Shown here piece after piece: positions 1-64,000 of a stretch of 64,000 nucleotides of DNA; within the stretch, counting starts at the first letter, position 1, and every line of letters starts with the position of its first letter. This stretch comes from an uncultured Cellvibrionales bacterium (GTDB lineage: Bacteria; Pseudomonadota; Gammaproteobacteria; Pseudomonadales; Cellvibrionaceae). Under the pieces are notes generated by a model. It saw nothing but the letters and a program-made list of their open reading frames with translations, ran no database searches and was not told the origin of the DNA. Location of the stretch: the NCBI GenBank assembly GCA_913050115.1, contig CAJWZU010000007.1, positions 1 through 64,000 on the forward strand. Direction: 5' to 3'. A program made the translations under genes and the position numbers.

Positions 1-444
1 CAGCCACTGGCCTACAACAAAGACAATCAAGAGGACAAAGAGCCGCTGTTTGATTCGATCGACACCGTGCGCGACAGTCTACGCGCATTTGCCGATATGA
101 TTCCGGCGATAACCTCGAAAAAAGACAGCATGTTTGAAGCAGCTAAGCGCGGTTTCTCGACCGCTACCGATCTGGCCGATTACTTAGTTCGCCAGGGCAT
201 GCCATTTCGCGATGCCCACGAGGTGGTGGGAAAATCAGTGGCCCACGGTTTGAATACCGGCAAAGATCTGTCCGAAATGACGCTGGAAGAATTGCAGCAG
301 TTCTCTGGCACTATTCAGCAAGATGTTTTTGAAGTACTCAAATTGGAAGGCTCAGTGGCCGCTCGCGATCACATCGGTGGCACTGCACCCAATCAGGTTC
401 GCGCCGCAGTAATACGTGCCAAGGCGCATTTACAAACGCGCTAG
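1..444 (+). CDS. argH: argininosuccinate lyase, C-terminal part (5' end outside window)
   Basis: The frame is open from base 1 and stops at TAG 442-444, giving 147 residues. The first residues read [16 protein letters not shown], the conserved segment of argininosuccinate lyases within the fumarase/aspartase superfamily. The rest is the helical C-terminal domain that ends the family. The enzyme splits argininosuccinate into arginine and fumarate, the last step of arginine synthesis, in the cytoplasm; argB of the same pathway lies at 33.1 kb. An internal GTG at 67 is not the start, because homology continues upstream of it. No terminator-like hairpin is evident just after the stop. Confidence 0.95.
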
Positions 445-767
445 TATTCACAACGAGTTAATAAAGAGGCAGAGTAGTTAGGGTTACGGAGGTTAGTTTA
501 ACTGTCCAAGCGTATGCTACTCTGACACCAGCGGTGCTGAGAGTGATGCTAGATATGGTGATTGAGAAGTGCCTTATGCTTAAGTGTTTCGATAGAACAA
601 ATCGTTATTGATAAGCGCTACACCATAATAAAGCTAACTAGCAACGGGCCAATCAACGACTACTATTAGAATTAAGGTAGTGTGTTTGTCACTTCTGGGC
701 ACATGCGCTCTTCAGAATCTAACAATAGCGAGGTATAACGGGCCAAAATTGGTCTCTAAAACACGCG
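445..767. other. intergenic stretch, no gene seen
   Basis: These 323 bases between argH and the hybrid kinase hold no open frame with protein-like character on either strand and no strong hairpin. They probably carry the promoter of the kinase gene, but I cannot point to convincing -35/-10 boxes. Confidence 0.5.
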
Positions 768-3461
768 ATGACAGGTAACAAGGATCAACAACCGCGATCC
801 TCGGAAGCATTCCGGGAGCGTATTGACGAACTCGAGCGTGAGCTGGCGGGGATGCGTGCAGCTCAAGTGGTTAGTGACGAACGCGCCGTCAATAAACGCG
901 GCTCGGGTGACATGTCGTGTCGGAAACCGCGCCAACTACTCTGGGAGCATTGGTTAGTAAATACCATCAAAGAGCTGTTTGAATTCTCGACCGAAGGCGC
1001 TATCAATCACACCTTGTCTGAACTGAGCGAGCTGCTACAACTGGAAGGTTGTTGCTTTCACTCAATGTCATCTGATCACACCCCCATACAACAGCATAGC
1101 CACTGGCGCCAACCAGATGGAAGCGACACCGTGCCGCCGCCGTGGCAACAAATTTCACTCGCACAAAGTAGCCGCTGGCTTGGCAGCATTGCGCAATGCG
1201 AAACCCATACCGTTTTTGCCGCTGACTTCAACACCCTGCCCTGTGCCATTCAACAAGCCCTGTGCAACAGCAACATTGCCAGCTTCAGTATTTTGCCAAT
1301 TCAGCGCCGCAGCAGTACCTGTGGCTATATTTGCCTCTATAAAACCAATACCAATCCGCGACCACAGTGGAGTAAACGCGAGTTCGATCTCACTCAAGCG
1401 ATTGGCGATGTAATTGATATGGTGGCTGAACGCCAAACCATGACAGCGCGTCTGGCCGCGCGCGACACCCGTTTTCAATACGCGATGGAGGCCTCGCGCG
1501 ACGGTCTGTGGGACTGGGATCTACAGAGCGGAAAAATCTATTTTAGTCACAGCTTTTTACGCATGCTGGGGCACGAAGATACCCCCCCAGAAATGTCCTT
1601 TACCACCCTCAAAGAACTGTTTATCCACCCTGATGATCTCGACAATGTTGTCAGTCATTATCAAACCGCCATTTTAGCAAAGCATGATCACCTAGATTTT
1701 GAATACCGCATGCGTCATAAAAACGGCGCCACTTTGTGGGTTTATTCGCGTACCAAATTCGTTGAGCGCGATCAAAATGGTACACCGCAACGCGTGGTAG
1801 GTATTAACGCCGATATAACTCACTTTAAAGATTCTCAAGAAGAGCTGCTCAACGCCAAGGCGCAGGCTGACTCGGCCAACCGCACCAAGAGCGAATTCTT
1901 GAATCGCATGAGCCATGAGATTCGCACCCCCATGAACGCTATTATAGGTATGGGACACCTGCTGCGAGACACATCGATGAGCCGCCAGCAGGTCGATTAT
2001 CTTGGCAATATCGATCAGGCCGCTAATACCTTGCTACACATTATCGACAAGGTGCTTGATTTCGCCAAGATTGACTCCGACAAAATCGTGCTCGACAACA
2101 TTCACTTTGACCTCGATGAAGTATTAGAGAATCTGTCACAACTGACCGATGTCGACGCCAGCTTAAAAAAACTTGAAGTCGTATTCGATACCGACAGCCA
2201 CACTCCGCGTTTTTTACGCGGTGACGCCGTGCGCCTTAACCAAGTGCTCTATCATCTAATCAACAATGCCATCAAGTTTTCTGACCACGGCAATATTGTC
2301 GTTACCACCCGTATCGAGAAAACCACTAAAGACTTCGTTGAGCTTAGATTTTGTATATCTGATCAGGGCATTGGCATGTCACAGGCCGAGGTCGACAATC
2401 TTTTTACACCGTTCACTCAAGCCGATGGCTCTAGCACACGCCGCTTTGGTGGCACCGGGCTCGGCCTGACCATTTGCCGCCATTTGGCTAGGCTCATGAA
2501 TGGCAGTATTCATATAGAGACCCAGCCTAAGCAGGGCAGCGATGTAACGTTTATCGCCCGCTTTGAACACAGTCATATTGGCAGCACCTCTATGACCACT
2601 CAAGCACACAAGTTTGAAGGGTTGCGCACCTTAATTGTCGATGACAATGATATTGCCCGCACGGTTATTGCCCGCACAGCTCAAAGCCTGCATTTACGCA
2701 GCGATACCGCTTGCAGTGCAGTGGATGCCGTCACCAAAATTGAGGCGGCTGAGCACGATGAGAGTGACCCCTACCAGTTGGTACTTATGGACTGGCGCAT
2801 GCCTGATATTAATGGCCTAGAAGCCAGTGCTATGATTAAAGCCGACACATTACTTAAGCAAGTGCCCGCGGTAGTGATGGTATCGGCCTACCGCAAAGAT
2901 GAAATACTCGATCCGCAGCAACAAGACTGCATCGACGGCTTTATCAGTAAACCGGTCAGCCAATCTCGGCTATTTAATACCTTGGCCGAGGTGTTTTCCG
3001 ACCAAATACAAGAACCTGAGCCAAGCCCCAGCCCGGTTGCATCGCTTGCGAACGAGGATATTGATCGCCTGCTTGGTGGTAGGCACCTGTTGCTGGCAGA
3101 AGACAATATCGTTAACCAAAAGGTAGCCGCCGGCATCCTCAAAAAGAAAAAAGTCCGCGTTACCATTGCCAACAACGGCTGCGAAGCTATCGCTCTAATG
3201 CAAAAATATGATGGCCAGTTTGATGCTGTATTAATGGATATAGAAATGCCCGAAATGGATGGCTTCGAGGCCACTCGCGCCATTCGCAACGGCTGTCATA
3301 ACCCGCAAATTCCCATTATCGCCCTCACCGCTCAAGCTTTAAAAGGCGACAGAGAAAGCTGCTTGAATGCCAGTATGAATGGTTACATCTCTAAACCGGT
3401 AGCACCTAACAAACTCTACGATACTTTAGCCAAGCTTTTAAAAGAGAAGCAACGGCACTAA
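768..3461 (+). CDS. hybrid sensor histidine kinase (GAF-PAS-HisKA-HATPase-REC-REC)
   Basis: An 897-residue soluble hybrid kinase. A short coiled-coil start (residues 15-45) is followed by a GAF-like region (about 50-225) and a PAS/PAC domain (about 230-355) with the WDWDLQSGKIYFS core. The HisKA domain has phospho-acceptor His383 in MSHEIRTPMNA. The HATPase domain shows the N box NQVLYHLINNAIKFS, G1 DQGIGM and G2 GGTGLGL. Two receiver domains follow, with phospho-accepting aspartates at about 675 (LMDWRMP) and 824 (LMDIEMP), each with a downstream SKPV lysine. No transmembrane segment is visible, so it should sense a cytosolic or diffusible signal. There is no DNA-binding output and no response regulator or Hpt gene beside it, so the partner is elsewhere. 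ATG 768 is assumed; the far N-terminus is poorly conserved and the start is uncertain. Confidence 0.9.
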   Translation: MTGNKDQQPRSSEAFRERIDELERELAGMRAAQVVSDERAVNKRGSGDMSCRKPRQLLWEHWLVNTIKELFEFSTEGAINHTLSELSELLQLEGCCFHSMSSDHTPIQQHSHWRQPDGSDTVPPPWQQISLAQSSRWLGSIAQCETHTVFAADFNTLPCAIQQALCNSNIASFSILPIQRRSSTCGYICLYKTNTNPRPQWSKREFDLTQAIGDVIDMVAERQTMTARLAARDTRFQYAMEASRDGLWDWDLQSGKIYFSHSFLRMLGHEDTPPEMSFTTLKELFIHPDDLDNVVSHYQTAILAKHDHLDFEYRMRHKNGATLWVYSRTKFVERDQNGTPQRVVGINADITHFKDSQEELLNAKAQADSANRTKSEFLNRMSHEIRTPMNAIIGMGHLLRDTSMSRQQVDYLGNIDQAANTLLHIIDKVLDFAKIDSDKIVLDNIHFDLDEVLENLSQLTDVDASLKKLEVVFDTDSHTPRFLRGDAVRLNQVLYHLINNAIKFSDHGNIVVTTRIEKTTKDFVELRFCISDQGIGMSQAEVDNLFTPFTQADGSSTRRFGGTGLGLTICRHLARLMNGSIHIETQPKQGSDVTFIARFEHSHIGSTSMTTQAHKFEGLRTLIVDDNDIARTVIARTAQSLHLRSDTACSAVDAVTKIEAAEHDESDPYQLVLMDWRMPDINGLEASAMIKADTLLKQVPAVVMVSAYRKDEILDPQQQDCIDGFISKPVSQSRLFNTLAEVFSDQIQEPEPSPSPVASLANEDIDRLLGGRHLLLAEDNIVNQKVAAGILKKKKVRVTIANNGCEAIALMQKYDGQFDAVLMDIEMPEMDGFEATRAIRNGCHNPQIPIIALTAQALKGDRESCLNASMNGYISKPVAPNKLYDTLAKLLKEKQRH

Positions 3462-3554
3462 TGGTCATAACCTAATCGTCGCTAACTGGGAGCAATTGAC
3501 GGTGCATTATTACGCTGTATGGGCTCGCAAATAGCCGTAATTAAAAAACTGTTT

Positions 3555-3695
3555 TTAACGATAATATTTACCCAGATTTTGATCGTAAAAACTTATGCTG
3601 CTTTGCTGTTCCAGTTCCATAGACACATAGCCATTGCTGCCTAAAATCTCTGCGGCGACAGCAGTTAAACCCTCTGTTACCGGCAATATTGGTCC
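3555..3695 (-). pseudogene. possible 3' remnant of an unidentified gene
   Basis: Within the 512-base gap between the hybrid kinase and lptM, the minus strand has 46 codons without a start codon, bounded by an upstream TAA. The peptide looks protein-like, with segments VTEGLTAVAAEILG and MELEQQSSISFYDQ and an end at YYR-stop. The place matches where cyaY (frataxin) lies leftward next to lptM in related genomes (established synteny), but the peptide does not look like CyaY. I do not recognise it. The rest of the gap (3462-3554, 3696-3973) has no gene; a 9-base inverted repeat lies at 3765-3788. Confidence 0.25.
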
Positions 3696-3764
3696 TTAAT
3701 TTTTAACTATGAGTAACCATGTCCTCACCTCGATTACGCAACATTTGAGCTAATCGCCAGAGGG

Positions 3765-3788
3765 TATACAACATACTCTTGTTGTATA
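3765..3788. repeat. perfect 9-base inverted repeat upstream of lptM
   Basis: TATACAACA, six bases, then TGTTGTATA. It lies about 190 bases before lptM and has no T-run, so it is more like an operator or a weak hairpin than a terminator. Function unknown. Confidence 0.4.
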
Positions 3789-3973
3789 GTCATTTTTAAT
3801 CTCAGCCAGTGCTCGGCAGGCATTAGCAATTACTGCCATGTGCAAATTCTTCACTGCCCTCAAATTTAAAAATGAACTTAAACAACTGCTTAACAGGGCC
3901 TTCAAAGCCGTGTAATAGCGCGCGGCCAAGGTTATACTGACGGCCATTTAAGCGAACATTTCGAGCCCTAATC

Positions 3974-4189
3974 ATGAAATCATTTACCGCCACCGCTTAC
4001 CGCACCACTATTGTGCTTGCCGCGATCATCTTACTGGCGGCCTGCGGCCAGAAAGGCCCGCTCTATTTACCACAGAGTGATCACCAGAACGACAGCCCGG
4101 CTCAAGAGCAGAGCGAAGCTCAGCCCGCAGTCTCTGCAGTCGTAAATGAGATACAGCCAGCTACACCCGTAGCCAACACCAATATTTAA
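3974..4189 (+). CDS. lptM: small outer-membrane lipoprotein, LptM (YifL) type
   Basis: A 71-residue lipoprotein. Its hydrophobic signal ends in the lipobox LLAAC, followed at once by GQKGPLYLP, the signature of the LptM/YifL family. In E. coli LptM helps the LPS translocon LptD-LptE mature (established for the family). The tail is low-complexity, rich in Q, E, P and A, as is usual. It stands 19 bases upstream of lysA, as in many gammaproteobacteria, which supports the call and suggests co-transcription with lysA-dapF. Confidence 0.88.
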   Translation: MKSFTATAYRTTIVLAAIILLAACGQKGPLYLPQSDHQNDSPAQEQSEAQPAVSAVVNEIQPATPVANTNI

Positions 4190-4208
4190 AATATTTTTGA
4201 GAGTTAAC

Positions 4209-5468
4209 ATGAGTCAATTTACTCGCAACGCCAGTGGCCAACTCTGCGCTGAGCAACTGCCTCTGGCCGATATTGCAGCTGCCTGTGACACGCCCACCTA
4301 TGTCTACAGCAGCAAAGCTTTTAGCCAACATTTTCACAGTTACCAAGATGCATTGGGCAAGCACCCCAGCATGATCTGCTATGCGGTGAAGGCAAACTCC
4401 AATATCGCCGTGTTGGGCCTGTTGGCCAAACTAGGTGCCGGTTTTGACATAGTCTCCATGGGCGAGTTAGAGCGCGTACTGTACGCCGGAGGCTGCCCCG
4501 CCAAAATCGTATTCTCCGGCGTGGGTAAAACCCGTGCAGAGATGATTCGCGCGCTAGATGTGGGCGTACACTGTTTTAATGTCGAATCGGAACAGGAGCT
4601 GGAGCTACTGGCCCGAGTCGCCAGTGATGAAGGCAAAGTCGCCAATGTCTCGATTCGGGTCAACCCCGATGTCGACGCCAACACTCACCCGTATATATCT
4701 ACCGGACTGAAAGAAAATAAGTTCGGTGTCGATATTGCGCGCGCGCATTTGGTTTACGCTCGCGCCGCCGAACTGCCGAGCCTTAGCATACAGGGTATCG
4801 ACTGCCATATTGGTTCACAGCTAACGGAATTGACACCGTTTCTCGACGCCCTCGATCGCGTTCTGTTATTGGTTGACCAACTGGCCGAGCAGGGCATAAC
4901 AATCGCGCACTTAGATCTCGGCGGCGGTCTCGGCGTAACGTATGATGACGAGACACCACCACCGGTAGCCGATTACATAGCCGCCATTAAAACCAAGCTG
5001 GGCCAGCGCCCGCTAAGTTTGATTTTTGAACCGGGCCGTTCCATTGCCGCTAACGCCGGCGTACTGCTGACCAAGGTCGAATTTTTGAAGCCGACCGAAC
5101 ACAAGAACTTCGCTATTGTCAGCGCGGCTATGAACGACAACATCCGCCCAGCGCTTTATCAGGCCTGGCAGGATGTGCAGCCACTCAGCGTCAACACCTC
5201 GGTTCCAAGCAAGCTCTGGGACCTAGTTGGCCCTATCTGCGAGACTGGTGATTTCCTCGCCAAAGATCGCCAGCTGGCTCTTGCCGCGGGTGACCTCTTG
5301 GCGCTGATGTCATCCGGTGCCTACGGCTTTACCATGAGCTCCAACTATAATAGTCGCGGCCGTGCCTGCGAGGTGATGGTCGATGGTGACCAGTTCCATA
5401 TCATTCGTCAGCGTGAAACCTTCGAAGACTTAATTCGCGGCGAACAACTGCTGCCAGAAGGCTCCTAA
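4209..5468 (+). CDS. lysA: diaminopimelate decarboxylase
   Basis: A 419-residue PLP enzyme of fold type III. It removes CO2 from meso-diaminopimelate to give lysine, the last step of that pathway. The PLP-binding lysine sits in CYAVKANSN. The glycine-rich phosphate-binding segment [11 protein letters not shown], the EPGRS motif, CETGDFLA and the closing [14 protein letters not shown] are all present. ATG 4209 is preferred over an in-frame TTG at 4197: MSQF starts where the family starts, and GAG at 4201 can act as a ribosome site. It is followed after four bases by dapF, whose product makes its substrate, so the two form one operon. Confidence 0.97.
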
Positions 5469-5472
5469 CAAC

Positions 5473-6303
5473 ATGCGCCTGCGCTTTAGCAAAATGCACG
5501 GCCTCGGCAACGATTTTGTTGTTATCGATGGCATCAACCAGCGCGTTCGTCTATCGCCCGATAAAGTGCGACGTATTGCCGATCGCCATATCGGTATCGG
5601 TTGTGACCAGCTGCTGCTGGTAGAAAAACCGACGAGTTCTGATGTCGATTTCCGCTATCGTATCTTTAATTGCGACGGTTCAGAGGTTGAGAACTGCGGC
5701 AACGGTGCTCGCTGCTTCGCTATATTTGTGCGCGAGAATAAGCTTACTGGCCGCAGCCGTATCAAGGTTGAAACTGCCACCGGTATTTTAGAATTGATCA
5801 TCAAAGACGATGGTCAGGTCACTGTCGATATGGGCGCGCCTCAACTAGACCCCGCCAGCCTGCCTTTTATAGCCCCTAAACAGGCTAACAACTATAAACT
5901 GGAATTAGACGGCCAGATGATTGAGGTGGGGGCCGTATCCATGGGCAATCCCCATGCGGTAACGCTGGTAGATTGTGTGACCTCGGCTCCGGTGGCCATT
6001 ATGGGGCCTCTAATAGAAGCTCATCCGCGCTTCCCCAAGCGCGTCAATGCCGGCTTTATGCAAGTGTTGAATCGCGGCGAAGTCAACCTGCGCGTATTTG
6101 AGCGCGGCGTGGGCGAAACCCAAGCCTGCGGTACCGGAGCTTGTGGCGCAGTGGTCAGTGGGCGCGTGCAGGGTTTGTTAGACTCGACCGTGAAAGTCAA
6201 CCTTCCCGGTGGTAGTCTCAGTATTACCTGGCAGGGCCCGGGCGAGCCGGTGCTTATGACTGGGCCGGCAACGACTGTATTTCATGGTCAGATCAAAATT
6301 TGA
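5473..6303 (+). CDS. dapF: diaminopimelate epimerase
   Basis: A 276-residue cofactor-independent racemase that turns LL- into meso-diaminopimelate, used for lysine and for peptidoglycan. It starts with the family signature [13 protein letters not shown]. The two catalytic cysteines lie in NCGNGARC and ACGTGACGA. Length equals that of E. coli DapF. It follows lysA by four bases. The stop codon is buried in an 11-base-pair hairpin (6280-6311), and the last residues HGQIKI are echoed just downstream as HGQINI (about 6324-6340), a possible small duplication of the gene end. Confidence 0.97.
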
Positions 6304-6311
6304 CCATGAAA
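6280..6311. repeat. 11-bp inverted repeat spanning the dapF stop codon
   Basis: TTTCATGGTCA, ten bases, then TGACCATGAAA form a perfect stem that contains the dapF TGA. A second perfect hairpin, GGAAAATC-TTT-GATTTTCC, lies at 6347-6365. Neither is followed by a clean T-run. They may stabilise the lysA-dapF mRNA end or act as weak terminators before the DUF484 gene. Confidence 0.55.
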
Positions 6312-6409
6312 ACCATAAAGAATCATGGACAGATCAATATAAACGCGGAAAATCTTTGATTTTCCATTCCTTTATTCAAGGATCTTTTTAGGGAATCGGG
6401 TACAACAGC

Positions 6410-7102
6410 ATGAGCGATATAAAATCAGTGGCAACCACCCTCGATGACAATCAAGTAGCAGCCTACTTGCGCGACAACCCGCAATTTTTTATCAATCACG
6501 GCGGCCTTTTAGCGGATCTAAGCCTGCCTCATGAGAGCGGCGATGCCATCTCGCTAATTGAGCGGCAGGTATCGGTATTGCGCGAGCGCAATATGGATAT
6601 GCGACATCGACTCAGCAGCTTGCTCGACAACGCCCGCGACAATGATAAGTTATTCGAGCACACCAAACGCCTAGTGCTGGCACTACTTGAAGCTCGCGAT
6701 TTAGGCGACGGGGTCGATGCGCTGCGCTTCAGCTTCGACAACGAATTCAAGATCCAGCACACCAGTTTGATCTTCTTGGGCGACGCCAGCCGCATTCCGG
6801 GCAGCGAGGCCCGCGTGGTCTCCCCCACCGAAGCGCGCTGCCATATAGGCTCGCTGATGAAAAATAACCGCGCCTTTTGCGGCAAAATGAGTGACGACGA
6901 ACTGACTTTCTTGTTCGGCGACAAAGCCGCCAGTGCAATTGGCTCTGTCGCGTGTGTACCACTTATTCACGGTACTACCTTTGGTTTGCTGGCCATCGCA
7001 AATAAAGACACCAACTACTATCGCTCTAGCATGGGCACTCTGTTCTTGAGCTACATCGCCGAAGTACTCAATAGAACGCTGCCACCACATATGAAGTTCT
7101 AA
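6410..7102 (+). CDS. DUF484 family protein (GAF-like)
   Basis: A 230-residue cytosolic protein of the DUF484 family, found between dapF and xerC in many gammaproteobacteria. The N-terminal DNQVAAYLRDNPQFFINHG is the family hallmark. A short coiled coil (about residues 45-90, IERQVSVLRERN) leads to a GAF-like fold (about 95-225). The biochemical role is not established. Its constant position next to xerC suggests a link to chromosome dimer resolution or cell division, which is only inference. Confidence 0.9.
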   Translation: MSDIKSVATTLDDNQVAAYLRDNPQFFINHGGLLADLSLPHESGDAISLIERQVSVLRERNMDMRHRLSSLLDNARDNDKLFEHTKRLVLALLEARDLGDGVDALRFSFDNEFKIQHTSLIFLGDASRIPGSEARVVSPTEARCHIGSLMKNNRAFCGKMSDDELTFLFGDKAASAIGSVACVPLIHGTTFGLLAIANKDTNYYRSSMGTLFLSYIAEVLNRTLPPHMKF

Positions 7103-7172
7103 CTTAAAATGCGGTTCTTTAATCGCCAAAACATGGCCGCCACGGCGGACACGTATTTGAGGAGTCCGGTAT

Positions 7173-7209
7173 CTCACATACACTCATTCTGTGCGTGAGC
7201 GGCTTTTTT
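7173..7209 (+). terminator. possible terminator after the DUF484 gene
   Basis: CTCACATAC pairs imperfectly with GTGCGTGAG, and six T residues follow after CGGC. It lies between the DUF484 gene and xerC, so xerC may have its own promoter or depend on read-through. Confidence 0.35.
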
Positions 7210-7212
7210 GCT

Positions 7213-7242
7213 GACACGCTAAAAGCACTTTTTTAGCGTGTC
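7213..7242 (+). promoter_or_regulatory. 12-bp perfect hairpin just before the xerC start
   Basis: GACACGCTAAAA, loop GCACTT, TTTTAGCGTGTC. It ends three bases before the GTG start at 7246 and covers the place where a ribosome binding site should be. It has no T-run beyond the stem. Translational control of xerC is an inference. Confidence 0.5.
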
Positions 7243-7245
7243 CCT

Positions 7246-8181
7246 GTGAGCGAAAATACACCAGCGCCGCCGCTGCCGTTTTCGGAGCAGATAGAGGCCT
7301 TCACACGCTACCTACAAACCGAGTTGCAGTTATCGCCGCGCACGCTAGATGCCTATTTGCGCGACCTCAACAAGTTTCGGCTCTTTTGTCAGCAAGCCAA
7401 TATTGATGACTTATCGACATTGCGCGCCCGCCAAGTGCGCGATAGCCTCGCTCAATTGCATCGTCGCGGCATGGGGGGGCGCAGCTTGCAGCGCTGGCTG
7501 TCGAGCCTGCGAAAATTCTTTCAATTCGCCCTTAATAGTGGCGCTATGCAACAAAATCCGGCCTTAATTGTGCGCGCCCCCAAGTCGGAAAAAAAGCTGC
7601 CTAAGGCGCTCGATGCCGATCTAACTGGTCAATTTGTCAGTCAGCCCAACCGCGCAGAAACCTTTATAACCGCCCGCGACAGAGCTATGTTAGAGCTGAT
7701 GTACTCCTCTGGCTTGCGCCTGTCTGAAGTAGTGGCTGTCGACACCGATAGTTTTAACAGCGACAGCACTGTCACCGTGCTTGGCAAGGGCCGCAAGCAG
7801 CGCGTACTGCCGGTTGGTCGCCACGCCCAAGCGGCTCTTCAGCTATGGTTAGACTATCGCGTAGATGCCGGCCCAAACAGAGAACAAAAAGCACTGTTTA
7901 TCAGTCAACAGGGCACTCGCTTAGGGGCTCGCGCAGTACAGATGCGCTTTCAAAAGTTGAGTCTAACGCTGGGCGTACCGGTTAATCCACATATGCTGCG
8001 CCATTCCTTTGCCAGCCATATACTGGAGAGCAGTGGCGACTTACGCGCGGTACAAGAACTGCTCGGCCACGCTCATATTGCCACCACTCAGGTGTATACA
8101 CATTTGGATTTTCAGCACTTAGCCAAGGTTTACGACAGCGCACACCCACGGGCCTACCTCGATAAGGACGATAAATCATGA
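7246..8181 (+). CDS. xerC: tyrosine recombinase XerC
   Basis: A 311-residue site-specific recombinase that works with XerD at dif to resolve chromosome dimers. An N-terminal SAM-like core-binding domain (FTRYLQTELQLSPRTLDAY, residues 13-100) precedes the catalytic domain. It holds Arg in SGLRLSEV, Lys in GKGRKQR, HMLRHSFASH, the second His in LGHAHIATTQ and the nucleophile Tyr in VYTHLDF. It fits XerC rather than XerD by its place after dapF-DUF484. GTG 7246 is chosen by alignment with the family N-terminus. No ordinary ribosome site is seen, because a strong hairpin covers that position. The stop overlaps the next ATG. Confidence 0.94.
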   Translation: MSENTPAPPLPFSEQIEAFTRYLQTELQLSPRTLDAYLRDLNKFRLFCQQANIDDLSTLRARQVRDSLAQLHRRGMGGRSLQRWLSSLRKFFQFALNSGAMQQNPALIVRAPKSEKKLPKALDADLTGQFVSQPNRAETFITARDRAMLELMYSSGLRLSEVVAVDTDSFNSDSTVTVLGKGRKQRVLPVGRHAQAALQLWLDYRVDAGPNREQKALFISQQGTRLGARAVQMRFQKLSLTLGVPVNPHMLRHSFASHILESSGDLRAVQELLGHAHIATTQVYTHLDFQHLAKVYDSAHPRAYLDKDDKS

Positions 8182-8372
8182 AAAATATCACACTAATAAT
8201 TTGCTTAGCGGCCATCACACTCACCGGCTGCGGTAAGAGCGAGCCCATAGCAAAAGATGAATTGATCATAAAGCATCAAATTCAGGCGCTGGAAAAAGCC
8301 AATCAGGTTGAGGGTTTGCTAAAGCAGGCAGAACAAGAGCGCCGCCAGCAAATGGATGAGAGCGGTATTTAA
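8178..8372 (+). CDS. small lipoprotein
   Basis: A 64-residue protein with a signal peptide ending in the lipobox LTGC at about residues 15-18, then an amphipathic, charged, probably helical tail rich in E, Q and K (ALEKANQVEGLLKQAEQERR). Its ATG overlaps the xerC stop (ATGA), so it is translationally coupled to xerC. I do not recognise the family. In related genomes this slot usually holds a HAD phosphatase gene, which is missing here. The stop codon lies in a 21-base palindrome. Confidence 0.75.
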   Translation: MKNITLIICLAAITLTGCGKSEPIAKDELIIKHQIQALEKANQVEGLLKQAEQERRQQMDESGI

Positions 8373-8381
8373 AATACCGCT
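8361..8381. repeat. 21-base palindrome over the lipoprotein stop
   Basis: AGCGGTATTT and AAATACCGCT flank a single base and include the TAA of the preceding gene. It may act as an mRNA 3'-end hairpin. There is no T-run. Confidence 0.45.
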
Positions 8382-8538
8382 GCAACTTTACACGAGCAGT
8401 GGTGCTGCCCTCTAGCGAGGCAAAAGCCGACGCAAAAAGGGCGTTAGCCTACATTGAGTATATCCCGATTAGGAACTCAGCAACGGTCAGCGCCATTAGC
8501 GACGCTGCCAGAGGGCAATAGAACAATCCTGTAATGCC

Positions 8539-8832
8539 TCAGATAGGGCGTGAACCGTAGCTGGCTCCTGGCTTGGTGTCTTGTTCAGCTGTCACATGCG
8601 GGGCTATCTGGCTGATGCAGCCACCATGGGATAAATAATTCTCGATCTGATCGTGAACCTGGTCATGAATAAGACGGCGCGAGCTAACGCTGCGGTCCTC
8701 GGCGTGATCATCTTTCGAGCCAAAGAAACTCTTTTCGGCCGCCGCGATTTTATCGACTGGCTTCTTTATAGCCTTCTTCTTAGTCGTTTTTTTCTTTACG
8801 ATGGTTTTCTTGACCGCTACTGCATTAACCAT
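8539..8832 (-). CDS. sutA: SutA-like RNA polymerase accessory protein
   Basis: A 97-residue protein. Its second half, IENYLSHGGCISQIAPHV, and its terminus ASYGSRPI match the conserved half of SutA, which in Pseudomonas ends in KYGSRPI. SutA binds RNA polymerase and helps transcription in slow-growing cells (established in P. aeruginosa). The site near glnK/amtB and ubiK also agrees. Odd feature: SutA of Pseudomonas has a long acidic disordered N-tail (from memory), whereas here residues 8-28 are strongly basic (VKKTIVKKKTTKKKAIKK). A GGTG ribosome site precedes ATG 8832. Confidence 0.78.
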   Translation of the reverse strand: MVNAVAVKKTIVKKKTTKKKAIKKPVDKIAAAEKSFFGSKDDHAEDRSVSSRRLIHDQVHDQIENYLSHGGCISQIAPHVTAEQDTKPGASYGSRPI

Positions 8833-9004
8833 AAATTCACCACAATTCCGTTGTAGATGTCTCTGCTAAGACTATTAAAGTAGAGTTTTCTATTGCAATA
8901 CTATTTTATAGCTCAGAATTTTTAACAGCACCGCTATTAACAGTAAATTTCTTAGGTTGATTTGGTCTGAATAGCTCTTTTTTAAATTGAAATGCTATAT
9001 AACC

Positions 9005-9034
9005 AAAAAAGCCTCATCCGAAGATGAGGCTTTT
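9005..9034 (-). terminator. rho-independent terminator of the amtB-glnK operon
   Basis: On the minus strand GCCTCATC, loop TTCG, GATGAGGC and then six T. It lies about 135 bases past the glnK stop. The remainder of 8833-9168 has no gene and should hold the sutA promoter. Confidence 0.88.
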
Positions 9035-9168
9035 AACGCCCAAGAAGTACACATACCGCGGAAAATATCGCCACATAAATGTGGCTTACTAGAATACCGA
9101 CAGTAGGCGCCTTAGGCGACGCAGGAGCAGTTATCGAGGAGTCCGAGAGCTGCTGGCTTGAACCGAAT

Positions 9169-9564
<396 letters not shown>

Positions 9565-9639
9565 TTAAAGATACACGCGGCACACCGTTTGGGCAATGCC
9601 GCAATTTGAGCTTGATCAGCTCGATAATCGTTACATCGA

Positions 9640-10881
9640 TTACTTGTTGGTGAACTCTGGGTAAGCTTCCATACCGCATTCGGCAAGGTCGACACCAACG
9701 TACTCTTCCTCTTCGCTAACGCGAATACCGATAGTGTACTTAAGCGCCAACCAAACGATTGAGCTGGTCACAAATACCCAACCGAAGATGGTTAGCGCAC
9801 CAATGATTTGGCCGCTGAAAGATGAGCCTTCAGGGTTAGTCAAAGGAACCACCAATAAACCAAATAGACCGACAACACCGTGCACCGAGATGGCGCCGAC
9901 AGGGTCATCCAACTTGACTTTATCGAGAGCCAAAATAGAAAAGACCACGATAACACCACCCGCCACACCAATTAAGGTCGCTTGAAGTGCCGTAGGGGTA
10001 GAGGGTTCAGCGGTAATCGCCACTAGACCCGCCAAAGCGCCATTTAGCGCCATAGTTAAATCGGCTTTGCCGAACATTATGCGCGCCAGTAACAGCGCGG
10101 CAATCAAGCCACCGGCCGCGGCCGCGTTAGTATTCATAAAGACAACCGCAACACTATTGGCACTCTCAACACTGGCCATGGCCAATACAGAGCCACCGTT
10201 AAAGCCAAACCAGCCCATCCATAAGATGAAGGTACCCAAAGTCGCCAGTGGCATATTACAGCCTGGTATCGGATTAATAGAGCCGTCTTTTCCATATTTA
10301 CCTTTGCGTGCACCGAGAAAAATTACTGCAGACAGAGCGGCGGCTGCACCAGCCATGTGCACAATACCGGAACCGGCAAAATCGGAGAAACCGAGGTCGC
10401 CCAGAGTGTAGAGGCCAAAAACAGAGGCGCCGCCCCAGGTCCATGAGCCTTCCATCGGGTAGATAAACCCGGTCATCACCACAGCAAAAGCCAAAAATGC
10501 CCAAAGTTTCATGCGCTCAGCTACGGCGCCAGATACGATCGACATAGCGGTGGCCACAAACACTACCTGAAAGAAGAAATCGGCTGACGGCGCGTAAGTC
10601 GCTGGTTCTTCAGCTCCGGTAAAACCGTCGCCCGTAATACCGCTAAGCAGTGCACTACCAAGCTCGGTGTACATAATGGCATAGCCGCAAATCATATACA
10701 TCGTGCAAGAGACTGCATACAAGGCGATGTTCTTAGTCAAAATTTCAGTGGTGTTCTTAGAGCGAACTAGACCCGCTTCCAGCATAGAGAAGCCAGCAGC
10801 CATCCACATTACCAGCGCGCCACAGACCAAAAAATAAAAGGTGTCCAGTGCGTACTGCAACTGGGCTATATCGTTTTCCAT
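9640..10881 (-). CDS. amtB: ammonium transporter
   Basis: A 413-residue inner-membrane channel with about eleven hydrophobic helices. Family marks are DFAGSGIVHMAGAAAAL (first pore histidine and the conserved Asp), the second pore histidine in AISVHGVVGLFGLL, and the FILWMGWFGFNGGS segment. The N-terminus MENDIAQLQYALDTFYFLVC has no cleavable signal. GGAG stands seven bases before the ATG. It sits between the torF-like porin gene and glnK in one leftward operon, and GlnK is its regulator. Confidence 0.95.
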   Translation of the reverse strand: MENDIAQLQYALDTFYFLVCGALVMWMAAGFSMLEAGLVRSKNTTEILTKNIALYAVSCTMYMICGYAIMYTELGSALLSGITGDGFTGAEEPATYAPSADFFFQVVFVATAMSIVSGAVAERMKLWAFLAFAVVMTGFIYPMEGSWTWGGASVFGLYTLGDLGFSDFAGSGIVHMAGAAAALSAVIFLGARKGKYGKDGSINPIPGCNMPLATLGTFILWMGWFGFNGGSVLAMASVESANSVAVVFMNTNAAAAGGLIAALLLARIMFGKADLTMALNGALAGLVAITAEPSTPTALQATLIGVAGGVIVVFSILALDKVKLDDPVGAISVHGVVGLFGLLVVPLTNPEGSSFSGQIIGALTIFGWVFVTSSIVWLALKYTIGIRVSEEEEYVGVDLAECGMEAYPEFTNK

Positions 10882-10913
10882 GAGTTACTCCAAAGGGTTA
10901 CAGGTAAATAATT

Positions 10914-11699
10914 TTAGAATTCTTTGCTGAGGCTGAGCACTAGAGAGCCATCGCAGTTATCGGTATTGAAGCAGGCGTCATCTGATACATCGGTCTCAAC
11001 CCAGGTGAGATCAGCGTTTAGAGTAAAGACTTCTTTACTGATACCAATCGACCAATCGCTGTAGCTGCTTTGGTTATCGCCCAGAAAAGCACGCGCGGCT
11101 TCCTCTGAGTTACTGTTGTTACCGGCAATAGCGAAATCGTTATAACCGTAATGCAGAGCTAAATTAAAGCCTGCTGGTAATGCGTGCTCGTAGCCTGCGC
11201 TGAGGTAGATAAATTCACCGGATTCCAACCAATAGTCGTCTGAGTAAGCAATACCGGCCGAAAATCCGCGGTAGCCAACATTGGCGTAAACCTCTTGGTA
11301 GTCGTAATCAGGCTTATTAGTAGCACTGATGACAACTTCATCGGCGCCGGGGTAGCCGTAATAGATGTAACCAAAGTCATAGCTGACTTCGTTATCGCCG
11401 TCACCAAAGCTGCTGCCGTAGCCCGCATAAACATCCAATTCCATGCTATCGCCAACACCGCCAAAGTCGATACTAGAACCCCAAACACCAGCGCTAAAAC
11501 CGTTGCCAAAATCAACATCGAAACCACCCTGAATAGCGGCCTCGGTATTAGTTTGTGACCAGCCCCGAAAACGGTAATCACTCACCAGTGCAACGTTGCC
11601 TGACACTGACACGCCAGAGTCTTCCGCCATCACGGGCAATGCCGAACATGCGCAGGCTAATAGAGCCGTTGCGAGTAGTTTTGGGGTCATGTTGTTCAT
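10914..11699 (-). CDS. TorF family putative outer-membrane porin
   Basis: A 261-residue secreted protein with a signal peptide (residues 1-25, ALPVMAEDSG) and a run of short beta strands ending in LSLSKEF, whose C-terminal Phe is the outer-membrane barrel sign. The segment SGNVALVSDYRFRGWSQT is typical of the TorF/Gcw_chp family. Family function is not well known. As the first gene of an NtrC-type operon with amtB and glnK, it may pass ammonium or another nitrogen source across the outer membrane (inference). AAGG precedes ATG 11699. Confidence 0.85.
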   Translation of the reverse strand: MNNMTPKLLATALLACACSALPVMAEDSGVSVSGNVALVSDYRFRGWSQTNTEAAIQGGFDVDFGNGFSAGVWGSSIDFGGVGDSMELDVYAGYGSSFGDGDNEVSYDFGYIYYGYPGADEVVISATNKPDYDYQEVYANVGYRGFSAGIAYSDDYWLESGEFIYLSAGYEHALPAGFNLALHYGYNDFAIAGNNSNSEEAARAFLGDNQSSYSDWSIGISKEVFTLNADLTWVETDVSDDACFNTDNCDGSLVLSLSKEF

Positions 11700-11770
11700 A
11701 GCTGTAACCTTAATAAATGAGGATTCGATCCCGCTTAAATAGCGAATAAATTGTTCTTATGACCTCACTT

Positions 11771-11788
11771 AAGCATAAATCAGGCCAA
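11771..11788 (-). promoter_or_regulatory. sigma-54 promoter of torF-amtB-glnK
   Basis: Read on the minus strand the site is TTGGCCTGATTTATGCTT. It matches the sigma-54 consensus YTGGCACG-N4-TTGCW at most positions and has the required GG-N10-GC spacing. It lies about 70 bases before the torF start codon. Confidence 0.8.
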
Positions 11789-11890
11789 CTTTTAAAAGTC
11801 GCTTTAAAGCGGTTAAAATCACCATATTTTATCGATTTAAGCCCTAATCAGCCTCATATTCGCACCAACTTTAGCCACTAAAAGAGTGCC

Positions 11891-11907
11891 CGCACCATAA
11901 TGGCGCA
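11891..11907 (-). promoter_or_regulatory. NtrC binding site
   Basis: CGCACCATAATGGCGCA is an imperfect palindrome that differs from the classic NtrC site TGCACCAAAATGGTGCA at three positions. It sits about 100 bases upstream of the sigma-54 promoter, a normal enhancer distance. A further GCACCA half site is at 11862-11867. The rest of 11700-12011 holds no gene. Confidence 0.75.
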
Positions 11908-12011
11908 GGTACAAGCTTGCTCTTTAAACCAGCCGCACCCGCTGAATATCGCACCAGAACTGACTCAGCCTGTTAAACTAGAACCATCAATATCATCGAC
12001 ATGTGACCCTT

Positions 12012-12263
12012 ATGATTTCAGACCTATCACGGCAGCTTTTTAGTGACATTTCCAACAGCGTCAGCAAGACTTTGTCGAACAAAGACGGCCTGCCAGGGCA
12101 GGAACAACTCAAACAAGCCTTACAAGCGGCATTGGGTAAGCTTGATCTAGTCACCAGAGATGAGTTCGACGCGCAGACAGCCGTGCTTCTGCGCACCAGA
12201 GAGAAGCTAGAAGCGATGGAAGTGCAGATAGCTGAGCTAGATCTAGAGCTCGACAAGAAATAA
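12012..12263 (+). CDS. ubiK: ubiquinone biosynthesis accessory factor UbiK
   Basis: An 83-residue protein of the former DUF526/YqiC family. It helps the aerobic ubiquinone biosynthesis complex, probably by binding membrane lipid and UbiJ (established in E. coli). The middle holds KLDLVTRDEFDAQTAVLL, the conserved core, and the end is a coiled coil (LRTREKLEAMEVQIAELDLEL). ATG 12012 (MISDL) is preferred over GTG 12003. It faces away from the torF-amtB-glnK operon and shares the 312-base promoter region with it. Confidence 0.92.
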   Translation: MISDLSRQLFSDISNSVSKTLSNKDGLPGQEQLKQALQAALGKLDLVTRDEFDAQTAVLLRTREKLEAMEVQIAELDLELDKK

Positions 12264-12369
12264 ACAGAAAAAATTTAACCAATGGGCCAACAAGGAAGCA
12301 CTTGGCGTCTTGCCGCCATCACTTTGGTCTACGCTTAACCTAAACCCAAATGACAAAGCAAGGAAGCCT

Positions 12370-13866
12370 ATGTCACCCTCTCTCGCTATGGTGTATAGCC
12401 GCGCCAAACTCGGCATAGACGCACCATTAGTCTGCGTCGAAACCCACTTATCCAATGGCCTCCCCAGTTTCAACATCGTCGGTCTGCCCGAGGCGGCAGT
12501 TAAGGAAAGCAAAGATCGGGTACGCAGTGCGCTGCTGAACAGTCACTTTGAATTCCCCGCGCGGCGTATCACTGTCAATCTCGCCCCCGCCGATTTACCT
12601 AAAGACGGCGGCCGTTTTGATTTGGCTATCGCGCTGGGTATTCTGGCTGCCTCCGAGCAGATTCCCAGCAGTAATCTGACTAAATACGAATGTCTCGGCG
12701 AGCTGGCACTGTCGGGCGAGTTGCGACCGATCTCCTCGGCACTGCCCTCGGCCATGGCCTGTGCGGATCAAGGCCGCGCACTGATTATTAGTGCCGACAA
12801 TGCCCAGGAGGCCGCGCTGGCCGGAGGACGCTGTTACGCCGCCCATAATCTGCTCAGTGTTTGTGCGCATTTACACCGCCGAGAAGCTATGCCGCAGGTG
12901 AGTGCGGTGCCGCCCAGTGCAGAAAACACTGTTGCCGACCTCGCCGATGTCAAAGGCCAACGTCAGGCGCGTCGAGCTCTGGAGATAGCAGCGGCAGGTT
13001 TGCACAATTTACTTTTTTTCGGCCCGCCAGGCACCGGCAAGACCATGCTTGCCAGTCGGTTGGCGGGTATATTGCCACCATTAAGCGATAAAGAGGCGCT
13101 GCAAGTAGCGGCGATTTACTCCGCAGGTAATGGCGGCAGCGCACCAAACTGGCGCCAGCGGCCTTTTCGCAACCCTCACCACAGCGCCTCGGCGATCGCA
13201 CTTGTAGGGGGCGGCAGTACCCCGCAACCAGGTGAAATTACTCTGGCTCACAAGGGCGTACTTTTTTTAGATGAGCTACCGGAGTTTCCCCGCAGCGTAC
13301 TGGAAGTACTGCGCGAACCGATGGAGAACGGCGAGATTCGCATCTCGCGCGCCCGTGCCCAGCTGTGTTTTCCGGCTAGATTTCAGTTAATTGCTGCCAT
13401 GAATCCTTGCCCTTGTGGCCATAGCGGCAGTTCAAGCAGGGCCTGCAGCTGTAATTTTGAGCAGATTAAACGCTATCGCGACCGCATATCAGGGCCATTA
13501 CTCGACCGCATCGACCTGCAGGTGCCGGTCAATAACCTAGTCCGTGGTGAACTGCAGTCACAACAGCGGGGCGAGTCTAGCTCAACAGTCGCAGCAAGGG
13601 TCAAGTCTTGCCTTGAGCGCCAGTATCAACGTCAGGGCGTTAGCAACGCCGAATTAGGTGGTGAGTCGCTGGCTGAGCATTGTTGCCTAACTCAGCAACA
13701 GCAGAACATGATGGAGACCGCGATGGAAAAACTGGGCTTATCGGCACGCGCTTTTCATCGCACTTTAAAAGTCGCCAGAACCTTGGCCGATTTAACAGGC
13801 GAGGTACAGATACAAACGCCACATTTAAACGAGGCGCTAAGCTATCGAATGTTGGACCGAGGCTAA
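12370..13866 (+). CDS. comM: YifB/ComM family AAA+ helicase-like protein
   Basis: A 498-residue Mg-chelatase-like ATPase. ComM is a hexameric branch-migration helicase for integrating DNA in natural transformation (shown in Vibrio and Acinetobacter). An N-terminal ChlI-like domain (SRAKLGIDAPLVCVETHL, residues 8-170) comes before Walker A GPPGTGKTML from about residue 218 and Walker B LFLDELPEF. The zinc-like cysteine cluster MNPCPCGHSG...ACSC and a C-terminal Mg-chelatase subunit C domain follow. The start is ATG 12370, with AAGGA seven bases ahead; the long frame opens at 12310. The gene alone does not prove competence. Confidence 0.93.
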   Translation: MSPSLAMVYSRAKLGIDAPLVCVETHLSNGLPSFNIVGLPEAAVKESKDRVRSALLNSHFEFPARRITVNLAPADLPKDGGRFDLAIALGILAASEQIPSSNLTKYECLGELALSGELRPISSALPSAMACADQGRALIISADNAQEAALAGGRCYAAHNLLSVCAHLHRREAMPQVSAVPPSAENTVADLADVKGQRQARRALEIAAAGLHNLLFFGPPGTGKTMLASRLAGILPPLSDKEALQVAAIYSAGNGGSAPNWRQRPFRNPHHSASAIALVGGGSTPQPGEITLAHKGVLFLDELPEFPRSVLEVLREPMENGEIRISRARAQLCFPARFQLIAAMNPCPCGHSGSSSRACSCNFEQIKRYRDRISGPLLDRIDLQVPVNNLVRGELQSQQRGESSSTVAARVKSCLERQYQRQGVSNAELGGESLAEHCCLTQQQQNMMETAMEKLGLSARAFHRTLKVARTLADLTGEVQIQTPHLNEALSYRMLDRG

Positions 13867-14290
13867 ATTTTAACGGTCATTGAGGCGACAATATTGGCAT
13901 CTGAAGATAAGCGTGCTGATGCAATAAATAATAACGATATTACGCCAGTATCATAAAAAATATGAGTAATATCCCTGCGCTATATCTCAGCCGAAATATA
14001 CCAGCGACTTTTATTAATACTGAATATCTACACCCTCGGCAATACAAACTTGGTAAGGCTGTAAGCCAATCAAAGTAATGCCACAGAAGGCAAAGACAGG
14101 TCTCATTCTTGGGCCATCGCCAGAAATTCCTGCAGCGCCTCAAAGTAACAATTTTATCCAACAGGGCTTACTCAAGCTGTTCCAAAATACCTGTCACTCT
14201 TAATACCGTTGGCCCAACCCTGCTTGTCGTTAATTCGGCTTACTGCTCTTCCTGCTACAATAGCTGTCCTTTCTTAAACTCTGGTATTCC
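13867..14290. other. 424-base gap before rep; possible gene-end debris
   Basis: There is no convincing gene. On the minus strand a stop-bounded frame ends at 14103-14105 with YFEALQEFLAMAQE-stop, which looks like the tail of a lost gene, but it runs only 16 codons back to a stop. The rep promoter probably lies at the right end, where TACAAT stands at about 14258. Confidence 0.35.
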
Positions 14291-16303
14291 GTGGCAAAGC
14301 TCAACCCCCGTCAAAGAGAAGCAGTGCACTATATCGACGGCCCCTGTCTGGTACTCGCCGGAGCGGGTTCCGGTAAAACCAGCGTAATTACTCGTAAAAT
14401 CGCCTATTTGGTCGAACAGTGCGGCTATTCTGCGCGCAACATTGCCGCTCTGACCTTTACCAATAAGGCCGCTCGCGAAATGAAAGAGCGCGCCAGCAGC
14501 TTGTTAAAAGGCAAAGCGGCCAGCGGTCTAACAGTGTCGACTTTTCATAATCTTGGCCTCAATATAATCCGCAAAGAGCACAAGTTACTCGGTTTTAAAC
14601 CCGGATTCTCCATCTTTGATGCCGACGATGCGCGCGCACTGCTTAAAGAAATCATGCTCAAAGATGGCGACCTCGACAGCGATCACTTGCAGTTGGTACA
14701 GAACACTATTTCCAACTGGAAAAATGATCTAGTGACACCCGAGGCCGCCGCCAATATTGCCGATAGCGACGGCGAGGCTGTCATCGCTCGTGTATACGAG
14801 CGTTACAAAAAGGCCCTGCGCGCCTATAACGCGGTCGACTTTGACGACTTAATTCTAATCCCCGTTGAAATACTGCGCGATAATCCCGAGGTGTTAGAGC
14901 GCTGGCAGCGCAAAATTCGCTACCTGCTGGTGGATGAATATCAAGACACTAACTCTAGCCAATACTTGCTGGTGAAACTACTAGTCGGTATTCGTGGCGG
15001 TCTCACGGTGGTAGGCGATGACGATCAATCGATCTATTCGTGGCGCGGCGCACGACCCGAGAATTTAATGCTACTAAAGGAAGACTACCCGACCCTTAAG
15101 CTAATTAAGCTGGAACAAAATTATCGCTCCACCAGCCGCATCCTGCGCACCGCCAACCATTTAATTGCTCACAACCCACATGATGTTACCAAAGCGCTCT
15201 GGTCCGATGGTGGCCTCGGCGACATGATTAAAGTCATTCGCTGCGCCAATGAAGATGCCGAGGCCGAGCGTGTGGCTAATGAAATTTTGGTTAGGCGTCA
15301 GCGAGGCGGCATTAGCTTTAAAGACTTCGCCATTCTCTACCGCGGCAATCATCAGGCCCGCCTGTTTGAAATGAAACTGCAGCAACATCAAATTCCCTAC
15401 AAAATTTCTGGCGGTACTTCGTTTTTTGGCCGCATTGAAATTAAAGACATCATGTCTTACCTAAAACTGATAATTAACCCCGACGACGACAACGCTTTTT
15501 TACGAGTAATTAACACCCCGCGCCGTCAGATTGGCATGGGTACTTTAGAAGCGCTCGGACGCTATGCCAACGAACGTGAAATTAGCTTATTTGATGCCTG
15601 CCATGAAATCGGTATTCAATCGCACCTACCGAAAAAAGGGCTGGAACGGATTCTGCGCTTTAATCACTGGATCGATAAAATTGGCGAGGCCTGCAATGGC
15701 TCTGATCCCATCGCCACGCTGCGACAGATGATCGACGACATTGATTACGAAAGCTGGCTGCACCAGAACAGCAACACACCGCGCGCGGCCGAACGAGCGC
15801 TTGAAAACGTTCACTACCTGATCGATTCAATCCAAAAGATTCTCGAACGCGGTGATGAGGAGGGCGAAGAGGTCACCATTAAAGACGCCGTTGCCAAGTT
15901 GGTACTGCGCGATATGCTCGAACGGCAGGAAGAGGATGAGGAGCTAGATCAGGTACAAATGCTGACTCTGCACGCATCCAAAGGCCTGGAATACCCATTT
16001 GTCTTCATAGTCGGCATGGAAGAAGAGCTGCTGCCACACCGCGTCAGTATCGAAGAGGACAGTATCGAGGAGGAGCGCCGTTTAACTTACGTTGGTATTA
16101 CCCGCGCCAAAAAAGTGCTGACTATTACTTTAGCAGGCAAACGTAAGCAGTATGGAGACGTTTTAGATACCTCGCCTAGCCGCTTTTTGGAAGAGCTGCC
16201 CGAGGAAGATGTAGAGTGGGAGGGCTTTGGTAACGCCTGTCCCGAGGCCAATAAAACCAAAGGCACTGAAGCTCTGAGCGGTATATTGGGGATGTTTGAC
16301 TAA
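14291..16303 (+). CDS. rep: ATP-dependent DNA helicase Rep
   Basis: A 670-residue superfamily 1A helicase that moves 3' to 5' and clears proteins ahead of replication forks. The start MAKLNPRQREAVHYIDGP and Walker A GAGSGKTSVITRK are followed by TFTNKAAREMKERA, Walker B VDEYQDTN, GDDDQSIYSWRGA and LEQNYRS. Later motifs are LTLHASKGLEYPFVF and YVGITRAKK. It is nearly the same length as E. coli Rep (673) and closer to Rep than to UvrD in the 2B region and end. The start is GTG 14291. It ends just before a perfect palindromic terminator. Confidence 0.95.
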   Translation: MAKLNPRQREAVHYIDGPCLVLAGAGSGKTSVITRKIAYLVEQCGYSARNIAALTFTNKAAREMKERASSLLKGKAASGLTVSTFHNLGLNIIRKEHKLLGFKPGFSIFDADDARALLKEIMLKDGDLDSDHLQLVQNTISNWKNDLVTPEAAANIADSDGEAVIARVYERYKKALRAYNAVDFDDLILIPVEILRDNPEVLERWQRKIRYLLVDEYQDTNSSQYLLVKLLVGIRGGLTVVGDDDQSIYSWRGARPENLMLLKEDYPTLKLIKLEQNYRSTSRILRTANHLIAHNPHDVTKALWSDGGLGDMIKVIRCANEDAEAERVANEILVRRQRGGISFKDFAILYRGNHQARLFEMKLQQHQIPYKISGGTSFFGRIEIKDIMSYLKLIINPDDDNAFLRVINTPRRQIGMGTLEALGRYANEREISLFDACHEIGIQSHLPKKGLERILRFNHWIDKIGEACNGSDPIATLRQMIDDIDYESWLHQNSNTPRAAERALENVHYLIDSIQKILERGDEEGEEVTIKDAVAKLVLRDMLERQEEDEELDQVQMLTLHASKGLEYPFVFIVGMEEELLPHRVSIEEDSIEEERRLTYVGITRAKKVLTITLAGKRKQYGDVLDTSPSRFLEELPEEDVEWEGFGNACPEANKTKGTEALSGILGMFD

Positions 16304-16330
16304 GCTACGGTGATACCAACAGGCACAAAA

Positions 16331-16368
16331 AAACCGCAGCTCTATTAATAGAGCTGCGGTTTTTTTTG
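16331..16368. terminator. bidirectional terminator between rep and the OmpA gene
   Basis: A 28-base perfect palindrome, ACCGCAGCTCTATT/AATAGAGCTGCGGT, with A-rich and T-rich flanks on the two sides. It serves rep on the plus strand and the OmpA gene on the minus strand. Confidence 0.93.
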
Positions 16369-16385
16369 TCGAGCAAATAACTTAT

Positions 16386-17480
16386 TTATTTACTCTCGAG
16401 GACCTTAGCCACAACTCGACGGTTGGCGGCACGGCCTTCGGATGTGCTGTTGTCAGCGATTGGACGTTCTTCACCGTAACCAGCAGCAGACAAACGCGCA
16501 GCATCGATACCATATTGACCGGTCAATAAGTTGAGCATGGCGGCAGCTCGACGCTCGGACAGACCCTTGTTGTAACTGGCAGGACCAGAGCTATCAGTAT
16601 GGCCCTCAATCACTATGTCAGCTACAGGGTAAACTTCCAAATAACGAATCACTCTGTCAACGTCAGCAGAGTTATGCGACATAATCTCATCGCCATCATG
16701 ATCAAAGCGCAGCGACAAGTCGAAAGAGACGTCTTCAGAGGAAGTCAGCACGCAGCCTTCTTCGTTGACCTTAACGCCATGGGGAGTATTCAGACACTTA
16801 TCTAAGTAGTCAGCAACACCGTCCATGTCGCTATCGAGTGGGCAGCCTACTGAGTCCACTGCGGCCCCAGCTGGAGTATTAGGACATTGGTCGAGACTAT
16901 CGAATACCCCATCCATGTCGCTGTCTTTTTCAGCGGCAGTTTTCTTGCCACCAAACAGGAAACTAAGACCAACATTTACACCGTAATCGGTTTCGTCTTC
17001 GTCAAAACTATAAAGTGTACGCGCATCGCCGCGAACCAACCAAGAATCAGAAAACTGCTTTTTAATACCGAGGCCGAGGTTACCGAAAGTTTCGCTGTCT
17101 TTAGCACCATTACCATCGAACTCCTGATCACCAAGACCTGCAAGTACGAATGGACGCCAGCTGCCATCACCGAGCTGGGCAAAATGATAGAGCGCATCCA
17201 AACGCACTTGACGGCCATCGACGCCGCCGATGCCGTTATCGATATCAGCATCAAAACCCTGATAAAAACCTTCAAGAGTCCAGTCTTTGCTTAACACATA
17301 GCCGAGACCAAGGCTGCCGGTACTGGCATCGTCCAAATTGCGGTTGCTATCAAACGAGTTCATACCGGCCATGCCGGTGGCTTCCCACTGGTGAGAGTCT
17401 TCGGCCTGCACAACGCCGCTCTGCACAACAGCGCATGAGGCAGCCAAAAGGGCGGTAGTAATGTGTTTCAACTTAAACAT
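16386..17480 (-). CDS. OmpA family outer-membrane protein with thrombospondin type 3 repeats
   Basis: A 364-residue protein. It has a signal peptide (to about residue 26, VVQAEDS) and an OmpA-like eight-strand barrel (about 30-190). A calcium-binding type-3 linker carries two Asp-rich repeats (DSDMDGVFDSLDQCPNTP and DSDMDGVADYLDKC). The OmpA/MotB peptidoglycan-binding domain has IEGHTDSSG and LSERRAAAML. It resembles the OprF group in plan and links the outer membrane to peptidoglycan. The start is set at ATG 17480 (MFKLKH), the true signal peptide start; the open frame continues to 17600. A single-gene unit with its own terminator. Confidence 0.9.
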   Translation of the reverse strand: MFKLKHITTALLAASCAVVQSGVVQAEDSHQWEATGMAGMNSFDSNRNLDDASTGSLGLGYVLSKDWTLEGFYQGFDADIDNGIGGVDGRQVRLDALYHFAQLGDGSWRPFVLAGLGDQEFDGNGAKDSETFGNLGLGIKKQFSDSWLVRGDARTLYSFDEDETDYGVNVGLSFLFGGKKTAAEKDSDMDGVFDSLDQCPNTPAGAAVDSVGCPLDSDMDGVADYLDKCLNTPHGVKVNEEGCVLTSSEDVSFDLSLRFDHDGDEIMSHNSADVDRVIRYLEVYPVADIVIEGHTDSSGPASYNKGLSERRAAAMLNLLTGQYGIDAARLSAAGYGEERPIADNSTSEGRAANRRVVAKVLESK

Positions 17481-17712
17481 GGATAGCTCCCGTGCTATAA
17501 ATCCAAATATTTCATATTTGATGTCACGGCTCCGCCGCAAACCAATTCGTACACGATTATAAATATAAACTCTGCCTAACTCTAGGCCACTGTTAATCAA
17601 ATTTCCAAAAATAATAGCTTAAATTAATTATTTATCTAAAACTGTTGGCTCTAGGTAAGAAACGTAAGCTCTAGATGTCAAATGGGCCTTGCTACTCAGT
17701 ATCTGCTCGCCG

Positions 17713-18519
17713 TTAATTTTGACGTTCAAACAACAAGTCCCAGACGCCATGGCCCAAGCGCTCGCCGCGCATTTCGAATTTTGTAATTGGACGGTAATCA
17801 GGGCGCGCAGAGTAATGATATTCCCCCGCCTTATTGTCATAACCCGGTGCGGCACTCATGACTTCCATCATTTGATCCGCGTAGTGTTCCCAATCGGTGG
17901 CCAAATGAAACACACCGCCGACTTTTAACTTTTTGAGCACGGTTTGGGCAAATTCTGGCTGTAAAATACGGCGCTTATTGTGCTTTTTTTTATGCCATGG
18001 ATCGGGAAAGTACAATTGCAAGCGGTCGAGGCTGCCGTCTAAAATACAGTCGTCGAGCACGTCTATGGCATCGGCCATATAAACCTTTAGGTTAGTGATA
18101 TGCTTGGCACCCGCCTCGTTTATCAGGTGGCCCACACCCGGCGGGTGTACCTCAATACCAATAAAGTCTTTTTCTGGCTCCTGCTCGGCCATGGTTAAAA
18201 GCGATGCGCCCATGCCGAAACCGATTTCAAGTACCGTCGGCGCCTCGCGACCGAAGCGCTCAATCAAATCAAATTCACCATCAAATAAGCTGGCGCCATA
18301 TTTAGGCCAATAGCTCAGAAACGCTTTCTTCTGGCCCTGTGTCATACGACCGGCACGAATCACATAGCTGCGAATCGACTTAGGCTTATATTCGGGCCGC
18401 AAGGCAAAATTGTCATCGCTCGCATTTGCCACCTGCTCAGATACCGAGGCCGGTACTGCCATTACGGTAGACTTGTCGACTGCAGAGTCGACGGATGGAT
18501 CATTAGGAGAATCAGTCAT
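17713..18519 (-). CDS. trmB: tRNA (guanine-N7-)-methyltransferase
   Basis: A 268-residue SAM enzyme that makes m7G46 in tRNA. The SAM-binding motif is [11 protein letters not shown], and the family motif [17 protein letters not shown] is intact, followed by [12 protein letters not shown]. The first 45 residues are a low-conservation extension, so the start could be later; [15 protein letters not shown] begins the conserved part. After the stop, a second frame stays open to 17628 with a protein-like tail ([12 protein letters not shown]); its meaning is unknown. Confidence 0.94.
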
Positions 18520-18558
18520 AATTGAATCAATAGTAGGGTCTGTAATAATAATGAGTAT

Positions 18559-18936
18559 TTAGAAATTTGAATTAACTGTGGCCCAAGCTATGCAGAGCCA
18601 AGCGGCGATGAAACACAGGCCACCCAGGGGCGTAATGGGCCCCAGCCACTTGGGGCCGCCTAGTGCCATGGCATAGAGACTGCCACTAAAAAGCAACACA
18701 CCAGCAATGAGTAAAAACCCCGCCGCCAACAGGGGAGCTGATATGCCTATTTGTTTGATCAATAAGGCCACTGCCAGCAAGGCCAGAGTGTGATAAAACT
18801 GGTAGTCCACCGCCGTGCGAAAAGCCGACAACAGCTCGACGCTCAAGCGCGCTTTTAGTCCGTGCGCCGCAAAGGCGCCCATGCAGACTGCAATGGCGCC
18901 ACTAAATACGGCGGTCAGTAAAAATAGCTTCGGCAT
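18559..18936 (-). CDS. DUF423 family membrane protein
   Basis: A 125-residue inner-membrane protein with four hydrophobic helices and the family opening GAIAVCMGAFAAHGLKARL, then VDYQFYHTLALLAVAL. Homologues are YgdD/YwdK. Function is unknown. It sits between rpoH and trmB, all leftward, with a terminator-like hairpin separating it from rpoH. Confidence 0.88.
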   Translation of the reverse strand: MPKLFLLTAVFSGAIAVCMGAFAAHGLKARLSVELLSAFRTAVDYQFYHTLALLAVALLIKQIGISAPLLAAGFLLIAGVLLFSGSLYAMALGGPKWLGPITPLGGLCFIAAWLCIAWATVNSNF

Positions 18937-18950
18937 ATTGGTTTAATTCC

Positions 18951-18978
18951 AATAAATAAGGCCGCAACAAGTGCGGCC
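18951..18978 (-). terminator. probable terminator after rpoH
   Basis: On the minus strand GGCCGCA, loop CTTGT, TGCGGCC and then TTATTTATT. It lies between rpoH and the DUF423 gene. Confidence 0.55.
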
Positions 18979-19019
18979 CTAAAAATAACATATGAGGATT
19001 ATCTCATGTGAACAGAAGG

Positions 19020-19874
19020 TTAAGCTTCCATTACGCCTCGGATTTTTTTCATGGCATTCTTTTCCAGCTGACGAATACGCTCGGCCGATACACCGTACTG
19101 CGCCGCCAACTCGTGCAGCGTTGACTTGTCATCGCTGAGCCAGCGCTGCTTGAGAATATCTTGGCTGCGCGCATCCAGCTGCGACATAGCACCGGTCAAG
19201 CTGCTGACATTGGTTTCTTGCCAATTAGCGTTTTCCACCTGCACCGCTGGGTCGTAGCGCTTATCTTCTAGGTAGTGCGCGGGTGCTTGGTAAACACTGT
19301 CGTCGTCGTCATCGTTGCCAGCATCGAAGGCGGCATCGAAGGCCGACAGGCGGCTTTCCATCTCGCGCACGTGCGAAACTTCAACGTTAAGATCTGCCGC
19401 TACCGCTTTTGCTTCGGTGTTGGTCAACCACGCCAAACGCTTTTTGGCGCCGCGCAAGTTGAAAAACAACTTACGTTGAGCTTTGGTGGTTGCCACTTTA
19501 ACAATGCGCCAGTTGCGCAGCACAAATTCATGTATTTCAGCTTTAATCCAGTGCACAGCAAAAGATACCAAGCGCACACCCTTTTCGGGGTTAAAACGCT
19601 TTACCGCTTTCATCAGACCAACATTGCCCTCCTGAATTAGGTCGCCCTGATTGAGGCCATAGCCATTGTAGCTGCGGGCGATATGCACCACAAAACGCAG
19701 ATGCGCCATAACCAGCGCACGCGCCGCATCGACCTTTTCGTGATAGAAAAGATCTTCAGCAAGACTTTTTTCTTCTTCTGCGGACAATACAGAAAAACCA
19801 TTAACCGCCTGAATGTAGGCCCCTAGATTTGCTCCGGGGGCAAGTGTGTGTACAGGCTGTAAACTAGTTCCCAT
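19020..19874 (-). CDS. rpoH: RNA polymerase heat-shock sigma factor (sigma-32)
   Basis: A 284-residue sigma-70 family factor, the same length as E. coli RpoH. Region 2 has [25 protein letters not shown] and the -10 reading helix [15 protein letters not shown]. The RpoH box QRKLFFNLR, diagnostic for sigma-32, is present. Region 4 ends [27 protein letters not shown] 19874 (MGTSLQ) is preferred over an upstream in-frame start at 19913. It lies downstream of ftsY-ftsE-ftsX, the conserved order, with a 358-base gap that should carry its own promoters. Confidence 0.97.
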
Positions 19875-20232
19875 TGGGCGTGCTCCGATAAAGTTCCTGA
19901 TACAGTTTAGCATCTGTTTTTATAGAGCGCTAACTGCTTAGGAAGTTCATTGCGATTACCTCTAAAAGTAACTATGACACTGATAAATACAGGCTAATTC
20001 AGTAATTTTTATAGCTGATTTTAATGCAGCGTTAACTTCCAGCGCAGAGCTAGCTATAAATTAGGCACTGTAAATTTTTTGTGAGTACTAGGAAGTACTG
20101 CACGCGACCACCACAGATGGTGAAAGTGCAGCTGTGATGGATCAATGACCTATTAAAAGCGAGTGTAAGTAGGTACGTGAACAACCGAGCATAATACTGA
20201 CGCCGCACCCGACGCAAAAGGCGCCACTTCTT
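19875..20232. other. rpoH upstream region, no gene seen
   Basis: This 358-base AT-rich stretch contains the rpoH leader. No protein-like frame is seen on either strand. I could not assign heat-shock or housekeeping promoter boxes with confidence. Confidence 0.5.
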
Positions 20233-21264
20233 TTAACGAGGTTCTATTTGATATAAGTGCCTAGATACTGCTATCCAAGAACCGAATAATCCCAACAGCG
20301 AACTGGCTAAAACCAGCTTAAAACTGACGAAGGCATCGAGACCCTGCAAGCGAAACTCACTCTGATAGAGGTCGGCCAAACGCGCCACCGGCTCCGACAG
20401 CCAAAACAGCGCTACTGCAAGCAGTAGCAGCGCCAACAGGCCGCCAATACAACCATACCAAAAGCCGGTATACAAAAAGGGACGGCGGACGAAGGCATTA
20501 GTGGCGCCAACCATTTTTACCACAACAATTTCATCGCGACGGCTCTCGATAGCCAAACGAATAGTGTTGCCCACCGCCAGCAGCACCCCCAGCGCTAAAA
20601 ACAGAGCCAGCGCCAGCACGGCCCGCTGCCCCAGCGCCAACAGCTGATACAAGCGTTCCAACCACTGCATATCGATCATCACGTCGTCGACGATGGGCTC
20701 AGTGGAAATCTGCAGCGCCAGTGCTTTTAGCTGTTCGGGACTACTGACACTTACGGCCGCCTCTAACAGGAGTACCGGTGGCAATGGGTTGTCATCGAGG
20801 GTGTCGAGAGCATTGCCAAAACCGGAACTAAGACTAAATTCAGCCAGCGCTTGCTCGGGCGACACATAGATCGCACTGCTAATATCAGGTGTTGCCAATA
20901 ACTTGGCCTGCAACATCTGTATCGCCTGCGGACGGGCCCGCTTGTGAATAAATACCGATATCTGACCCGAGGCCTGCCAGCCAGAACCCAGCGCCTGAAC
21001 ATTCTGCAGACCAACGTAAAATATGGCCGGCAACGCAATAGCGATGGCAATAACCAACCAAGTCAACAAACTCTGCAGCGGCGTAGCTAGCAAACGCTGC
21101 AAACTCGACAGCGCCGTAACACGGTGGTGGGCCAAATAAGAGCTAATACGATCGGAAGTATTACTACGGCTGACACTGGCGCCAGCAGTATTATTTTTAT
21201 GACTACTTGCCCGCGCAGGTTCGGGCCGAGCGGCGATTCTAGAAGCGCCCTTATTGACGGCCAT
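20233..21264 (-). CDS. ftsX: cell division protein FtsX
   Basis: A 343-residue permease-like partner of FtsE that controls peptidoglycan amidases at the septum. A basic, low-complexity N-terminus (1-60) leads to the first membrane helix (about 68-90), a periplasmic loop with ISVFIHKRARP and YVSPEQALAEFS, then three more membrane helices (VLALALFLALGVLLAVGNTIRL, near the middle, and two at the end). The start codon directly abuts the ftsE stop. Third gene of ftsY-ftsE-ftsX. Confidence 0.95.
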   Translation of the reverse strand: MAVNKGASRIAARPEPARASSHKNNTAGASVSRSNTSDRISSYLAHHRVTALSSLQRLLATPLQSLLTWLVIAIAIALPAIFYVGLQNVQALGSGWQASGQISVFIHKRARPQAIQMLQAKLLATPDISSAIYVSPEQALAEFSLSSGFGNALDTLDDNPLPPVLLLEAAVSVSSPEQLKALALQISTEPIVDDVMIDMQWLERLYQLLALGQRAVLALALFLALGVLLAVGNTIRLAIESRRDEIVVVKMVGATNAFVRRPFLYTGFWYGCIGGLLALLLLAVALFWLSEPVARLADLYQSEFRLQGLDAFVSFKLVLASSLLGLFGSWIAVSRHLYQIEPR

Positions 21265-21975
21265 TTAAAGCTCCGTCTCGGTCACTGGCCGCGGAGCATA
21301 GCTGGCCGCAGTCAGTAGGCCGTCGTGCACCAGCTCGCCCTCAGACAATCCGAGTACACGTTTATTCATGCGCTTAATTAACCCTAAGTCGTGACTGGCG
21401 ATTAACACGCCGACCCCCACATCTTGAAATTCCTGAAATAACTGCATGATCTCAGCTGATAACTGTGGGTCTAAGTTGCCGGTGGGCTCGTCGGCCAACA
21501 ACAGTGGCGGTTTGTTCACCACCGCGCGAGCAATACCCACACGCTGCTGCTCGCCACCGGAGAGCGCGATAGGATTTTGTTTTTCTTTGTTTAACAGGCC
21601 GACCTTATCGAGCGCGGCGCGCACGCGGCGCCCCACTTCTGCTCGTTGGTAGCCTGCAATCTGCAGAGGCAGGGCGACATTGTCGAAAACACTGCGATCA
21701 AACAACAGTTGGTGGTTTTGGAACACCACGCCAATGTTGCGACGTAAATAGGGTATCTGACCGCTATTGATACGATTCAGATTTTGACCGTTGATAAATA
21801 CCTGCCCGGAAGTCGGGCGCTCGATGAGGGTAATCAACTTTAGCAAAGTGCTTTTACCGGCACCTGAATGGCCCGTTAAAAACGCCATCTCGCCAGCAGC
21901 CAGCTCAAAATTGACCTGAGTCAGGGCATCGAAACCGTTCGGATAGCGCTTGCTCACTGAATCAAAGCGAATCAT
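21265..21975 (-). CDS. ftsE: cell division ATP-binding protein FtsE
   Basis: A 236-residue ABC ATPase. Walker A is [11 protein letters not shown], the signature [14 protein letters not shown], Walker [13 protein letters not shown] and the H-loop ASHDL. The opening [14 protein letters not shown] is typical. It drives FtsX at the divisome. Its ATG overlaps the ftsY stop by one base (TAATG), so the three genes are tightly coupled. Confidence 0.97.
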
Positions 21976-23027
21976 TAGGTTTTATCATGCAATTTTTCAT
22001 CAAACAAGGCAGCGACAAAAGGCTCGGCGGAAAAGGGCTGCAGGTCATCGATGCCTTCGCCTACGCCAATAAAGCGCAGCGGCAGACGCAATTTTTTACT
22101 CAGCGCAAAAATTACTCCACCTTTGGCGGTGCCATCGAGCTTAGTCAGTACCAGCCCTGTAACCCCGGCAGTCTTTTTAAACTGCTCAGCTTGGTTAATA
22201 GCGTTTTGACCGGTACCGGCATCCAGCACCAGTAGAACTTCGTGAGGAGCACTATGGTCGAGTTTGCCCATTACTCGCTTAACCTTGCTCAATTCCTCCA
22301 TTAAGTGACTCTTGTTGTGCAGACGGCCGGCAGTGTCTGCTATCACCACATCGATGTTGCGTGCCTGCGCCGACTGCACCGCATCGAAGATAACCGAGGC
22401 ACTATCGGCACCGGTGTGCTGAGCGACGACAGGTATATCGTTACGCTCGCCCCAAACCTGCAGCTGTTCTACCGCGGCCGCACGGAACGTATCGCCGGCG
22501 GCCAGCATCACGCTCTTGCCTTCAGTCTGAAGACGTTTGGCCAGTTTGCCGATAGTGGTGGTCTTGCCGACACCGTTAACGCCGACCATTAAAATCACAT
22601 AGGGCTTACTCGCGCTGTCAATTTGCAGCGGCTGTTCGACCGGCAACAGTAACTCCAACAACATCTGCCGCAGCGCAGTATAGAGCGCTCCGGAGTCGGC
22701 CAACTCTTTGCGCGCCGCGCCAGTGGTGAGGGCATCGATAATTTCAGTGGTAGCTTCAATGCCGACATCAGCCACTAATAACTGAGTCTCCAGCTCTTCT
22801 AGCAGTTCGTCATCGATCTCTTTTTGGCCCAGCAGTAAGTTGCCAAGACCCTCGGCAAAATTACTGCTGCTGCGCGACAGACCGAGTTTAATACGGGTAA
22901 AGATACTGACTTTTTCTGGCTCGACAACCACGGGCTCAGAACTGGAGTTGGCAATAGGAACTGCAACCTCCACTTCTGAATCCAGTATGGGCTCAGGGGC
23001 AGACTTCTTTTTGCGTCTAAAAAACAT
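21975..23027 (-). CDS. ftsY: signal recognition particle receptor FtsY
   Basis: A 350-residue SRP-receptor GTPase for co-translational membrane targeting. A short charged N-terminal region (RRKKKSAPEP) binds membrane. The NG domain follows, with GVNGVGKTTTIGKLAK, DTFRAAAVEQL, DTAGRLHNKSHLMEEL and TKLDGTAKGG. The acidic A domain is shorter than in E. coli. ATG 23027 (MFFRRKKK) is chosen over an upstream frame extension to 23090. First gene of ftsY-ftsE-ftsX; rsmD is transcribed divergently from it. Confidence 0.96.
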   Translation of the reverse strand: MFFRRKKKSAPEPILDSEVEVAVPIANSSSEPVVVEPEKVSIFTRIKLGLSRSSSNFAEGLGNLLLGQKEIDDELLEELETQLLVADVGIEATTEIIDALTTGAARKELADSGALYTALRQMLLELLLPVEQPLQIDSASKPYVILMVGVNGVGKTTTIGKLAKRLQTEGKSVMLAAGDTFRAAAVEQLQVWGERNDIPVVAQHTGADSASVIFDAVQSAQARNIDVVIADTAGRLHNKSHLMEELSKVKRVMGKLDHSAPHEVLLVLDAGTGQNAINQAEQFKKTAGVTGLVLTKLDGTAKGGVIFALSKKLRLPLRFIGVGEGIDDLQPFSAEPFVAALFDEKLHDKT

Positions 23028-23182
23028 CGGCTTTACTATCTTTTTGGATAAACGATGAATATGGCTCTGGACACTTGCCGCCGAAAGCAAAGCTCGGCAA
23101 ACTCCGCAGCGATACGAAATAATGGGTCATCCTATCACTTTGTCAGATAATTTACTCAGCCCCTGCACACAGAGAAGCGATC

Positions 23183-23767
23183 ATGGTCAGAGCCAAGCCC
23201 CCCCTTAAATCCAGTACACAATCACAGGTCAGTATCATTGCTGGTCGTTGGCGCGGACGCAAACTACCGGTAGCCAATATTGATGGCCTGCGGCCAACTG
23301 GAGGCCGCATACGCGAAACCCTGTTCAATTGGTTAATGAATGATATCGCCGGCGCTCGAGTGCTGGATCTGTTTAGCGGAGCTGGCGGCCTAGGATTAGA
23401 AGGCCTGTCTCGTGGCGCCAGTGAACTGACTATGATTGAGCGGCATCCACTGGCCGCCCAGCAATTGCGCGATAACCTGAAACAATTGGATGCGAACGGT
23501 GCGAACGTTATCACTAGTGATGCCATTCACTGGCTAAGTCAGCCCGCAACTGCACCTTTTGACATCGTCTTTATAGACCCGCCCTTTAGTCAGGACCTAT
23601 GGCAGAGCAGCTTTGATAAGCTGGCAGTTGGCGGCTACCTTCAAACGGGCAGCGCCGTTTACGTTGAATGTGAACGCAGTCGAACTCTGGCGGTGCCGCC
23701 TAACTGGCGCCTGCACCGCGACAAGAGTGCTGGCAAGGTCAGTTTTAAGCTCTACTATGTAGATTAA
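23183..23767 (+). CDS. rsmD: 16S rRNA (guanine(966)-N2)-methyltransferase
   Basis: A 194-residue SAM methyltransferase that modifies G966 of 16S rRNA in the 30S subunit. It starts with IIAGRWRGRKLPV and GLRPTGGRIRETLFNWL. The SAM motif is VLDLFSGAGGLGLEGLSRGA, and the catalytic FIDPPF replaces the common DPPY/F form. Divergent from ftsY, a widespread arrangement. Confidence 0.95.
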   Translation: MVRAKPPLKSSTQSQVSIIAGRWRGRKLPVANIDGLRPTGGRIRETLFNWLMNDIAGARVLDLFSGAGGLGLEGLSRGASELTMIERHPLAAQQLRDNLKQLDANGANVITSDAIHWLSQPATAPFDIVFIDPPFSQDLWQSSFDKLAVGGYLQTGSAVYVECERSRTLAVPPNWRLHRDKSAGKVSFKLYYVD

Positions 23768-23875
23768 TGATGGAGTGTTATGGCGTACCGAATGAGTCCA
23801 CTTTACCCTCCGTTATTAACTGCGCATTACCCGCAACGCTGTGCCCGCCCTGCTAGCGAAGGGCTAATAAATTGA

Positions 23876-24394
<519 letters not shown>

Positions 24395-24411
24395 TTTATT
24401 GTCCATGTTAT

Positions 24412-25227
24412 CTATTGCTGGCATTGAGTGCAGTAAACAGTGGCGCGCTGACCAATACGAATCTCTTTCAAAGGTTTATCGCAGCGCACACAAGGCTGGC
24501 CACCGCGACCATATACCAACAACTCTTGGGCAAAATATCCAGGTTTGCCGTCGCCGCCAACAAAATCTTTCAAAGTGGTGCCGCCCTGTTCGATGGCCCG
24601 TGCCAATATCCGCTTAATATTGTCCACTAAACACTCTGCCTGCGCTTTGGTCAGCTTGCCAGCCAATCGAATAGGCTTAATTCCCGAAGCAAATAGAGCT
24701 TCATTGGCGTAAATATTGCCGACTCCCACCACCAAGTTACTGTCCATAATAAAAGTCTTTAACGCCTGCTTGCGCTTGCGCGAGCGCAGGTATAGGTACT
24801 GCCAATCGAAATCAACCGACAGTGGTTCAGGCCCCAAGTGACGAATAAGTTTGTGCTCACCCACATCACCCGCCGCCCACAACAGCGAACCGAAGCGTCG
24901 GGGGTCGGTATAGCGCAGCACTTGGCCAGCGTCGAAACAGATATCGAAGTGGTCGTGCTTGGCCACGGGTTCGTGCACATTAACTATGCGCACGCTGCCC
25001 GACATACCTAGGTGAATGAGCGCGCAGCCGTGACTAAAACGCAATATTAAATACTTGCCGCGACGCTCCACTGCCTGCAATTTATGCCCCGCCAGCAGTG
25101 CCGGTAAAACTCTCGGTATGGGCCAGCGCAGCTGCCAGTACCGCACCACTAACGCTGTAACCTTGCGTCCGAGAATATGCGGCTCTATACCTCTGCGACT
25201 GGTTTCAACTTCCGGTAGTTCAGGCAT
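24412..25227 (-). CDS. mutM: formamidopyrimidine-DNA glycosylase
   Basis: A 271-residue bifunctional DNA glycosylase/AP lyase that removes 8-oxoguanine and Fapy bases. The catalytic PELPEVE follows the start Met. The helix-two-turn-helix NLVVGVGNIYANEALF is present, and the C-terminal zinc finger has CVRC and CTQC. ATG 25227 is fixed because the catalytic Pro must be residue 2. Convergent with coaD, 17 bases apart. Confidence 0.96.
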   Translation of the reverse strand: MPELPEVETSRRGIEPHILGRKVTALVVRYWQLRWPIPRVLPALLAGHKLQAVERRGKYLILRFSHGCALIHLGMSGSVRIVNVHEPVAKHDHFDICFDAGQVLRYTDPRRFGSLLWAAGDVGEHKLIRHLGPEPLSVDFDWQYLYLRSRKRKQALKTFIMDSNLVVGVGNIYANEALFASGIKPIRLAGKLTKAQAECLVDNIKRILARAIEQGGTTLKDFVGGDGKPGYFAQELLVYGRGGQPCVRCDKPLKEIRIGQRATVYCTQCQQ

Positions 25228-25393
25228 TAATTGCTCCAAATAATTGCTTAGCTCGGCACAGTGCGACGTTTGTATTCCTGCGGCGACAGATTTTCAATTC
25301 GGGTAATTCAGATATGCCGCCACTTTTTTAACACTCAACACATTTACACTGGGTGATTGTACAATAATGACTTAACTTTAAGGCGCAACCAAA

Positions 25394-27400
25394 ATGGCAA
25401 TTTTGTTAGGTGTAGACACCGGTGGAACCTTTACCGATTTTGTTCTTTATGCGCGCGGCAAAATTCGCATCCACAAAGTCCTCTCCACCCCCGAAGCGCC
25501 GGAGCGCGCGATATTACAGGGTATCGACGAATTGCAATTGTCGGCAAAAGTTAAGGCGGGCGAGATCACCATTATTCATGGCAGCACTGTTGCCACAAAT
25601 GCTGCACTTGAGGGCAAAGGTGTACGCACCGCATTTATCACCAATAAAGGTTTCAAAGATTTGCTTAGCATCGGTCGCCAGACACGACGCGAGCTCTACA
25701 ATTTACAACCCGCCGCAATTGAGCCACCTGTCGCCAGTGAGTTGTGCCTCGAGGCTGATTGTCGCACCGATGCCAAGGGCCAATCACTGCAGGCATTGAG
25801 CGATAAAGACTTGCAGCGATTGGTTGATGCGGTGATCGCACTTAAAGTGGACGCTGTCGCCATCAATCTGCTGTTTTCTTTTCTTGCTCCCGAGGATGAA
25901 CAGCGCATCGAGGCAGCACTGCGTCAACAGGCTGATAGCCAGCTGTTTATTTCTTGCTCTTCCTATGTGTTACCTGAATATAAAGAATACGAACGCGGTA
26001 TCGCCACTTGGTTAAATGCTTACTTAGGGCCGCTGGTTCAGAGCTATTTGCAGCGCCTACAAAAGGCCGTGGCGCCCTCACCACTGGGCGTTATGCAATC
26101 CTCTGGCGGCACTATCGATGCCGAGCAGGCCGGGCAGCGCGCGGTCAATCTTCTACTTTCAGGGCCTGCCGGTGGCTTGGCGGGCGCGAACTACTTAGCT
26201 AAATTAACGGGCCGACAAGATCTGCTTACCTTTGACATGGGGGGAACCTCAACCGATGTTGCCGCGCTTAGCCTAACAACCGATGGCGGCTTACAGTTGA
26301 CCTGCGAAGGCAAACTCGGCCATTACCCTATCTCTGTACCTATGGTGGACATGCATACGATTGGTGCCGGTGGCGGCTCTCTGGCGCGTGTCGATTTGGG
26401 TGGACTCCTGCAAGTGGGGCCAGAGTCTGCAGGCGCGACTCCCGGGCCGGCCTGTTACGGTCGCGGTGGGTTGGCTGCCACGGTTACCGATGCCAACGCG
26501 GTGCTAGGGCGCTTGCGACCCGACAATTTTCTCGGCGGCGCCATGACATTGGACCTAGGTGCCGCTGAATCGGCTCTGGATACAATCGCCTCGCCACTAT
26601 CACTGTCGCGCTTGGAGGCAGCGTTGGGTGTAATACAGCTCGCCAACGAACATATGGCAAGAGCTTTGCGGGTAGTCTCGGTAGAGCGCGGTTTCGACCC
26701 CAGCGACTTTCAGCTCTGCTGTTTTGGCGGTGCCGGCGGATTGCATGTGTGCGCACTGGCCGCGACACTCAATATGAATCGCGCCATAGTACCGGTACAC
26801 GGCGGCGTGTTGTCGGCCTTAGGAATGCTGGCCGCCCCGCGTGAGCGACAAACCTCACAAGCTTATCTGCGGCCTCTGCCCGAGTGCACAGAAGAGCAAC
26901 TACAGCGTCAGCTAGAGCGTCTGGCTCAACGGGGTCGGGGTGAACTGCAGCGAGAAGGCGTCACCGCCGCCGCCATTGAACAACAGCCAAGCCTCGATCT
27001 GCGCTATTGCGGTCAGAGCTATACCCTCAACATCCCTTTTGTAAATATTCAGCAGGTTGGCGAAGACTTTCATCAACTGCATCAACAACGCTATGGTCAC
27101 CGCCTAAATATAGCCGTAGAACTGGTCAATTTGCGTCAGCGGGTCTTCGCTCGCAGCAAAGGCATTGAATTGCCTACCGTCGCCACCGGAACGACCGCTC
27201 CCTGCGACACGGTGGCACTCTACAGTTTGGGCCAGACCACCATCTATCAGCGCCAAAAACTGGGGGCAGGCCAGCGGATTAAGGGCCCCGCACTAATTTG
27301 CGAGACAGTTTCAACCACGTTAATTGACAATGGCTGGGTGGCCGAAGTAGACCCCTGGGGTAATTTAATACTGGCACGGCTTAGCTCGGCATCAAAATAA
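25394..27400 (+). CDS. hydantoinase A/oxoprolinase family protein (stand-alone)
   Basis: A 668-residue protein of the HyuA/acetone carboxylase beta/5-oxoprolinase family. It opens with GVDTGGTFTDFVLY, the ATP-binding fold. Further marks are HGSTVATNAALEGKG, SGPAGGLAGANYLA, FDMGGTSTDVA and AGGGSLARVD. These proteins use ATP to open cyclic amides such as hydantoins or 5-oxoproline, normally with a HyuB partner. No HyuB gene lies next to it and terminators isolate it, so the substrate cannot be named. An upstream spacer of 166 bases should hold its promoter. Confidence 0.88.
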   Translation: MAILLGVDTGGTFTDFVLYARGKIRIHKVLSTPEAPERAILQGIDELQLSAKVKAGEITIIHGSTVATNAALEGKGVRTAFITNKGFKDLLSIGRQTRRELYNLQPAAIEPPVASELCLEADCRTDAKGQSLQALSDKDLQRLVDAVIALKVDAVAINLLFSFLAPEDEQRIEAALRQQADSQLFISCSSYVLPEYKEYERGIATWLNAYLGPLVQSYLQRLQKAVAPSPLGVMQSSGGTIDAEQAGQRAVNLLLSGPAGGLAGANYLAKLTGRQDLLTFDMGGTSTDVAALSLTTDGGLQLTCEGKLGHYPISVPMVDMHTIGAGGGSLARVDLGGLLQVGPESAGATPGPACYGRGGLAATVTDANAVLGRLRPDNFLGGAMTLDLGAAESALDTIASPLSLSRLEAALGVIQLANEHMARALRVVSVERGFDPSDFQLCCFGGAGGLHVCALAATLNMNRAIVPVHGGVLSALGMLAAPRERQTSQAYLRPLPECTEEQLQRQLERLAQRGRGELQREGVTAAAIEQQPSLDLRYCGQSYTLNIPFVNIQQVGEDFHQLHQQRYGHRLNIAVELVNLRQRVFARSKGIELPTVATGTTAPCDTVALYSLGQTTIYQRQKLGAGQRIKGPALICETVSTTLIDNGWVAEVDPWGNLILARLSSASK

Positions 27401-27423
27401 CTCAGGCACCAAGCTACAGGCAT

Positions 27424-27453
27424 AAAAAAACCCAGCCAAAGCTGGGTTTTTTT
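27424..27453. terminator. bidirectional terminator between hyuA-like gene and rpmG
   Basis: CCCAGC, CAAA, GCTGGG with seven A before and seven T after. It serves both converging genes. Confidence 0.93.
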
Positions 27454-27468
27454 ATCGAAGACAATCAA

Positions 27469-27624
27469 TTACTTGATTTTGCCTTCTTTGTACATAACGT
27501 GCTTGCGAGCAACTGGATCGTACTTTTTGATTTCCATCTTGCCTGGCATATTACGCTTGTTCTTGTCAGTCGTGTAGAAGTGACCAGTACCAGCGCTTGA
27601 ATTCAAACGGATTAGATCGCGCAT
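27469..27624 (-). CDS. rpmG: 50S ribosomal protein L33
   Basis: A 51-residue ribosomal protein starting [19 protein letters not shown] and ending MYKEGKIK. It lacks the zinc-binding cysteines, so it is the C-minus form. It lies downstream of rpmB in the usual rpmB-rpmG pair. Too short for many gene finders, but the sequence is unmistakable. Confidence 0.97.
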
Positions 27625-27669
27625 TGTAATTCTCCCGAATTATATTTCGACAATAAATTGTCGCTAAAT

Positions 27670-27906
27670 TTAAACTTTTACGCCGTTAGCACGAACGTCG
27701 ATGAGTACCTTATCGATACCAACCTTGTCGATGATACGCATGCCTTTAGCAGACAGGCGCAGCTTAACGAAACGCTTCTCAGACTCAACCCAAAAACGGT
27801 GAGAGTGAAGATTAGGCAAAAAACGACGCTTGGTGTGGTTTTTTGCGTGAGAAACATTATTACCTGTTACAGGGCGCTTGCCGGTAACCTGACATACTTT
27901 AGACAT
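27670..27906 (-). CDS. rpmB: 50S ribosomal protein L28
   Basis: A 78-residue ribosomal protein with [20 protein letters not shown] and the basic [16 protein letters not shown] 27906 is the family start; the open frame runs 14 codons further upstream without homology. First gene of rpmB-rpmG. Confidence 0.97.
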
Positions 27907-28190
27907 TGTCGTGCCTCTTAATAATTTACCAATGCCACCCTGTGGCAAGGGCAGACAACCGAATCTTTTAAGTATCTAAGCTCAAGGCTGAGATACTCGA
28001 TGAATAACGCCCGTTAAAGGCATTGTGGCAACGCTTTATCAACGTTGACTGCACCCCCGTTTAGAGGCGCCCACAAAGAGCCGCGTTTTATACCAGAACA
28101 TCCCTGCCATAGCAAATAAAACGGTGCAATTTTGCACATTCAGTAATATAAAACAGAGTATTTGCACTTGCGACCAGCAAAACAACTTAT

Positions 28191-28530
28191 TTAGAGAAGT
28201 CCGCATTCAGCAAACGAAACCACCTCGCCATCACCGACAATCATGTGGTCCAGCACTTGTGTCTCAACTAAAGCCAATGCGTTTACTAATCTTTTAGTGA
28301 TGTGTTTATCGGCATTTAATAGCTCGGCTACACCAGATGCAAAAATAGATTAGTTGTGCATCAAAGTAATCCGCGCTCAGCAAATGAAACCACCTCGCCA
28401 TCACCAACAATCATGTGGTCCAGCACTTGTATCTCAACTAAAGCCAATGCGTTTACTAATCTTTTAGTGATGTGCTTATCGGCATTTAATAGCTTGGCTA
28501 CACCAGATGCAAAAATAGATTAGTTGTGCA
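28191..28530 (-). repeat. two extra copies of the radC 3' end, 170-base period
   Basis: The last part of radC (SGVAE onward to the stop) is repeated twice downstream of the real stop. Copies span 28191-28360 and 28361-28530, and the coding copy begins at 28531. The period is exactly 170 bases with no indels. The copy next to radC is almost identical to it. The distal copy has drifted: its tail reads FAECGLL in place of FAERGLL, and VETQVL in place of VEIQVL. Both keep the reading frame but lack a start codon. Each copy joins to the next through an AT-rich linker containing GATGCA-N15-TGCATC. The stretch 27907-28190 holds no gene and should carry the rpmB promoter. Confidence 0.95.
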
Positions 28531-29205
28531 TCAAAGTAATCCGCGCTCAGCAAATGAAACCACCTCGCCATCACCAACAATCATGTGGTCCAGCACTTGT
28601 ATCTCAACTAAAGCCAATGCGTTTACTAATCTTTTAGTGATGTGTTTATCGGCGTCTGATGGCTCGGCTACACCCGACGGATGGTTGTGACATAAGATCA
28701 ATGCTGAGGCATTTAAAGCCAGTGCTTTTTTCACCACTTCACGTGGATAGACACTAGCACCGGCAATGCTGCCAAAAAATAACTCTTCATAGCTCAGCAG
28801 GTGGTTTTTACTGTCTAAAAAAAGACCGACAAAAACTTCCTGCTGGCGATGACGCAACTGTGAAGTTAGATAATCGCGCACCAGATCGGGACTATCGAGC
28901 AACGGGGTTTGCTCAAGCACCTCTTGCAAATGCCGGCGACTCATCTCCAACACAGCCTGCAGCTGACAGAACTTGGCATCGCCCAAGCCTTTGGCAGCGC
29001 AGAAGTTATCCCGCCCCGCCTGCAACATCAGCCGCAAACTACCAAAAGTTGAAAGCAGGTCGCGCGCCAAATCGACCGCGGACTTGCCGGCTATACCGGT
29101 ACGCAAGAAAATTGCCAGCAATTCAGCGTCCGACAGGGCCCCGGGACCTCGGGCCAGTAGCTTTTCTCGCGGCCGCTCCGCCGCTGGCCAGTGACTAATC
29201 GACAT
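28531..29205 (-). CDS. radC: RadC family JAB-domain protein
   Basis: A 224-residue protein. An N-terminal helix-hairpin-helix part (residues 1-85, [19 protein letters not shown]) precedes the JAB/MPN metalloprotease-like domain with [15 protein letters not shown], the HxH-S-D metal-binding set. The old link to repair in E. coli is disputed and the true role is unknown. Divergent from coaBC. Its 3' end has been copied in tandem downstream; the real stop TGA (28531-28533) lies at the junction with the first extra copy. Confidence 0.93.
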
Positions 29206-29328
29206 AACACCTCCATGTGTTGTTATTGTGCGTATGTTAGCGCTTACATTTAATTCTGATTACGGCCTGCAAAATGCCGCTGTCAATGTTATCTTAGCGG
29301 CTTTCCACTGCAGCGCCACAGATCTCCC

Positions 29329-30549
29329 ATGAGCGATTCCTCCGCGGTTAACCACTCTCTAATCAACAAGCGCATCCTGCTCGGTGTTAGCGGCGGTATT
29401 GCCGCCTACAAAAGTGCCGAGCTGATTCGCCGCTTACAAGTAGCTGGGGCCGATGTGCGCGTGGTAATGACTCGCGCCGCGCAGGAATTCATTACCCCGC
29501 TGACCCTGCAGGCACTGTCTGGCAACCCGGTACACCACAGCATGCTCGACCCAGAGGCTGAGGCGGCTATGGGGCATATAGAATTGGCGCGCTGGGCCGA
29601 CCTTATTCTTATTGCTCCAGCCAGTGCCGATGTTATTGCGCGCTTAGCAGCGGGGGAGGGCAATGATTTACTCACCACAGTCTGCCTAGCCTCAAAGGCG
29701 CCACTAGCGTTGGCGCCGGCGATGAATCAGGCTATGTATAGCCACTTAGCCACCCAAGCCAATTTGACCTTGCTGACCGAGCGCAAATTGCATATTTTTG
29801 GCCCAGCCAATGGTGTACAAGCCTGCGGCGATGTCGGTCCCGGCCGAATGCTAGAAGCAGACGAGTTAGTAAACGCCAGCGCCGCACTGTTTCAATCGGG
29901 ATTATTAGCCGGTAAAAAAGTGGTCATTAGCGCCGGCCCCACTCGCGAAGCGATAGACCCCGTGCGCTACATTAGCAATCACAGTTCTGGCAAGATGGGC
30001 TACGCACTGGCTTCAGCTTGCGTTGAAGCAGGCGCCCTAGTTACTCTGATCAGTGGCCCCACTAAGCTCGATTGTCCCAGCCACGTGAAGCGTATTAACA
30101 CGATCAGTGCTGCCGACATGCACGCGGCCTGTACTGACCAAGCATCCGCCTGCGATCTATTTATCGGCGCCGCCGCCGTCGCTGACTTTCGACCGCTGGC
30201 GGCCGCCGATCAAAAAATGAAAAAACAGGATGGCAGCGAGCAACTGACATTAACGCTGGTAAAAAATCCCGATATCATCAAGGCCGTGTCGGCGCTTTTA
30301 CCCAGGCCATTTACCGTCGGTTTTGCCGCCGAAACAGAAAATGTCCTCGGCTATGCACGCGACAAACTGAAGCGTAAGAATCTGGATGCCATAATCGCCA
30401 ATGATGTGGCAACTGAAGGCACAGGATTTAACAGCGACGATAATGCCGCTACACTGATTAGCCCCAAGTTCGAACAAAATTTTGACCGGCGCAGCAAAAA
30501 TCAACTGGCGCGAGACCTAATTAATGCCATCAGTAAAATCATGGCTTAA
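29329..30549 (+). CDS. coaBC: bifunctional phosphopantothenoylcysteine decarboxylase/synthetase
   Basis: A 406-residue two-domain enzyme for the second and third steps of coenzyme A synthesis. The CoaC flavoprotein half (1-190) has GVSGGIAAYKSAELIRRL, APASADVIARLAAG and the PAMNQAMY clamp. The CoaB half (from about 195) has ISAGPTREAIDPVRYISNHS and later NDVATEGTGFNSD. In related genomes dut usually follows; here the next gene is algC and no dut is present. Divergent from radC. Confidence 0.96.
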   Translation: MSDSSAVNHSLINKRILLGVSGGIAAYKSAELIRRLQVAGADVRVVMTRAAQEFITPLTLQALSGNPVHHSMLDPEAEAAMGHIELARWADLILIAPASADVIARLAAGEGNDLLTTVCLASKAPLALAPAMNQAMYSHLATQANLTLLTERKLHIFGPANGVQACGDVGPGRMLEADELVNASAALFQSGLLAGKKVVISAGPTREAIDPVRYISNHSSGKMGYALASACVEAGALVTLISGPTKLDCPSHVKRINTISAADMHAACTDQASACDLFIGAAAVADFRPLAAADQKMKKQDGSEQLTLTLVKNPDIIKAVSALLPRPFTVGFAAETENVLGYARDKLKRKNLDAIIANDVATEGTGFNSDDNAATLISPKFEQNFDRRSKNQLARDLINAISKIMA

Positions 30550-30593
30550 ACTGTCTTCAAAAGACTGATATTAACAGCAGAGAGCTCGCGTTC

Positions 30594-33056
30594 ATGGCGA
30601 TATTAACTAGTCCAAGTAACAACGATTCGGCATTAAAAGCCAGAATACAGCGCAGCGTTAAAAAGCTGATTACTGCCGCCGTGGCCTTCGCCCTGCTAGT
30701 CAATGCGGGCCTGGGTTTCTGGCTTTATAACAGCCTTGTCTTGGGCAGTCAGACCGAACATCTGCAGCAAGTCACTGCTGAGCATGCCAAACAACAAGCG
30801 GCGGTAGTTGCGCGGGTCAGCGGCAAGCTCAGGCACACCCTCAAGTCGCTGTCACAACAAGCTTCATTACAACAGGCTATGACGGCAAATGACCGCGAGC
30901 AACTGCGAGTTCTCAGCCGTATTCAAGAGAGTCGTAAAGAAATTTTGTCATTGCGCTTTTTCCCATTGGGCACAGCCGCGGTCGACCGCAAGCATGACTA
31001 CCCCATTCGCTTTGCCGAACTAAACATGCTGCACCGCGCCGAAAAAAATGAGCAGGTTAAAACTGAAGCGGCAAAAAACGATGATCAATGGCAATTATTC
31101 AGCACTATGACTATCGCCACTGATGCGGGTAAAGTGCTTGGCACCGGCCTTGTCGTCAGCAAGATAAGCACCATCACTAGCGCTCTTGCCAGCAGTCATA
31201 GTGACCTAGGACGCAGCGAATTAGTGCAGAGTTTCAACCCTGGCCGCCCCAATATTATCGCCAGCAGCGGCAGTGGCAATGACGACCTCAGCAGCAGCAC
31301 TGCCGCGGTTGATAGCAGCCACTGGCAACTGCGCTTTACTGCATCGCCAACGCTGGTCGCACAGATTGCAACTAGCCCACTGCTCAGTATTATTATCACT
31401 GTGCTGAGCACTATTATCTGCATTGCTACTGGTGTTATCGTCGCCCGCCATATTGGCCAAAACCAACTGCATAGACAATTGCGCAACACTTTGACTAACC
31501 GCGTCACTAAGCAGAGACATGCCACACGCGCGAAGGGCAACAACAACCCGTCTAAACCATCGCACCAAAATCAAGATGTGCTCAACGTCACTGTCGCCGC
31601 CGCCGACAAGGATATTCTCGGTCTAGGCGACAGCTCTTCTAAATCCAGCACCGTCATCGAATCGAGTGCCAAAGCGGCCATTCATGTGCCGGCTAAAATC
31701 TTTCGCTCTTACGACATTCGGGGCCTAGCCGAGACTGAAATAAATACAGAGCTGGCCAATAAAATTGGCCGCGCCCTGGGCTCCGAGGCGCTCGATCATG
31801 GTGAGTCGAGCATGATCGTGGCTAGAGACGCCCGCAACTCGAGCCCCGAATTATGCAGCGCGCTGATCGATGGTATTAAATCCAGCGGCTGCGATGTCAT
31901 CAATATCGGCATAGTACCGTCGCCACTCATGTACTTTGCCACACACCACTTAAGTTCAACCAATAGTGGCGTTATGGTTACTGCCAGCCACAATCCCGCC
32001 GAGTACAACGGCTTTAAGATGGTAATCAATGGCGTTACTCTGGCGGATGATGCGGTAATGGAGGTGCGCAGCCGTATTTTGCGTGGTGAGTATCACTCGG
32101 GCCAAGGCACTGAGTCCGAGCAAGATCTGATGCCCGAATACATCGACCGGATACTGGCCGACGTAGCCCTCGCGGCGGATGTGCACATTGTTATCGATGC
32201 CGGCAATGGCGCCACCAGCGAAGCCGGCCCGCTAATGTTTAAAGAGCTGGGCTGTGAAGTGACGCCATTGCACTGCGAATTTGATGGCAATTTCCCCAAT
32301 CATCAACCCGACCCCAGCCGCTCTGAAAACCTACAGTGTTTAATTGCTAAAGTACTTGAGGTCGGGGCCGACCTTGGTGTGGCCTTCGATGGTGACGGCG
32401 ACCGTCTCACCATTGTCACCGCCACAGGCCGTATTATTTGGCCCGACCAACTGCTGATGCTCTTCGCCCGCGATATCGTCTCTACCAATCCCGGTACCGA
32501 TGTACTCTTCGATGTAAAAAGTACCCGCCTACTCAACCAAGTGATTAGCAGCTCCGGTGGCCGCCCCATTATGTGGAAAACCGGCCACTCGCATATGAAA
32601 GCCAAAATGATAGAAACCGGCGCTCTCTTGGGTGGCGAATTCTCTGGTCATATATTTATCAAGCATCGCTGGTACGGCTTTGATGACGGCATTTACGCCT
32701 GCGCGCGTCTGCTGGAAATCATGACCCTGCAAGATCAGAGCCTCGACGAGATGATTGATGTATTTCCGAAGCAGGTCGCTACCGAAGAAATACTAGTGCC
32801 AGTCTCGGACACACGCAAATTCTCGCTGGTCAAAGACCTAATCGCCAACGGTAATTTTCAAGAAGGCGAGCGCACCACTATCGACGGCTTGCGGGTTGAT
32901 TTTGGTAAGGGTTGGGGGCTGGTGCGCGCGTCAAACACTTCCAGCGCCCTAACTCTGCGCTTTGAAGCCGACACAAAAAAGGCATTGCAAGACTTACAGG
33001 CGTTGTTTAAGCGCGAACTGCTTAAAATTGAGGCCAATATCGAGCTCAACTTCTAA
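30594..33056 (+). CDS. algC: membrane-anchored phosphomannomutase/phosphoglucomutase (AlgC-like)
   Basis: An 820-residue fusion. Residues about 23-45 and 262-285 are membrane helices that enclose a roughly 215-residue periplasmic domain. A polar linker (290-365) leads to a full alpha-D-phosphohexomutase (from about 368, KIFRSYDIRG). The catalytic serine is Ser465 in TASHNP, the metal loop DGDGDR is at 599-604, and the sugar loop is GEFSGHIF. The enzyme interconverts mannose or glucose 6- and 1-phosphates for LPS and exopolysaccharide. The extra N-part resembles a double-pass sensor module; I know of similarly long AlgC annotations in marine relatives, but its function is unproven. Confidence 0.9.
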   Translation: MAILTSPSNNDSALKARIQRSVKKLITAAVAFALLVNAGLGFWLYNSLVLGSQTEHLQQVTAEHAKQQAAVVARVSGKLRHTLKSLSQQASLQQAMTANDREQLRVLSRIQESRKEILSLRFFPLGTAAVDRKHDYPIRFAELNMLHRAEKNEQVKTEAAKNDDQWQLFSTMTIATDAGKVLGTGLVVSKISTITSALASSHSDLGRSELVQSFNPGRPNIIASSGSGNDDLSSSTAAVDSSHWQLRFTASPTLVAQIATSPLLSIIITVLSTIICIATGVIVARHIGQNQLHRQLRNTLTNRVTKQRHATRAKGNNNPSKPSHQNQDVLNVTVAAADKDILGLGDSSSKSSTVIESSAKAAIHVPAKIFRSYDIRGLAETEINTELANKIGRALGSEALDHGESSMIVARDARNSSPELCSALIDGIKSSGCDVINIGIVPSPLMYFATHHLSSTNSGVMVTASHNPAEYNGFKMVINGVTLADDAVMEVRSRILRGEYHSGQGTESEQDLMPEYIDRILADVALAADVHIVIDAGNGATSEAGPLMFKELGCEVTPLHCEFDGNFPNHQPDPSRSENLQCLIAKVLEVGADLGVAFDGDGDRLTIVTATGRIIWPDQLLMLFARDIVSTNPGTDVLFDVKSTRLLNQVISSSGGRPIMWKTGHSHMKAKMIETGALLGGEFSGHIFIKHRWYGFDDGIYACARLLEIMTLQDQSLDEMIDVFPKQVATEEILVPVSDTRKFSLVKDLIANGNFQEGERTTIDGLRVDFGKGWGLVRASNTSSALTLRFEADTKKALQDLQALFKRELLKIEANIELNF

Positions 33057-33102
33057 GGTAATTTAACCCATTTTTTATTACACATTAGCTAACGACAGCT
33101 AA

Positions 33103-34020
<918 letters not shown>

Positions 34021-34035
34021 CGCGGGCTCCAGACT

Positions 34036-34641
34036 ATGAGTAAAAACACAAAAGTTTCACGGCGCCAGCAGATCCTTGAATCGCTGGCACTAATGCTCGA
34101 AACAAGCCCCGGCAACCGTATTACTACAGCCGCTCTGGCAAAACAGGTTGGCGTATCGGAAGCAGCACTATATCGACACTTTCCCAGTAAATCGAAGATG
34201 TTCGAAGGCTTAATTGAATTTATCGAGGAGGCTTTGTTCACACGCATCAACTTGATTTTATCCGAAGACATACTCTCACTGGCGAAATGCGAAAAAATCC
34301 TGACCCTGCTGCTCACTTTTTGTGAGCGCAACCCCGGCATTACTCGCATTCTTACGGGTGATGCCTTGCTGGGTGAAACAGAGCGCTTACGGGTGCGTGT
34401 AGCTCAGCTTTTCGAACGTTTGGAAACACAACTAAAGCAAGTTTTACGGGAGGCCGAAATTCGCGAGCGCTTGCGCACCAACTTGCCTGTCGCCGCCGCC
34501 GCAAACCTATTGCTGGCAACCGCCAATGGCCGCATTGCGCAGTTTGTACGCTCTGAATTCAAATATTTACCCACTACCTATTGGCAGGAACAGTGGCCGG
34601 TGCTAACTCAGGGATTAATGCGTGATGCGATAAGCGGTTAG
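34036..34641 (+). CDS. slmA: nucleoid occlusion factor SlmA
   Basis: A 201-residue TetR-family protein that binds DNA and blocks FtsZ assembly over the nucleoid. It opens with [14 protein letters not shown], and its helix-turn-helix is [29 protein letters not shown]. The C-terminal helical region with [17 protein letters not shown] is typical of SlmA (Ttk) rather than of ligand-binding TetR regulators. It sits between argB and pyrE, near its usual place. Confidence 0.93.
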
Positions 34642-34747
34642 TAACCCGACCTGCAGCTGCTGGGATAAATGGCCCGGCTGGCTTTGAGCTTCTTCACTGC
34701 ACAACACGCGAGTATTTCTATACATCAAAAAGCACAATGTAATAACA

Positions 34748-35344
34748 CTACTGAGTAATAAGGTTAAAGCGGTTTATATCTCGATCGTATTTATCCGTCA
34801 GAGCTACGTATTCTTGGCGCCGGGTCGCCACCTGCTCTGAAGTTGTCTTGATTTCGAGTTCTAAATTATTAATATTGCTGAGCAATTTACTAGACACATC
34901 ATAACCCTTGCGCTCAGCGTTGGCGGCCTGACCCTGTTGCAGTTGTAACTGACTGCTAAGTTTACTGACGTTGCCGATTAAAATATTAATATTAGTGTTT
35001 ATTTCTGCCAACTTTCGTTGTTTAGCCGCCTCTATATCACTGACACGGCTGTAACGAAGGCGCAGGCTTTTATCCCACTGCGCCAATGTGACAGCGGAAT
35101 GCTTCTGCAGCGCTATCCTCTCAATGTCAGTTTGAGACCGCGCAGGTGACACCACCTCAATCACCTTGCCGCTCAAGGACACCACCTCGTAGCCCTTTTG
35201 CGCATATTCCGCGGACAAAGTATGACTCATCGCCTTAACGCCATCGCTATTGATGTAGCGATAATAGACATTCCCCGCAGCCAGCGCGAACTGCGCCAAC
35301 AGCAATCCCAGCGATAATCCGATAACCACTCGTAGCAATAACAT
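34748..35344 (-). CDS. secreted DUF4124-like protein with coiled coil
   Basis: A 198-residue protein with a signal peptide (1-22, LLLAQFALAAGN), then a short DUF4124-type segment YYRYINSDGVKAMSHTLSAEY, then a long coiled coil (about 95-195). DUF4124 domains begin with a YRW/Y-x-D-x-G pattern of this sort. Function is unknown; probably periplasmic. It lies 30 bases downstream of pyrE in the same direction and may be co-transcribed. Confidence 0.7.
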   Translation of the reverse strand: MLLLRVVIGLSLGLLLAQFALAAGNVYYRYINSDGVKAMSHTLSAEYAQKGYEVVSLSGKVIEVVSPARSQTDIERIALQKHSAVTLAQWDKSLRLRYSRVSDIEAAKQRKLAEINTNINILIGNVSKLSSQLQLQQGQAANAERKGYDVSSKLLSNINNLELEIKTTSEQVATRRQEYVALTDKYDRDINRFNLITQ

Positions 35345-35373
35345 ACTGCCATGACCCCCTAAACTGTCTTAAA

Positions 35374-36021
35374 TTATGCGCTAACGCCATACTGCTGACG
35401 ATAGGCCTTGACCTTAGTTAGCATCTCACCTTGGTCGGACTCACCTTCCAGATAGGTCACGATATCGTCGAGTTTGATAATACTTACCACAGGAATAGCA
35501 TAGTCACGCTCGACTTCAGCGATAGCCGACAGCTCGCCCTGACCTTTTTCCTGACGATTGAGACCGATCAATACCGCCGCAGGCGTGGCCTGCTGTTCTT
35601 TGATAATCGCCATAACTTCGCGCACGGCAGTGCCGGCGGTAATAACATCATCGACAATTAGCACGCGGCCGACTAGCGGCGCACCCACCAAGCTGCCACC
35701 CTCGCCGTGGGTTTTAGCCTCTTTGCGATTGTAGCACCAAGGCAAATCTTGATCATAGTCGTCGGCCAGTGAAATAGACAAGGCCGCCCCCAGAGGAATA
35801 CCTTTGTAAGCAGGACCAAACACCATGTCGACCTCTACACCCGATGCTGCCAGCGCGGCGGCATAGTGACGCCCCAACTCTGCCAAAGCAGAACCCGTCT
35901 GAAACTTACCCGCATTAAAGAAATATGGGCTAGTACGGCCCGACTTTAAGGTGAACTCACCAAAACATAGAGCTTCATGTTTTAATGCTAAATAAATAAA
36001 GTCGCGCTGATAGGGCTGCAT
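35374..36021 (-). CDS. pyrE: orotate phosphoribosyltransferase
   Basis: A 215-residue enzyme that makes orotidine 5'-phosphate from orotate and PRPP. The PRPP motif is [13 protein letters not shown], and [10 protein letters not shown] and [16 protein letters not shown] are family marks. ATG 36021 (MQPYQRDF) with AGGA nine bases before it is preferred to TTG 36027. Divergent from crc, as in Pseudomonas. Confidence 0.96.
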
Positions 36022-36239
36022 GGACAATTCCTGTAAATGTTCTAGGGTTTAATGTAGATAATAATAATACGGGCCTGAAGCTCAGCTGAACTGACTCCAC
36101 CGTAGTGTTACCAACAAACAGCGAGTTTGATGCTTGTCAGCGGGACGACATAAAAATCTATGCTAATTCACGCGCCAATAACTCTAACAATACATGGTAA
36201 ACGCCGCTATCATACACAGTCCGTAATCAAGGGGCTAAC

Positions 36240-37019
36240 ATGAGAATTATCTCACTCAGCGTTGATGGAATTCATCAATCGGCACAACAAGGACTGTTCC
36301 AATGGCTCGCCGGTCAGGACGCCGATATTATTTGCCTACAAGACCTACGCGCACTGGAATACGACCTCGATCATGCCGACTATCAGCTCGATGGCTTTCA
36401 CGCCTATTTTTTCGATGCTGGCACCAAACAACGCAATGGCGTGGGCATCTACACTCGCAAGCAGCCCAAGGCACTCATTTATGGTTTTGGTTTTCCTTCT
36501 GGCGTCGATATGGATGGCCGCTATTTGCAGGCCGACTTCGATAATATCAGCATTGGTTCTTTGCTGGCCCCGACACTCGACACCCGCAATCCAGGCAATC
36601 TCAGCGCTGAAGTGAAGACTAAATTTTTCGATGACCTACAATGTCATCTCGATAAAATTAGCCGCAAACGCCGCGACTTTATTTTCTGTGGCAACTGGGC
36701 CATGGCCCGCTCAGCAGATGACATTGAAAATGCTCACCTGCACGAGGACGACTGTGGCTACCTCGTCCGTGAACAACAATGGATGGATCAACTGGTCAAC
36801 CAACTCGATTATACCGATGCCTTTCGCCAAGCCAATGAAGACTGCGATGAATATTCCTACTACCCATCTGGCACCATCGGCGACGGCGACGGCTGGCGTA
36901 CTGACACTCACATAATCTCACGCAACTTAGACGGCCGCGTGGAATACGCCACTATCTACAAAAATAAAACTTTCAGCAGTCACCGGCCAGTGATTATTGA
37001 TTATGACTTAGAAGTGTAA
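36240..37019 (+). CDS. crc: catabolite repression control protein Crc
   Basis: A 259-residue protein of the exonuclease III fold, next to pyrE and rph as in Pseudomonas. It matches Crc in MRIISLSVDGI, DADIICLQDLRA and YLQADFDNISI. The nuclease residues of ExoIII are lost: the first Asn is Asp (SVDG), the metal Glu is Asp (LQD), the DxN is GNW and the terminal SDH is SSH. This agrees with Crc acting not as a nuclease but with Hfq to block translation of catabolic mRNAs (established in Pseudomonas). Confidence 0.88.
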   Translation: MRIISLSVDGIHQSAQQGLFQWLAGQDADIICLQDLRALEYDLDHADYQLDGFHAYFFDAGTKQRNGVGIYTRKQPKALIYGFGFPSGVDMDGRYLQADFDNISIGSLLAPTLDTRNPGNLSAEVKTKFFDDLQCHLDKISRKRRDFIFCGNWAMARSADDIENAHLHEDDCGYLVREQQWMDQLVNQLDYTDAFRQANEDCDEYSYYPSGTIGDGDGWRTDTHIISRNLDGRVEYATIYKNKTFSSHRPVIIDYDLEV

Positions 37020-37072
37020 AGGCGAAGTGCCACCTAAAATAAGCCTGTCCAGCCTAGTTATTGACTCTCAAC

Positions 37073-37104
37073 AAAAAAGGCCAGCGAGTTAGTTGGCCCT
37101 TTTT
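37073..37104. terminator. bidirectional terminator between crc and rph
   Basis: AAAAAAGGCCA and TGGCCCTTTTT flank a ten-base loop. It lies between the converging crc and rph. Confidence 0.82.
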
Positions 37105-37124
37105 CGTTGACCACGACGCAGAGA

Positions 37125-37844
37125 CTATTCAGCTAACGCAGCCTGCTGCAATTGATTAATCTCGGTAATACCTTTCTTTGCCAGCGCCAACATGGCGGCA
37201 AACTCCCCTTCACTGAACGGCTCGCCCTCAGCAGTACCCTGAATCTCGATCATGCCGCCATCGTCAGCCATAACCATATTCATATCGGTCTCGGCATTGG
37301 AATCTTCCGGATAATCCAAATCAAGCACCGCCTCACCTTTGTAGATACCGACAGAAATCGCCGCGATCATACGCTTCAATGGCTCTCCATTAACTTTGCC
37401 CTCGGCTTTTAAATAGTTAATAGCATCGGCCAGTGCCACGCAGGCACCGGTAATAGACGCAGTGCGCGTTCCACCATCGGCCTGAATCACATCGCAGTCA
37501 ATTTTAATGGTGTTCTCACCCAGCGCTTCTAAGTCGACAGCAGCCCGCAGTGAGCGGCCGATTAAACGCTGAATCTCAACAGTGCGCCCACCCTGCTTGC
37601 CTCGTGCCGCCTCACGATTCATACGCGAACCAGTAGAGCGGGGCAACATGCCATACTCAGCGGTAATCCAACCCTGACCCTGACCGCGCAAAAATGACGG
37701 TACTTTAGTTTCTACACTGGCGGTGCAAATCACCTTGGTATCGCCAAATTCAACCAGTACCGAACCCTCGGCGTGTTTAGTGAAATTGCGCGTCAAGCGT
37801 ACTTCGCGCAGTTGATCATTAGTGCGGCCGCTGGGTCTTTGCAT
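37125..37844 (-). CDS. rph: ribonuclease PH
   Basis: A 239-residue phosphorolytic 3'-exoribonuclease that trims tRNA 3' ends. It opens [15 protein letters not shown]. Further marks are [14 protein letters not shown], RQxR-like [15 protein letters not shown], and [20 protein letters not shown]. Length equals that of E. coli RNase PH. Divergent from yicC. Confidence 0.97.
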
Positions 37845-38117
37845 GAGAATACCTTTTAAATAACAAATGGAGTTTAAAGGCGATTATACGTTAAGCCTAT
37901 GACCTTGTCGGGCTTGACTCGTAGTCATATGGGATAATCGTTTCGCAACGGCAGTTACGACACCAAAAGCCACTTAACCAGTCTACATATTGATGAACAG
38001 CAAAAAAACCACCAAAATCGAGCTTATCAGAACAAAGTATCATTACGCTCGGCACACGCCCTTAATGAACCTCTGCTAAGATTATCAAACTTATTTAAAC
38101 GCCCTCTGGATATACTT

Positions 38118-39002
38118 ATGCCACTCAGCATGACAGGTTTCGCTCGTATCGAAGCTCCGCTAACCAGCGCCGATGGTAAAAATTGGGGAACTTTTTGCTG
38201 GGAAATACGCAGCGTTAACCACCGGTATATCGAAACGCACTTTCGTCTACCCGAACACTTGCGCGAACTGGAACCACAGCTGCGCGAACGTCTGCGTACA
38301 ACACTGGCACGGGGCAAACTCGATATTGCCTTGCACCTACACATAGATAGCGCCAGCGCCGATACACTCAGCATTAATGGAGCTTTAGTCTCGCAACTGG
38401 TCAGCGCCTTACAACAAATAGAAGATCAATTGCCCAGTGCCGCCCCCATCAACGCACTCGACATTCTCAAATGGACTGGCGTAGCCCAAAAACGAGACCT
38501 AGACCGCAACCAAGTGTTAACTCAAACGCTGCAAAAATTCGATGCAGCCATCGAGCAGTTACTAGAAAACCGAGCGCGCGAAGGACAAGAATTAGCCCAA
38601 TTGATCGAACAGCGTCTAGTCGCCATAAGTATTCAAGTGACCAATGTTCGCACGGCCATGCCGAAAATAATTCAAGCCCAGCGCGATAGGCTAATCGCCA
38701 AAGTAGCCGCTTTACAAGTTGAATTAGACGATGACCGAGTCGAGCAAGAAATTGTACTGTTAGCGCAAAAAGCTGATGTCGATGAGGAGCTTGATCGCCT
38801 CGACACGCATATCATCGAGGTGCGTCGTACTCTTAAACAATCGGGCAGCATTGGTCGCCGCTTAGACTTCTTAATGCAGGAGCTCAATCGTGAAGCCAAC
38901 ACCCTGTCGTCCAAATCAATTGTTAGTGAAACCACACTGGCGGCGGTGGATTTAAAGGTTCTTATTGAGCAAATGCGCGAGCAGATCCAGAATATAGAGT
39001 AG
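38118..39002 (+). CDS. yicC: YicC family endoribonuclease-like protein (intact copy)
   Basis: A 294-residue protein with the YicC N-terminal domain (MPLSMTGFARIE, WEIRSVNHRYIETHFRLP) and the C-terminal DUF1732 domain (GRRLDFLMQELNREANTLSSKS). YicC of E. coli acts in RNA turnover (established for the family). It stands after rph, its usual neighbour, but its other usual neighbour gmk is 6 kb away. The gap holds an AT-rich island and a decayed second copy of this gene. Confidence 0.95.
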   Translation: MPLSMTGFARIEAPLTSADGKNWGTFCWEIRSVNHRYIETHFRLPEHLRELEPQLRERLRTTLARGKLDIALHLHIDSASADTLSINGALVSQLVSALQQIEDQLPSAAPINALDILKWTGVAQKRDLDRNQVLTQTLQKFDAAIEQLLENRAREGQELAQLIEQRLVAISIQVTNVRTAMPKIIQAQRDRLIAKVAALQVELDDDRVEQEIVLLAQKADVDEELDRLDTHIIEVRRTLKQSGSIGRRLDFLMQELNREANTLSSKSIVSETTLAAVDLKVLIEQMREQIQNIE

Positions 39003-39211
39003 TGTATTAAAGGTAATTGATACCGCTATCGCATAAGGAACTTACTGAGTAGCCTGTATGTAACTAATAATCACTGTCGATAACATATATGGCTACCACA
39101 AACTCACGATGGTAAAATCGTGATGTGCTCTACAAATTTAATTTTAACACGCCTGCTTATATTTTAAGACTAGCCCCTGAAATAAAACGCTACTGTTGGA
39201 TTTTTAATAAT

Positions 39212-40093
39212 TTAATAGCGTATTAACCGTTGACATAACTGCTGGAAATCTTGGCCATGCAAACGCAAAGCCAATCCTAATTGAGCAATTTTATGTAAGC
39301 CAGGGTAACGCTGTTTAGGTGATACATTTTCTTGAAAATATCGCTTATCACCAAATCCTAAAATCCGCTCTTGTTCTTTTGTTAAATCTTGAAGAAAAGC
39401 AGCATTAAGTAATAACGGAGAATATCTATTGTATGATTGATCTAACAACTGAATAGGTACGGATGGATCATGAAAATTAAAAAAAACCACATTACGTTTC
39501 TTTAAAATTGGACTATTTTGTCTATGTATGCCGCAAGTATCGAATAAAAAAGCAGTGCCGGCTTTGCCTTTTACATGTTTTACGGTTGCATCCATATTTT
39601 TAACTTGTTTATTGTTCCAATGATTGGGTTTAAGTTTCTGTTGATGACTTTTTTGTACATAACAAAATTCACCAGAATCAACATCACTTAAATATATTCC
39701 CATTTTTAATTGAGCAGGGGTAGTTTCACATTCCTGAACATTGTACCAAGCATCATTATGCCAACCGTGAAAATTTCTATTCGTTTCAATCGTTTTCCAA
39801 CCTCTCGCCTCAGTCATTTGAAAATCATCACCAATATATTGTCGACAAACCTCCATTAAACAATCATTTATAACCGGGTATAAAAAAGCAGGCGATAAGG
39901 TCAATAAATCCTCAATCAGCAATCTCCACTTTTCATTTTGTTGATAGCCATTCCAGGTATTAAATTGAGGGTGTGCAAGCTGCTTTACAAAAGTAGACTG
40001 CATTTTTTGCAATATCTCGGTAGGCAAAGCATCTTCTATAACAGCAATACCATTTTCATCTAACTGGCTTTTAACGAGATCAACATTAATCAT
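39212..40093 (-). CDS. phytanoyl-CoA dioxygenase (PhyH) family protein
   Basis: A 293-residue Fe(II)/2-oxoglutarate oxygenase-like protein. The iron triad fits His and Asp of HGWHNDAWYN (about residue 114) and the distal His of FDTCGIHRQNSP, with Arg after it for 2-oxoglutarate. Residues IYLSDVDSGEFCYVQKSHQ are typical of PhyH. It is last in a leftward three-gene set with an acyltransferase and a glycosyltransferase, so it may hydroxylate a glycan or lipid made there (inference). AT-rich, unlike the flanking core genes. Confidence 0.8.
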   Translation of the reverse strand: MINVDLVKSQLDENGIAVIEDALPTEILQKMQSTFVKQLAHPQFNTWNGYQQNEKWRLLIEDLLTLSPAFLYPVINDCLMEVCRQYIGDDFQMTEARGWKTIETNRNFHGWHNDAWYNVQECETTPAQLKMGIYLSDVDSGEFCYVQKSHQQKLKPNHWNNKQVKNMDATVKHVKGKAGTAFLFDTCGIHRQNSPILKKRNVVFFNFHDPSVPIQLLDQSYNRYSPLLLNAAFLQDLTKEQERILGFGDKRYFQENVSPKQRYPGLHKIAQLGLALRLHGQDFQQLCQRLIRY

Positions 40094-40808
40094 TATCGTT
40101 CTCCGTCAAATGTCTAATTATTTTTGCGGGAATACCGCCTGCCAAAACATTTGCAGGCAAATCTTTAGTTACGACACTACCGCATGCAACAATAGTACCT
40201 TTGCCAATTCTAACATTTGCCATAACATTAACGCCCGTAGCCAACCAAACATCATCTTCTATAATGATATCGCCAACCTGATCATCATCTTCTGGTAGAC
40301 CTAAGGCTCTTTTTTTGGCATTAACTGGATGACCAGGATAGCCAGACAAAGTACTACGTCCTGCTATTCTGACATTATTTCCAATAATAATTTTACTTCC
40401 TACGGAAATACCAGTTTGCCAGCCTATATCAACGTTATCGCCGATTTGTAATAACGGAGGAGTTTTTGAAACACATCTTCCTGCAAAAGTCGTCGCTGCG
40501 GATATTCTAACATCCTCACCTATTTTTATATCTAAATTACCCAATATAAGAGGTAAACCATTATAAATTAATAATTTTTTAGGATTTGATTTAAGCTGGC
40601 TTTTAAATAGCGGCGTGTAATAAAACATCCTTAAAAATTCACTAAATAATATTCTCAAAAAAGATCTTAATTGATATATAAAATTATATAACCAAGGGAT
40701 ACTAGGCCCATTAAAGTATCTTAAATATTTTGCTACCCTAAACAAACTTACGGCGAAGTAGTTGTCACTTGATTTAATCCAACACTTTAAACTTATACTA
40801 TCTGACAT
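40086..40808 (-). CDS. hexapeptide-repeat acyltransferase (WcaF/LpxA-like fold)
   Basis: A 240-residue protein. The N-terminal hundred residues are hydrophobic and basic; the rest is a left-handed beta helix with repeats such as IGDNVDIGWQTGISVG, IGNNVRIAG and IIEDDVWLATGVNV. It ends in the LAGGIPAKIIR signature of colanic-acid type acetyltransferases. The likely job is O-acetylation of a sugar. ATG 40808; a TTG two codons earlier is less likely. Its 3' end overlaps the PhyH start by eight bases. Confidence 0.82.
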   Translation of the reverse strand: MSDSISLKCWIKSSDNYFAVSLFRVAKYLRYFNGPSIPWLYNFIYQLRSFLRILFSEFLRMFYYTPLFKSQLKSNPKKLLIYNGLPLILGNLDIKIGEDVRISAATTFAGRCVSKTPPLLQIGDNVDIGWQTGISVGSKIIIGNNVRIAGRSTLSGYPGHPVNAKKRALGLPEDDDQVGDIIIEDDVWLATGVNVMANVRIGKGTIVACGSVVTKDLPANVLAGGIPAKIIRHLTENDND

Positions 40809-40822
40809 AATCAATTACTCTC

Positions 40823-42049
40823 TTAAGTTGATTTTTTCCTATTAAAGAAGCTATAGCTTTTTTTGTATGATGAAAGTAATAATAAATCTTTGTAGTATTT
40901 ATAGGTTTTTTCAACCATCACATCTAGAGAGAAATTTTCAACAGCATGGGATCTTCCATTCAACCCCATTCGAATCCGAACATCAGGCGAATCTAGTAAA
41001 TATTCAATGGATTTACCTAACTCTTTTTCGCAATCAATTTTAATCAACAAACCATTATAATTATCTTTAACTATTTCTGTTATTCCACCAATATTACTTG
41101 CTATCACTGGTACTGAAGATGCAATTCCTTCAGCAGCAGTTAAACTAAATGCCTCTCCCCACAATGATGGTACTAATAAAACATCCGTTACCCGCAAAAT
41201 ATCATCCACATCAGATCTAGATCCTAATACATGAATATATTTTTTATCGATACTATTGCGGTAGAAATCGTTTACTAATAATTTTTTGTCTCCATCACCT
41301 ACAATTAGGAAGTGAAACTTTTTGTGGGTTTTTAATAATCTATCTATAGCATTTAAGCATAAATGGATACCCTTCTCTGTAGCAAGCTGACCAATAAAAC
41401 TCACTACAAGTTCATCATCACAAATATTTAAACTTGATAAAATAAACTTTTTATCATCCATGTTGCCGTATGACTTAAATCTTTTTAAATCGATCCCATT
41501 ATATAATCTATGGATCTTATGTTGTGCACTTGGCACATTTTTGCATATTCTATCTTCAACAAAATCAGACACCGGCAAATACAAATCAATAAAAAAACTT
41601 AAAAAAAATCGCTTCGCATTTTGTATTTTTGCTTTCAAAAAAAATGATGAAGAATACAGCAGGGGATTTGAACTATGATCTGTAAAAACTATTTTACCCG
41701 ACCAAAAACATCGGATAATTAATAAAAATATATCTGCAGGGCCAACAAAATGGGTATGTAATATATTGGCCTTATAGTGATGTAATAATTTTATTATCCG
41801 CCATGGGTAGCGTATTTTATTTTCATTTAAAAAAACAATTTCACAGCCAATATCATTTATGTCTTTAATAAAATTTGAATTAACGGGACCCAAAACACAC
41901 AAAACAAAAAGACATTTTCTTTTTTTTGCTTCAACAGTCATATGCCATAAATAATCCTCGAAAGAACCTTGCTTGTTCGGCTTTATTTTTGCCCAACAAA
42001 AAACCCTCGGCAATAACTGTTCATCTTTCTCTAAGTTACTTTTTTTCAT
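40823..42049 (-). CDS. glycosyltransferase family 4
   Basis: A 408-residue GT-B glycosyltransferase. The N-half has HTHFVGPADIFLL and the acceptor fold; the C-half holds SFIGQLATEKGIHL, the nucleotide-sugar motif PSLWGEAFSLTAAEG and PVIASNIGGITEIV. The start is ATG 42049 with GGAG ahead of it; an upstream ATG at 42067 is in frame. The first gene of the AT-rich island operon. Probably adds one sugar to a surface glycan or glycolipid; the substrate cannot be told. Confidence 0.85.
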   Translation of the reverse strand: MKKSNLEKDEQLLPRVFCWAKIKPNKQGSFEDYLWHMTVEAKKRKCLFVLCVLGPVNSNFIKDINDIGCEIVFLNENKIRYPWRIIKLLHHYKANILHTHFVGPADIFLLIIRCFWSGKIVFTDHSSNPLLYSSSFFLKAKIQNAKRFFLSFFIDLYLPVSDFVEDRICKNVPSAQHKIHRLYNGIDLKRFKSYGNMDDKKFILSSLNICDDELVVSFIGQLATEKGIHLCLNAIDRLLKTHKKFHFLIVGDGDKKLLVNDFYRNSIDKKYIHVLGSRSDVDDILRVTDVLLVPSLWGEAFSLTAAEGIASSVPVIASNIGGITEIVKDNYNGLLIKIDCEKELGKSIEYLLDSPDVRIRMGLNGRSHAVENFSLDVMVEKTYKYYKDLLLLSSYKKSYSFFNRKKST

Positions 42050-43305
42050 AAGATCTCCATCAGTCACCTCATCTAAGGATGCAAAAGGTATACCAAAAAA
42101 AAAATACTAATTAAGCGATCTTTATGGCGTATTGCAAGTAATTATAAAGAGCCTAATTATTCTGCGTGGCAAAATGCAAAATAATCGTTTTTTAAGCCTA
42201 ATTTTATGGAATATAAAAAATGAGTGAGGGTTTTGACATAGAAAGGGGGTTTAAACACTGTTGCACATATTTTCACAACATAGTTAATATGTGGCTGACG
42301 CACAGAAAAAACACTGTAATTTTTCGATAATCAATTCAAGGCGATAGCTGTTGCTCTAGCGAACACTCCCAATGCCTTCGCCCCGATTGTAACGGGGGCT
42401 CTAGGTACCTATAAGGCTATGTTATATCGTTAATTAATTGAGGTACGGCGAAGTGTAATCATAACTATCAAATGAAATTATAAAATAAAATAGCGCTAAA
42501 GGAGCGGCGCAAACTAAATCACACATGCGCTTAGCTTAAAGAAGAGAATGAGATCTAAAAAAAAGTTGGAATGGTACATATCCCAACAGAGGGTCTGTGG
42601 GGGCCTCGGCCCGATCCGAGCTAAAATCCCCAAAAACTCAAACTTTATCAGCACTAAAAAGCGGCTGGGAATTTCAATCGATTTACTAAACAGCTACGGT
42701 ACGGCAGCACAACAAATGAAGGATCCAATAGAGAAAATCCTACTTGTGTAGTCATTACTGACTTTTTTAGTTAAAAAATATAAAGATAACAACCCCAAGT
42801 ATCCGCCATTTCATTTAATCAACTACTTTAAGTTAGTCGATTAGGCGGGCCGCTGCATTTGCGCTAACAAGCTTGGAGCTAATGAGCCCTGTATTTTAAA
42901 CCGACTCGTACTTGTACCACAACAATAACTGCAAGCCACTATCGGTATTGGTCGCTCTTACACCTGCTGTGTTCGCGACACTTGTGATACCAGCAATACA
43001 GCGCCATTTCTACAAAGCTACTAGAACGACTAGCGCACTGAAACACCTCGTTGAAATTCAACACAGCACTAGCTTTAAGGTAAGTGTATCTACCTGCAGC
43101 TCTGTAGCCAATAAAACCTACACGTAGTACAGCCAAATAAATAATCCCTATCGGAAATTCAAGTTTTCAGACGCTTTTACGCTAATATATTAAAATTCAA
43201 CATCACAAATCTGCTATCATTTAGCTTAATAAATTATCGGCTGGCTATATTGCAATTTATGACCGTCCTATTCTTATCGGTTTATAGCCCTTTGTGGATA
43301 TTTTT
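42050..43305. other. 1.25-kb AT-rich gap between the glycosyltransferase and the decayed yicC
   Basis: No gene is supported. A 67-codon frame at 42548-42751 has a weak ribosome site (AAGAAGAGA) but no recognisable content. Two short overlapping frames near 42.9-43.1 kb also look accidental. A hairpin GCCCCGATTGTAACGGGGGC lies at about 42380-42400. No transposase, integrase or terminal inverted repeat is seen. The left part should carry the promoter of the glycosyltransferase operon. Confidence 0.45.
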
Positions 43306-44159
43306 ATGCCGCTTAACATGGCCGCTTTCGCCAATATCGTAGCTCCGCTAGTCAGTACCAACTGGCAAAAACTCGGGAATTTTTTGCTGGGAGATACGCA
43401 GCGTTAACCATCGCTATATCGAAACGCACTTTCATCTGCCCAACCACCTGCGCAAAAGATTGGCACGCGGCAAATTTGATATTGCCCTATACTTACTGGC
43501 AAATGGTGGCAACACTGACGTACTCAGTATTAACCGAGTCTTAGTCTCGAAGATGGTCAGCGCCATTAATCAAATAGTAGACCAACTGCGCAGTGCAGCC
43601 CGAATCAACGCACTCGACATCCTAAAATGGATTGGCGTAGTGCAAAAGCAAGCCCTAGATCGTAGCCAAGTGTTAACTCAAACGCTGCAAAAAATCGATA
43701 CTGCCATCGAGCAGTTGCTAGAAAACCGAGCACGCAAAGGACAAGAGTTGGCCCAATTAATCGAACAGCGTCTAGTCGCCATCAGTATTCAAGTGGCCAA
43801 TGTTCGCGCCGCCACGCCGAAAATCATTCAGCTCCAGCGCGCTAGGCTGATCGCCAAAATAGCCGTATTACAGGTTAAACTAGACAGCGACCGACTCGAG
43901 CAAGAAATCGTACTGTTACCGCAAACAACCGATGTCGATAAATCGCTCGATCGCCTCGATACTCGTGTCTTCGAGGTGCGCCGTCCCCTTAAGCAATCGG
44001 GCTCTCGGGTGCCACCTAGAATTCTTGATGCAAGTACTCAATCGGGAGGCCAACACTCTGTCGTCTAAAGCGACTATCACTAAAACCATACTGGTAACGG
44101 TGGACTTAAAAGTACACATTGAGCAAATGCGCGAGCAGATCCAGAATATTCAACAATAA
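43306..44159 (+). pseudogene. decayed second copy of yicC
   Basis: It aligns with the intact yicC (38118-39002) from the ATG and about 20 bases upstream (GCCCT-TGTGGATATTTTTATGCC) to the last codons (MREQIQNI). Damage is clear: a frameshift near 43350-43400; a deletion of about a dozen codons where the intact gene has ELEPQLRERLRTT; another frameshift near 44005 in the conserved SGSIGRRLDFLMQ segment; and many substitutions. Its middle part still forms a 202-codon frame. It lies on the gmk side, where yicC normally sits, so the ancestral neighbour of gmk may be the broken copy. Confidence 0.93.
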
Positions 44160-44191
44160 CCCCAGCTAAGGTAATAGTTATCACACACAAA

Positions 44192-45025
44192 ATGGACTTA
44201 AGCGCTGTATTGGTACTAATGTGTGCGACACTGCTCTGTCACGCTGAAAGTGATGAAATTACCTGGAGAATAATAGATTGGCCACCGTTCTACATTGTCG
44301 ATGGCCCACAAGCTCAGCAAGGTCTTTATGACCATATTATTGACGATTTATCGATGGCACTGTCGGAATATGACCATAATCTATTAGAAATGAGCACACC
44401 ACGCGCCCTGTTTGAAATACAAAAAGGTCGAAAAGTGTGTCACCCCTCCGCACTCGCCAATACAGACGCAATCCTGTCATCGGTAAACAGTTTTCTTCTT
44501 CCACACCGCATTATTATCAAACATGACCAAGCCGATAATTTTGTCTCTCTACTAAATCCTGATAACAGCCTATCGTTAAAAAAATTATTACAAAGTAATA
44601 AATTTGGCGGTTTGTCCAAAAACCGCTACACCAGTAGCCTTAATAAAATAATTGATCAATACCCATCTTCAAGATTTTACAAATCACCCAATTACAGCAG
44701 CCTTGTAGATATGCTTATTCGTGAACGAATAGACTATATTCTGGAGTATGTGCCGATAACACAGTTCGCTGCAGGTCCACACAATCAGTTAACTAGCTAT
44801 GCCATTAGCGAAACTCAGGACCAACATTTTATACCTGTCCATATCGCCTGCCCTAAGAATAGCTGGGGCAAAGCGGTTATCAAAAAAATCAATCTCGCCC
44901 TCAACAAGCAAATGAGCGCTCCTGACTTTATTGAATCTAGGCTTCGCTGGTTCGACAGCGACAGTAAGAAGTTACTACGAAAGATTTATCAGCAGGAATA
45001 TCATAAAGATAAATTGGACCCTTAA
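44192..45025 (+). CDS. periplasmic solute-binding-like protein (family 3 / TIGR02285 type)
   Basis: A 277-residue protein with a signal peptide (1-18, ALLCHAES). The fold of extracellular solute-binding family 3 is suggested by ITWRIIDWPPFYIVDGPQ near the start, RALFEIQKGRKVCHP, and FYKSPNYSSLVDMLIRERID. These are marks of the TIGR02285 group of unknown ligand. No transporter or sensor domain is attached or next to it. It sits between the yicC pseudogene and gmk, a place not usual for it, so it may belong to the inserted material. Confidence 0.75.
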   Translation: MDLSAVLVLMCATLLCHAESDEITWRIIDWPPFYIVDGPQAQQGLYDHIIDDLSMALSEYDHNLLEMSTPRALFEIQKGRKVCHPSALANTDAILSSVNSFLLPHRIIIKHDQADNFVSLLNPDNSLSLKKLLQSNKFGGLSKNRYTSSLNKIIDQYPSSRFYKSPNYSSLVDMLIRERIDYILEYVPITQFAAGPHNQLTSYAISETQDQHFIPVHIACPKNSWGKAVIKKINLALNKQMSAPDFIESRLRWFDSDSKKLLRKIYQQEYHKDKLDP

Positions 45026-45085
45026 GAGATAACAGATGTGGCATTAACTAGAAAAACTAATGAGCTAACGAGCACTTTCCTCTAA

Positions 45086-45745
<660 letters not shown>

Positions 45746-45878
45746 CTGGGTGATTTGCGTACACTAAGCTCCCTTTTTGAAATGGCGAAAACCCTTCGTT
45801 AAGGCTATACAAACCTTAGTGACCGCGAAATTCGTCATACAGCACCGCAACTATCATCACAGCAATGGAAATAAAATA

Positions 45879-46145
45879 ATGGCACGTATCACTGTTGAAG
45901 ACTGTCTAAACCATGTTGATAACCGTTTTGAACTGGTTCTTGTCGGCAGCAAACGCGCTCGCCAACTCGCCGTCGGCGGTAAGGAACCTCTGGTTCCCGC
46001 TGAAAACGACAAGCCGACCGTGATCGCTCTGCGCGAAATCGAAGAGGGTTTGATCGACGCCAGCATCCTCACCCAGAAGGATGACGAAGAAGAGCTGGAA
46101 TTCGTACTCGATATTGATGCGGCGTCTGTTCCACTTCAGGATTAA
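45879..46145 (+). CDS. rpoZ: RNA polymerase omega subunit
   Basis: An 88-residue subunit starting [20 protein letters not shown], with [14 protein letters not shown] and [10 protein letters not shown]. It helps RNA polymerase assembly and forms a ppGpp site with beta-prime (established), fitting its place before spoT. The long frame opens at 45777, but homology starts at ATG 45879. A hairpin follows the stop. Confidence 0.97.
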
Positions 46146-46150
46146 TAACT

Positions 46151-46182
46151 AGCCCTCGGTTCTATAACTGAGGGCTAATTTT
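46151..46182 (+). terminator. hairpin between rpoZ and spoT
   Basis: AGCCCTC and GAGGGCT with inner GTT/AAC pairing, then AATTTT. It could be a partial terminator or attenuator in the rpoZ-spoT operon. Confidence 0.6.
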
Positions 46183-46199
46183 CTGCAAAGGAGAAGAGA

Positions 46200-46451
46200 T
46201 TGCAGACTTTTGATGCACTGATTAATGCGCGTATCTGCCATCTCCAGCAAGACCCGATTACTCTCTTCAAGCGTGCCTTTTATTGCGCCGATAAAACCCA
46301 GGCTGAAGTCTCCTACCGTCATACTTCAGCCCTGAACCCCCTAGTCTCATCGTATCTACAGCCCAAAGATATTAACCTCGTTAAGCGCGCTTATTACGCT
46401 AAGCAATCGCTGCAGACTAGCCCGCATGGGGAACTCTCTTGCAGACCATAG
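46200..46451 (+). CDS. 83-codon frame made of two degenerate SpoT N-terminal modules
   Basis: From TTG 46200 the frame reads LQTFDALINARICHLQQDPITLFKRAFYCADKTQ when aligned without gaps to the first 34 residues of SpoT; only parts of it are clearly conserved (LQT, AL, KRA, I-L). A second module follows: SSYLQP-x-x-INLVKRAY from about 46329. The ribosome site AAAGGAG stands right before TTG 46200, better than the site before the real spoT. The frame stops 13 bases inside spoT, so translation could be coupled. Homology holds at protein level in frame through both copies. It may be a mini-protein, a leader frame, or only a duplication relic that has kept its frame. Confidence 0.5.
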   Translation: MQTFDALINARICHLQQDPITLFKRAFYCADKTQAEVSYRHTSALNPLVSSYLQPKDINLVKRAYYAKQSLQTSPHGELSCRP

Positions 46452-48553
46452 AAGCCCTGAGCCACCGTCTCTCATCTTACTTGCAGCCCGAGCAAATCAA
46501 CCTCGTTAAGCGTGCTTACTTCTTCGCCGAGCAAGCCCACGATGGGCAAATGCGGCGCAGCGGCGAAGCTTATATCACCCATCCTCTAGCAGTTGCCCAT
46601 ATTCTAGCCACCATGCACCTAGATCATCAAAGCTTGATGGCGGCCATGCTGCACGATGTTATCGAAGACACTCCCGTCGCTAAAAGTTCGCTCGCCGAGC
46701 AGTTTGGCGACACCGTGGCCGAGTTAGTGGACGGCGTCAGCAAGCTGACACAGATGAATTTTGAAACGCAGGCCGAAAAACAGGCGGAAAACTTTCAGAA
46801 GATGGCACTAGCCATGGCCCGTGACATTCGGGTGATTTTAGTAAAGCTGGCCGACCGCTTACACAATATGCGCACTCTGGGTGTAATGCCGGCCGAAAAG
46901 AAACGCCGCATCGCCAAGGAAACTCTAGAGATTTACGCGCCTATTGCCCACCGCTTAGGCATGAACGATATGCGTCTGGAGTTCGAAGATCGCGGCTTTT
47001 ATGCGATGTATCCCTTGCGGGCCACTCGTTTGCAAGCAGCACTAAAAACGGCGCGCGGCAACCGTAAAGAGCTGGTCGAAAAAATTCAGGGGGCGATAGA
47101 GAAACGACTCGACCACGAAAAGATACTAACGCTAGTGGTTGGTCGCGAAAAACATATCTACAGCATCTATCAAAAGATGCGCAGCAAGAAAAAATTCTTT
47201 AAAGAGATTATGGATGTCTATGCCTTTCGCATTATTGTAGAAGACATTGACACCTGCTACCGCGTGCTGGGCTCTATTCACAACTTATATAAGCCTGTTG
47301 TTAGCGAGTTTAAAGACTATATCGCCATCCCCAAGGCCAACGGCTATCAGTCGCTCCACACGATCTTGGTGGGTATGCATGGCGTGCCGATTGAAGTGCA
47401 AATACGCACCAAAGAAATGGACGAAATGGCCAACAGCGGGATTGCCGCGCATTTTCTCTATAAGTCCGATAACGATGAGCCCCTGGGCAGCACGCATTTA
47501 CGCGCGCGCGAGTGGATAAAAGGTCTACTGGAAATGCAGCAACACGCCGGTGACCCCTTGGAGTTTATCGAAAACGTTAAAATTGACCTATTTCCCGACG
47601 AAGTCTACGTATTTACCCCCAAAGGCAGAATTGTTGAGCTTTCAGGTGGCGCCACTGCAGTCGATTTCGCCTACGCAGTCCATACCGATATCGGCAACAC
47701 CTGCGTCGCTTGTCGCATCAACGGCCGTATTGCACCGCTGTCACAGTCACTAGAAAGCGGCCAAAAAGTGAGCATTATTACCGCCGATAATGGCCAGCCC
47801 AACCCCCATTGGCTCAACTTTGTCTCCTCCGGCAAAGCTCGCAGCGCCATTCGCCATTTCTTGAAGAGTCAGCGTCACCACGAGTCCATCGCCCTCGGGC
47901 GCCGCATGCTCGGTAAGGCACTGGCTGATTTCCATATCAATATCGACGAAATTAGCGACGAACAACAACAGACGCTCATCGACAAGAGTGGCGCCAGTAG
48001 CTTCGAGCGCTTGCTAGAAGAAATTGGCCTCGGTAGTCGTATCGCCTACGCCGTGGCTCGATTACTGCAAACAGACGTTAGTACCAATGCCAATAGCCGC
48101 AACATTTATAGCCCGCTGACCATCGAGTCAGCTGACAGCATGATGATCAGTTTCGCACGCTGCTGCCGACCGATTCCCGGCGACCCAATTATCGGCCACA
48201 TTAGCACCGGCAAAGGCTTGGTGGTGCATTTGGATAGCTGCAACAATATCGACGACCAGCGACACAAACCCGAGAATATCAATCAGGTTAACTGGGCACA
48301 GATAGTCACCGGTGAATTCCCTGTGGATATCTTAGTCGAGGTCGAATCGGAGCGCGGCATTGTTGCCAGCCTAGCCAACCGCATCACCGAGCAGAGCGCC
48401 AATATTGAAAACATTAATGTCGACGAGCGCGACGCCCATAACAGCGTGATCAAACTTTGCATCGGCGTTACCAACCGCGTTCACCTCGCCCACATCATGC
48501 GTCGTATTAAAGCCATGCACGCTGTGATTAAGGTAACCCGAGCCCGCAATTAA
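46439..48553 (+). CDS. spoT: bifunctional (p)ppGpp synthetase/hydrolase SpoT
   Basis: A 704-residue Rel-family enzyme. The hydrolase HD domain (about 20-170) has AMLHDVIEDT and VKLADRLHNMRTL. The synthetase domain (about 230-340) has KFFKEIMDVYAFRII and EFKDYIAIPKANGYQSLHT. A TGS domain (about 385-450, VYVFTPKGRIVEL) and a C-terminal ACT domain (about 630-704) follow. The start is TTG 46439 with GGGGA ahead of it. Two degraded copies of its first codons lie upstream, so the present start may be secondary to an older one at 46200. Gene order rpoZ-spoT-ridA is conserved. Confidence 0.95.
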   Translation: MQTIEALSHRLSSYLQPEQINLVKRAYFFAEQAHDGQMRRSGEAYITHPLAVAHILATMHLDHQSLMAAMLHDVIEDTPVAKSSLAEQFGDTVAELVDGVSKLTQMNFETQAEKQAENFQKMALAMARDIRVILVKLADRLHNMRTLGVMPAEKKRRIAKETLEIYAPIAHRLGMNDMRLEFEDRGFYAMYPLRATRLQAALKTARGNRKELVEKIQGAIEKRLDHEKILTLVVGREKHIYSIYQKMRSKKKFFKEIMDVYAFRIIVEDIDTCYRVLGSIHNLYKPVVSEFKDYIAIPKANGYQSLHTILVGMHGVPIEVQIRTKEMDEMANSGIAAHFLYKSDNDEPLGSTHLRAREWIKGLLEMQQHAGDPLEFIENVKIDLFPDEVYVFTPKGRIVELSGGATAVDFAYAVHTDIGNTCVACRINGRIAPLSQSLESGQKVSIITADNGQPNPHWLNFVSSGKARSAIRHFLKSQRHHESIALGRRMLGKALADFHINIDEISDEQQQTLIDKSGASSFERLLEEIGLGSRIAYAVARLLQTDVSTNANSRNIYSPLTIESADSMMISFARCCRPIPGDPIIGHISTGKGLVVHLDSCNNIDDQRHKPENINQVNWAQIVTGEFPVDILVEVESERGIVASLANRITEQSANIENINVDERDAHNSVIKLCIGVTNRVHLAHIMRRIKAMHAVIKVTRARN

Positions 48554-48647
48554 TCGGTTTCATGTGAGATGTTTGATGCTGTCTCAAAGTAGCATCTCTA
48601 ATATTTTCATTTAATCGTCTACATCTAACTTTGAACGGAATAAGAAT

Positions 48648-49031
48648 ATGCCCAACAAATCAATTATCCACACAGATCAAGCTCCAGCTGCCATTGGCAC
48701 TTATTCACAGGCCGTTAAAGTCGCCAATACCGTCTATCTCTCCGGTCAAATTCCGCTGGTTCCAGAAACTATGGAGCTGGTCGAGGGTGGCTTTGCCGAG
48801 CAGGCCGAACAGATGTTCAAGAATCTCAGCGCAGTCTGTGAAGCCGGCGGTGGAAGCCTAGCAGACATCGTTAAACTGAATATTTACCTGCTCGATCTGG
48901 CTAACTTTCCAATTATTAATGAAGTCATGAGCAAGTACTTTCAACAGCCTTATCCAGCCCGTGCGGCAATTGGAATAAGCCAACTGCCCAAGAACTCTCT
49001 CGTAGAAGCCGACGGCATTATGGTGATTTAA
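48648..49031 (+). CDS. ridA: RidA family enamine/imine deaminase
   Basis: A 127-residue trimeric enzyme that removes reactive 2-aminoacrylate and related imines formed by PLP enzymes. Marks are [23 protein letters not shown], and the catalytic Arg in [14 protein letters not shown] near residue 105. It follows spoT, a frequent neighbour. Confidence 0.94.
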
Positions 49032-49059
49032 GAGCAACACGGCCAGCTCTAAGCGCAGC

Positions 49060-49090
49060 CCCAGGTTACTTTTTGCTAACGTAACCTGGG
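49060..49090. terminator. hairpin downstream of ridA
   Basis: CCCAGGTTAC, eleven bases, GTAACCTGGG: a perfect ten-base-pair stem. There is no T-run on the plus side (CACCGGCTTCTTT), so it may be a weak terminator or an mRNA-end stabiliser. The rest of 49032-49263 has no gene. Confidence 0.5.
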
Positions 49091-49263
49091 CACCGGCTTC
49101 TTTCTGGGCGATGTAAGACGATCTCTGCAGATCTCGATAAATGTCAGTAGACGCCGTTTAGCTGGGTAACCATTTGCACGCCTAAGCTATACAGGCTTGC
49201 GTTGAGCTTACGTTTGTTACTATTTTAGTCTAGTTATTTACGGCACCTAACATCGCACAATGA

Positions 49264-50148
49264 TTACTCTTTTGCCGCCAACACAGCCCTGTAGCCCTCA
49301 CGATAAGTCGGGTATTGAAACTCGTAGCCACTCGCTAATATTTTCTGGTTACTGCATTTTTTATTGGTCATAAAGCCAAAGTAAGTGCTTACATTAATCT
49401 CATTGATGACGCTCTGCTCGTGCGCCAACCAATGTTTAATATTCCAACTACTGACGGGCTCTGAATCGCTGCCGAGGTAGGTTGGCGCCAGGGCTTTGCC
49501 ACTTTTATACTGGTCTATTAGGTGAGCGAGTATTCCAGCACAGTCGTCGACGTGGATACGGTTGGTGCATTGTGCCTTGTCAGTCTCAGTCCACTTTTGT
49601 TCGCGAGCCAAATTAATTAGGCGCTCGCGCCCTGGGCCGTAAATACCGGAGAAGCGCACAGTGACAGTATTAAAGTTGCTGTCGCGCAATAATTTTTCGG
49701 CCTGCAGCACACGTTTTCCATTAAAGCGCTGTGGCACTGTCTGGGAATATTCATCGACCTCGCTGCCATCATTCTGGCCATAGACGCCAGTGCTAGAGAC
49801 AAATATTATCAAGCCTGGCGGTGGCTCGCACTGAAGTGAAGCGATTAGGTTCTGTATCGGCTCGACATAGCCCTGCCGGTAGCCTTCATCGTCATAGCGG
49901 CTAGGGGTCAAGGTAATAACGATAATATCCCAGCCCTGCTGTAGTAATAATGCCAACTGTTCTTTATCTTTCGCATCGACCTGCTGATAGCGAATAGCGG
50001 GGCAATCATCTACTTGGCGGCGTCTGGCGCCAGTTACCACACAATTGTTGGCTTGTAGTTGTGGCGCCAAGCGACCACCGATGTCACCGCAACCCAGCAA
50101 CAGCACCTTAGAAACGAGGGTTGAACTCTGATCTTTTTCTTTAGTCAT
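49264..50148 (-). CDS. NAD-dependent epimerase/dehydratase-like protein (YeeZ type)
   Basis: A 294-residue extended short-chain dehydrogenase-like protein. The Rossmann motif is LLLGCGDIGGRLAP. SSTGVYGQNDG holds the Ser and Tyr of the active site, and VTVRFSGIYGPGRERL and NRIHVDDCAGIL are typical of the atypical SDR group that includes YeeZ. The substrate is unknown. Divergent from oxyR, so a role under redox stress is possible but unproven. Confidence 0.8.
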   Translation of the reverse strand: MTKEKDQSSTLVSKVLLLGCGDIGGRLAPQLQANNCVVTGARRRQVDDCPAIRYQQVDAKDKEQLALLLQQGWDIIVITLTPSRYDDEGYRQGYVEPIQNLIASLQCEPPPGLIIFVSSTGVYGQNDGSEVDEYSQTVPQRFNGKRVLQAEKLLRDSNFNTVTVRFSGIYGPGRERLINLAREQKWTETDKAQCTNRIHVDDCAGILAHLIDQYKSGKALAPTYLGSDSEPVSSWNIKHWLAHEQSVINEINVSTYFGFMTNKKCSNQKILASGYEFQYPTYREGYRAVLAAKE

Positions 50149-50255
50149 AAAAATTATCTTTAAGCGCCGAAGAGTGATAAGCCATAGCCAGCTATTACTG
50201 CTATACCTGTATTAATAGCGAGTTACAAAATACATGAGATTAAGGCCACCTTATT

Positions 50256-51170
50256 ATGACGCTTACCGAACTTCGTTACATTGTTACTTTGGCTCAGGAG
50301 CAACATTTTGGTCGTGCGGCTGAGCGCTGCTTTGTCAGCCAGCCGACCTTGAGTATTGCCGTAAAGAAGCTCGAACAAGAGCTCGGCATAGCCCTATTCG
50401 AACGATCTAAGTCAAGAGTTCAAACCACACCCATCGGCGAAAAAATCGTCAATCAGGCACAGCTGGTGTTAGAGCAAACCGCCAAGATCAAGGATATGGC
50501 AAATGCCGGTAAAGATCAGTTGTCGACGCCTTTACATCTCGGCGCCATCTTTACCATTGGGCCCTATTTATTTCCCAGATTTATTCCACGGCTGCAAAAG
50601 CTAGCCCCACAGATGCCGCTGTTTGTCGAGGAAAGCTATACCGCTACTTTACGCCAACGCCTGCGCAAGGGCGAGCTGGATGCCATTATTATTGCCCTGC
50701 CATTTACCGAGGCTGATGTGGTGACTCAGCCCCTGTATGAAGAGAGCTTTGTAGTATTGATGCCCGGTGATCACCCGCTAGCGGCCAAGGCGACGATTGA
50801 GTCCGCCGATTTCAATGGTCACAATATCCTACTGCTGGGTGAGGGGCACTGCCTGCGAGATCAGGTCTTAGCAGCCTGCCCTGACCTTAAACCCTCGCTA
50901 GAGGGCAATGCTGGCCGCATACGCACCGCTGCCGAGGGCAGCTCGCTCGAAACATTGCGCCATATGGTGGCATCGAAACTCGGCATTACCATTCTTCCTG
51001 AGTCGGCTGTAGCCATGAATCAATATGCCGAGGGAGTGTTAGTGACAAGGCCATTTAGCGGTGAGGCCCCCAAAAGAACCGTGGCTCTGGCTTGGCGCAC
51101 TAGCTTCCCGCGCCATCAAGCTATCGATATTTTACGCGAAGCTATTGCCAGCACCCATAAACCCGCTTAA
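50256..51170 (+). CDS. oxyR: hydrogen peroxide sensor OxyR
   Basis: A 304-residue LysR regulator. The winged helix has HFGRAAERCFVSQPTLSIAV. The redox switch is intact: GEGHCLRDQVLAAC holds two cysteines nine residues apart, as Cys199 and Cys208 do in E. coli OxyR. It activates peroxide defence genes when the disulfide forms (established). Followed by recG after 84 bases, a neighbour seen in Pseudomonas. Confidence 0.94.
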   Translation: MTLTELRYIVTLAQEQHFGRAAERCFVSQPTLSIAVKKLEQELGIALFERSKSRVQTTPIGEKIVNQAQLVLEQTAKIKDMANAGKDQLSTPLHLGAIFTIGPYLFPRFIPRLQKLAPQMPLFVEESYTATLRQRLRKGELDAIIIALPFTEADVVTQPLYEESFVVLMPGDHPLAAKATIESADFNGHNILLLGEGHCLRDQVLAACPDLKPSLEGNAGRIRTAAEGSSLETLRHMVASKLGITILPESAVAMNQYAEGVLVTRPFSGEAPKRTVALAWRTSFPRHQAIDILREAIASTHKPA

Positions 51171-51254
51171 ATTAGCAACCTAAGGATTCAACCGTATAAC
51201 TCTTAATCAAATCGAGAGGCTCTGCTTGTAATGACCTCTCGTGTGACCCTATAA

Positions 51255-53420
51255 ATGAGTGATTTCAGCAACAGCGCGCTCGAATTAGCCGATTCGCGAC
51301 CGCAGAATACAGCCCCCACCCTCGATCGCATCGACATCACCGCCTTGAAAGGGGTGGGTAAAAAGCTGGCTGAAAAGCTGCATAAGCTCGATATCAACAA
51401 CTTACAAGATATGCTTTTTCACCTACCGCTGCGCTATATAGACCGCACCCGTGTCATCCCTATTGGCGCTCTACAACCCAACATGAGCGCCGTTATTGAA
51501 GGTGAAATTCAGGCTTGTGATGTGGTTTTTGGCCGTCGTCGCAGCTTAATGTGCCGTTTACAAGATGACACCGGCAGCCTCACTCTGCGTTTTTTCCACT
51601 TTACTGGCAGCCAAAAAAATAACCTTATAAAAGGTGCGCGGCTACGCTGTTATGGCGAATGTCGGCGCGGATCGTCCGGATTGGAAATCTATCATCCCGA
51701 GTATGAGCGGCTAGAGCTCGCTAATGAGCTAACACTGGAGCAGACTCTGACTCCGGTTTACCCCTCGACCGACGGCATAACACAACAGCGCCTGCGCGCT
51801 TTAAGCGAACAAGTGTTGTCACTACTCGACAGCCATTCATTGCATGAATTACTGCCCGAAGACCTGCGTCGCCACCTGCATCAAGTGCCATTAATTGAAG
51901 CTCTGAAATACCTGCATCGGCCGCCCGCCAACGCCTCGGTAGAACAGCTGCTGGACGGAGAACACCCCTATCAGCAGCGCCTTGCCTTTGAAGAGCTACT
52001 CGCCCACAATCTGAGCTTACTGCGCAGTCGTGCCAATACTCAAAGCGAAGGCGCCCCGGCACTCCCGTTTCAGCAGACTATGATCGACAATTTTTTATCA
52101 CTACTCGAGTTCCGCCTGACCTCGGCGCAAGATCGCGTCAGTGCTGAAATTACCAACGATCTCTGCAAATCTATACCGATGCTACGCTTAGTGCAGGGCG
52201 ATGTGGGTTCGGGCAAAACCGTGGTGGCTGCACTGGCCGCGCTACAGGCTATAGGCAACGGTTTTCAAGCTGCAATAATGGCCCCCACTGAAATTCTGGC
52301 CAACCAACACCATATTAATTTTCAACGCTGGTTTGAGCCACTTGGCATCAAAGTTGGGCACCTCACGGGGCGTTTAAAGGTGGCCGCCAAACGCGAGCAA
52401 CTGGCACTGATTGCCTCGGGCGAAGCGCAAATGATTGTCGGCACACATGCACTGTTCCAGCAGGGGGTGGTGTTTGCCGATTTGGCCCTAACCATTATCG
52501 ACGAACAGCACCGCTTTGGTGTTCATCAGCGCCTGTCACTGCGAGCAAAAGGCGATCGCGAAGCGCTGGACAGCAACTCCCAAGAGTCTAAACAGCTGCA
52601 TCCTCACCAACTTATCATGACCGCCACGCCGATTCCGCGCACACTGGCGATGAGTGCCTATGCCGACCTCGATTGTTCGGTAATCGACGAGTTGCCCCCA
52701 GGGCGCACCCCAGTAACTACCGTGGTGATTAGCAGCGAGCGGCGCCAACAAATTATTGCCAGAGTGAATGCCGCCTGCGATGAGGGCCGTCAAGCCTATT
52801 GGGTGTGCACACTTATCGAAGAGTCCGAGGCTCTAGAAGCACAAGCAGCCGAGGCCACCTGGGAGCAGCTGCAACAGGCTTTGCCACAGATCAATATTGG
52901 TCTTATTCACGGCCGTCTCAAGTCCGCAGAGAAACAGCAAATTATGCAGGCCTTTAAAGCCGGTGAATTACAACTTTTGGTCGCCACCACAGTCATTGAA
53001 GTGGGTGTTGATGTTGCCAATGCGAGCTTAATGATTATTGAAAACCCCGAGCGACTAGGGTTGGCCCAACTGCACCAACTGCGCGGTCGAGTCGGGCGGG
53101 GCAGTGCTGCCAGCCACTGTGTGCTGCTATATTCAGCGCCACTTTCTCATGGCAGTCGCGAGCGACTCAATGCCCTGCGCGAAAGCTCAGACGGCTTTGT
53201 GATAGCAGAAAAAGATCTACAGCTAAGAGGACCCGGCGAAGTCTTGGGCACCCGCCAAACAGGCGATATGCAATTCAAAATCGCCGATATTCAACGTGAT
53301 AGCCACATGCTAGTCAGCGTTAAATCGACCGCGACAATGCTACTGCAACAATACCCAGAACAAGCCCATGCACTGATAGATCGCTGGCTGGGCAGCAAAG
53401 ACCTGTACGCCAATGTCTAG
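51255..53420 (+). CDS. recG: ATP-dependent DNA helicase RecG
   Basis: A 721-residue superfamily 2 fork-reversal helicase. An OB-fold wedge domain (about 70-160, PNMSAVIEGEIQACDV) precedes Walker A GDVGSGKTVVAALAA, MAPTEILANQHH, DEQHRFGVHQR, MTATPIPRTLAM, and QLHQLRGRVGRG. The N-terminus has a short extra Ser/Asn-rich stretch before ITALKGVGKKLAEKL. In an operon-like position after oxyR. A 63-codon frame overlapping its end (53413-53604) is probably not a gene. Confidence 0.96.
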   Translation: MSDFSNSALELADSRPQNTAPTLDRIDITALKGVGKKLAEKLHKLDINNLQDMLFHLPLRYIDRTRVIPIGALQPNMSAVIEGEIQACDVVFGRRRSLMCRLQDDTGSLTLRFFHFTGSQKNNLIKGARLRCYGECRRGSSGLEIYHPEYERLELANELTLEQTLTPVYPSTDGITQQRLRALSEQVLSLLDSHSLHELLPEDLRRHLHQVPLIEALKYLHRPPANASVEQLLDGEHPYQQRLAFEELLAHNLSLLRSRANTQSEGAPALPFQQTMIDNFLSLLEFRLTSAQDRVSAEITNDLCKSIPMLRLVQGDVGSGKTVVAALAALQAIGNGFQAAIMAPTEILANQHHINFQRWFEPLGIKVGHLTGRLKVAAKREQLALIASGEAQMIVGTHALFQQGVVFADLALTIIDEQHRFGVHQRLSLRAKGDREALDSNSQESKQLHPHQLIMTATPIPRTLAMSAYADLDCSVIDELPPGRTPVTTVVISSERRQQIIARVNAACDEGRQAYWVCTLIEESEALEAQAAEATWEQLQQALPQINIGLIHGRLKSAEKQQIMQAFKAGELQLLVATTVIEVGVDVANASLMIIENPERLGLAQLHQLRGRVGRGSAASHCVLLYSAPLSHGSRERLNALRESSDGFVIAEKDLQLRGPGEVLGTRQTGDMQFKIADIQRDSHMLVSVKSTATMLLQQYPEQAHALIDRWLGSKDLYANV

Positions 53421-53621
53421 ACACCGCGCCCGTAGACTGAATAACTTTAGGCTCAGGCGAATGCTCAAGACTCAATCTTCATGCGTCTATTTACAGCGAT
53501 CTCAGCTTGGAAGCAGGGCAGGGGCAGAGCCATGGGCTAGCGACAACATCTTCGAGAACTCTGACGATACAGATGCGATAGCAGCGAAAACGGCCGTAGG
53601 TTAATCTCTATTAATTAAATT

Positions 53622-53667
53622 TTACGCATAAAAAATGGCTGCCTAAGCTGCCATTTTTTATGCGTAA
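53622..53667. terminator. bidirectional terminator between recG and the HU gene
   Basis: Perfect 18-base arms TTACGCATAAAAAATGGC and GCCATTTTTTATGCGTAA around a ten-base loop. Confidence 0.93.
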
Positions 53668-53678
53668 CTACAGCTAAA

Positions 53679-53954
53679 TTAACTGTTTACGGAATCTTTC
53701 AAAGACTTACCTGGCTTAAAACCAACATTGGTGCTGGCAGCAATTTGAATCTCTTCGCCAGTCTTTGGGCTGCGACCGGTACGAGCGGCGCGGTGGCGCT
53801 GGTTAAATGATCCAAAACCAATCAAGCTAACGGTCTCATCGCGGCTCAGGGCATTGGTGATCTCATCGACAAAAGCAGAAACCACATCGGCGGCTTTGTC
53901 TTTAGTAATGTCGGCGATGTCGGCAACGGCGGCGGCCAATTCAGTCTTGTGCAT
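53679..53954 (-). CDS. hupB: HU family DNA-binding protein
   Basis: A 91-residue histone-like protein with MHKTELAAAVADIADITK, SLIGFGSFNQRHRAARTGR (the beta-arm entry) and RSPKTGEEIQI. The tip proline region KPGKSLKD is usual for the HU end. It bends and compacts DNA as a dimer. The choice of hupB over other HU paralogues is uncertain. Divergent from ubiC. Confidence 0.88.
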   Translation of the reverse strand: MHKTELAAAVADIADITKDKAADVVSAFVDEITNALSRDETVSLIGFGSFNQRHRAARTGRSPKTGEEIQIAASTNVGFKPGKSLKDSVNS

Positions 53955-54108
53955 AATTTCATCCTTTAAATGTGATCACCAGAAACGGTGATAAATAGGA
54001 ACATACATTTTTATCCTGCCGCATTAAAACAACCTGCGCCACAGGGGTAAAGCCTTGATTGAGCGATAGCGGCCAATTTCCGTTAAACTGCACCTTTCGC
54101 GACGCTTA

Positions 54109-54699
54109 TTGACAGGATTTCACTTGGCCGCCAGCTTCATCCCCCCTTCAGCTCAACGCGAGCCGCGCTGGCGAACCGCCACGATTGCGCGCTGGCAGGT
54201 TCCAACCCAGCTAAAACCTTGGCTGCATGGGCGCGGCTCGCTTACCACCGAGTTACTCGGCGCCAGCGCTGGAGTTTTTCGAGTGGAGGTGTTGAGCCAA
54301 ACGCTGGCCAACATTTATCCCAGCGAGCGACAATTACTAGGGCTTAAAAATGGTCAGCGCGCATTGGTGCGCGAGGTGATTCTATTCGGCTGCGACCAAC
54401 CTTGGGTATTTGCCCGCAGTGTGCTCCCACTATCCACCTTAACCGGCCGCCTGCGCGCTTTGCGTCGGCTCGACAACCGCCCACTTGGCCACCACCTATT
54501 TAGCTACGCCAACATGCGCCGCAGCCCGATTGAATTGGCCCTGATCGGTCGTCGAGAGCGCTACTTGCCCGCGGCCTACCGCACCGAGAACACCCCACTA
54601 TGGGGCAGGCGCTCGGTGTTTCATCTGGACAATAAACCGCTGCTAGTCAGCGAGGTCTTTTTAAACTCTTTTTGCCCTAACGGGCAGCCTATCGCATAA
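54109..54699 (+). CDS. ubiC: chorismate lyase
   Basis: A 196-residue protein of the UbiC family that cuts chorismate to 4-hydroxybenzoate and pyruvate, the first step of ubiquinone synthesis. Marks are [37 protein letters not shown], and [11 protein letters not shown] with WGRRSVF. The start at TTG 54109 is doubtful: the conserved part begins about residue 20, and TTG 54124 is another option. Followed by ubiA, the next enzyme, after 13 bases. Confidence 0.88.
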
Positions 54700-54712
54700 G
54701 GATAAACCACCA

Positions 54713-55609
54713 GTGCCCGTCAAATTATCCCCCACACAAGTGACTGCTATAAAAAGCCGCTTGACTGCTTACTCACAGTTGATGCGATTAGATCGCCCCA
54801 TAGGCACTTTACTGGTGCTCTGGCCCACGCTGTGGAGTTTGTGGATTGCCGCAGCCGGTATCCCCAGCATCAAAAACCTTATTATTTTCAGTCTCGGTAC
54901 TTTTTTAATGCGCTCGGCCGGCTGTGTTATCAATGACTTTGCTGACCGCAAAATTGACGGACAGGTTAGCCGCACCAAAAATCGTCCGCTAGTAACTGGG
55001 GCAGCCAAGCCCATCGAGGCCATAGCGCTGTTTTTCGGCTTGTGTTTATTAGCGTTTGTACTGGTACTTTTCACCAACACCCTCACCATTCAATTATCTT
55101 TTGCGGCCGTGGCGCTGGCGTTTTGCTACCCCTTTATGAAGCGCTTCACCTTTCTGCCGCAAGTGGTGCTGGGTATGGCCTTTGCTATGAGCGTGCCCAT
55201 GGCTTTTGCCGCTGAAAGTGGCGAACTGAATAACAGTATCTGGCTGATCTACACCGCTGTAGTACTGTGGACCGTGGCCTATGACACTTTCTACGCTATG
55301 GTTGACCGCAACGATGACCTTAAGATTGGGGTTAAGTCGACCGCGATATTATTTGGCGCTATGGACAAAGCCATATGCGCCAGCCTGCAGGTTATGGTGC
55401 TATTGGCACTACTACTGGCGGGCAATAAATTTGAACTCGGTATTCTCTATCAATTCGGAGTGTTAGCCGCTGCAGCACTGTTTGGCTGGCAGCAGTATTT
55501 AATTCGGCACCGAGAGCGCGAAGCCTGTTTCGTTGCTTTTTTGAATAATAATTGGGTTGGGACAGTGATTTTTGCCGGCATTGCTGCGCATTATGTGATT
55601 ACAACCTAA
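54713..55609 (+). CDS. ubiA: 4-hydroxybenzoate octaprenyltransferase
   Basis: A 298-residue inner-membrane prenyltransferase with about eight or nine helices. The two Asp-rich metal-diphosphate sites are [12 protein letters not shown] and [14 protein letters not shown]. It joins a polyprenyl chain to 4-hydroxybenzoate made by UbiC. The start is GTG 54713. A 29-base piece of its 3' part (55518-55546) recurs downstream at 55641-55669 with one mismatch. Confidence 0.95.
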
Positions 55610-55640
55610 GCGAGGATAAGAATCTCCACCGTCTGTCAAT

Positions 55641-55669
55641 GCGAAGCCTGTTTCGTCGCTTTTTTGAAT
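55641..55669 (+). repeat. 29-base echo of the ubiA 3' end
   Basis: GCGAAGCCTGTTTCGTCGCTTTTTTGAAT repeats bases 55518-55546 inside ubiA (codons for EACFVAFLN) with one T-to-C difference. It lies 32 bases past the ubiA stop. Confidence 0.85.
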
Positions 55670-55690
55670 TATTTAACAATAGCTCAATAG

Positions 55691-55708
55691 TTGTCATAAA
55701 GTTGAAAC
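55691..55708 (+). promoter_or_regulatory. probable Pho box upstream of phoB
   Basis: TTGTCATAAAGTTGAAAC. The first half matches the CTGTCAT repeat at six of seven positions and the AAA spacer is right; the second half is weaker. It stands about 50 bases before phoB, as expected for PhoB autoregulation. Confidence 0.6.
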
Positions 55709-55760
55709 AAAAGCTTTATTTAATAGACTCACTTTAAAGCGACCGTCAGTTGTGTCAGTT

Positions 55761-56456
55761 ATGAGCGAAAAAACAATTCTTGTGGTCGATGACGAAGCCG
55801 ATATCCGCGACATGCTGCGCATCGCCTTAGAAATGGCCGACTATCGAGTAATCGAGGCCGATAATGCACAGAGTGCACACGCCCTGGCTATCGATGAGCA
55901 GCCCGACTTAATTCTGCTCGACTGGATGATGCCAGACATGTCCGGTATTGAGCTGGTCCGTCGCTTAAAACGGGATGACGCCAGCTGTGATACGCCTATT
56001 ATTATGCTCACCGCCAAAGGCGAAGAAGACAATAAAATTCAGGGTCTGGAAGTTGGCGCCGATGATTACATCACCAAGCCCTTTTCACCGCGTGAACTAG
56101 TAGCCAGATTAAAAGCGGTATTACGCCGTGCCGCCCCCAGTATCGACGGTAAACCGATCGTAGTGTCGGGCCTGTGCCTTGATCCTAGCAGTCATCGCGT
56201 CAGCATCAACGACAAACCCGTCGACATGGGACCCACCGAATACCGTCTACTAGAGTTTTTTCTCACCCATCAGGAGCGTGTCTACAGTCGCAGCCAGTTG
56301 CTCGATCAAGTTTGGGGCGGCAATGTCTATGTTGAGGAGCGCACCATTGACGTTCATATTCGCCGGCTGCGCAAAGCCCTGAGCATCGACGGCTGTGATA
56401 ATTTTATACAAACGGTTCGCGGTAGCGGCTATCGTTTCTCGACTAAACTGGCATGA
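55761..56456 (+). CDS. phoB: phosphate regulon response regulator PhoB
   Basis: A 231-residue OmpR-type regulator. The receiver domain (1-122) has ILVVDDEADIRDML, the phospho-Asp in LLDWMMPDMSG, the switch Thr in IIMLTAKGEE and Lys in DDYITKPFSPREL. The winged helix ends ERTIDVHIRRLRKAL. It turns on phosphate uptake genes. ATG 55761 is chosen over GTG 55752. phoR follows after 89 bases; phoU is at the right edge of the window. Confidence 0.95.
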   Translation: MSEKTILVVDDEADIRDMLRIALEMADYRVIEADNAQSAHALAIDEQPDLILLDWMMPDMSGIELVRRLKRDDASCDTPIIMLTAKGEEDNKIQGLEVGADDYITKPFSPRELVARLKAVLRRAAPSIDGKPIVVSGLCLDPSSHRVSINDKPVDMGPTEYRLLEFFLTHQERVYSRSQLLDQVWGGNVYVEERTIDVHIRRLRKALSIDGCDNFIQTVRGSGYRFSTKLA

Positions 56457-56545
56457 TGGGGGCTCCATGAAAACTTTGCACAGAGGGTATGCGTCGATTA
56501 TCCGCTCTCACCAGCCCCGACTAAAATAGCATAGAGGTAATCTCC

Positions 56546-57835
56546 TTGGTTCGAGGTTTTAGCGCAGAATTGAAAAGAGTACTGGTGTTCGCCGCCATCG
56601 GTATTTTTTTCGGTTATATCAATGGCTATATGAGCTGGACTCTAATTGCCACCTGCTCCCTCTATATCAGCGGGTTGCTGTGGCAAATCCGCCGTCTTGA
56701 TTTATGGTTGGCCAAACCGAATAAACAGCCGCCCGATGCCAGCGGTATTTGGGGGACAATATTCGATAACATCTACCGTCTACAGAAAAAACAGCGCAAG
56801 GAAAAACGTGAATTAAAGACCGTAATCAACCGAGTGCAAGAAACCACCTCTGCCCTGCGTGACGGGGTTATTCTGGTTGATTCACATGGCAACATTGATT
56901 GGTGGAACCGCGCAGCCGGTTATCTATTGGGCTTTCAAAGTGCCGATCAAGGTCACGCACTTATTAACTATTTGCGCCATCCAGAGTTTATCGACTATTT
57001 TGAAAGTGGCGATTATAAAACCCCTCTGGATTTACCCTCACCGCGCTTTCAAAGCAAGCACTTGCAGTACCAAGTCACTTTATTTGGTCGCCGCGAACGC
57101 CTAGTTGTGGTGCGCGATGTCACCCAAATACATCAACTAGAGAATATGCGGCGCGACTTTGTTGCCAACGTTTCACACGAGTTACGCACCCCGTTAACGG
57201 TCATTCGCGGCTACTTAGAGACACTGGCTGACAGTGCCAGTATGCCGGAAAAGTGGCAGAAACCATTCAGCCAAATGCTCAGTCAAACTGAGCGCATGGG
57301 GCAATTAGTAGAAGATCTTATTACCTTGTCGCAACTTGAAACCCAGAGCCGTCAACAGCCGCAACAGCCAGTAAATTTACAGGCTTTACTGCACACAGTT
57401 CGCCACGACGCACTAGAGCTGAGCGGCAACAAGCGGCAACAGATTAATATTCACAGCACTTCTGAAGTTGTGATCACCGGCTGCGAAAAATCCCTGCGCA
57501 GCGCGCTCTCAAATCTTGCCTTTAATGCCGTTAAATACACGCCAAGTAACAGCTGTATTGATTTAACCTTGCTAAAAAATGAGACTGGCATACACATTAG
57601 CGTTCAAGACAATGGCGCTGGCATTGATGCCAAACATATCCCGCGCTTAACCGAGCGTTTCTACCGTGTCGATGAGCACCGAAATTCAAGTACCGGCGGC
57701 ACTGGTTTAGGGCTCGCGATTGTTAAACACGCACTGCTGCGCCACGACGCTGAATTAAAAATTGAATCAAAAATAGGGCAGGGCAGCTGTTTTACCTGCT
57801 ATTTTCTCCTAGCGCGGGAATTTAAGCCGACTTAA
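56546..57835 (+). CDS. phoR: phosphate regulon sensor kinase PhoR
   Basis: A 429-residue membrane histidine kinase. Two close N-terminal helices (about 12-50) form the DUF3329 anchor. A charged linker (KKQRKEKRELKTVI) and a PAS domain (about 95-190, ALRDGVILVDSHGNIDWWN) follow. The HisKA His is in FVANVSHELRTPLTVIRGYLETLAD, and the ATPase has NLAFNAVKYT, DNGAGI and GGTGLGLAIVKHAL. No large periplasmic sensor is present, typical of PhoR, which reads phosphate through the Pst complex and PhoU. The start is TTG 56546, with GAGG upstream. Confidence 0.94.
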   Translation: MVRGFSAELKRVLVFAAIGIFFGYINGYMSWTLIATCSLYISGLLWQIRRLDLWLAKPNKQPPDASGIWGTIFDNIYRLQKKQRKEKRELKTVINRVQETTSALRDGVILVDSHGNIDWWNRAAGYLLGFQSADQGHALINYLRHPEFIDYFESGDYKTPLDLPSPRFQSKHLQYQVTLFGRRERLVVVRDVTQIHQLENMRRDFVANVSHELRTPLTVIRGYLETLADSASMPEKWQKPFSQMLSQTERMGQLVEDLITLSQLETQSRQQPQQPVNLQALLHTVRHDALELSGNKRQQINIHSTSEVVITGCEKSLRSALSNLAFNAVKYTPSNSCIDLTLLKNETGIHISVQDNGAGIDAKHIPRLTERFYRVDEHRNSSTGGTGLGLAIVKHALLRHDAELKIESKIGQGSCFTCYFLLAREFKPT

Positions 57836-58117
57836 TTGAAATGTATACCAATTCATCGGCAACCATTACCTGCAGTGCACTTTGCTGATATTACCAGCGC
57901 TCACTGTTTTACAGACACTGTTCATATGCTCTAAGCGCGCCTAAGACGGTAAACATAGCCGAGCGTTGGGCGTCCGCGGTTCAGTATTGATACTGCGCTG
58001 CACCGATATCAGTCTATACAATAGATAACTCAATATTACTCATAAAAAATTTTAGAAAATTACCGCGAAGATATTCATCAGTGGCAGTTATGAGAGGGCA
58101 AAGATACACTAGGCCGC

Positions 58118-59266
58118 ATGAAAATCACCTTTATCGACAGCATTCAGGACTGTAATTCCTGCGACTGGAATCGCCTCTGGCAGCAGACTTGTGCTAACGG
58201 CTACCCTTTTTTACGCTATGAATTTTTAGCGGCTTTAGAAGACAGTCACAGTGTTTCCAGCGAGCAGGGCTGGCAGCCGCATCACCTTATAATACATAAC
58301 AGTGACGGGGAATTAATAGCTGCCCTACCGCTGTATATCAAGAGCCATTCCTGGGGCGAATATGTGTTCGATTTTGTCTGGGCCGAAGCCTATCAGCGCG
58401 CAGGGCTCGATTACTATCCCAAACTGGTTAATGCGGTGCCATTTACACCCTGTAAAGGACCTCGCCTGCTGCATGACGAGTCTCTCAAAAGCGATATTTT
58501 ATGGCCACAAATTAGTGATGCACTCGATCATGAGTGTCGACGGCTAAGCTTGAGTGGCTGGCACAGCTTATTTTTACCGCTGGATAATAGCCGTCAACTG
58601 CAAACGCGTTATCCACAAAGGCTCGGCTGTCAGTTTCATTGGTACAACCGCGACTACCGCAGCTTCGACGATTTTCTCGCGCAAATGAACTCCCGAAAGC
58701 GCAAAGTGATAAAAAAAGAGCGACGTCAAATTTCTGCGCAAGAGATCGTGTTTGAAATAAAAACTGGCACTGATATCACTCCTGATGAATGGCGTAAATT
58801 TCATCAATTTTACCAACTTACCTACGCCAAGCTCAGCGGCCATGGCGGCTATTTAAGCGAGGAATTTTTTCAGGCTCTGGGCATCAATATGGCTGGCTCT
58901 ATCGTGCTCATCTGCGCTTACAATAGCGACCAGAAACTGATCGCTGCAGCACTGAACCTGCGTGACAAAGAGTGTCTTTACGGTCGCTATTGGGGTTGTC
59001 TTGAAGAGTATAATTTTTTGCACTTTGAAACCTGCTATTACCAAGGCATTGACTATGCTATAGCAGAGGGCTTAACGCGTTTTGATGCTGGCGCCCAAGG
59101 TGAGCATAAAATTGCTCGCGGATTTGAGCCGGTGTTAACCTACTCTAATCACGCCATTGTCGAACCGCGTTTTCAACCTGCAGTGAAAGAATTTGTGCAA
59201 CGTGAAGCCAGTGATATCCAAAGCTATCAACGTGATGCCTGTAATTTTTTGCCGTTTAAAAATTAA
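58118..59266 (+). CDS. peptidogalycan biosynthesis/recognition family protein (FemAB-like GNAT)
   Basis: A 382-residue protein of the former DUF482 family with a GNAT/FemAB fold. It shows FLRYEFLAALEDSHSV near residue 30, then GWQPHHLII, CKGPRLL, and NSRKRKVIKKERRQ in the centre. GRYWGCLEEYNFLHFETCYYQGIDYAI and the FDAGAQGEHKIARGF segment follow. The family is widespread in proteobacteria and its substrate is not established. A 282-base gap without a gene lies upstream. Confidence 0.85.
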   Translation: MKITFIDSIQDCNSCDWNRLWQQTCANGYPFLRYEFLAALEDSHSVSSEQGWQPHHLIIHNSDGELIAALPLYIKSHSWGEYVFDFVWAEAYQRAGLDYYPKLVNAVPFTPCKGPRLLHDESLKSDILWPQISDALDHECRRLSLSGWHSLFLPLDNSRQLQTRYPQRLGCQFHWYNRDYRSFDDFLAQMNSRKRKVIKKERRQISAQEIVFEIKTGTDITPDEWRKFHQFYQLTYAKLSGHGGYLSEEFFQALGINMAGSIVLICAYNSDQKLIAAALNLRDKECLYGRYWGCLEEYNFLHFETCYYQGIDYAIAEGLTRFDAGAQGEHKIARGFEPVLTYSNHAIVEPRFQPAVKEFVQREASDIQSYQRDACNFLPFKN

Positions 59267-59329
59267 AGACTAATGGCTATAGCCGCAGAAAAAATATACG
59301 AACTAACCCCACATTAAGGAGCTCTCCCC

Positions 59330-59617
59330 ATGAATGCAAAATTTCTCTTACCTATTGTCGCGGCCAGCAGTGTTTTTCTCGTCGCCTGTGGCTCATCTCC
59401 CGCTGAGAAGCAAATTGAAGCGCAAACTGCACAAATTGAAGCTCAAGCGGAATTAACGGTTGAAAAGAAAAAAACCGTTAAGCAATACAAAGAGTGTGTG
59501 ATGAAGTCTAAGGGTAACGAGACATCGCTGAAAATGTGCGAAGCCCTGCTTAAAGTTGTTAATGAGAACTCTGCCGCTACGGTTCAACCGGTAACACTGC
59601 CTGCAACTATTAATTAG
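59330..59617 (+). CDS. small lipoprotein
   Basis: A 95-residue lipoprotein with lipobox LVAC at about residues 17-20, then a helical, charged region (AEKQIEAQTAQIEAQAELTVEKKK) and two later cysteines (KECVMKSKG, LKMCEALL) that could form a disulfide. GGAG stands well placed before the ATG. I do not recognise the family. Confidence 0.78.
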   Translation: MNAKFLLPIVAASSVFLVACGSSPAEKQIEAQTAQIEAQAELTVEKKKTVKQYKECVMKSKGNETSLKMCEALLKVVNENSAATVQPVTLPATIN

Positions 59618-59622
59618 ATCAT

Positions 59623-59647
59623 AAAGGCCGCCACGGAGGCAGCCTTT
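59623..59647 (+). terminator. probable terminator after the small lipoprotein gene
   Basis: AAAGGC-C-GCC and GGC-A-GCCTTT form a stem with one internal mismatch and a short T tail. It precedes the converging methyltransferase gene. Confidence 0.5.
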
Positions 59648-59715
59648 ACTCTAATAACTATTATCACTTGCCGCGAAGTTTTTATGCGCTTATGTGCAGC
59701 CAAAAAACTTAAAAA

Positions 59716-60333
59716 CTAGCAAGTCTTCCGCCATACCAACAATCGGTTATTAGCTGGCATAGCATTATCTTCCAGCAACTCCAAGCCAGCATCTTGGGCC
59801 AACGCGTTCACCGCTTCAAAATCTCTAATGGCACTCAGGGGCGAACGTAAGTAAAGCCTGCCATCAAACTGTTGATTACTCTCGCTGGTATAACAGCCGT
59901 TGTAATTAAATGGGCCATAAATGGCGACAATCGCACCTATCGGCAAATAAGTGTTTAACTGGGTAAATAGAGCTTCGACCGCAGACCAAGACATTATGTG
60001 TAAGCTGTTGGCCGAGAAGAGGGCGTCACACCGCGCACCTGACATCAAACACGGCCACCCAGGTTGAGTAACATCCAGTGTTAGCGGCCGCGCTATGTTA
60101 CTAGCACCGGCCTGCAACGCATCGTCGAGCCAAGCATTGATGCCCGGATGATTGACCGCAAGGTCACTGCACTGCCACTGTAAGTGGGGCAGCACTGCAG
60201 AAAAATGCACCGCATGCTGGCCCGTGCCACTGGCAATTTCCAGCACCTGCTGTCTATCGCCAAAGACTCGTTTTAGTACGTCAGAAATAGGCTGCTGATT
60301 GTTTACGCAAGCTTGAGAAAAGGGTTTATGCAC
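59716..60333 (-). CDS. DUF938 family SAM methyltransferase-like protein
   Basis: A 205-residue protein with the DUF938 opening KPFSQACVNNQQPISDVL, SAM motif VLEIASGTGQHAVHF, and LFSANSLHIMSW. It ends with PANNRLLVWRK. The substrate is unknown. Confidence 0.88.
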   Translation of the reverse strand: MHKPFSQACVNNQQPISDVLKRVFGDRQQVLEIASGTGQHAVHFSAVLPHLQWQCSDLAVNHPGINAWLDDALQAGASNIARPLTLDVTQPGWPCLMSGARCDALFSANSLHIMSWSAVEALFTQLNTYLPIGAIVAIYGPFNYNGCYTSESNQQFDGRLYLRSPLSAIRDFEAVNALAQDAGLELLEDNAMPANNRLLVWRKTC

Positions 60334-60557
60334 AAGAACACCTGTCAGTTAACGTCATATTGACACTGAGCCAAATAACGAGAATGTTATTAAATCTGAG
60401 AAGTTAACCAACACTTATCACTCTTGGTGGTGAGTAACGACTATTTATATAGTGGTCGAGCGTTCGGCGTTATAACAATAAAAGTTTTTTAACGGCTCAA
60501 GTTCCGTTAGCTGATTTAAGATAAATAGACTGGGAGCCCGGCCACCACAATATTTAA
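60334..60557. other. gap upstream of the yaaA tail copies, no gene seen
   Basis: The stretch begins with the upstream region of the DUF938 gene. A short hairpin TAACGG-CTCAAGTT-CCGTTA is present near 60490-60513. No protein-like frame is seen. Confidence 0.45.
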
Positions 60558-60781
60558 CTAAGCTTCCAGCCTCCGTCAATGGGTTCTGAATGAAGATATT
60601 AAGAGCGGCGCCATTAATCCGTTTGACTAAGCTTCCAGCCTACGAGTAAAAACTATCTCCTTCGCAGTCGACAGCTCGGCACTGTAACCATAACCGCCGA
60701 GATCGAAGCCTTGTAGCTGCTCAACCTCCGTCAATGGGTTCTGAATGAAGATATTAAGAGCGGCGCCATTAATCCGTTTGA
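60558..60781 (-). repeat. two extra copies of the yaaA 3' end, 155-base period
   Basis: The copy at 60627-60781 repeats the last roughly 100 coding bases of yaaA exactly, including the TAG, plus a linker ending in TTTGAC. The second copy (60558-60626) is the same unit with 86 bases lost between CCAGCC and CTCCGTC, a deletion at short homology. Stops lie at 60782, 60627 and 60558. The block 60572-60735 appears identical to 60727-60890. The unit boundary is near CGCCATTAATCCG, which is also found inside yaaA. Confidence 0.95.
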
Positions 60782-61558
60782 CTAAGCTTCCAGCCTACGA
60801 GTAAAAACTATCTCCTTCGCAGTCGACAGCTCGGCACTGTAACCATAACCGCCGAGATCGAAGCCTTGTAGCTGCTCAACCTCCGTCAATTGGTTCTGGA
60901 TAATATAACGCGCCATTAATCCGCGGGCTTTTTTAGCGTAGAAGCTGATGATTTTGTACTTGTCTGTCTTCCAGTCCTTAAACACCGGCGTGATGATATC
61001 GGCTTTAAGCTGCTTAGGTTTTACCGACTTAAAGTACTCGTTAGAGGCGAGGTTCACTAAGGTCTGCGTGTTAGCCTTTTGCAACTGCTGATTAAGCGCG
61101 TCAGTAATGCGCTCACCCCAAAACTCATACAAATTTTTACCGCCGGCATTCGGAAATTTAGTGCCCATTTCCAGTCGATAAGCCTGCATTAAATCCAGTG
61201 GCCGCAGCAGGCCATAGAGTCCGGACAGAATACGCAGGTGTTGCTGAGCAAAGGTAAAGTCGGCTTTTGAAAAACTTCCGGCATCGAGTCCAGTGTAAAC
61301 ATCGCCGTTAAAGGCCAGCACTGCTTGCTTGGCATTATCGTGGCTAAACGGCTGCGACCAGTCCTGAAAGCGGTCGTAGTTGAGCTGGCCGAGCTTGTCG
61401 CTCAACTTCATCAGCGCTGAGACATCATGCGGAGCCAACGGCCGCAGCTGCTCAATTAACTGTTGCGCCTGCGCCAACATCGTCGGCTGAGTTGAGGTCT
61501 TAGTGGTCGGAGCAGTTTCATAATCGAGATTTTTAGCGGGGGAAATCACGAGCAACAT
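60782..61558 (-). CDS. yaaA: peroxide stress protein YaaA (DUF328/UPF0246)
   Basis: A 258-residue protein, the same length as E. coli YaaA. In E. coli it lowers free iron during peroxide stress and is under OxyR (established there); an oxyR gene is at 50.2 kb. It has [74 protein letters not shown] and [15 protein letters not shown] 61558 is the family start. Its 3' end has been copied in tandem directly downstream. Confidence 0.94.
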
Positions 61559-61660
61559 AATATTTACCTGTAGAGTGGGTATCACCCATCATCGCAAAAG
61601 GGGGGCCGTGCCCACCCTCCATAAAAAAAGAGGCCACTCTCACCCCCCCTAATTATTAAG

Positions 61661-62179
61661 CTATTCGTTTAACACTTCCTGCCACCAATTGAGCGGTGTC
61701 TGGCCGTCGTCTTTATAAACATTGCCGTACATCCAAATGCTGTCGCTCTCCTCGCCGATATGGTCGTTGAGAATCTGCTCGATGGCGCTGAATCCGAGGC
61801 TAACGTGGGCGCTAAACACCAGCATACGCTCAGTTTCGGTGTCGTGTTCGGCGCCGAGTTTCTCCAACTGCGGACTCAGTGCATCGCTGAGGTTGGCAAT
61901 GTCGCCGCGACAAAATACCCGAATACTGAGATTACCGCTGCGCTTAACCAGCTGAAAATCACGCTCTTCGCTCAAGTAATTAATGCAATCACCGCTGGCC
62001 AGACCCTTGATAAATGCGGGGGACTTCACCAATTCAAACTGCCCCAGCTTGGCTTTGTCTTCGGCGCAAAGCTGATCAATACCTTTGTGGTCCAGCACTC
62101 GCACTGGGATTTTTTCGATAATAGCTTCGCCGTTAGGGTTGTGACCGGCGGTCAATTCAAGAACTTGCAATGAACTCAT
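61661..62179 (-). CDS. DUF4265-like protein
   Basis: A 172-residue soluble protein. The central FELVKSPAFIKGLASGDCI and FQLVKRSGNLSIRVFC resemble DUF4265 (a GD motif followed by an sG-x-vRv strand), and the C-half is a mixed alpha/beta domain ending NWWQEVLNE. I am not certain of the family. It precedes yaaA in the same direction (102 bases apart) and is divergent from the M48 protease gene. Confidence 0.6.
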   Translation of the reverse strand: MSSLQVLELTAGHNPNGEAIIEKIPVRVLDHKGIDQLCAEDKAKLGQFELVKSPAFIKGLASGDCINYLSEERDFQLVKRSGNLSIRVFCRGDIANLSDALSPQLEKLGAEHDTETERMLVFSAHVSLGFSAIEQILNDHIGEESDSIWMYGNVYKDDGQTPLNWWQEVLNE

Positions 62180-62307
62180 TTTTATTAACTCTTATTAAAC
62201 CGAGGTTGAAGATTATGCGGCCATACTTGCCATGAACCATCGAGGCCATCATCATTAACATCAATAGCCGAATTATACGGATTGCTAGCCAAGGAATCAC
62301 TTTGCAA

Positions 62308-63570
62308 ATGTCACAGATCAAATTCTTATTCTTTCTCGCCCTATGCGCCGCGTTTTTGGGTGGCTGTGTCACCAACCCAGTTACCGGTAAAAGTGATTTC
62401 TCACTAGTCTCAGCCCAGGAAGAGGTAGCCATGGGACAGAAGCAATACCGGCCCAGCCAACAGCAGCAGGGCGGGCGCTACGTCACCGACCCCAATCTGA
62501 ACGCCTATATCAATCGCGTCGGCCAAAAACTGGCCGCCGTTAGCGATCGTGTACACTTGCCTTATGAATTTGTGGTACTAAACAGCGATGTGCCCAATGC
62601 CTGGGCCCTGCCAGGCGGCAAGGTCGCCATCAATCGCGGCCTGTTGGTGAAGCTGCAGGATGAATCGCAGCTGGCCGCCGTACTTGGCCATGAGATAGTG
62701 CATGCCGCCGCTCGCCACGGTGCCCAGCAGATGTCGCAGGGTATGCTGATGAATGTTGGCGTGCAGGCAGTTGGTATTGCTTCACGCAACAGTGGTTATG
62801 GCGCCCTAGCCAACGCCGGTGCAGGGCTCGGCGCTCAGGCCTGGACCGCCCAGTACAGCCAGGGCAACGAGCTGGAATCCGATAAATACGGCATGCAATA
62901 TATGGTGCGCGCCGGCTACGAGCCCGAAGGCGCGGTAGAGTTGCAAAAAGTGTTCGTGACAATGTCCGAATCACGCCAAAGCTCAAGCTTGGATACATTC
63001 TTCGCCAGCCATCCGCCGTCACAGGCGCGTGTGCTGGCCAACCAAAGAATGGCTGCATCCATGCCGCATGGTGTACGCAATAAAGCGCCATTTCAGCGCG
63101 CGATCGCGCAGTTAAAAAGGGACCAACCCGCTTACCAAGCCTATCAAGAGGGCCGTAAAGCCTTAAAAGACAAGAACTACAGCCTGGCCTTAAACAAAGC
63201 CAATTCAGCCATTAAAAAACAGTCTAATGAGACTTTATTTTGGCAATTAAAGGGCATAGTGCTGGCACAACAAAACAAGAATAGCGAAGCTTTTAAAGCC
63301 TTTAATAAAGCGGTGGCGGCTAACCCCGAATATTTCAGCCCACTGCTCTATCGCGGTTTACTGGGGCGTGAATTGAAAAAGAACCGCCAGGCCGAACAGG
63401 ACCTTATCGCTAGTTACAAGCTGCTGCCCACCCAAGCGGCCAGCTATTATATTGGCGATCTGGCACTTGCGCGCGGCGATAGGCATACCGCCAAAAATTA
63501 TTTTGCTCGCACGGCACGAGGGGGCGGTAAACTGGGGCAAAAAGCGCAGGCACGATTAAATAACCTGTAA
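62308..63570 (+). CDS. M48 family metalloprotease lipoprotein with TPR repeats
   Basis: A 420-residue protein with a lipoprotein signal (lipobox LGGC at about residues 17-20) and the VTNPVTGKSDFSLVS opening. The zinc site HEIVHAAARHG has the third ligand Glu in NELESDKYGMQYM. C-terminal TPR-like helices (about 285-415) contain AFKAFNKAVAANPEYFSPL. It resembles the BepA group, which handles outer-membrane protein assembly quality in the periplasm. ATG 62308 is likely; TTG 62302 is closer to AAGGAA. Confidence 0.88.
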   Translation: MSQIKFLFFLALCAAFLGGCVTNPVTGKSDFSLVSAQEEVAMGQKQYRPSQQQQGGRYVTDPNLNAYINRVGQKLAAVSDRVHLPYEFVVLNSDVPNAWALPGGKVAINRGLLVKLQDESQLAAVLGHEIVHAAARHGAQQMSQGMLMNVGVQAVGIASRNSGYGALANAGAGLGAQAWTAQYSQGNELESDKYGMQYMVRAGYEPEGAVELQKVFVTMSESRQSSSLDTFFASHPPSQARVLANQRMAASMPHGVRNKAPFQRAIAQLKRDQPAYQAYQEGRKALKDKNYSLALNKANSAIKKQSNETLFWQLKGIVLAQQNKNSEAFKAFNKAVAANPEYFSPLLYRGLLGRELKKNRQAEQDLIASYKLLPTQAASYYIGDLALARGDRHTAKNYFARTARGGGKLGQKAQARLNNL

Positions 63571-63581
63571 GTCATCACAAT

Positions 63582-63617
63582 AAAAAAGGCCAATACCTTA
63601 AGGTATTGGCCTTTTTT
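63582..63617. terminator. strong terminator after the M48 protease gene
   Basis: A 36-base perfect palindrome, AAAAAAGGCCAATACCTT/AAGGTATTGGCCTTTTTT. Bidirectional; it also faces the 3' end of phoU. The stretch 63618-63895 has no supported gene. Confidence 0.92.
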
Positions 63618-63895
63618 ATGTATCTAGCACCTGATCAATAAATACGACAAATATAATGACCAATGCTAGCTAAAACCTCTCATTCTTTAAGCAAATTTCA
63701 CAAGCGAGCAGTGTGATGCAGGCAAAAACTAAAACAGAAAGAGCGATAAACTTCACACAGTGGAAGGTGGTCTTATGGGCACGTTTTGGCAACGTCTGTA
63801 TTGATGGAATAGAGTTACAGTATCTATATGTGAAGTAGCTTCGCAAGCTAGTTTGATCCCATTTCAATGATGACCCGATTCCATTCAGCAGCGAT

Positions 63896-64000
63896 CTAAC
63901 TACCATTCAGTTGCTTCTCTACCTCAGAGACCGACACATGACGAACATCCAAGCCCTTTACTAGGTAGATAATATGCTCGGCGACATTGCGAGCGTGATC
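63896..64000 (-). CDS. phoU: phosphate transport system regulator PhoU, C-terminal end (5' part outside window)
   Basis: Thirty-four codons read from the right edge and end with TAG at 63896-63898. The peptide DHARNVAEHIIYLVKGLDVR is the conserved last helix of PhoU, which links the Pst transporter to PhoR. The frame is open to the edge. Its position, with phoBR a few kilobases to the left, suggests the pst genes lie just outside. Confidence 0.88.
   Translation of the reverse strand, partial: DHARNVAEHIIYLVKGLDVRHVSVSEVEKQLNGS

Follow-up and report, generated by a model that had tools for sequence, protein, structure and literature searches.

The rpoZ-spoT intergenic region

We analysed a window of 64,000 nucleotides from the draft genome of an uncultured Cellvibrionales bacterium, in which gmk, rpoZ, spoT, a Rid-family gene, two further genes and recG follow one another in that order. 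Gene names in the window are readings of the translations, with that of spoT additionally confirmed by Pfam. The features lying between rpoZ and spoT are collected in Table 1. The hairpin downstream of rpoZ should be regarded as a mere consensus match, since shuffled sequence averages 1.1 terminator-like sites; palindromes were seen by eye at the same position in the rpoZ-spoT spacers of several relatives. No promoter-like site was found on the + strand between this hairpin and spoT, and an Rfam scan of the window gave no match at gathering score.

Table 1. Features of the rpoZ-spoT region (window coordinates; duplex energies in kcal/mol)
Feature	Position	Strand	Basis
rpoZ, gene upstream of spoT	45879..46145	+	translation
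Terminator-like hairpin 3' of rpoZ, 12 pairs, tail ATTTT	46150..46177	+	consensus match only
AAAGGAG, mini-frame ribosome site and probably that of the ancestral spoT start	46187..46193	+	duplex energy -8.7; position versus relatives
83-codon open frame (mini-frame), TTG to TAG, spanning modules 1 and 2	46200..46451	+	ORF list
Module 1, spoT copy, nt 1-106, start codon retained	46200..46305	+	score 23.5
Module 2, spoT copy, about -8 to +96, start codon gone	46305..46406	+	score 38
GGGGA, weaker ribosome site of present-day spoT	46428..46432	+	duplex energy -5.5
spoT, intact, TTG start, 704 aa; HD, RelA_SpoT, TGS and ACT domains	46439..48553	+	ORF list, Pfam

Two copies of the spoT start within one open frame

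The first-pass annotation of this DNA had described two SpoT N-terminal modules joined in a single 83-codon TTG frame, which begins behind AAAGGAG and runs 13 bases into spoT. Our alignments and coordinates bear this description out. Module 1 aligns with spoT 46439-46544, start codon on start codon, at a score attained by none of 2000 dinucleotide shuffles (shuffle maximum 18), and module 2 aligns with spoT 46431-46534, again beyond all 2000 shuffles (maximum 19) and with 77% identity across 66 nt when no gaps are allowed. The direct comparison of the two modules is weak, its score being reached by 17 of the 2000 shuffles, and each matches spoT better than it matches the other. Both are in direct orientation beside the intact gene, which gives three successive spoT 5' ends. 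The AAAGGAG motif ends six bases 5' of the mini-frame TTG, and the shared 13 bases (46439-46451) are read in different frames by the mini-frame and by spoT. In its gapped alignment module 1 contains several indels that cancel one another, so that the frame is kept. The blocks preceding the TTGs of the mini-frame and of spoT fail to align (score 5), which prevents an exact reconstruction of the duplicated unit.

The probable ancestral start of spoT

A search for relatives covered 57 other genomes, none from the window's genus; a scan of genome contigs with SpoT yielded 79 loci, the best at 77% identity and none congeneric. Spacers were compared across the 107 of 109 loci that had both an rpoZ and a spoT match, a set which includes the window's own locus and in which some genomes are counted under two locus numbers. 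The rpoZ-spoT spacer measures 293 nt in the window versus a median of 58 nt, and only two spacers are longer: one of 496 nt (L110) that reads as spoT sequence, and one of 351 nt (L020) that by eye carries no spoT-like copy. By eye, no spoT copies were seen in the rpoZ-spoT spacers of these non-congeneric relatives.

At the Marinimicrobium, Gilvimarinus and Cellvibrio loci spoT starts some 24-117 nt after rpoZ, often behind a palindrome, with GGAG-type ribosome sites and starts such as TTGCAAACC, TTGTTAACC and GTGCAAACC. The TTG of the mini-frame lies 54 nt past the rpoZ stop, roughly where relatives start spoT. The earlier description had also given the mini-frame the better ribosome site, and the anti-Shine-Dalgarno duplex energies agree: -8.7 kcal/mol for the mini-frame and -5.5 kcal/mol for spoT, against -8.3 to -10.7 kcal/mol for the spoT starts of five relatives. 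Since the spacer is long, the position is about that of the relatives' starts and the ribosome site falls within the range of these five, the mini-frame start is most simply read as the old spoT start. Judging from the anatomy of the locus, it is thus most likely that the mini-frame start and its good ribosome site are ancestral, with the present gene starting at a tandem copy further downstream. By eye, relatives' spoT starts resemble the present spoT start more than they do module 1.

The layout suggests that at least two tandem duplications of the spoT 5' end took place, with offsets of 114 and 125 nt between successive modules, which would have put 239 nt between the original and the present start. 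Such events would have spared the gene itself, since one complete copy survives a tandem duplication that spans a gene end. The old start and its ribosome site would now open a mini-frame over two decaying copies, with spoT starting downstream. With its ribosome site preserved, this start may still admit ribosomes at 46200, which would then stop at 46451, over the spoT start, while spoT would be translated from its own weaker site; some hand-over or interference between the two, through reinitiation or competition, would then be a likely by-product.

Tandem gene-end copies across the genome

Comparison of the window with itself revealed further tandem copies, these of gene 3' ends: at radC (28195-28677, period 170), at yaaA (60561-60923, period about 155) and at ubiA (55518-55672). 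By eye, the outer copies at radC and yaaA share changes that are absent from the gene copy, and later copies may derive from earlier ones. The window also holds a degenerate second copy of an apparent yicC (38094-38995 and 43281-44149; 77.6% over 905 nt); the intact gene lies 5.2 kb upstream of it, and sugar-related genes occupy the interval.

The survey was extended to 1.264 Mb of the same genome (46% of its 2.72-Mb draft of 100 contigs), with 1.2 Mb from nine relatives as control, one of these (G008) being represented by a single 20-kb stretch. Near-tandem repeats involving a spacer numbered 30 in the window's genome, or 24 after the exclusion of four matches from neighbouring paralogues or weak matches with large offset (L116, L120, L202, L210) and two at contig ends (L130, L206:1-679). 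The controls gave 2 in 400 kb of G004, none in 200 kb each of G028 and G035, and 6 in 400 kb of the other six relatives. Repeats inside a single frame were not commoner in the window's genome (14 versus 17 in the controls).

We then scored gene ends directly, counting copies with a score of at least 20 and an offset below 250 nt, a limit that was set after the matches had been seen. On this count 23 of 1993 gene ends in the window's genome, about one in a hundred, have a copy, compared with 1 of 1834 in the nine relatives and 3 of 2646 at the 79 spoT loci (pooled Fisher test against controls and spoT loci together, 7e-9). The excess is present at 5' ends (10/977 versus 1/896 in the controls, Fisher p 0.012; 2/1294 at the spoT loci) and at 3' ends (13/1016 versus 0/938, Fisher p 0.0003; 1/1352 at the spoT loci). 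With no limit on offset the figures are 26/1993, 10/1834 and 8/2646, giving p 0.018 against the controls (0.34 for 5' ends taken alone) and 0.0001 against controls and spoT loci combined. From the window's genome the limit removes one 5' match (L121 16807, the 3' copy of tex seen from the next frame) and two 3' matches (L121, L210); from the controls it removes five of six 5' and all four 3' matches (L218 five times, L156, L158, L165 and L217), and at the spoT loci it leaves two of the six 5' matches and one of the two 3' matches. Half of the ten unlimited control matches come from one 10-kb array of 267-nt repeats in L218. This array (about 70-9960, minus strand, in G028) is probably one long repeat protein gene. 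Because the contrast depends in part on the offset limit, the genome is best described as marked by short-offset copies, and not by near repeats of every kind.

The identities of the copies range from 62% to about 99%, so that the duplication process looks long-running. Tandem partial copies also adjoin or overlap RNA genes, namely those of 6S RNA, RNase P RNA and tRNA-Met (L112 10253-10949, L124 19147-19831 and L129 12903-13317). The placement at gene ends can be explained by selection, because a gene survives intact when a duplication spans its end but usually not when the duplication falls within it.

Samples of other genomes of the family, some of them small genomes, were also compared: 66 kb of G008 gave one weak match at offset 25 and 140 kb of G002 gave none. 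An 84-kb sample of G033 contained four matches, all at offset 155, and the three inspected lie across runs of N. These constant-offset repeats (L248, L249) are probably scaffolding artefacts. Loss of any of four repair genes, considered as a cause of the duplications, was set aside, given that sbcC-like, recJ, mutS and exonuclease I genes are all present. The sbcC match falls below the family cut-off in the window's genome, as it does in 13 of 14 control genomes. A short fragment of the exonuclease I C-terminal family (L256, C45:22699-22830 of the window's genome) is found on a contig other than that of the intact gene.

Gene-start copies as mini-frames and possible coupling

A start codon and an open mini-frame are retained by the copies at spoT, rapZ, rlmE, purK, ubiH, rnd, tsaC and a calcium/sodium antiporter gene, where the names purK and ubiH come from Pfam domains taken together with context, and the tsaC start is taken as the ATG at L179:7532, inside the longest frame. 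The remaining two of the ten 5'-end copies are those of rnhB, which are degenerate, and one before a gene of L199, which lacks a start. At 8 of the 10 genes the stop of the last mini-frame falls within -5 to +12 of the real start, frequently in the form ATGA, GTGA, TAATG or TAGTG. Several genes carry more than one such frame in succession: five at rlmE, three at rapZ and purK, two at ubiH, and one each at spoT, rnd, tsaC and the antiporter gene. At rlmE (L206 12400-13100, minus strand) four of the five frames have 27 codons and the stops of the later ones lie about 5 nt short of the following start, and at rapZ (L180 9400-10050, plus strand) each of the three ends as TAATG on the next start. 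The first-pass annotation had set the spoT frame apart from other gene-end copies by its kept reading frame. That contrast is valid within the window, whose other gene-end copies are of 3' ends, but it disappears against the genome's other gene-start copies: seven of the nine besides spoT in the sampled part of the genome keep open mini-frames, so the spoT mini-frame is not exceptional.

This regularity raises the question of a leader frame under selection for coupling, whereby the strong site loads ribosomes, these stop at 46451, and reinitiation at the spoT TTG sets the level of SpoT, the peptide itself being irrelevant. The frame ends within 12 nt of the spoT start and its ribosome site is the stronger of the two. 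Under a random-breakpoint model that assumes no decay, a stop in the -5 to +12 interval has a probability of 0.25-0.44 per case, and at least 8 in 10 a probability of 0.0004 to 0.024; the interval was, however, picked after the cases had been seen, and tsaC is counted by way of the ATG that we chose. The start-to-start offset equals 2 modulo 3 in six of eight genes, but this bias was noticed on the first three cases and holds in three of the five later ones. The short spacers of relatives, moreover, leave no room for such a leader.

Predicted folding of the leader cuts both ways. At the spoT start most bases are paired (mean unpaired 0.03-0.04 in long folding windows, 0.31-0.37 in short ones), and a ribosome arriving from upstream could open it. 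In the long fold the mini-frame's ribosome site, too, is mostly paired (mean unpaired 0.20, versus 0.46 for the site of spoT; 0.52 in a short folding window), so that ribosome entry at the mini-frame is not assured. Because the spoT start and the mini-frame ribosome site are both mostly paired, the folding is silent on which start is used more. Translation of the frame and its coupling to spoT are possible; that the frame has been selected as a coupled leader we entertain only tentatively. If anything is selected here it would be the position at which the frame ends, and the excess of stops at the next start hints at selection on coupling.

A broader version of this idea would have the lineage retain short tandem duplications that span gene starts, as chains of leader frames derived from the gene itself and passing ribosomes from link to link; each link would encode the gene's own N-terminus, carry a ribosome site and end on the next start. 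We consider this unlikely.

Constraint on the amino acids of the frame

The kept frame had also been read as a sign of a small protein that might bind SpoT partners. In ungapped comparison with spoT, module 1 differs at 12, 16 and 28 first, second and third codon positions, and module 2 at 4, 3 and 9. For a copy that changes freely beside a spoT confined to third-position changes, third-position differences are expected to be about twice those at each other position. In neutral simulations a third-position share as large as that observed occurs in 7-38% of runs for module 1 (tested as a share of at least 0.5) and in 25-58% for module 2. Runs that reach the count of 28 in module 1 make up 0.6-29% of the total, according to the rate assumed for spoT; under the plainest neutral model, with the same rate on both branches, 21.4 are expected (P 0.023). 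Nei-Gojobori estimates against spoT are pN 0.37 and pS 0.80 for module 1, and pN 0.14 and pS 0.55 for module 2. Simulated neutral decay leaves the frame open over 82 codons in 6-16% of cases, and random sequences of matched composition are open in 3.6%. Taken together, the differences between spoT and its modules are about those expected if only spoT is constrained, and these sequence comparisons lean towards a free copy, with weak hints to the contrary.

The other mini-frames behave similarly. Pooled over rapZ, rlmE, purK and ubiH, pN/pS between mini-frames is 0.77, and between the last mini-frame and its own gene it is 0.56 (six genes), values which indicate no clear selection on amino acids. 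For the spoT frame there was no sign of purifying selection on amino acids across the few codons compared.

A selected SpoT-like micro-protein that binds SpoT or its partners is therefore very improbable. The homology is visible at the protein level and the frame is open, but pN/pS is that of a free copy and most of the other 5'-end copies are open likewise. A Pfam search of the 83-codon frame gave no match, and on this ground a protein function was rejected as the leading explanation. Binding of SpoT partners finds no support either, because HD_4 of SpoT begins at residue 26 and the modules cover no more than the stretch leading up to the HD domain and its very beginning. An assembly artefact can be dismissed almost entirely: although the genome is a draft of 100 contigs, mis-assembly does not yield copies that differ, as these do, by 23-38% from spoT, the sampled sequence of this genome contains no N at all, and the artefacts seen in G033 look different, with their constant offset of 155 and N runs.

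Discussion

The reading that we prefer, with a probability of about 0.8, is that the 83-codon frame is a relic composed of two decayed tandem copies of spoT's own start. Several observations count against it, namely the openness of the frame, the frame-keeping indels, the third-position excess, the upstream blocks that do not align, the post hoc limit of 250 nt, the excess of stops on the next start and the paired ribosome site of the mini-frame. On this best reading the spoT case is in itself ordinary, a decaying duplicate of a gene start, yet it is part of an unusual genome-wide pattern; it would be one instance of a habit of the lineage, in which short tandem copies arise at 5' ends, at 3' ends and beside RNA genes.

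Relics of partial tandem duplication are familiar from bacterial spacers, where head-to-tail partial gene copies lie by an intact gene and decay with age. The copies described here are alike in being head-to-tail, partial, decaying and next to the intact gene. They differ in being frequent in the sampled half of a genome, at both gene ends and beside RNA genes, and in often keeping a short frame together with its start and ribosome site. A second comparison is with the translationally coupled leader frames of bacteria, which have ATGA and TAATG overlaps: they share the short frame with its own ribosome site that ends on the next start, whereas the leader here is a copy of the downstream gene's own beginning and no regulatory signal is known for it.

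Two further systems are comparable. Borg elements, which are archaeal and extrachromosomal, carry pervasive and recently formed tandem repeats in spacers and frames that are virtually absent from host genomes (PMC9879509), whereas the units here are pieces of chromosomal genes at their ends. The spacers of Buchnera hold decaying pseudogenes (PMC3164680) and are similar in containing decaying gene pieces, but these are described as pseudogenes and not as tandem end copies by intact genes. Our literature searches found no description of such a gene-end tandem-copy pattern.

These findings replace a single-gene story, that of a SpoT-like micro-protein, with a genome-wide process in one lineage, where short gene-end copies accumulate while samples of nine relatives show hardly any. 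Annotation and small-protein surveys of genomes like this one may wrongly record duplicated starts as new genes. The spoT case itself poses the question of how the gene of a stress regulator tolerates a relocated start. Duplications of differing age constitute a ready set for asking why the copies formed and whether those that stop on the next start are favoured. If the chains of leader frames were real, the number of copies and their period would act as a rapidly evolving dial on the translation of core genes.
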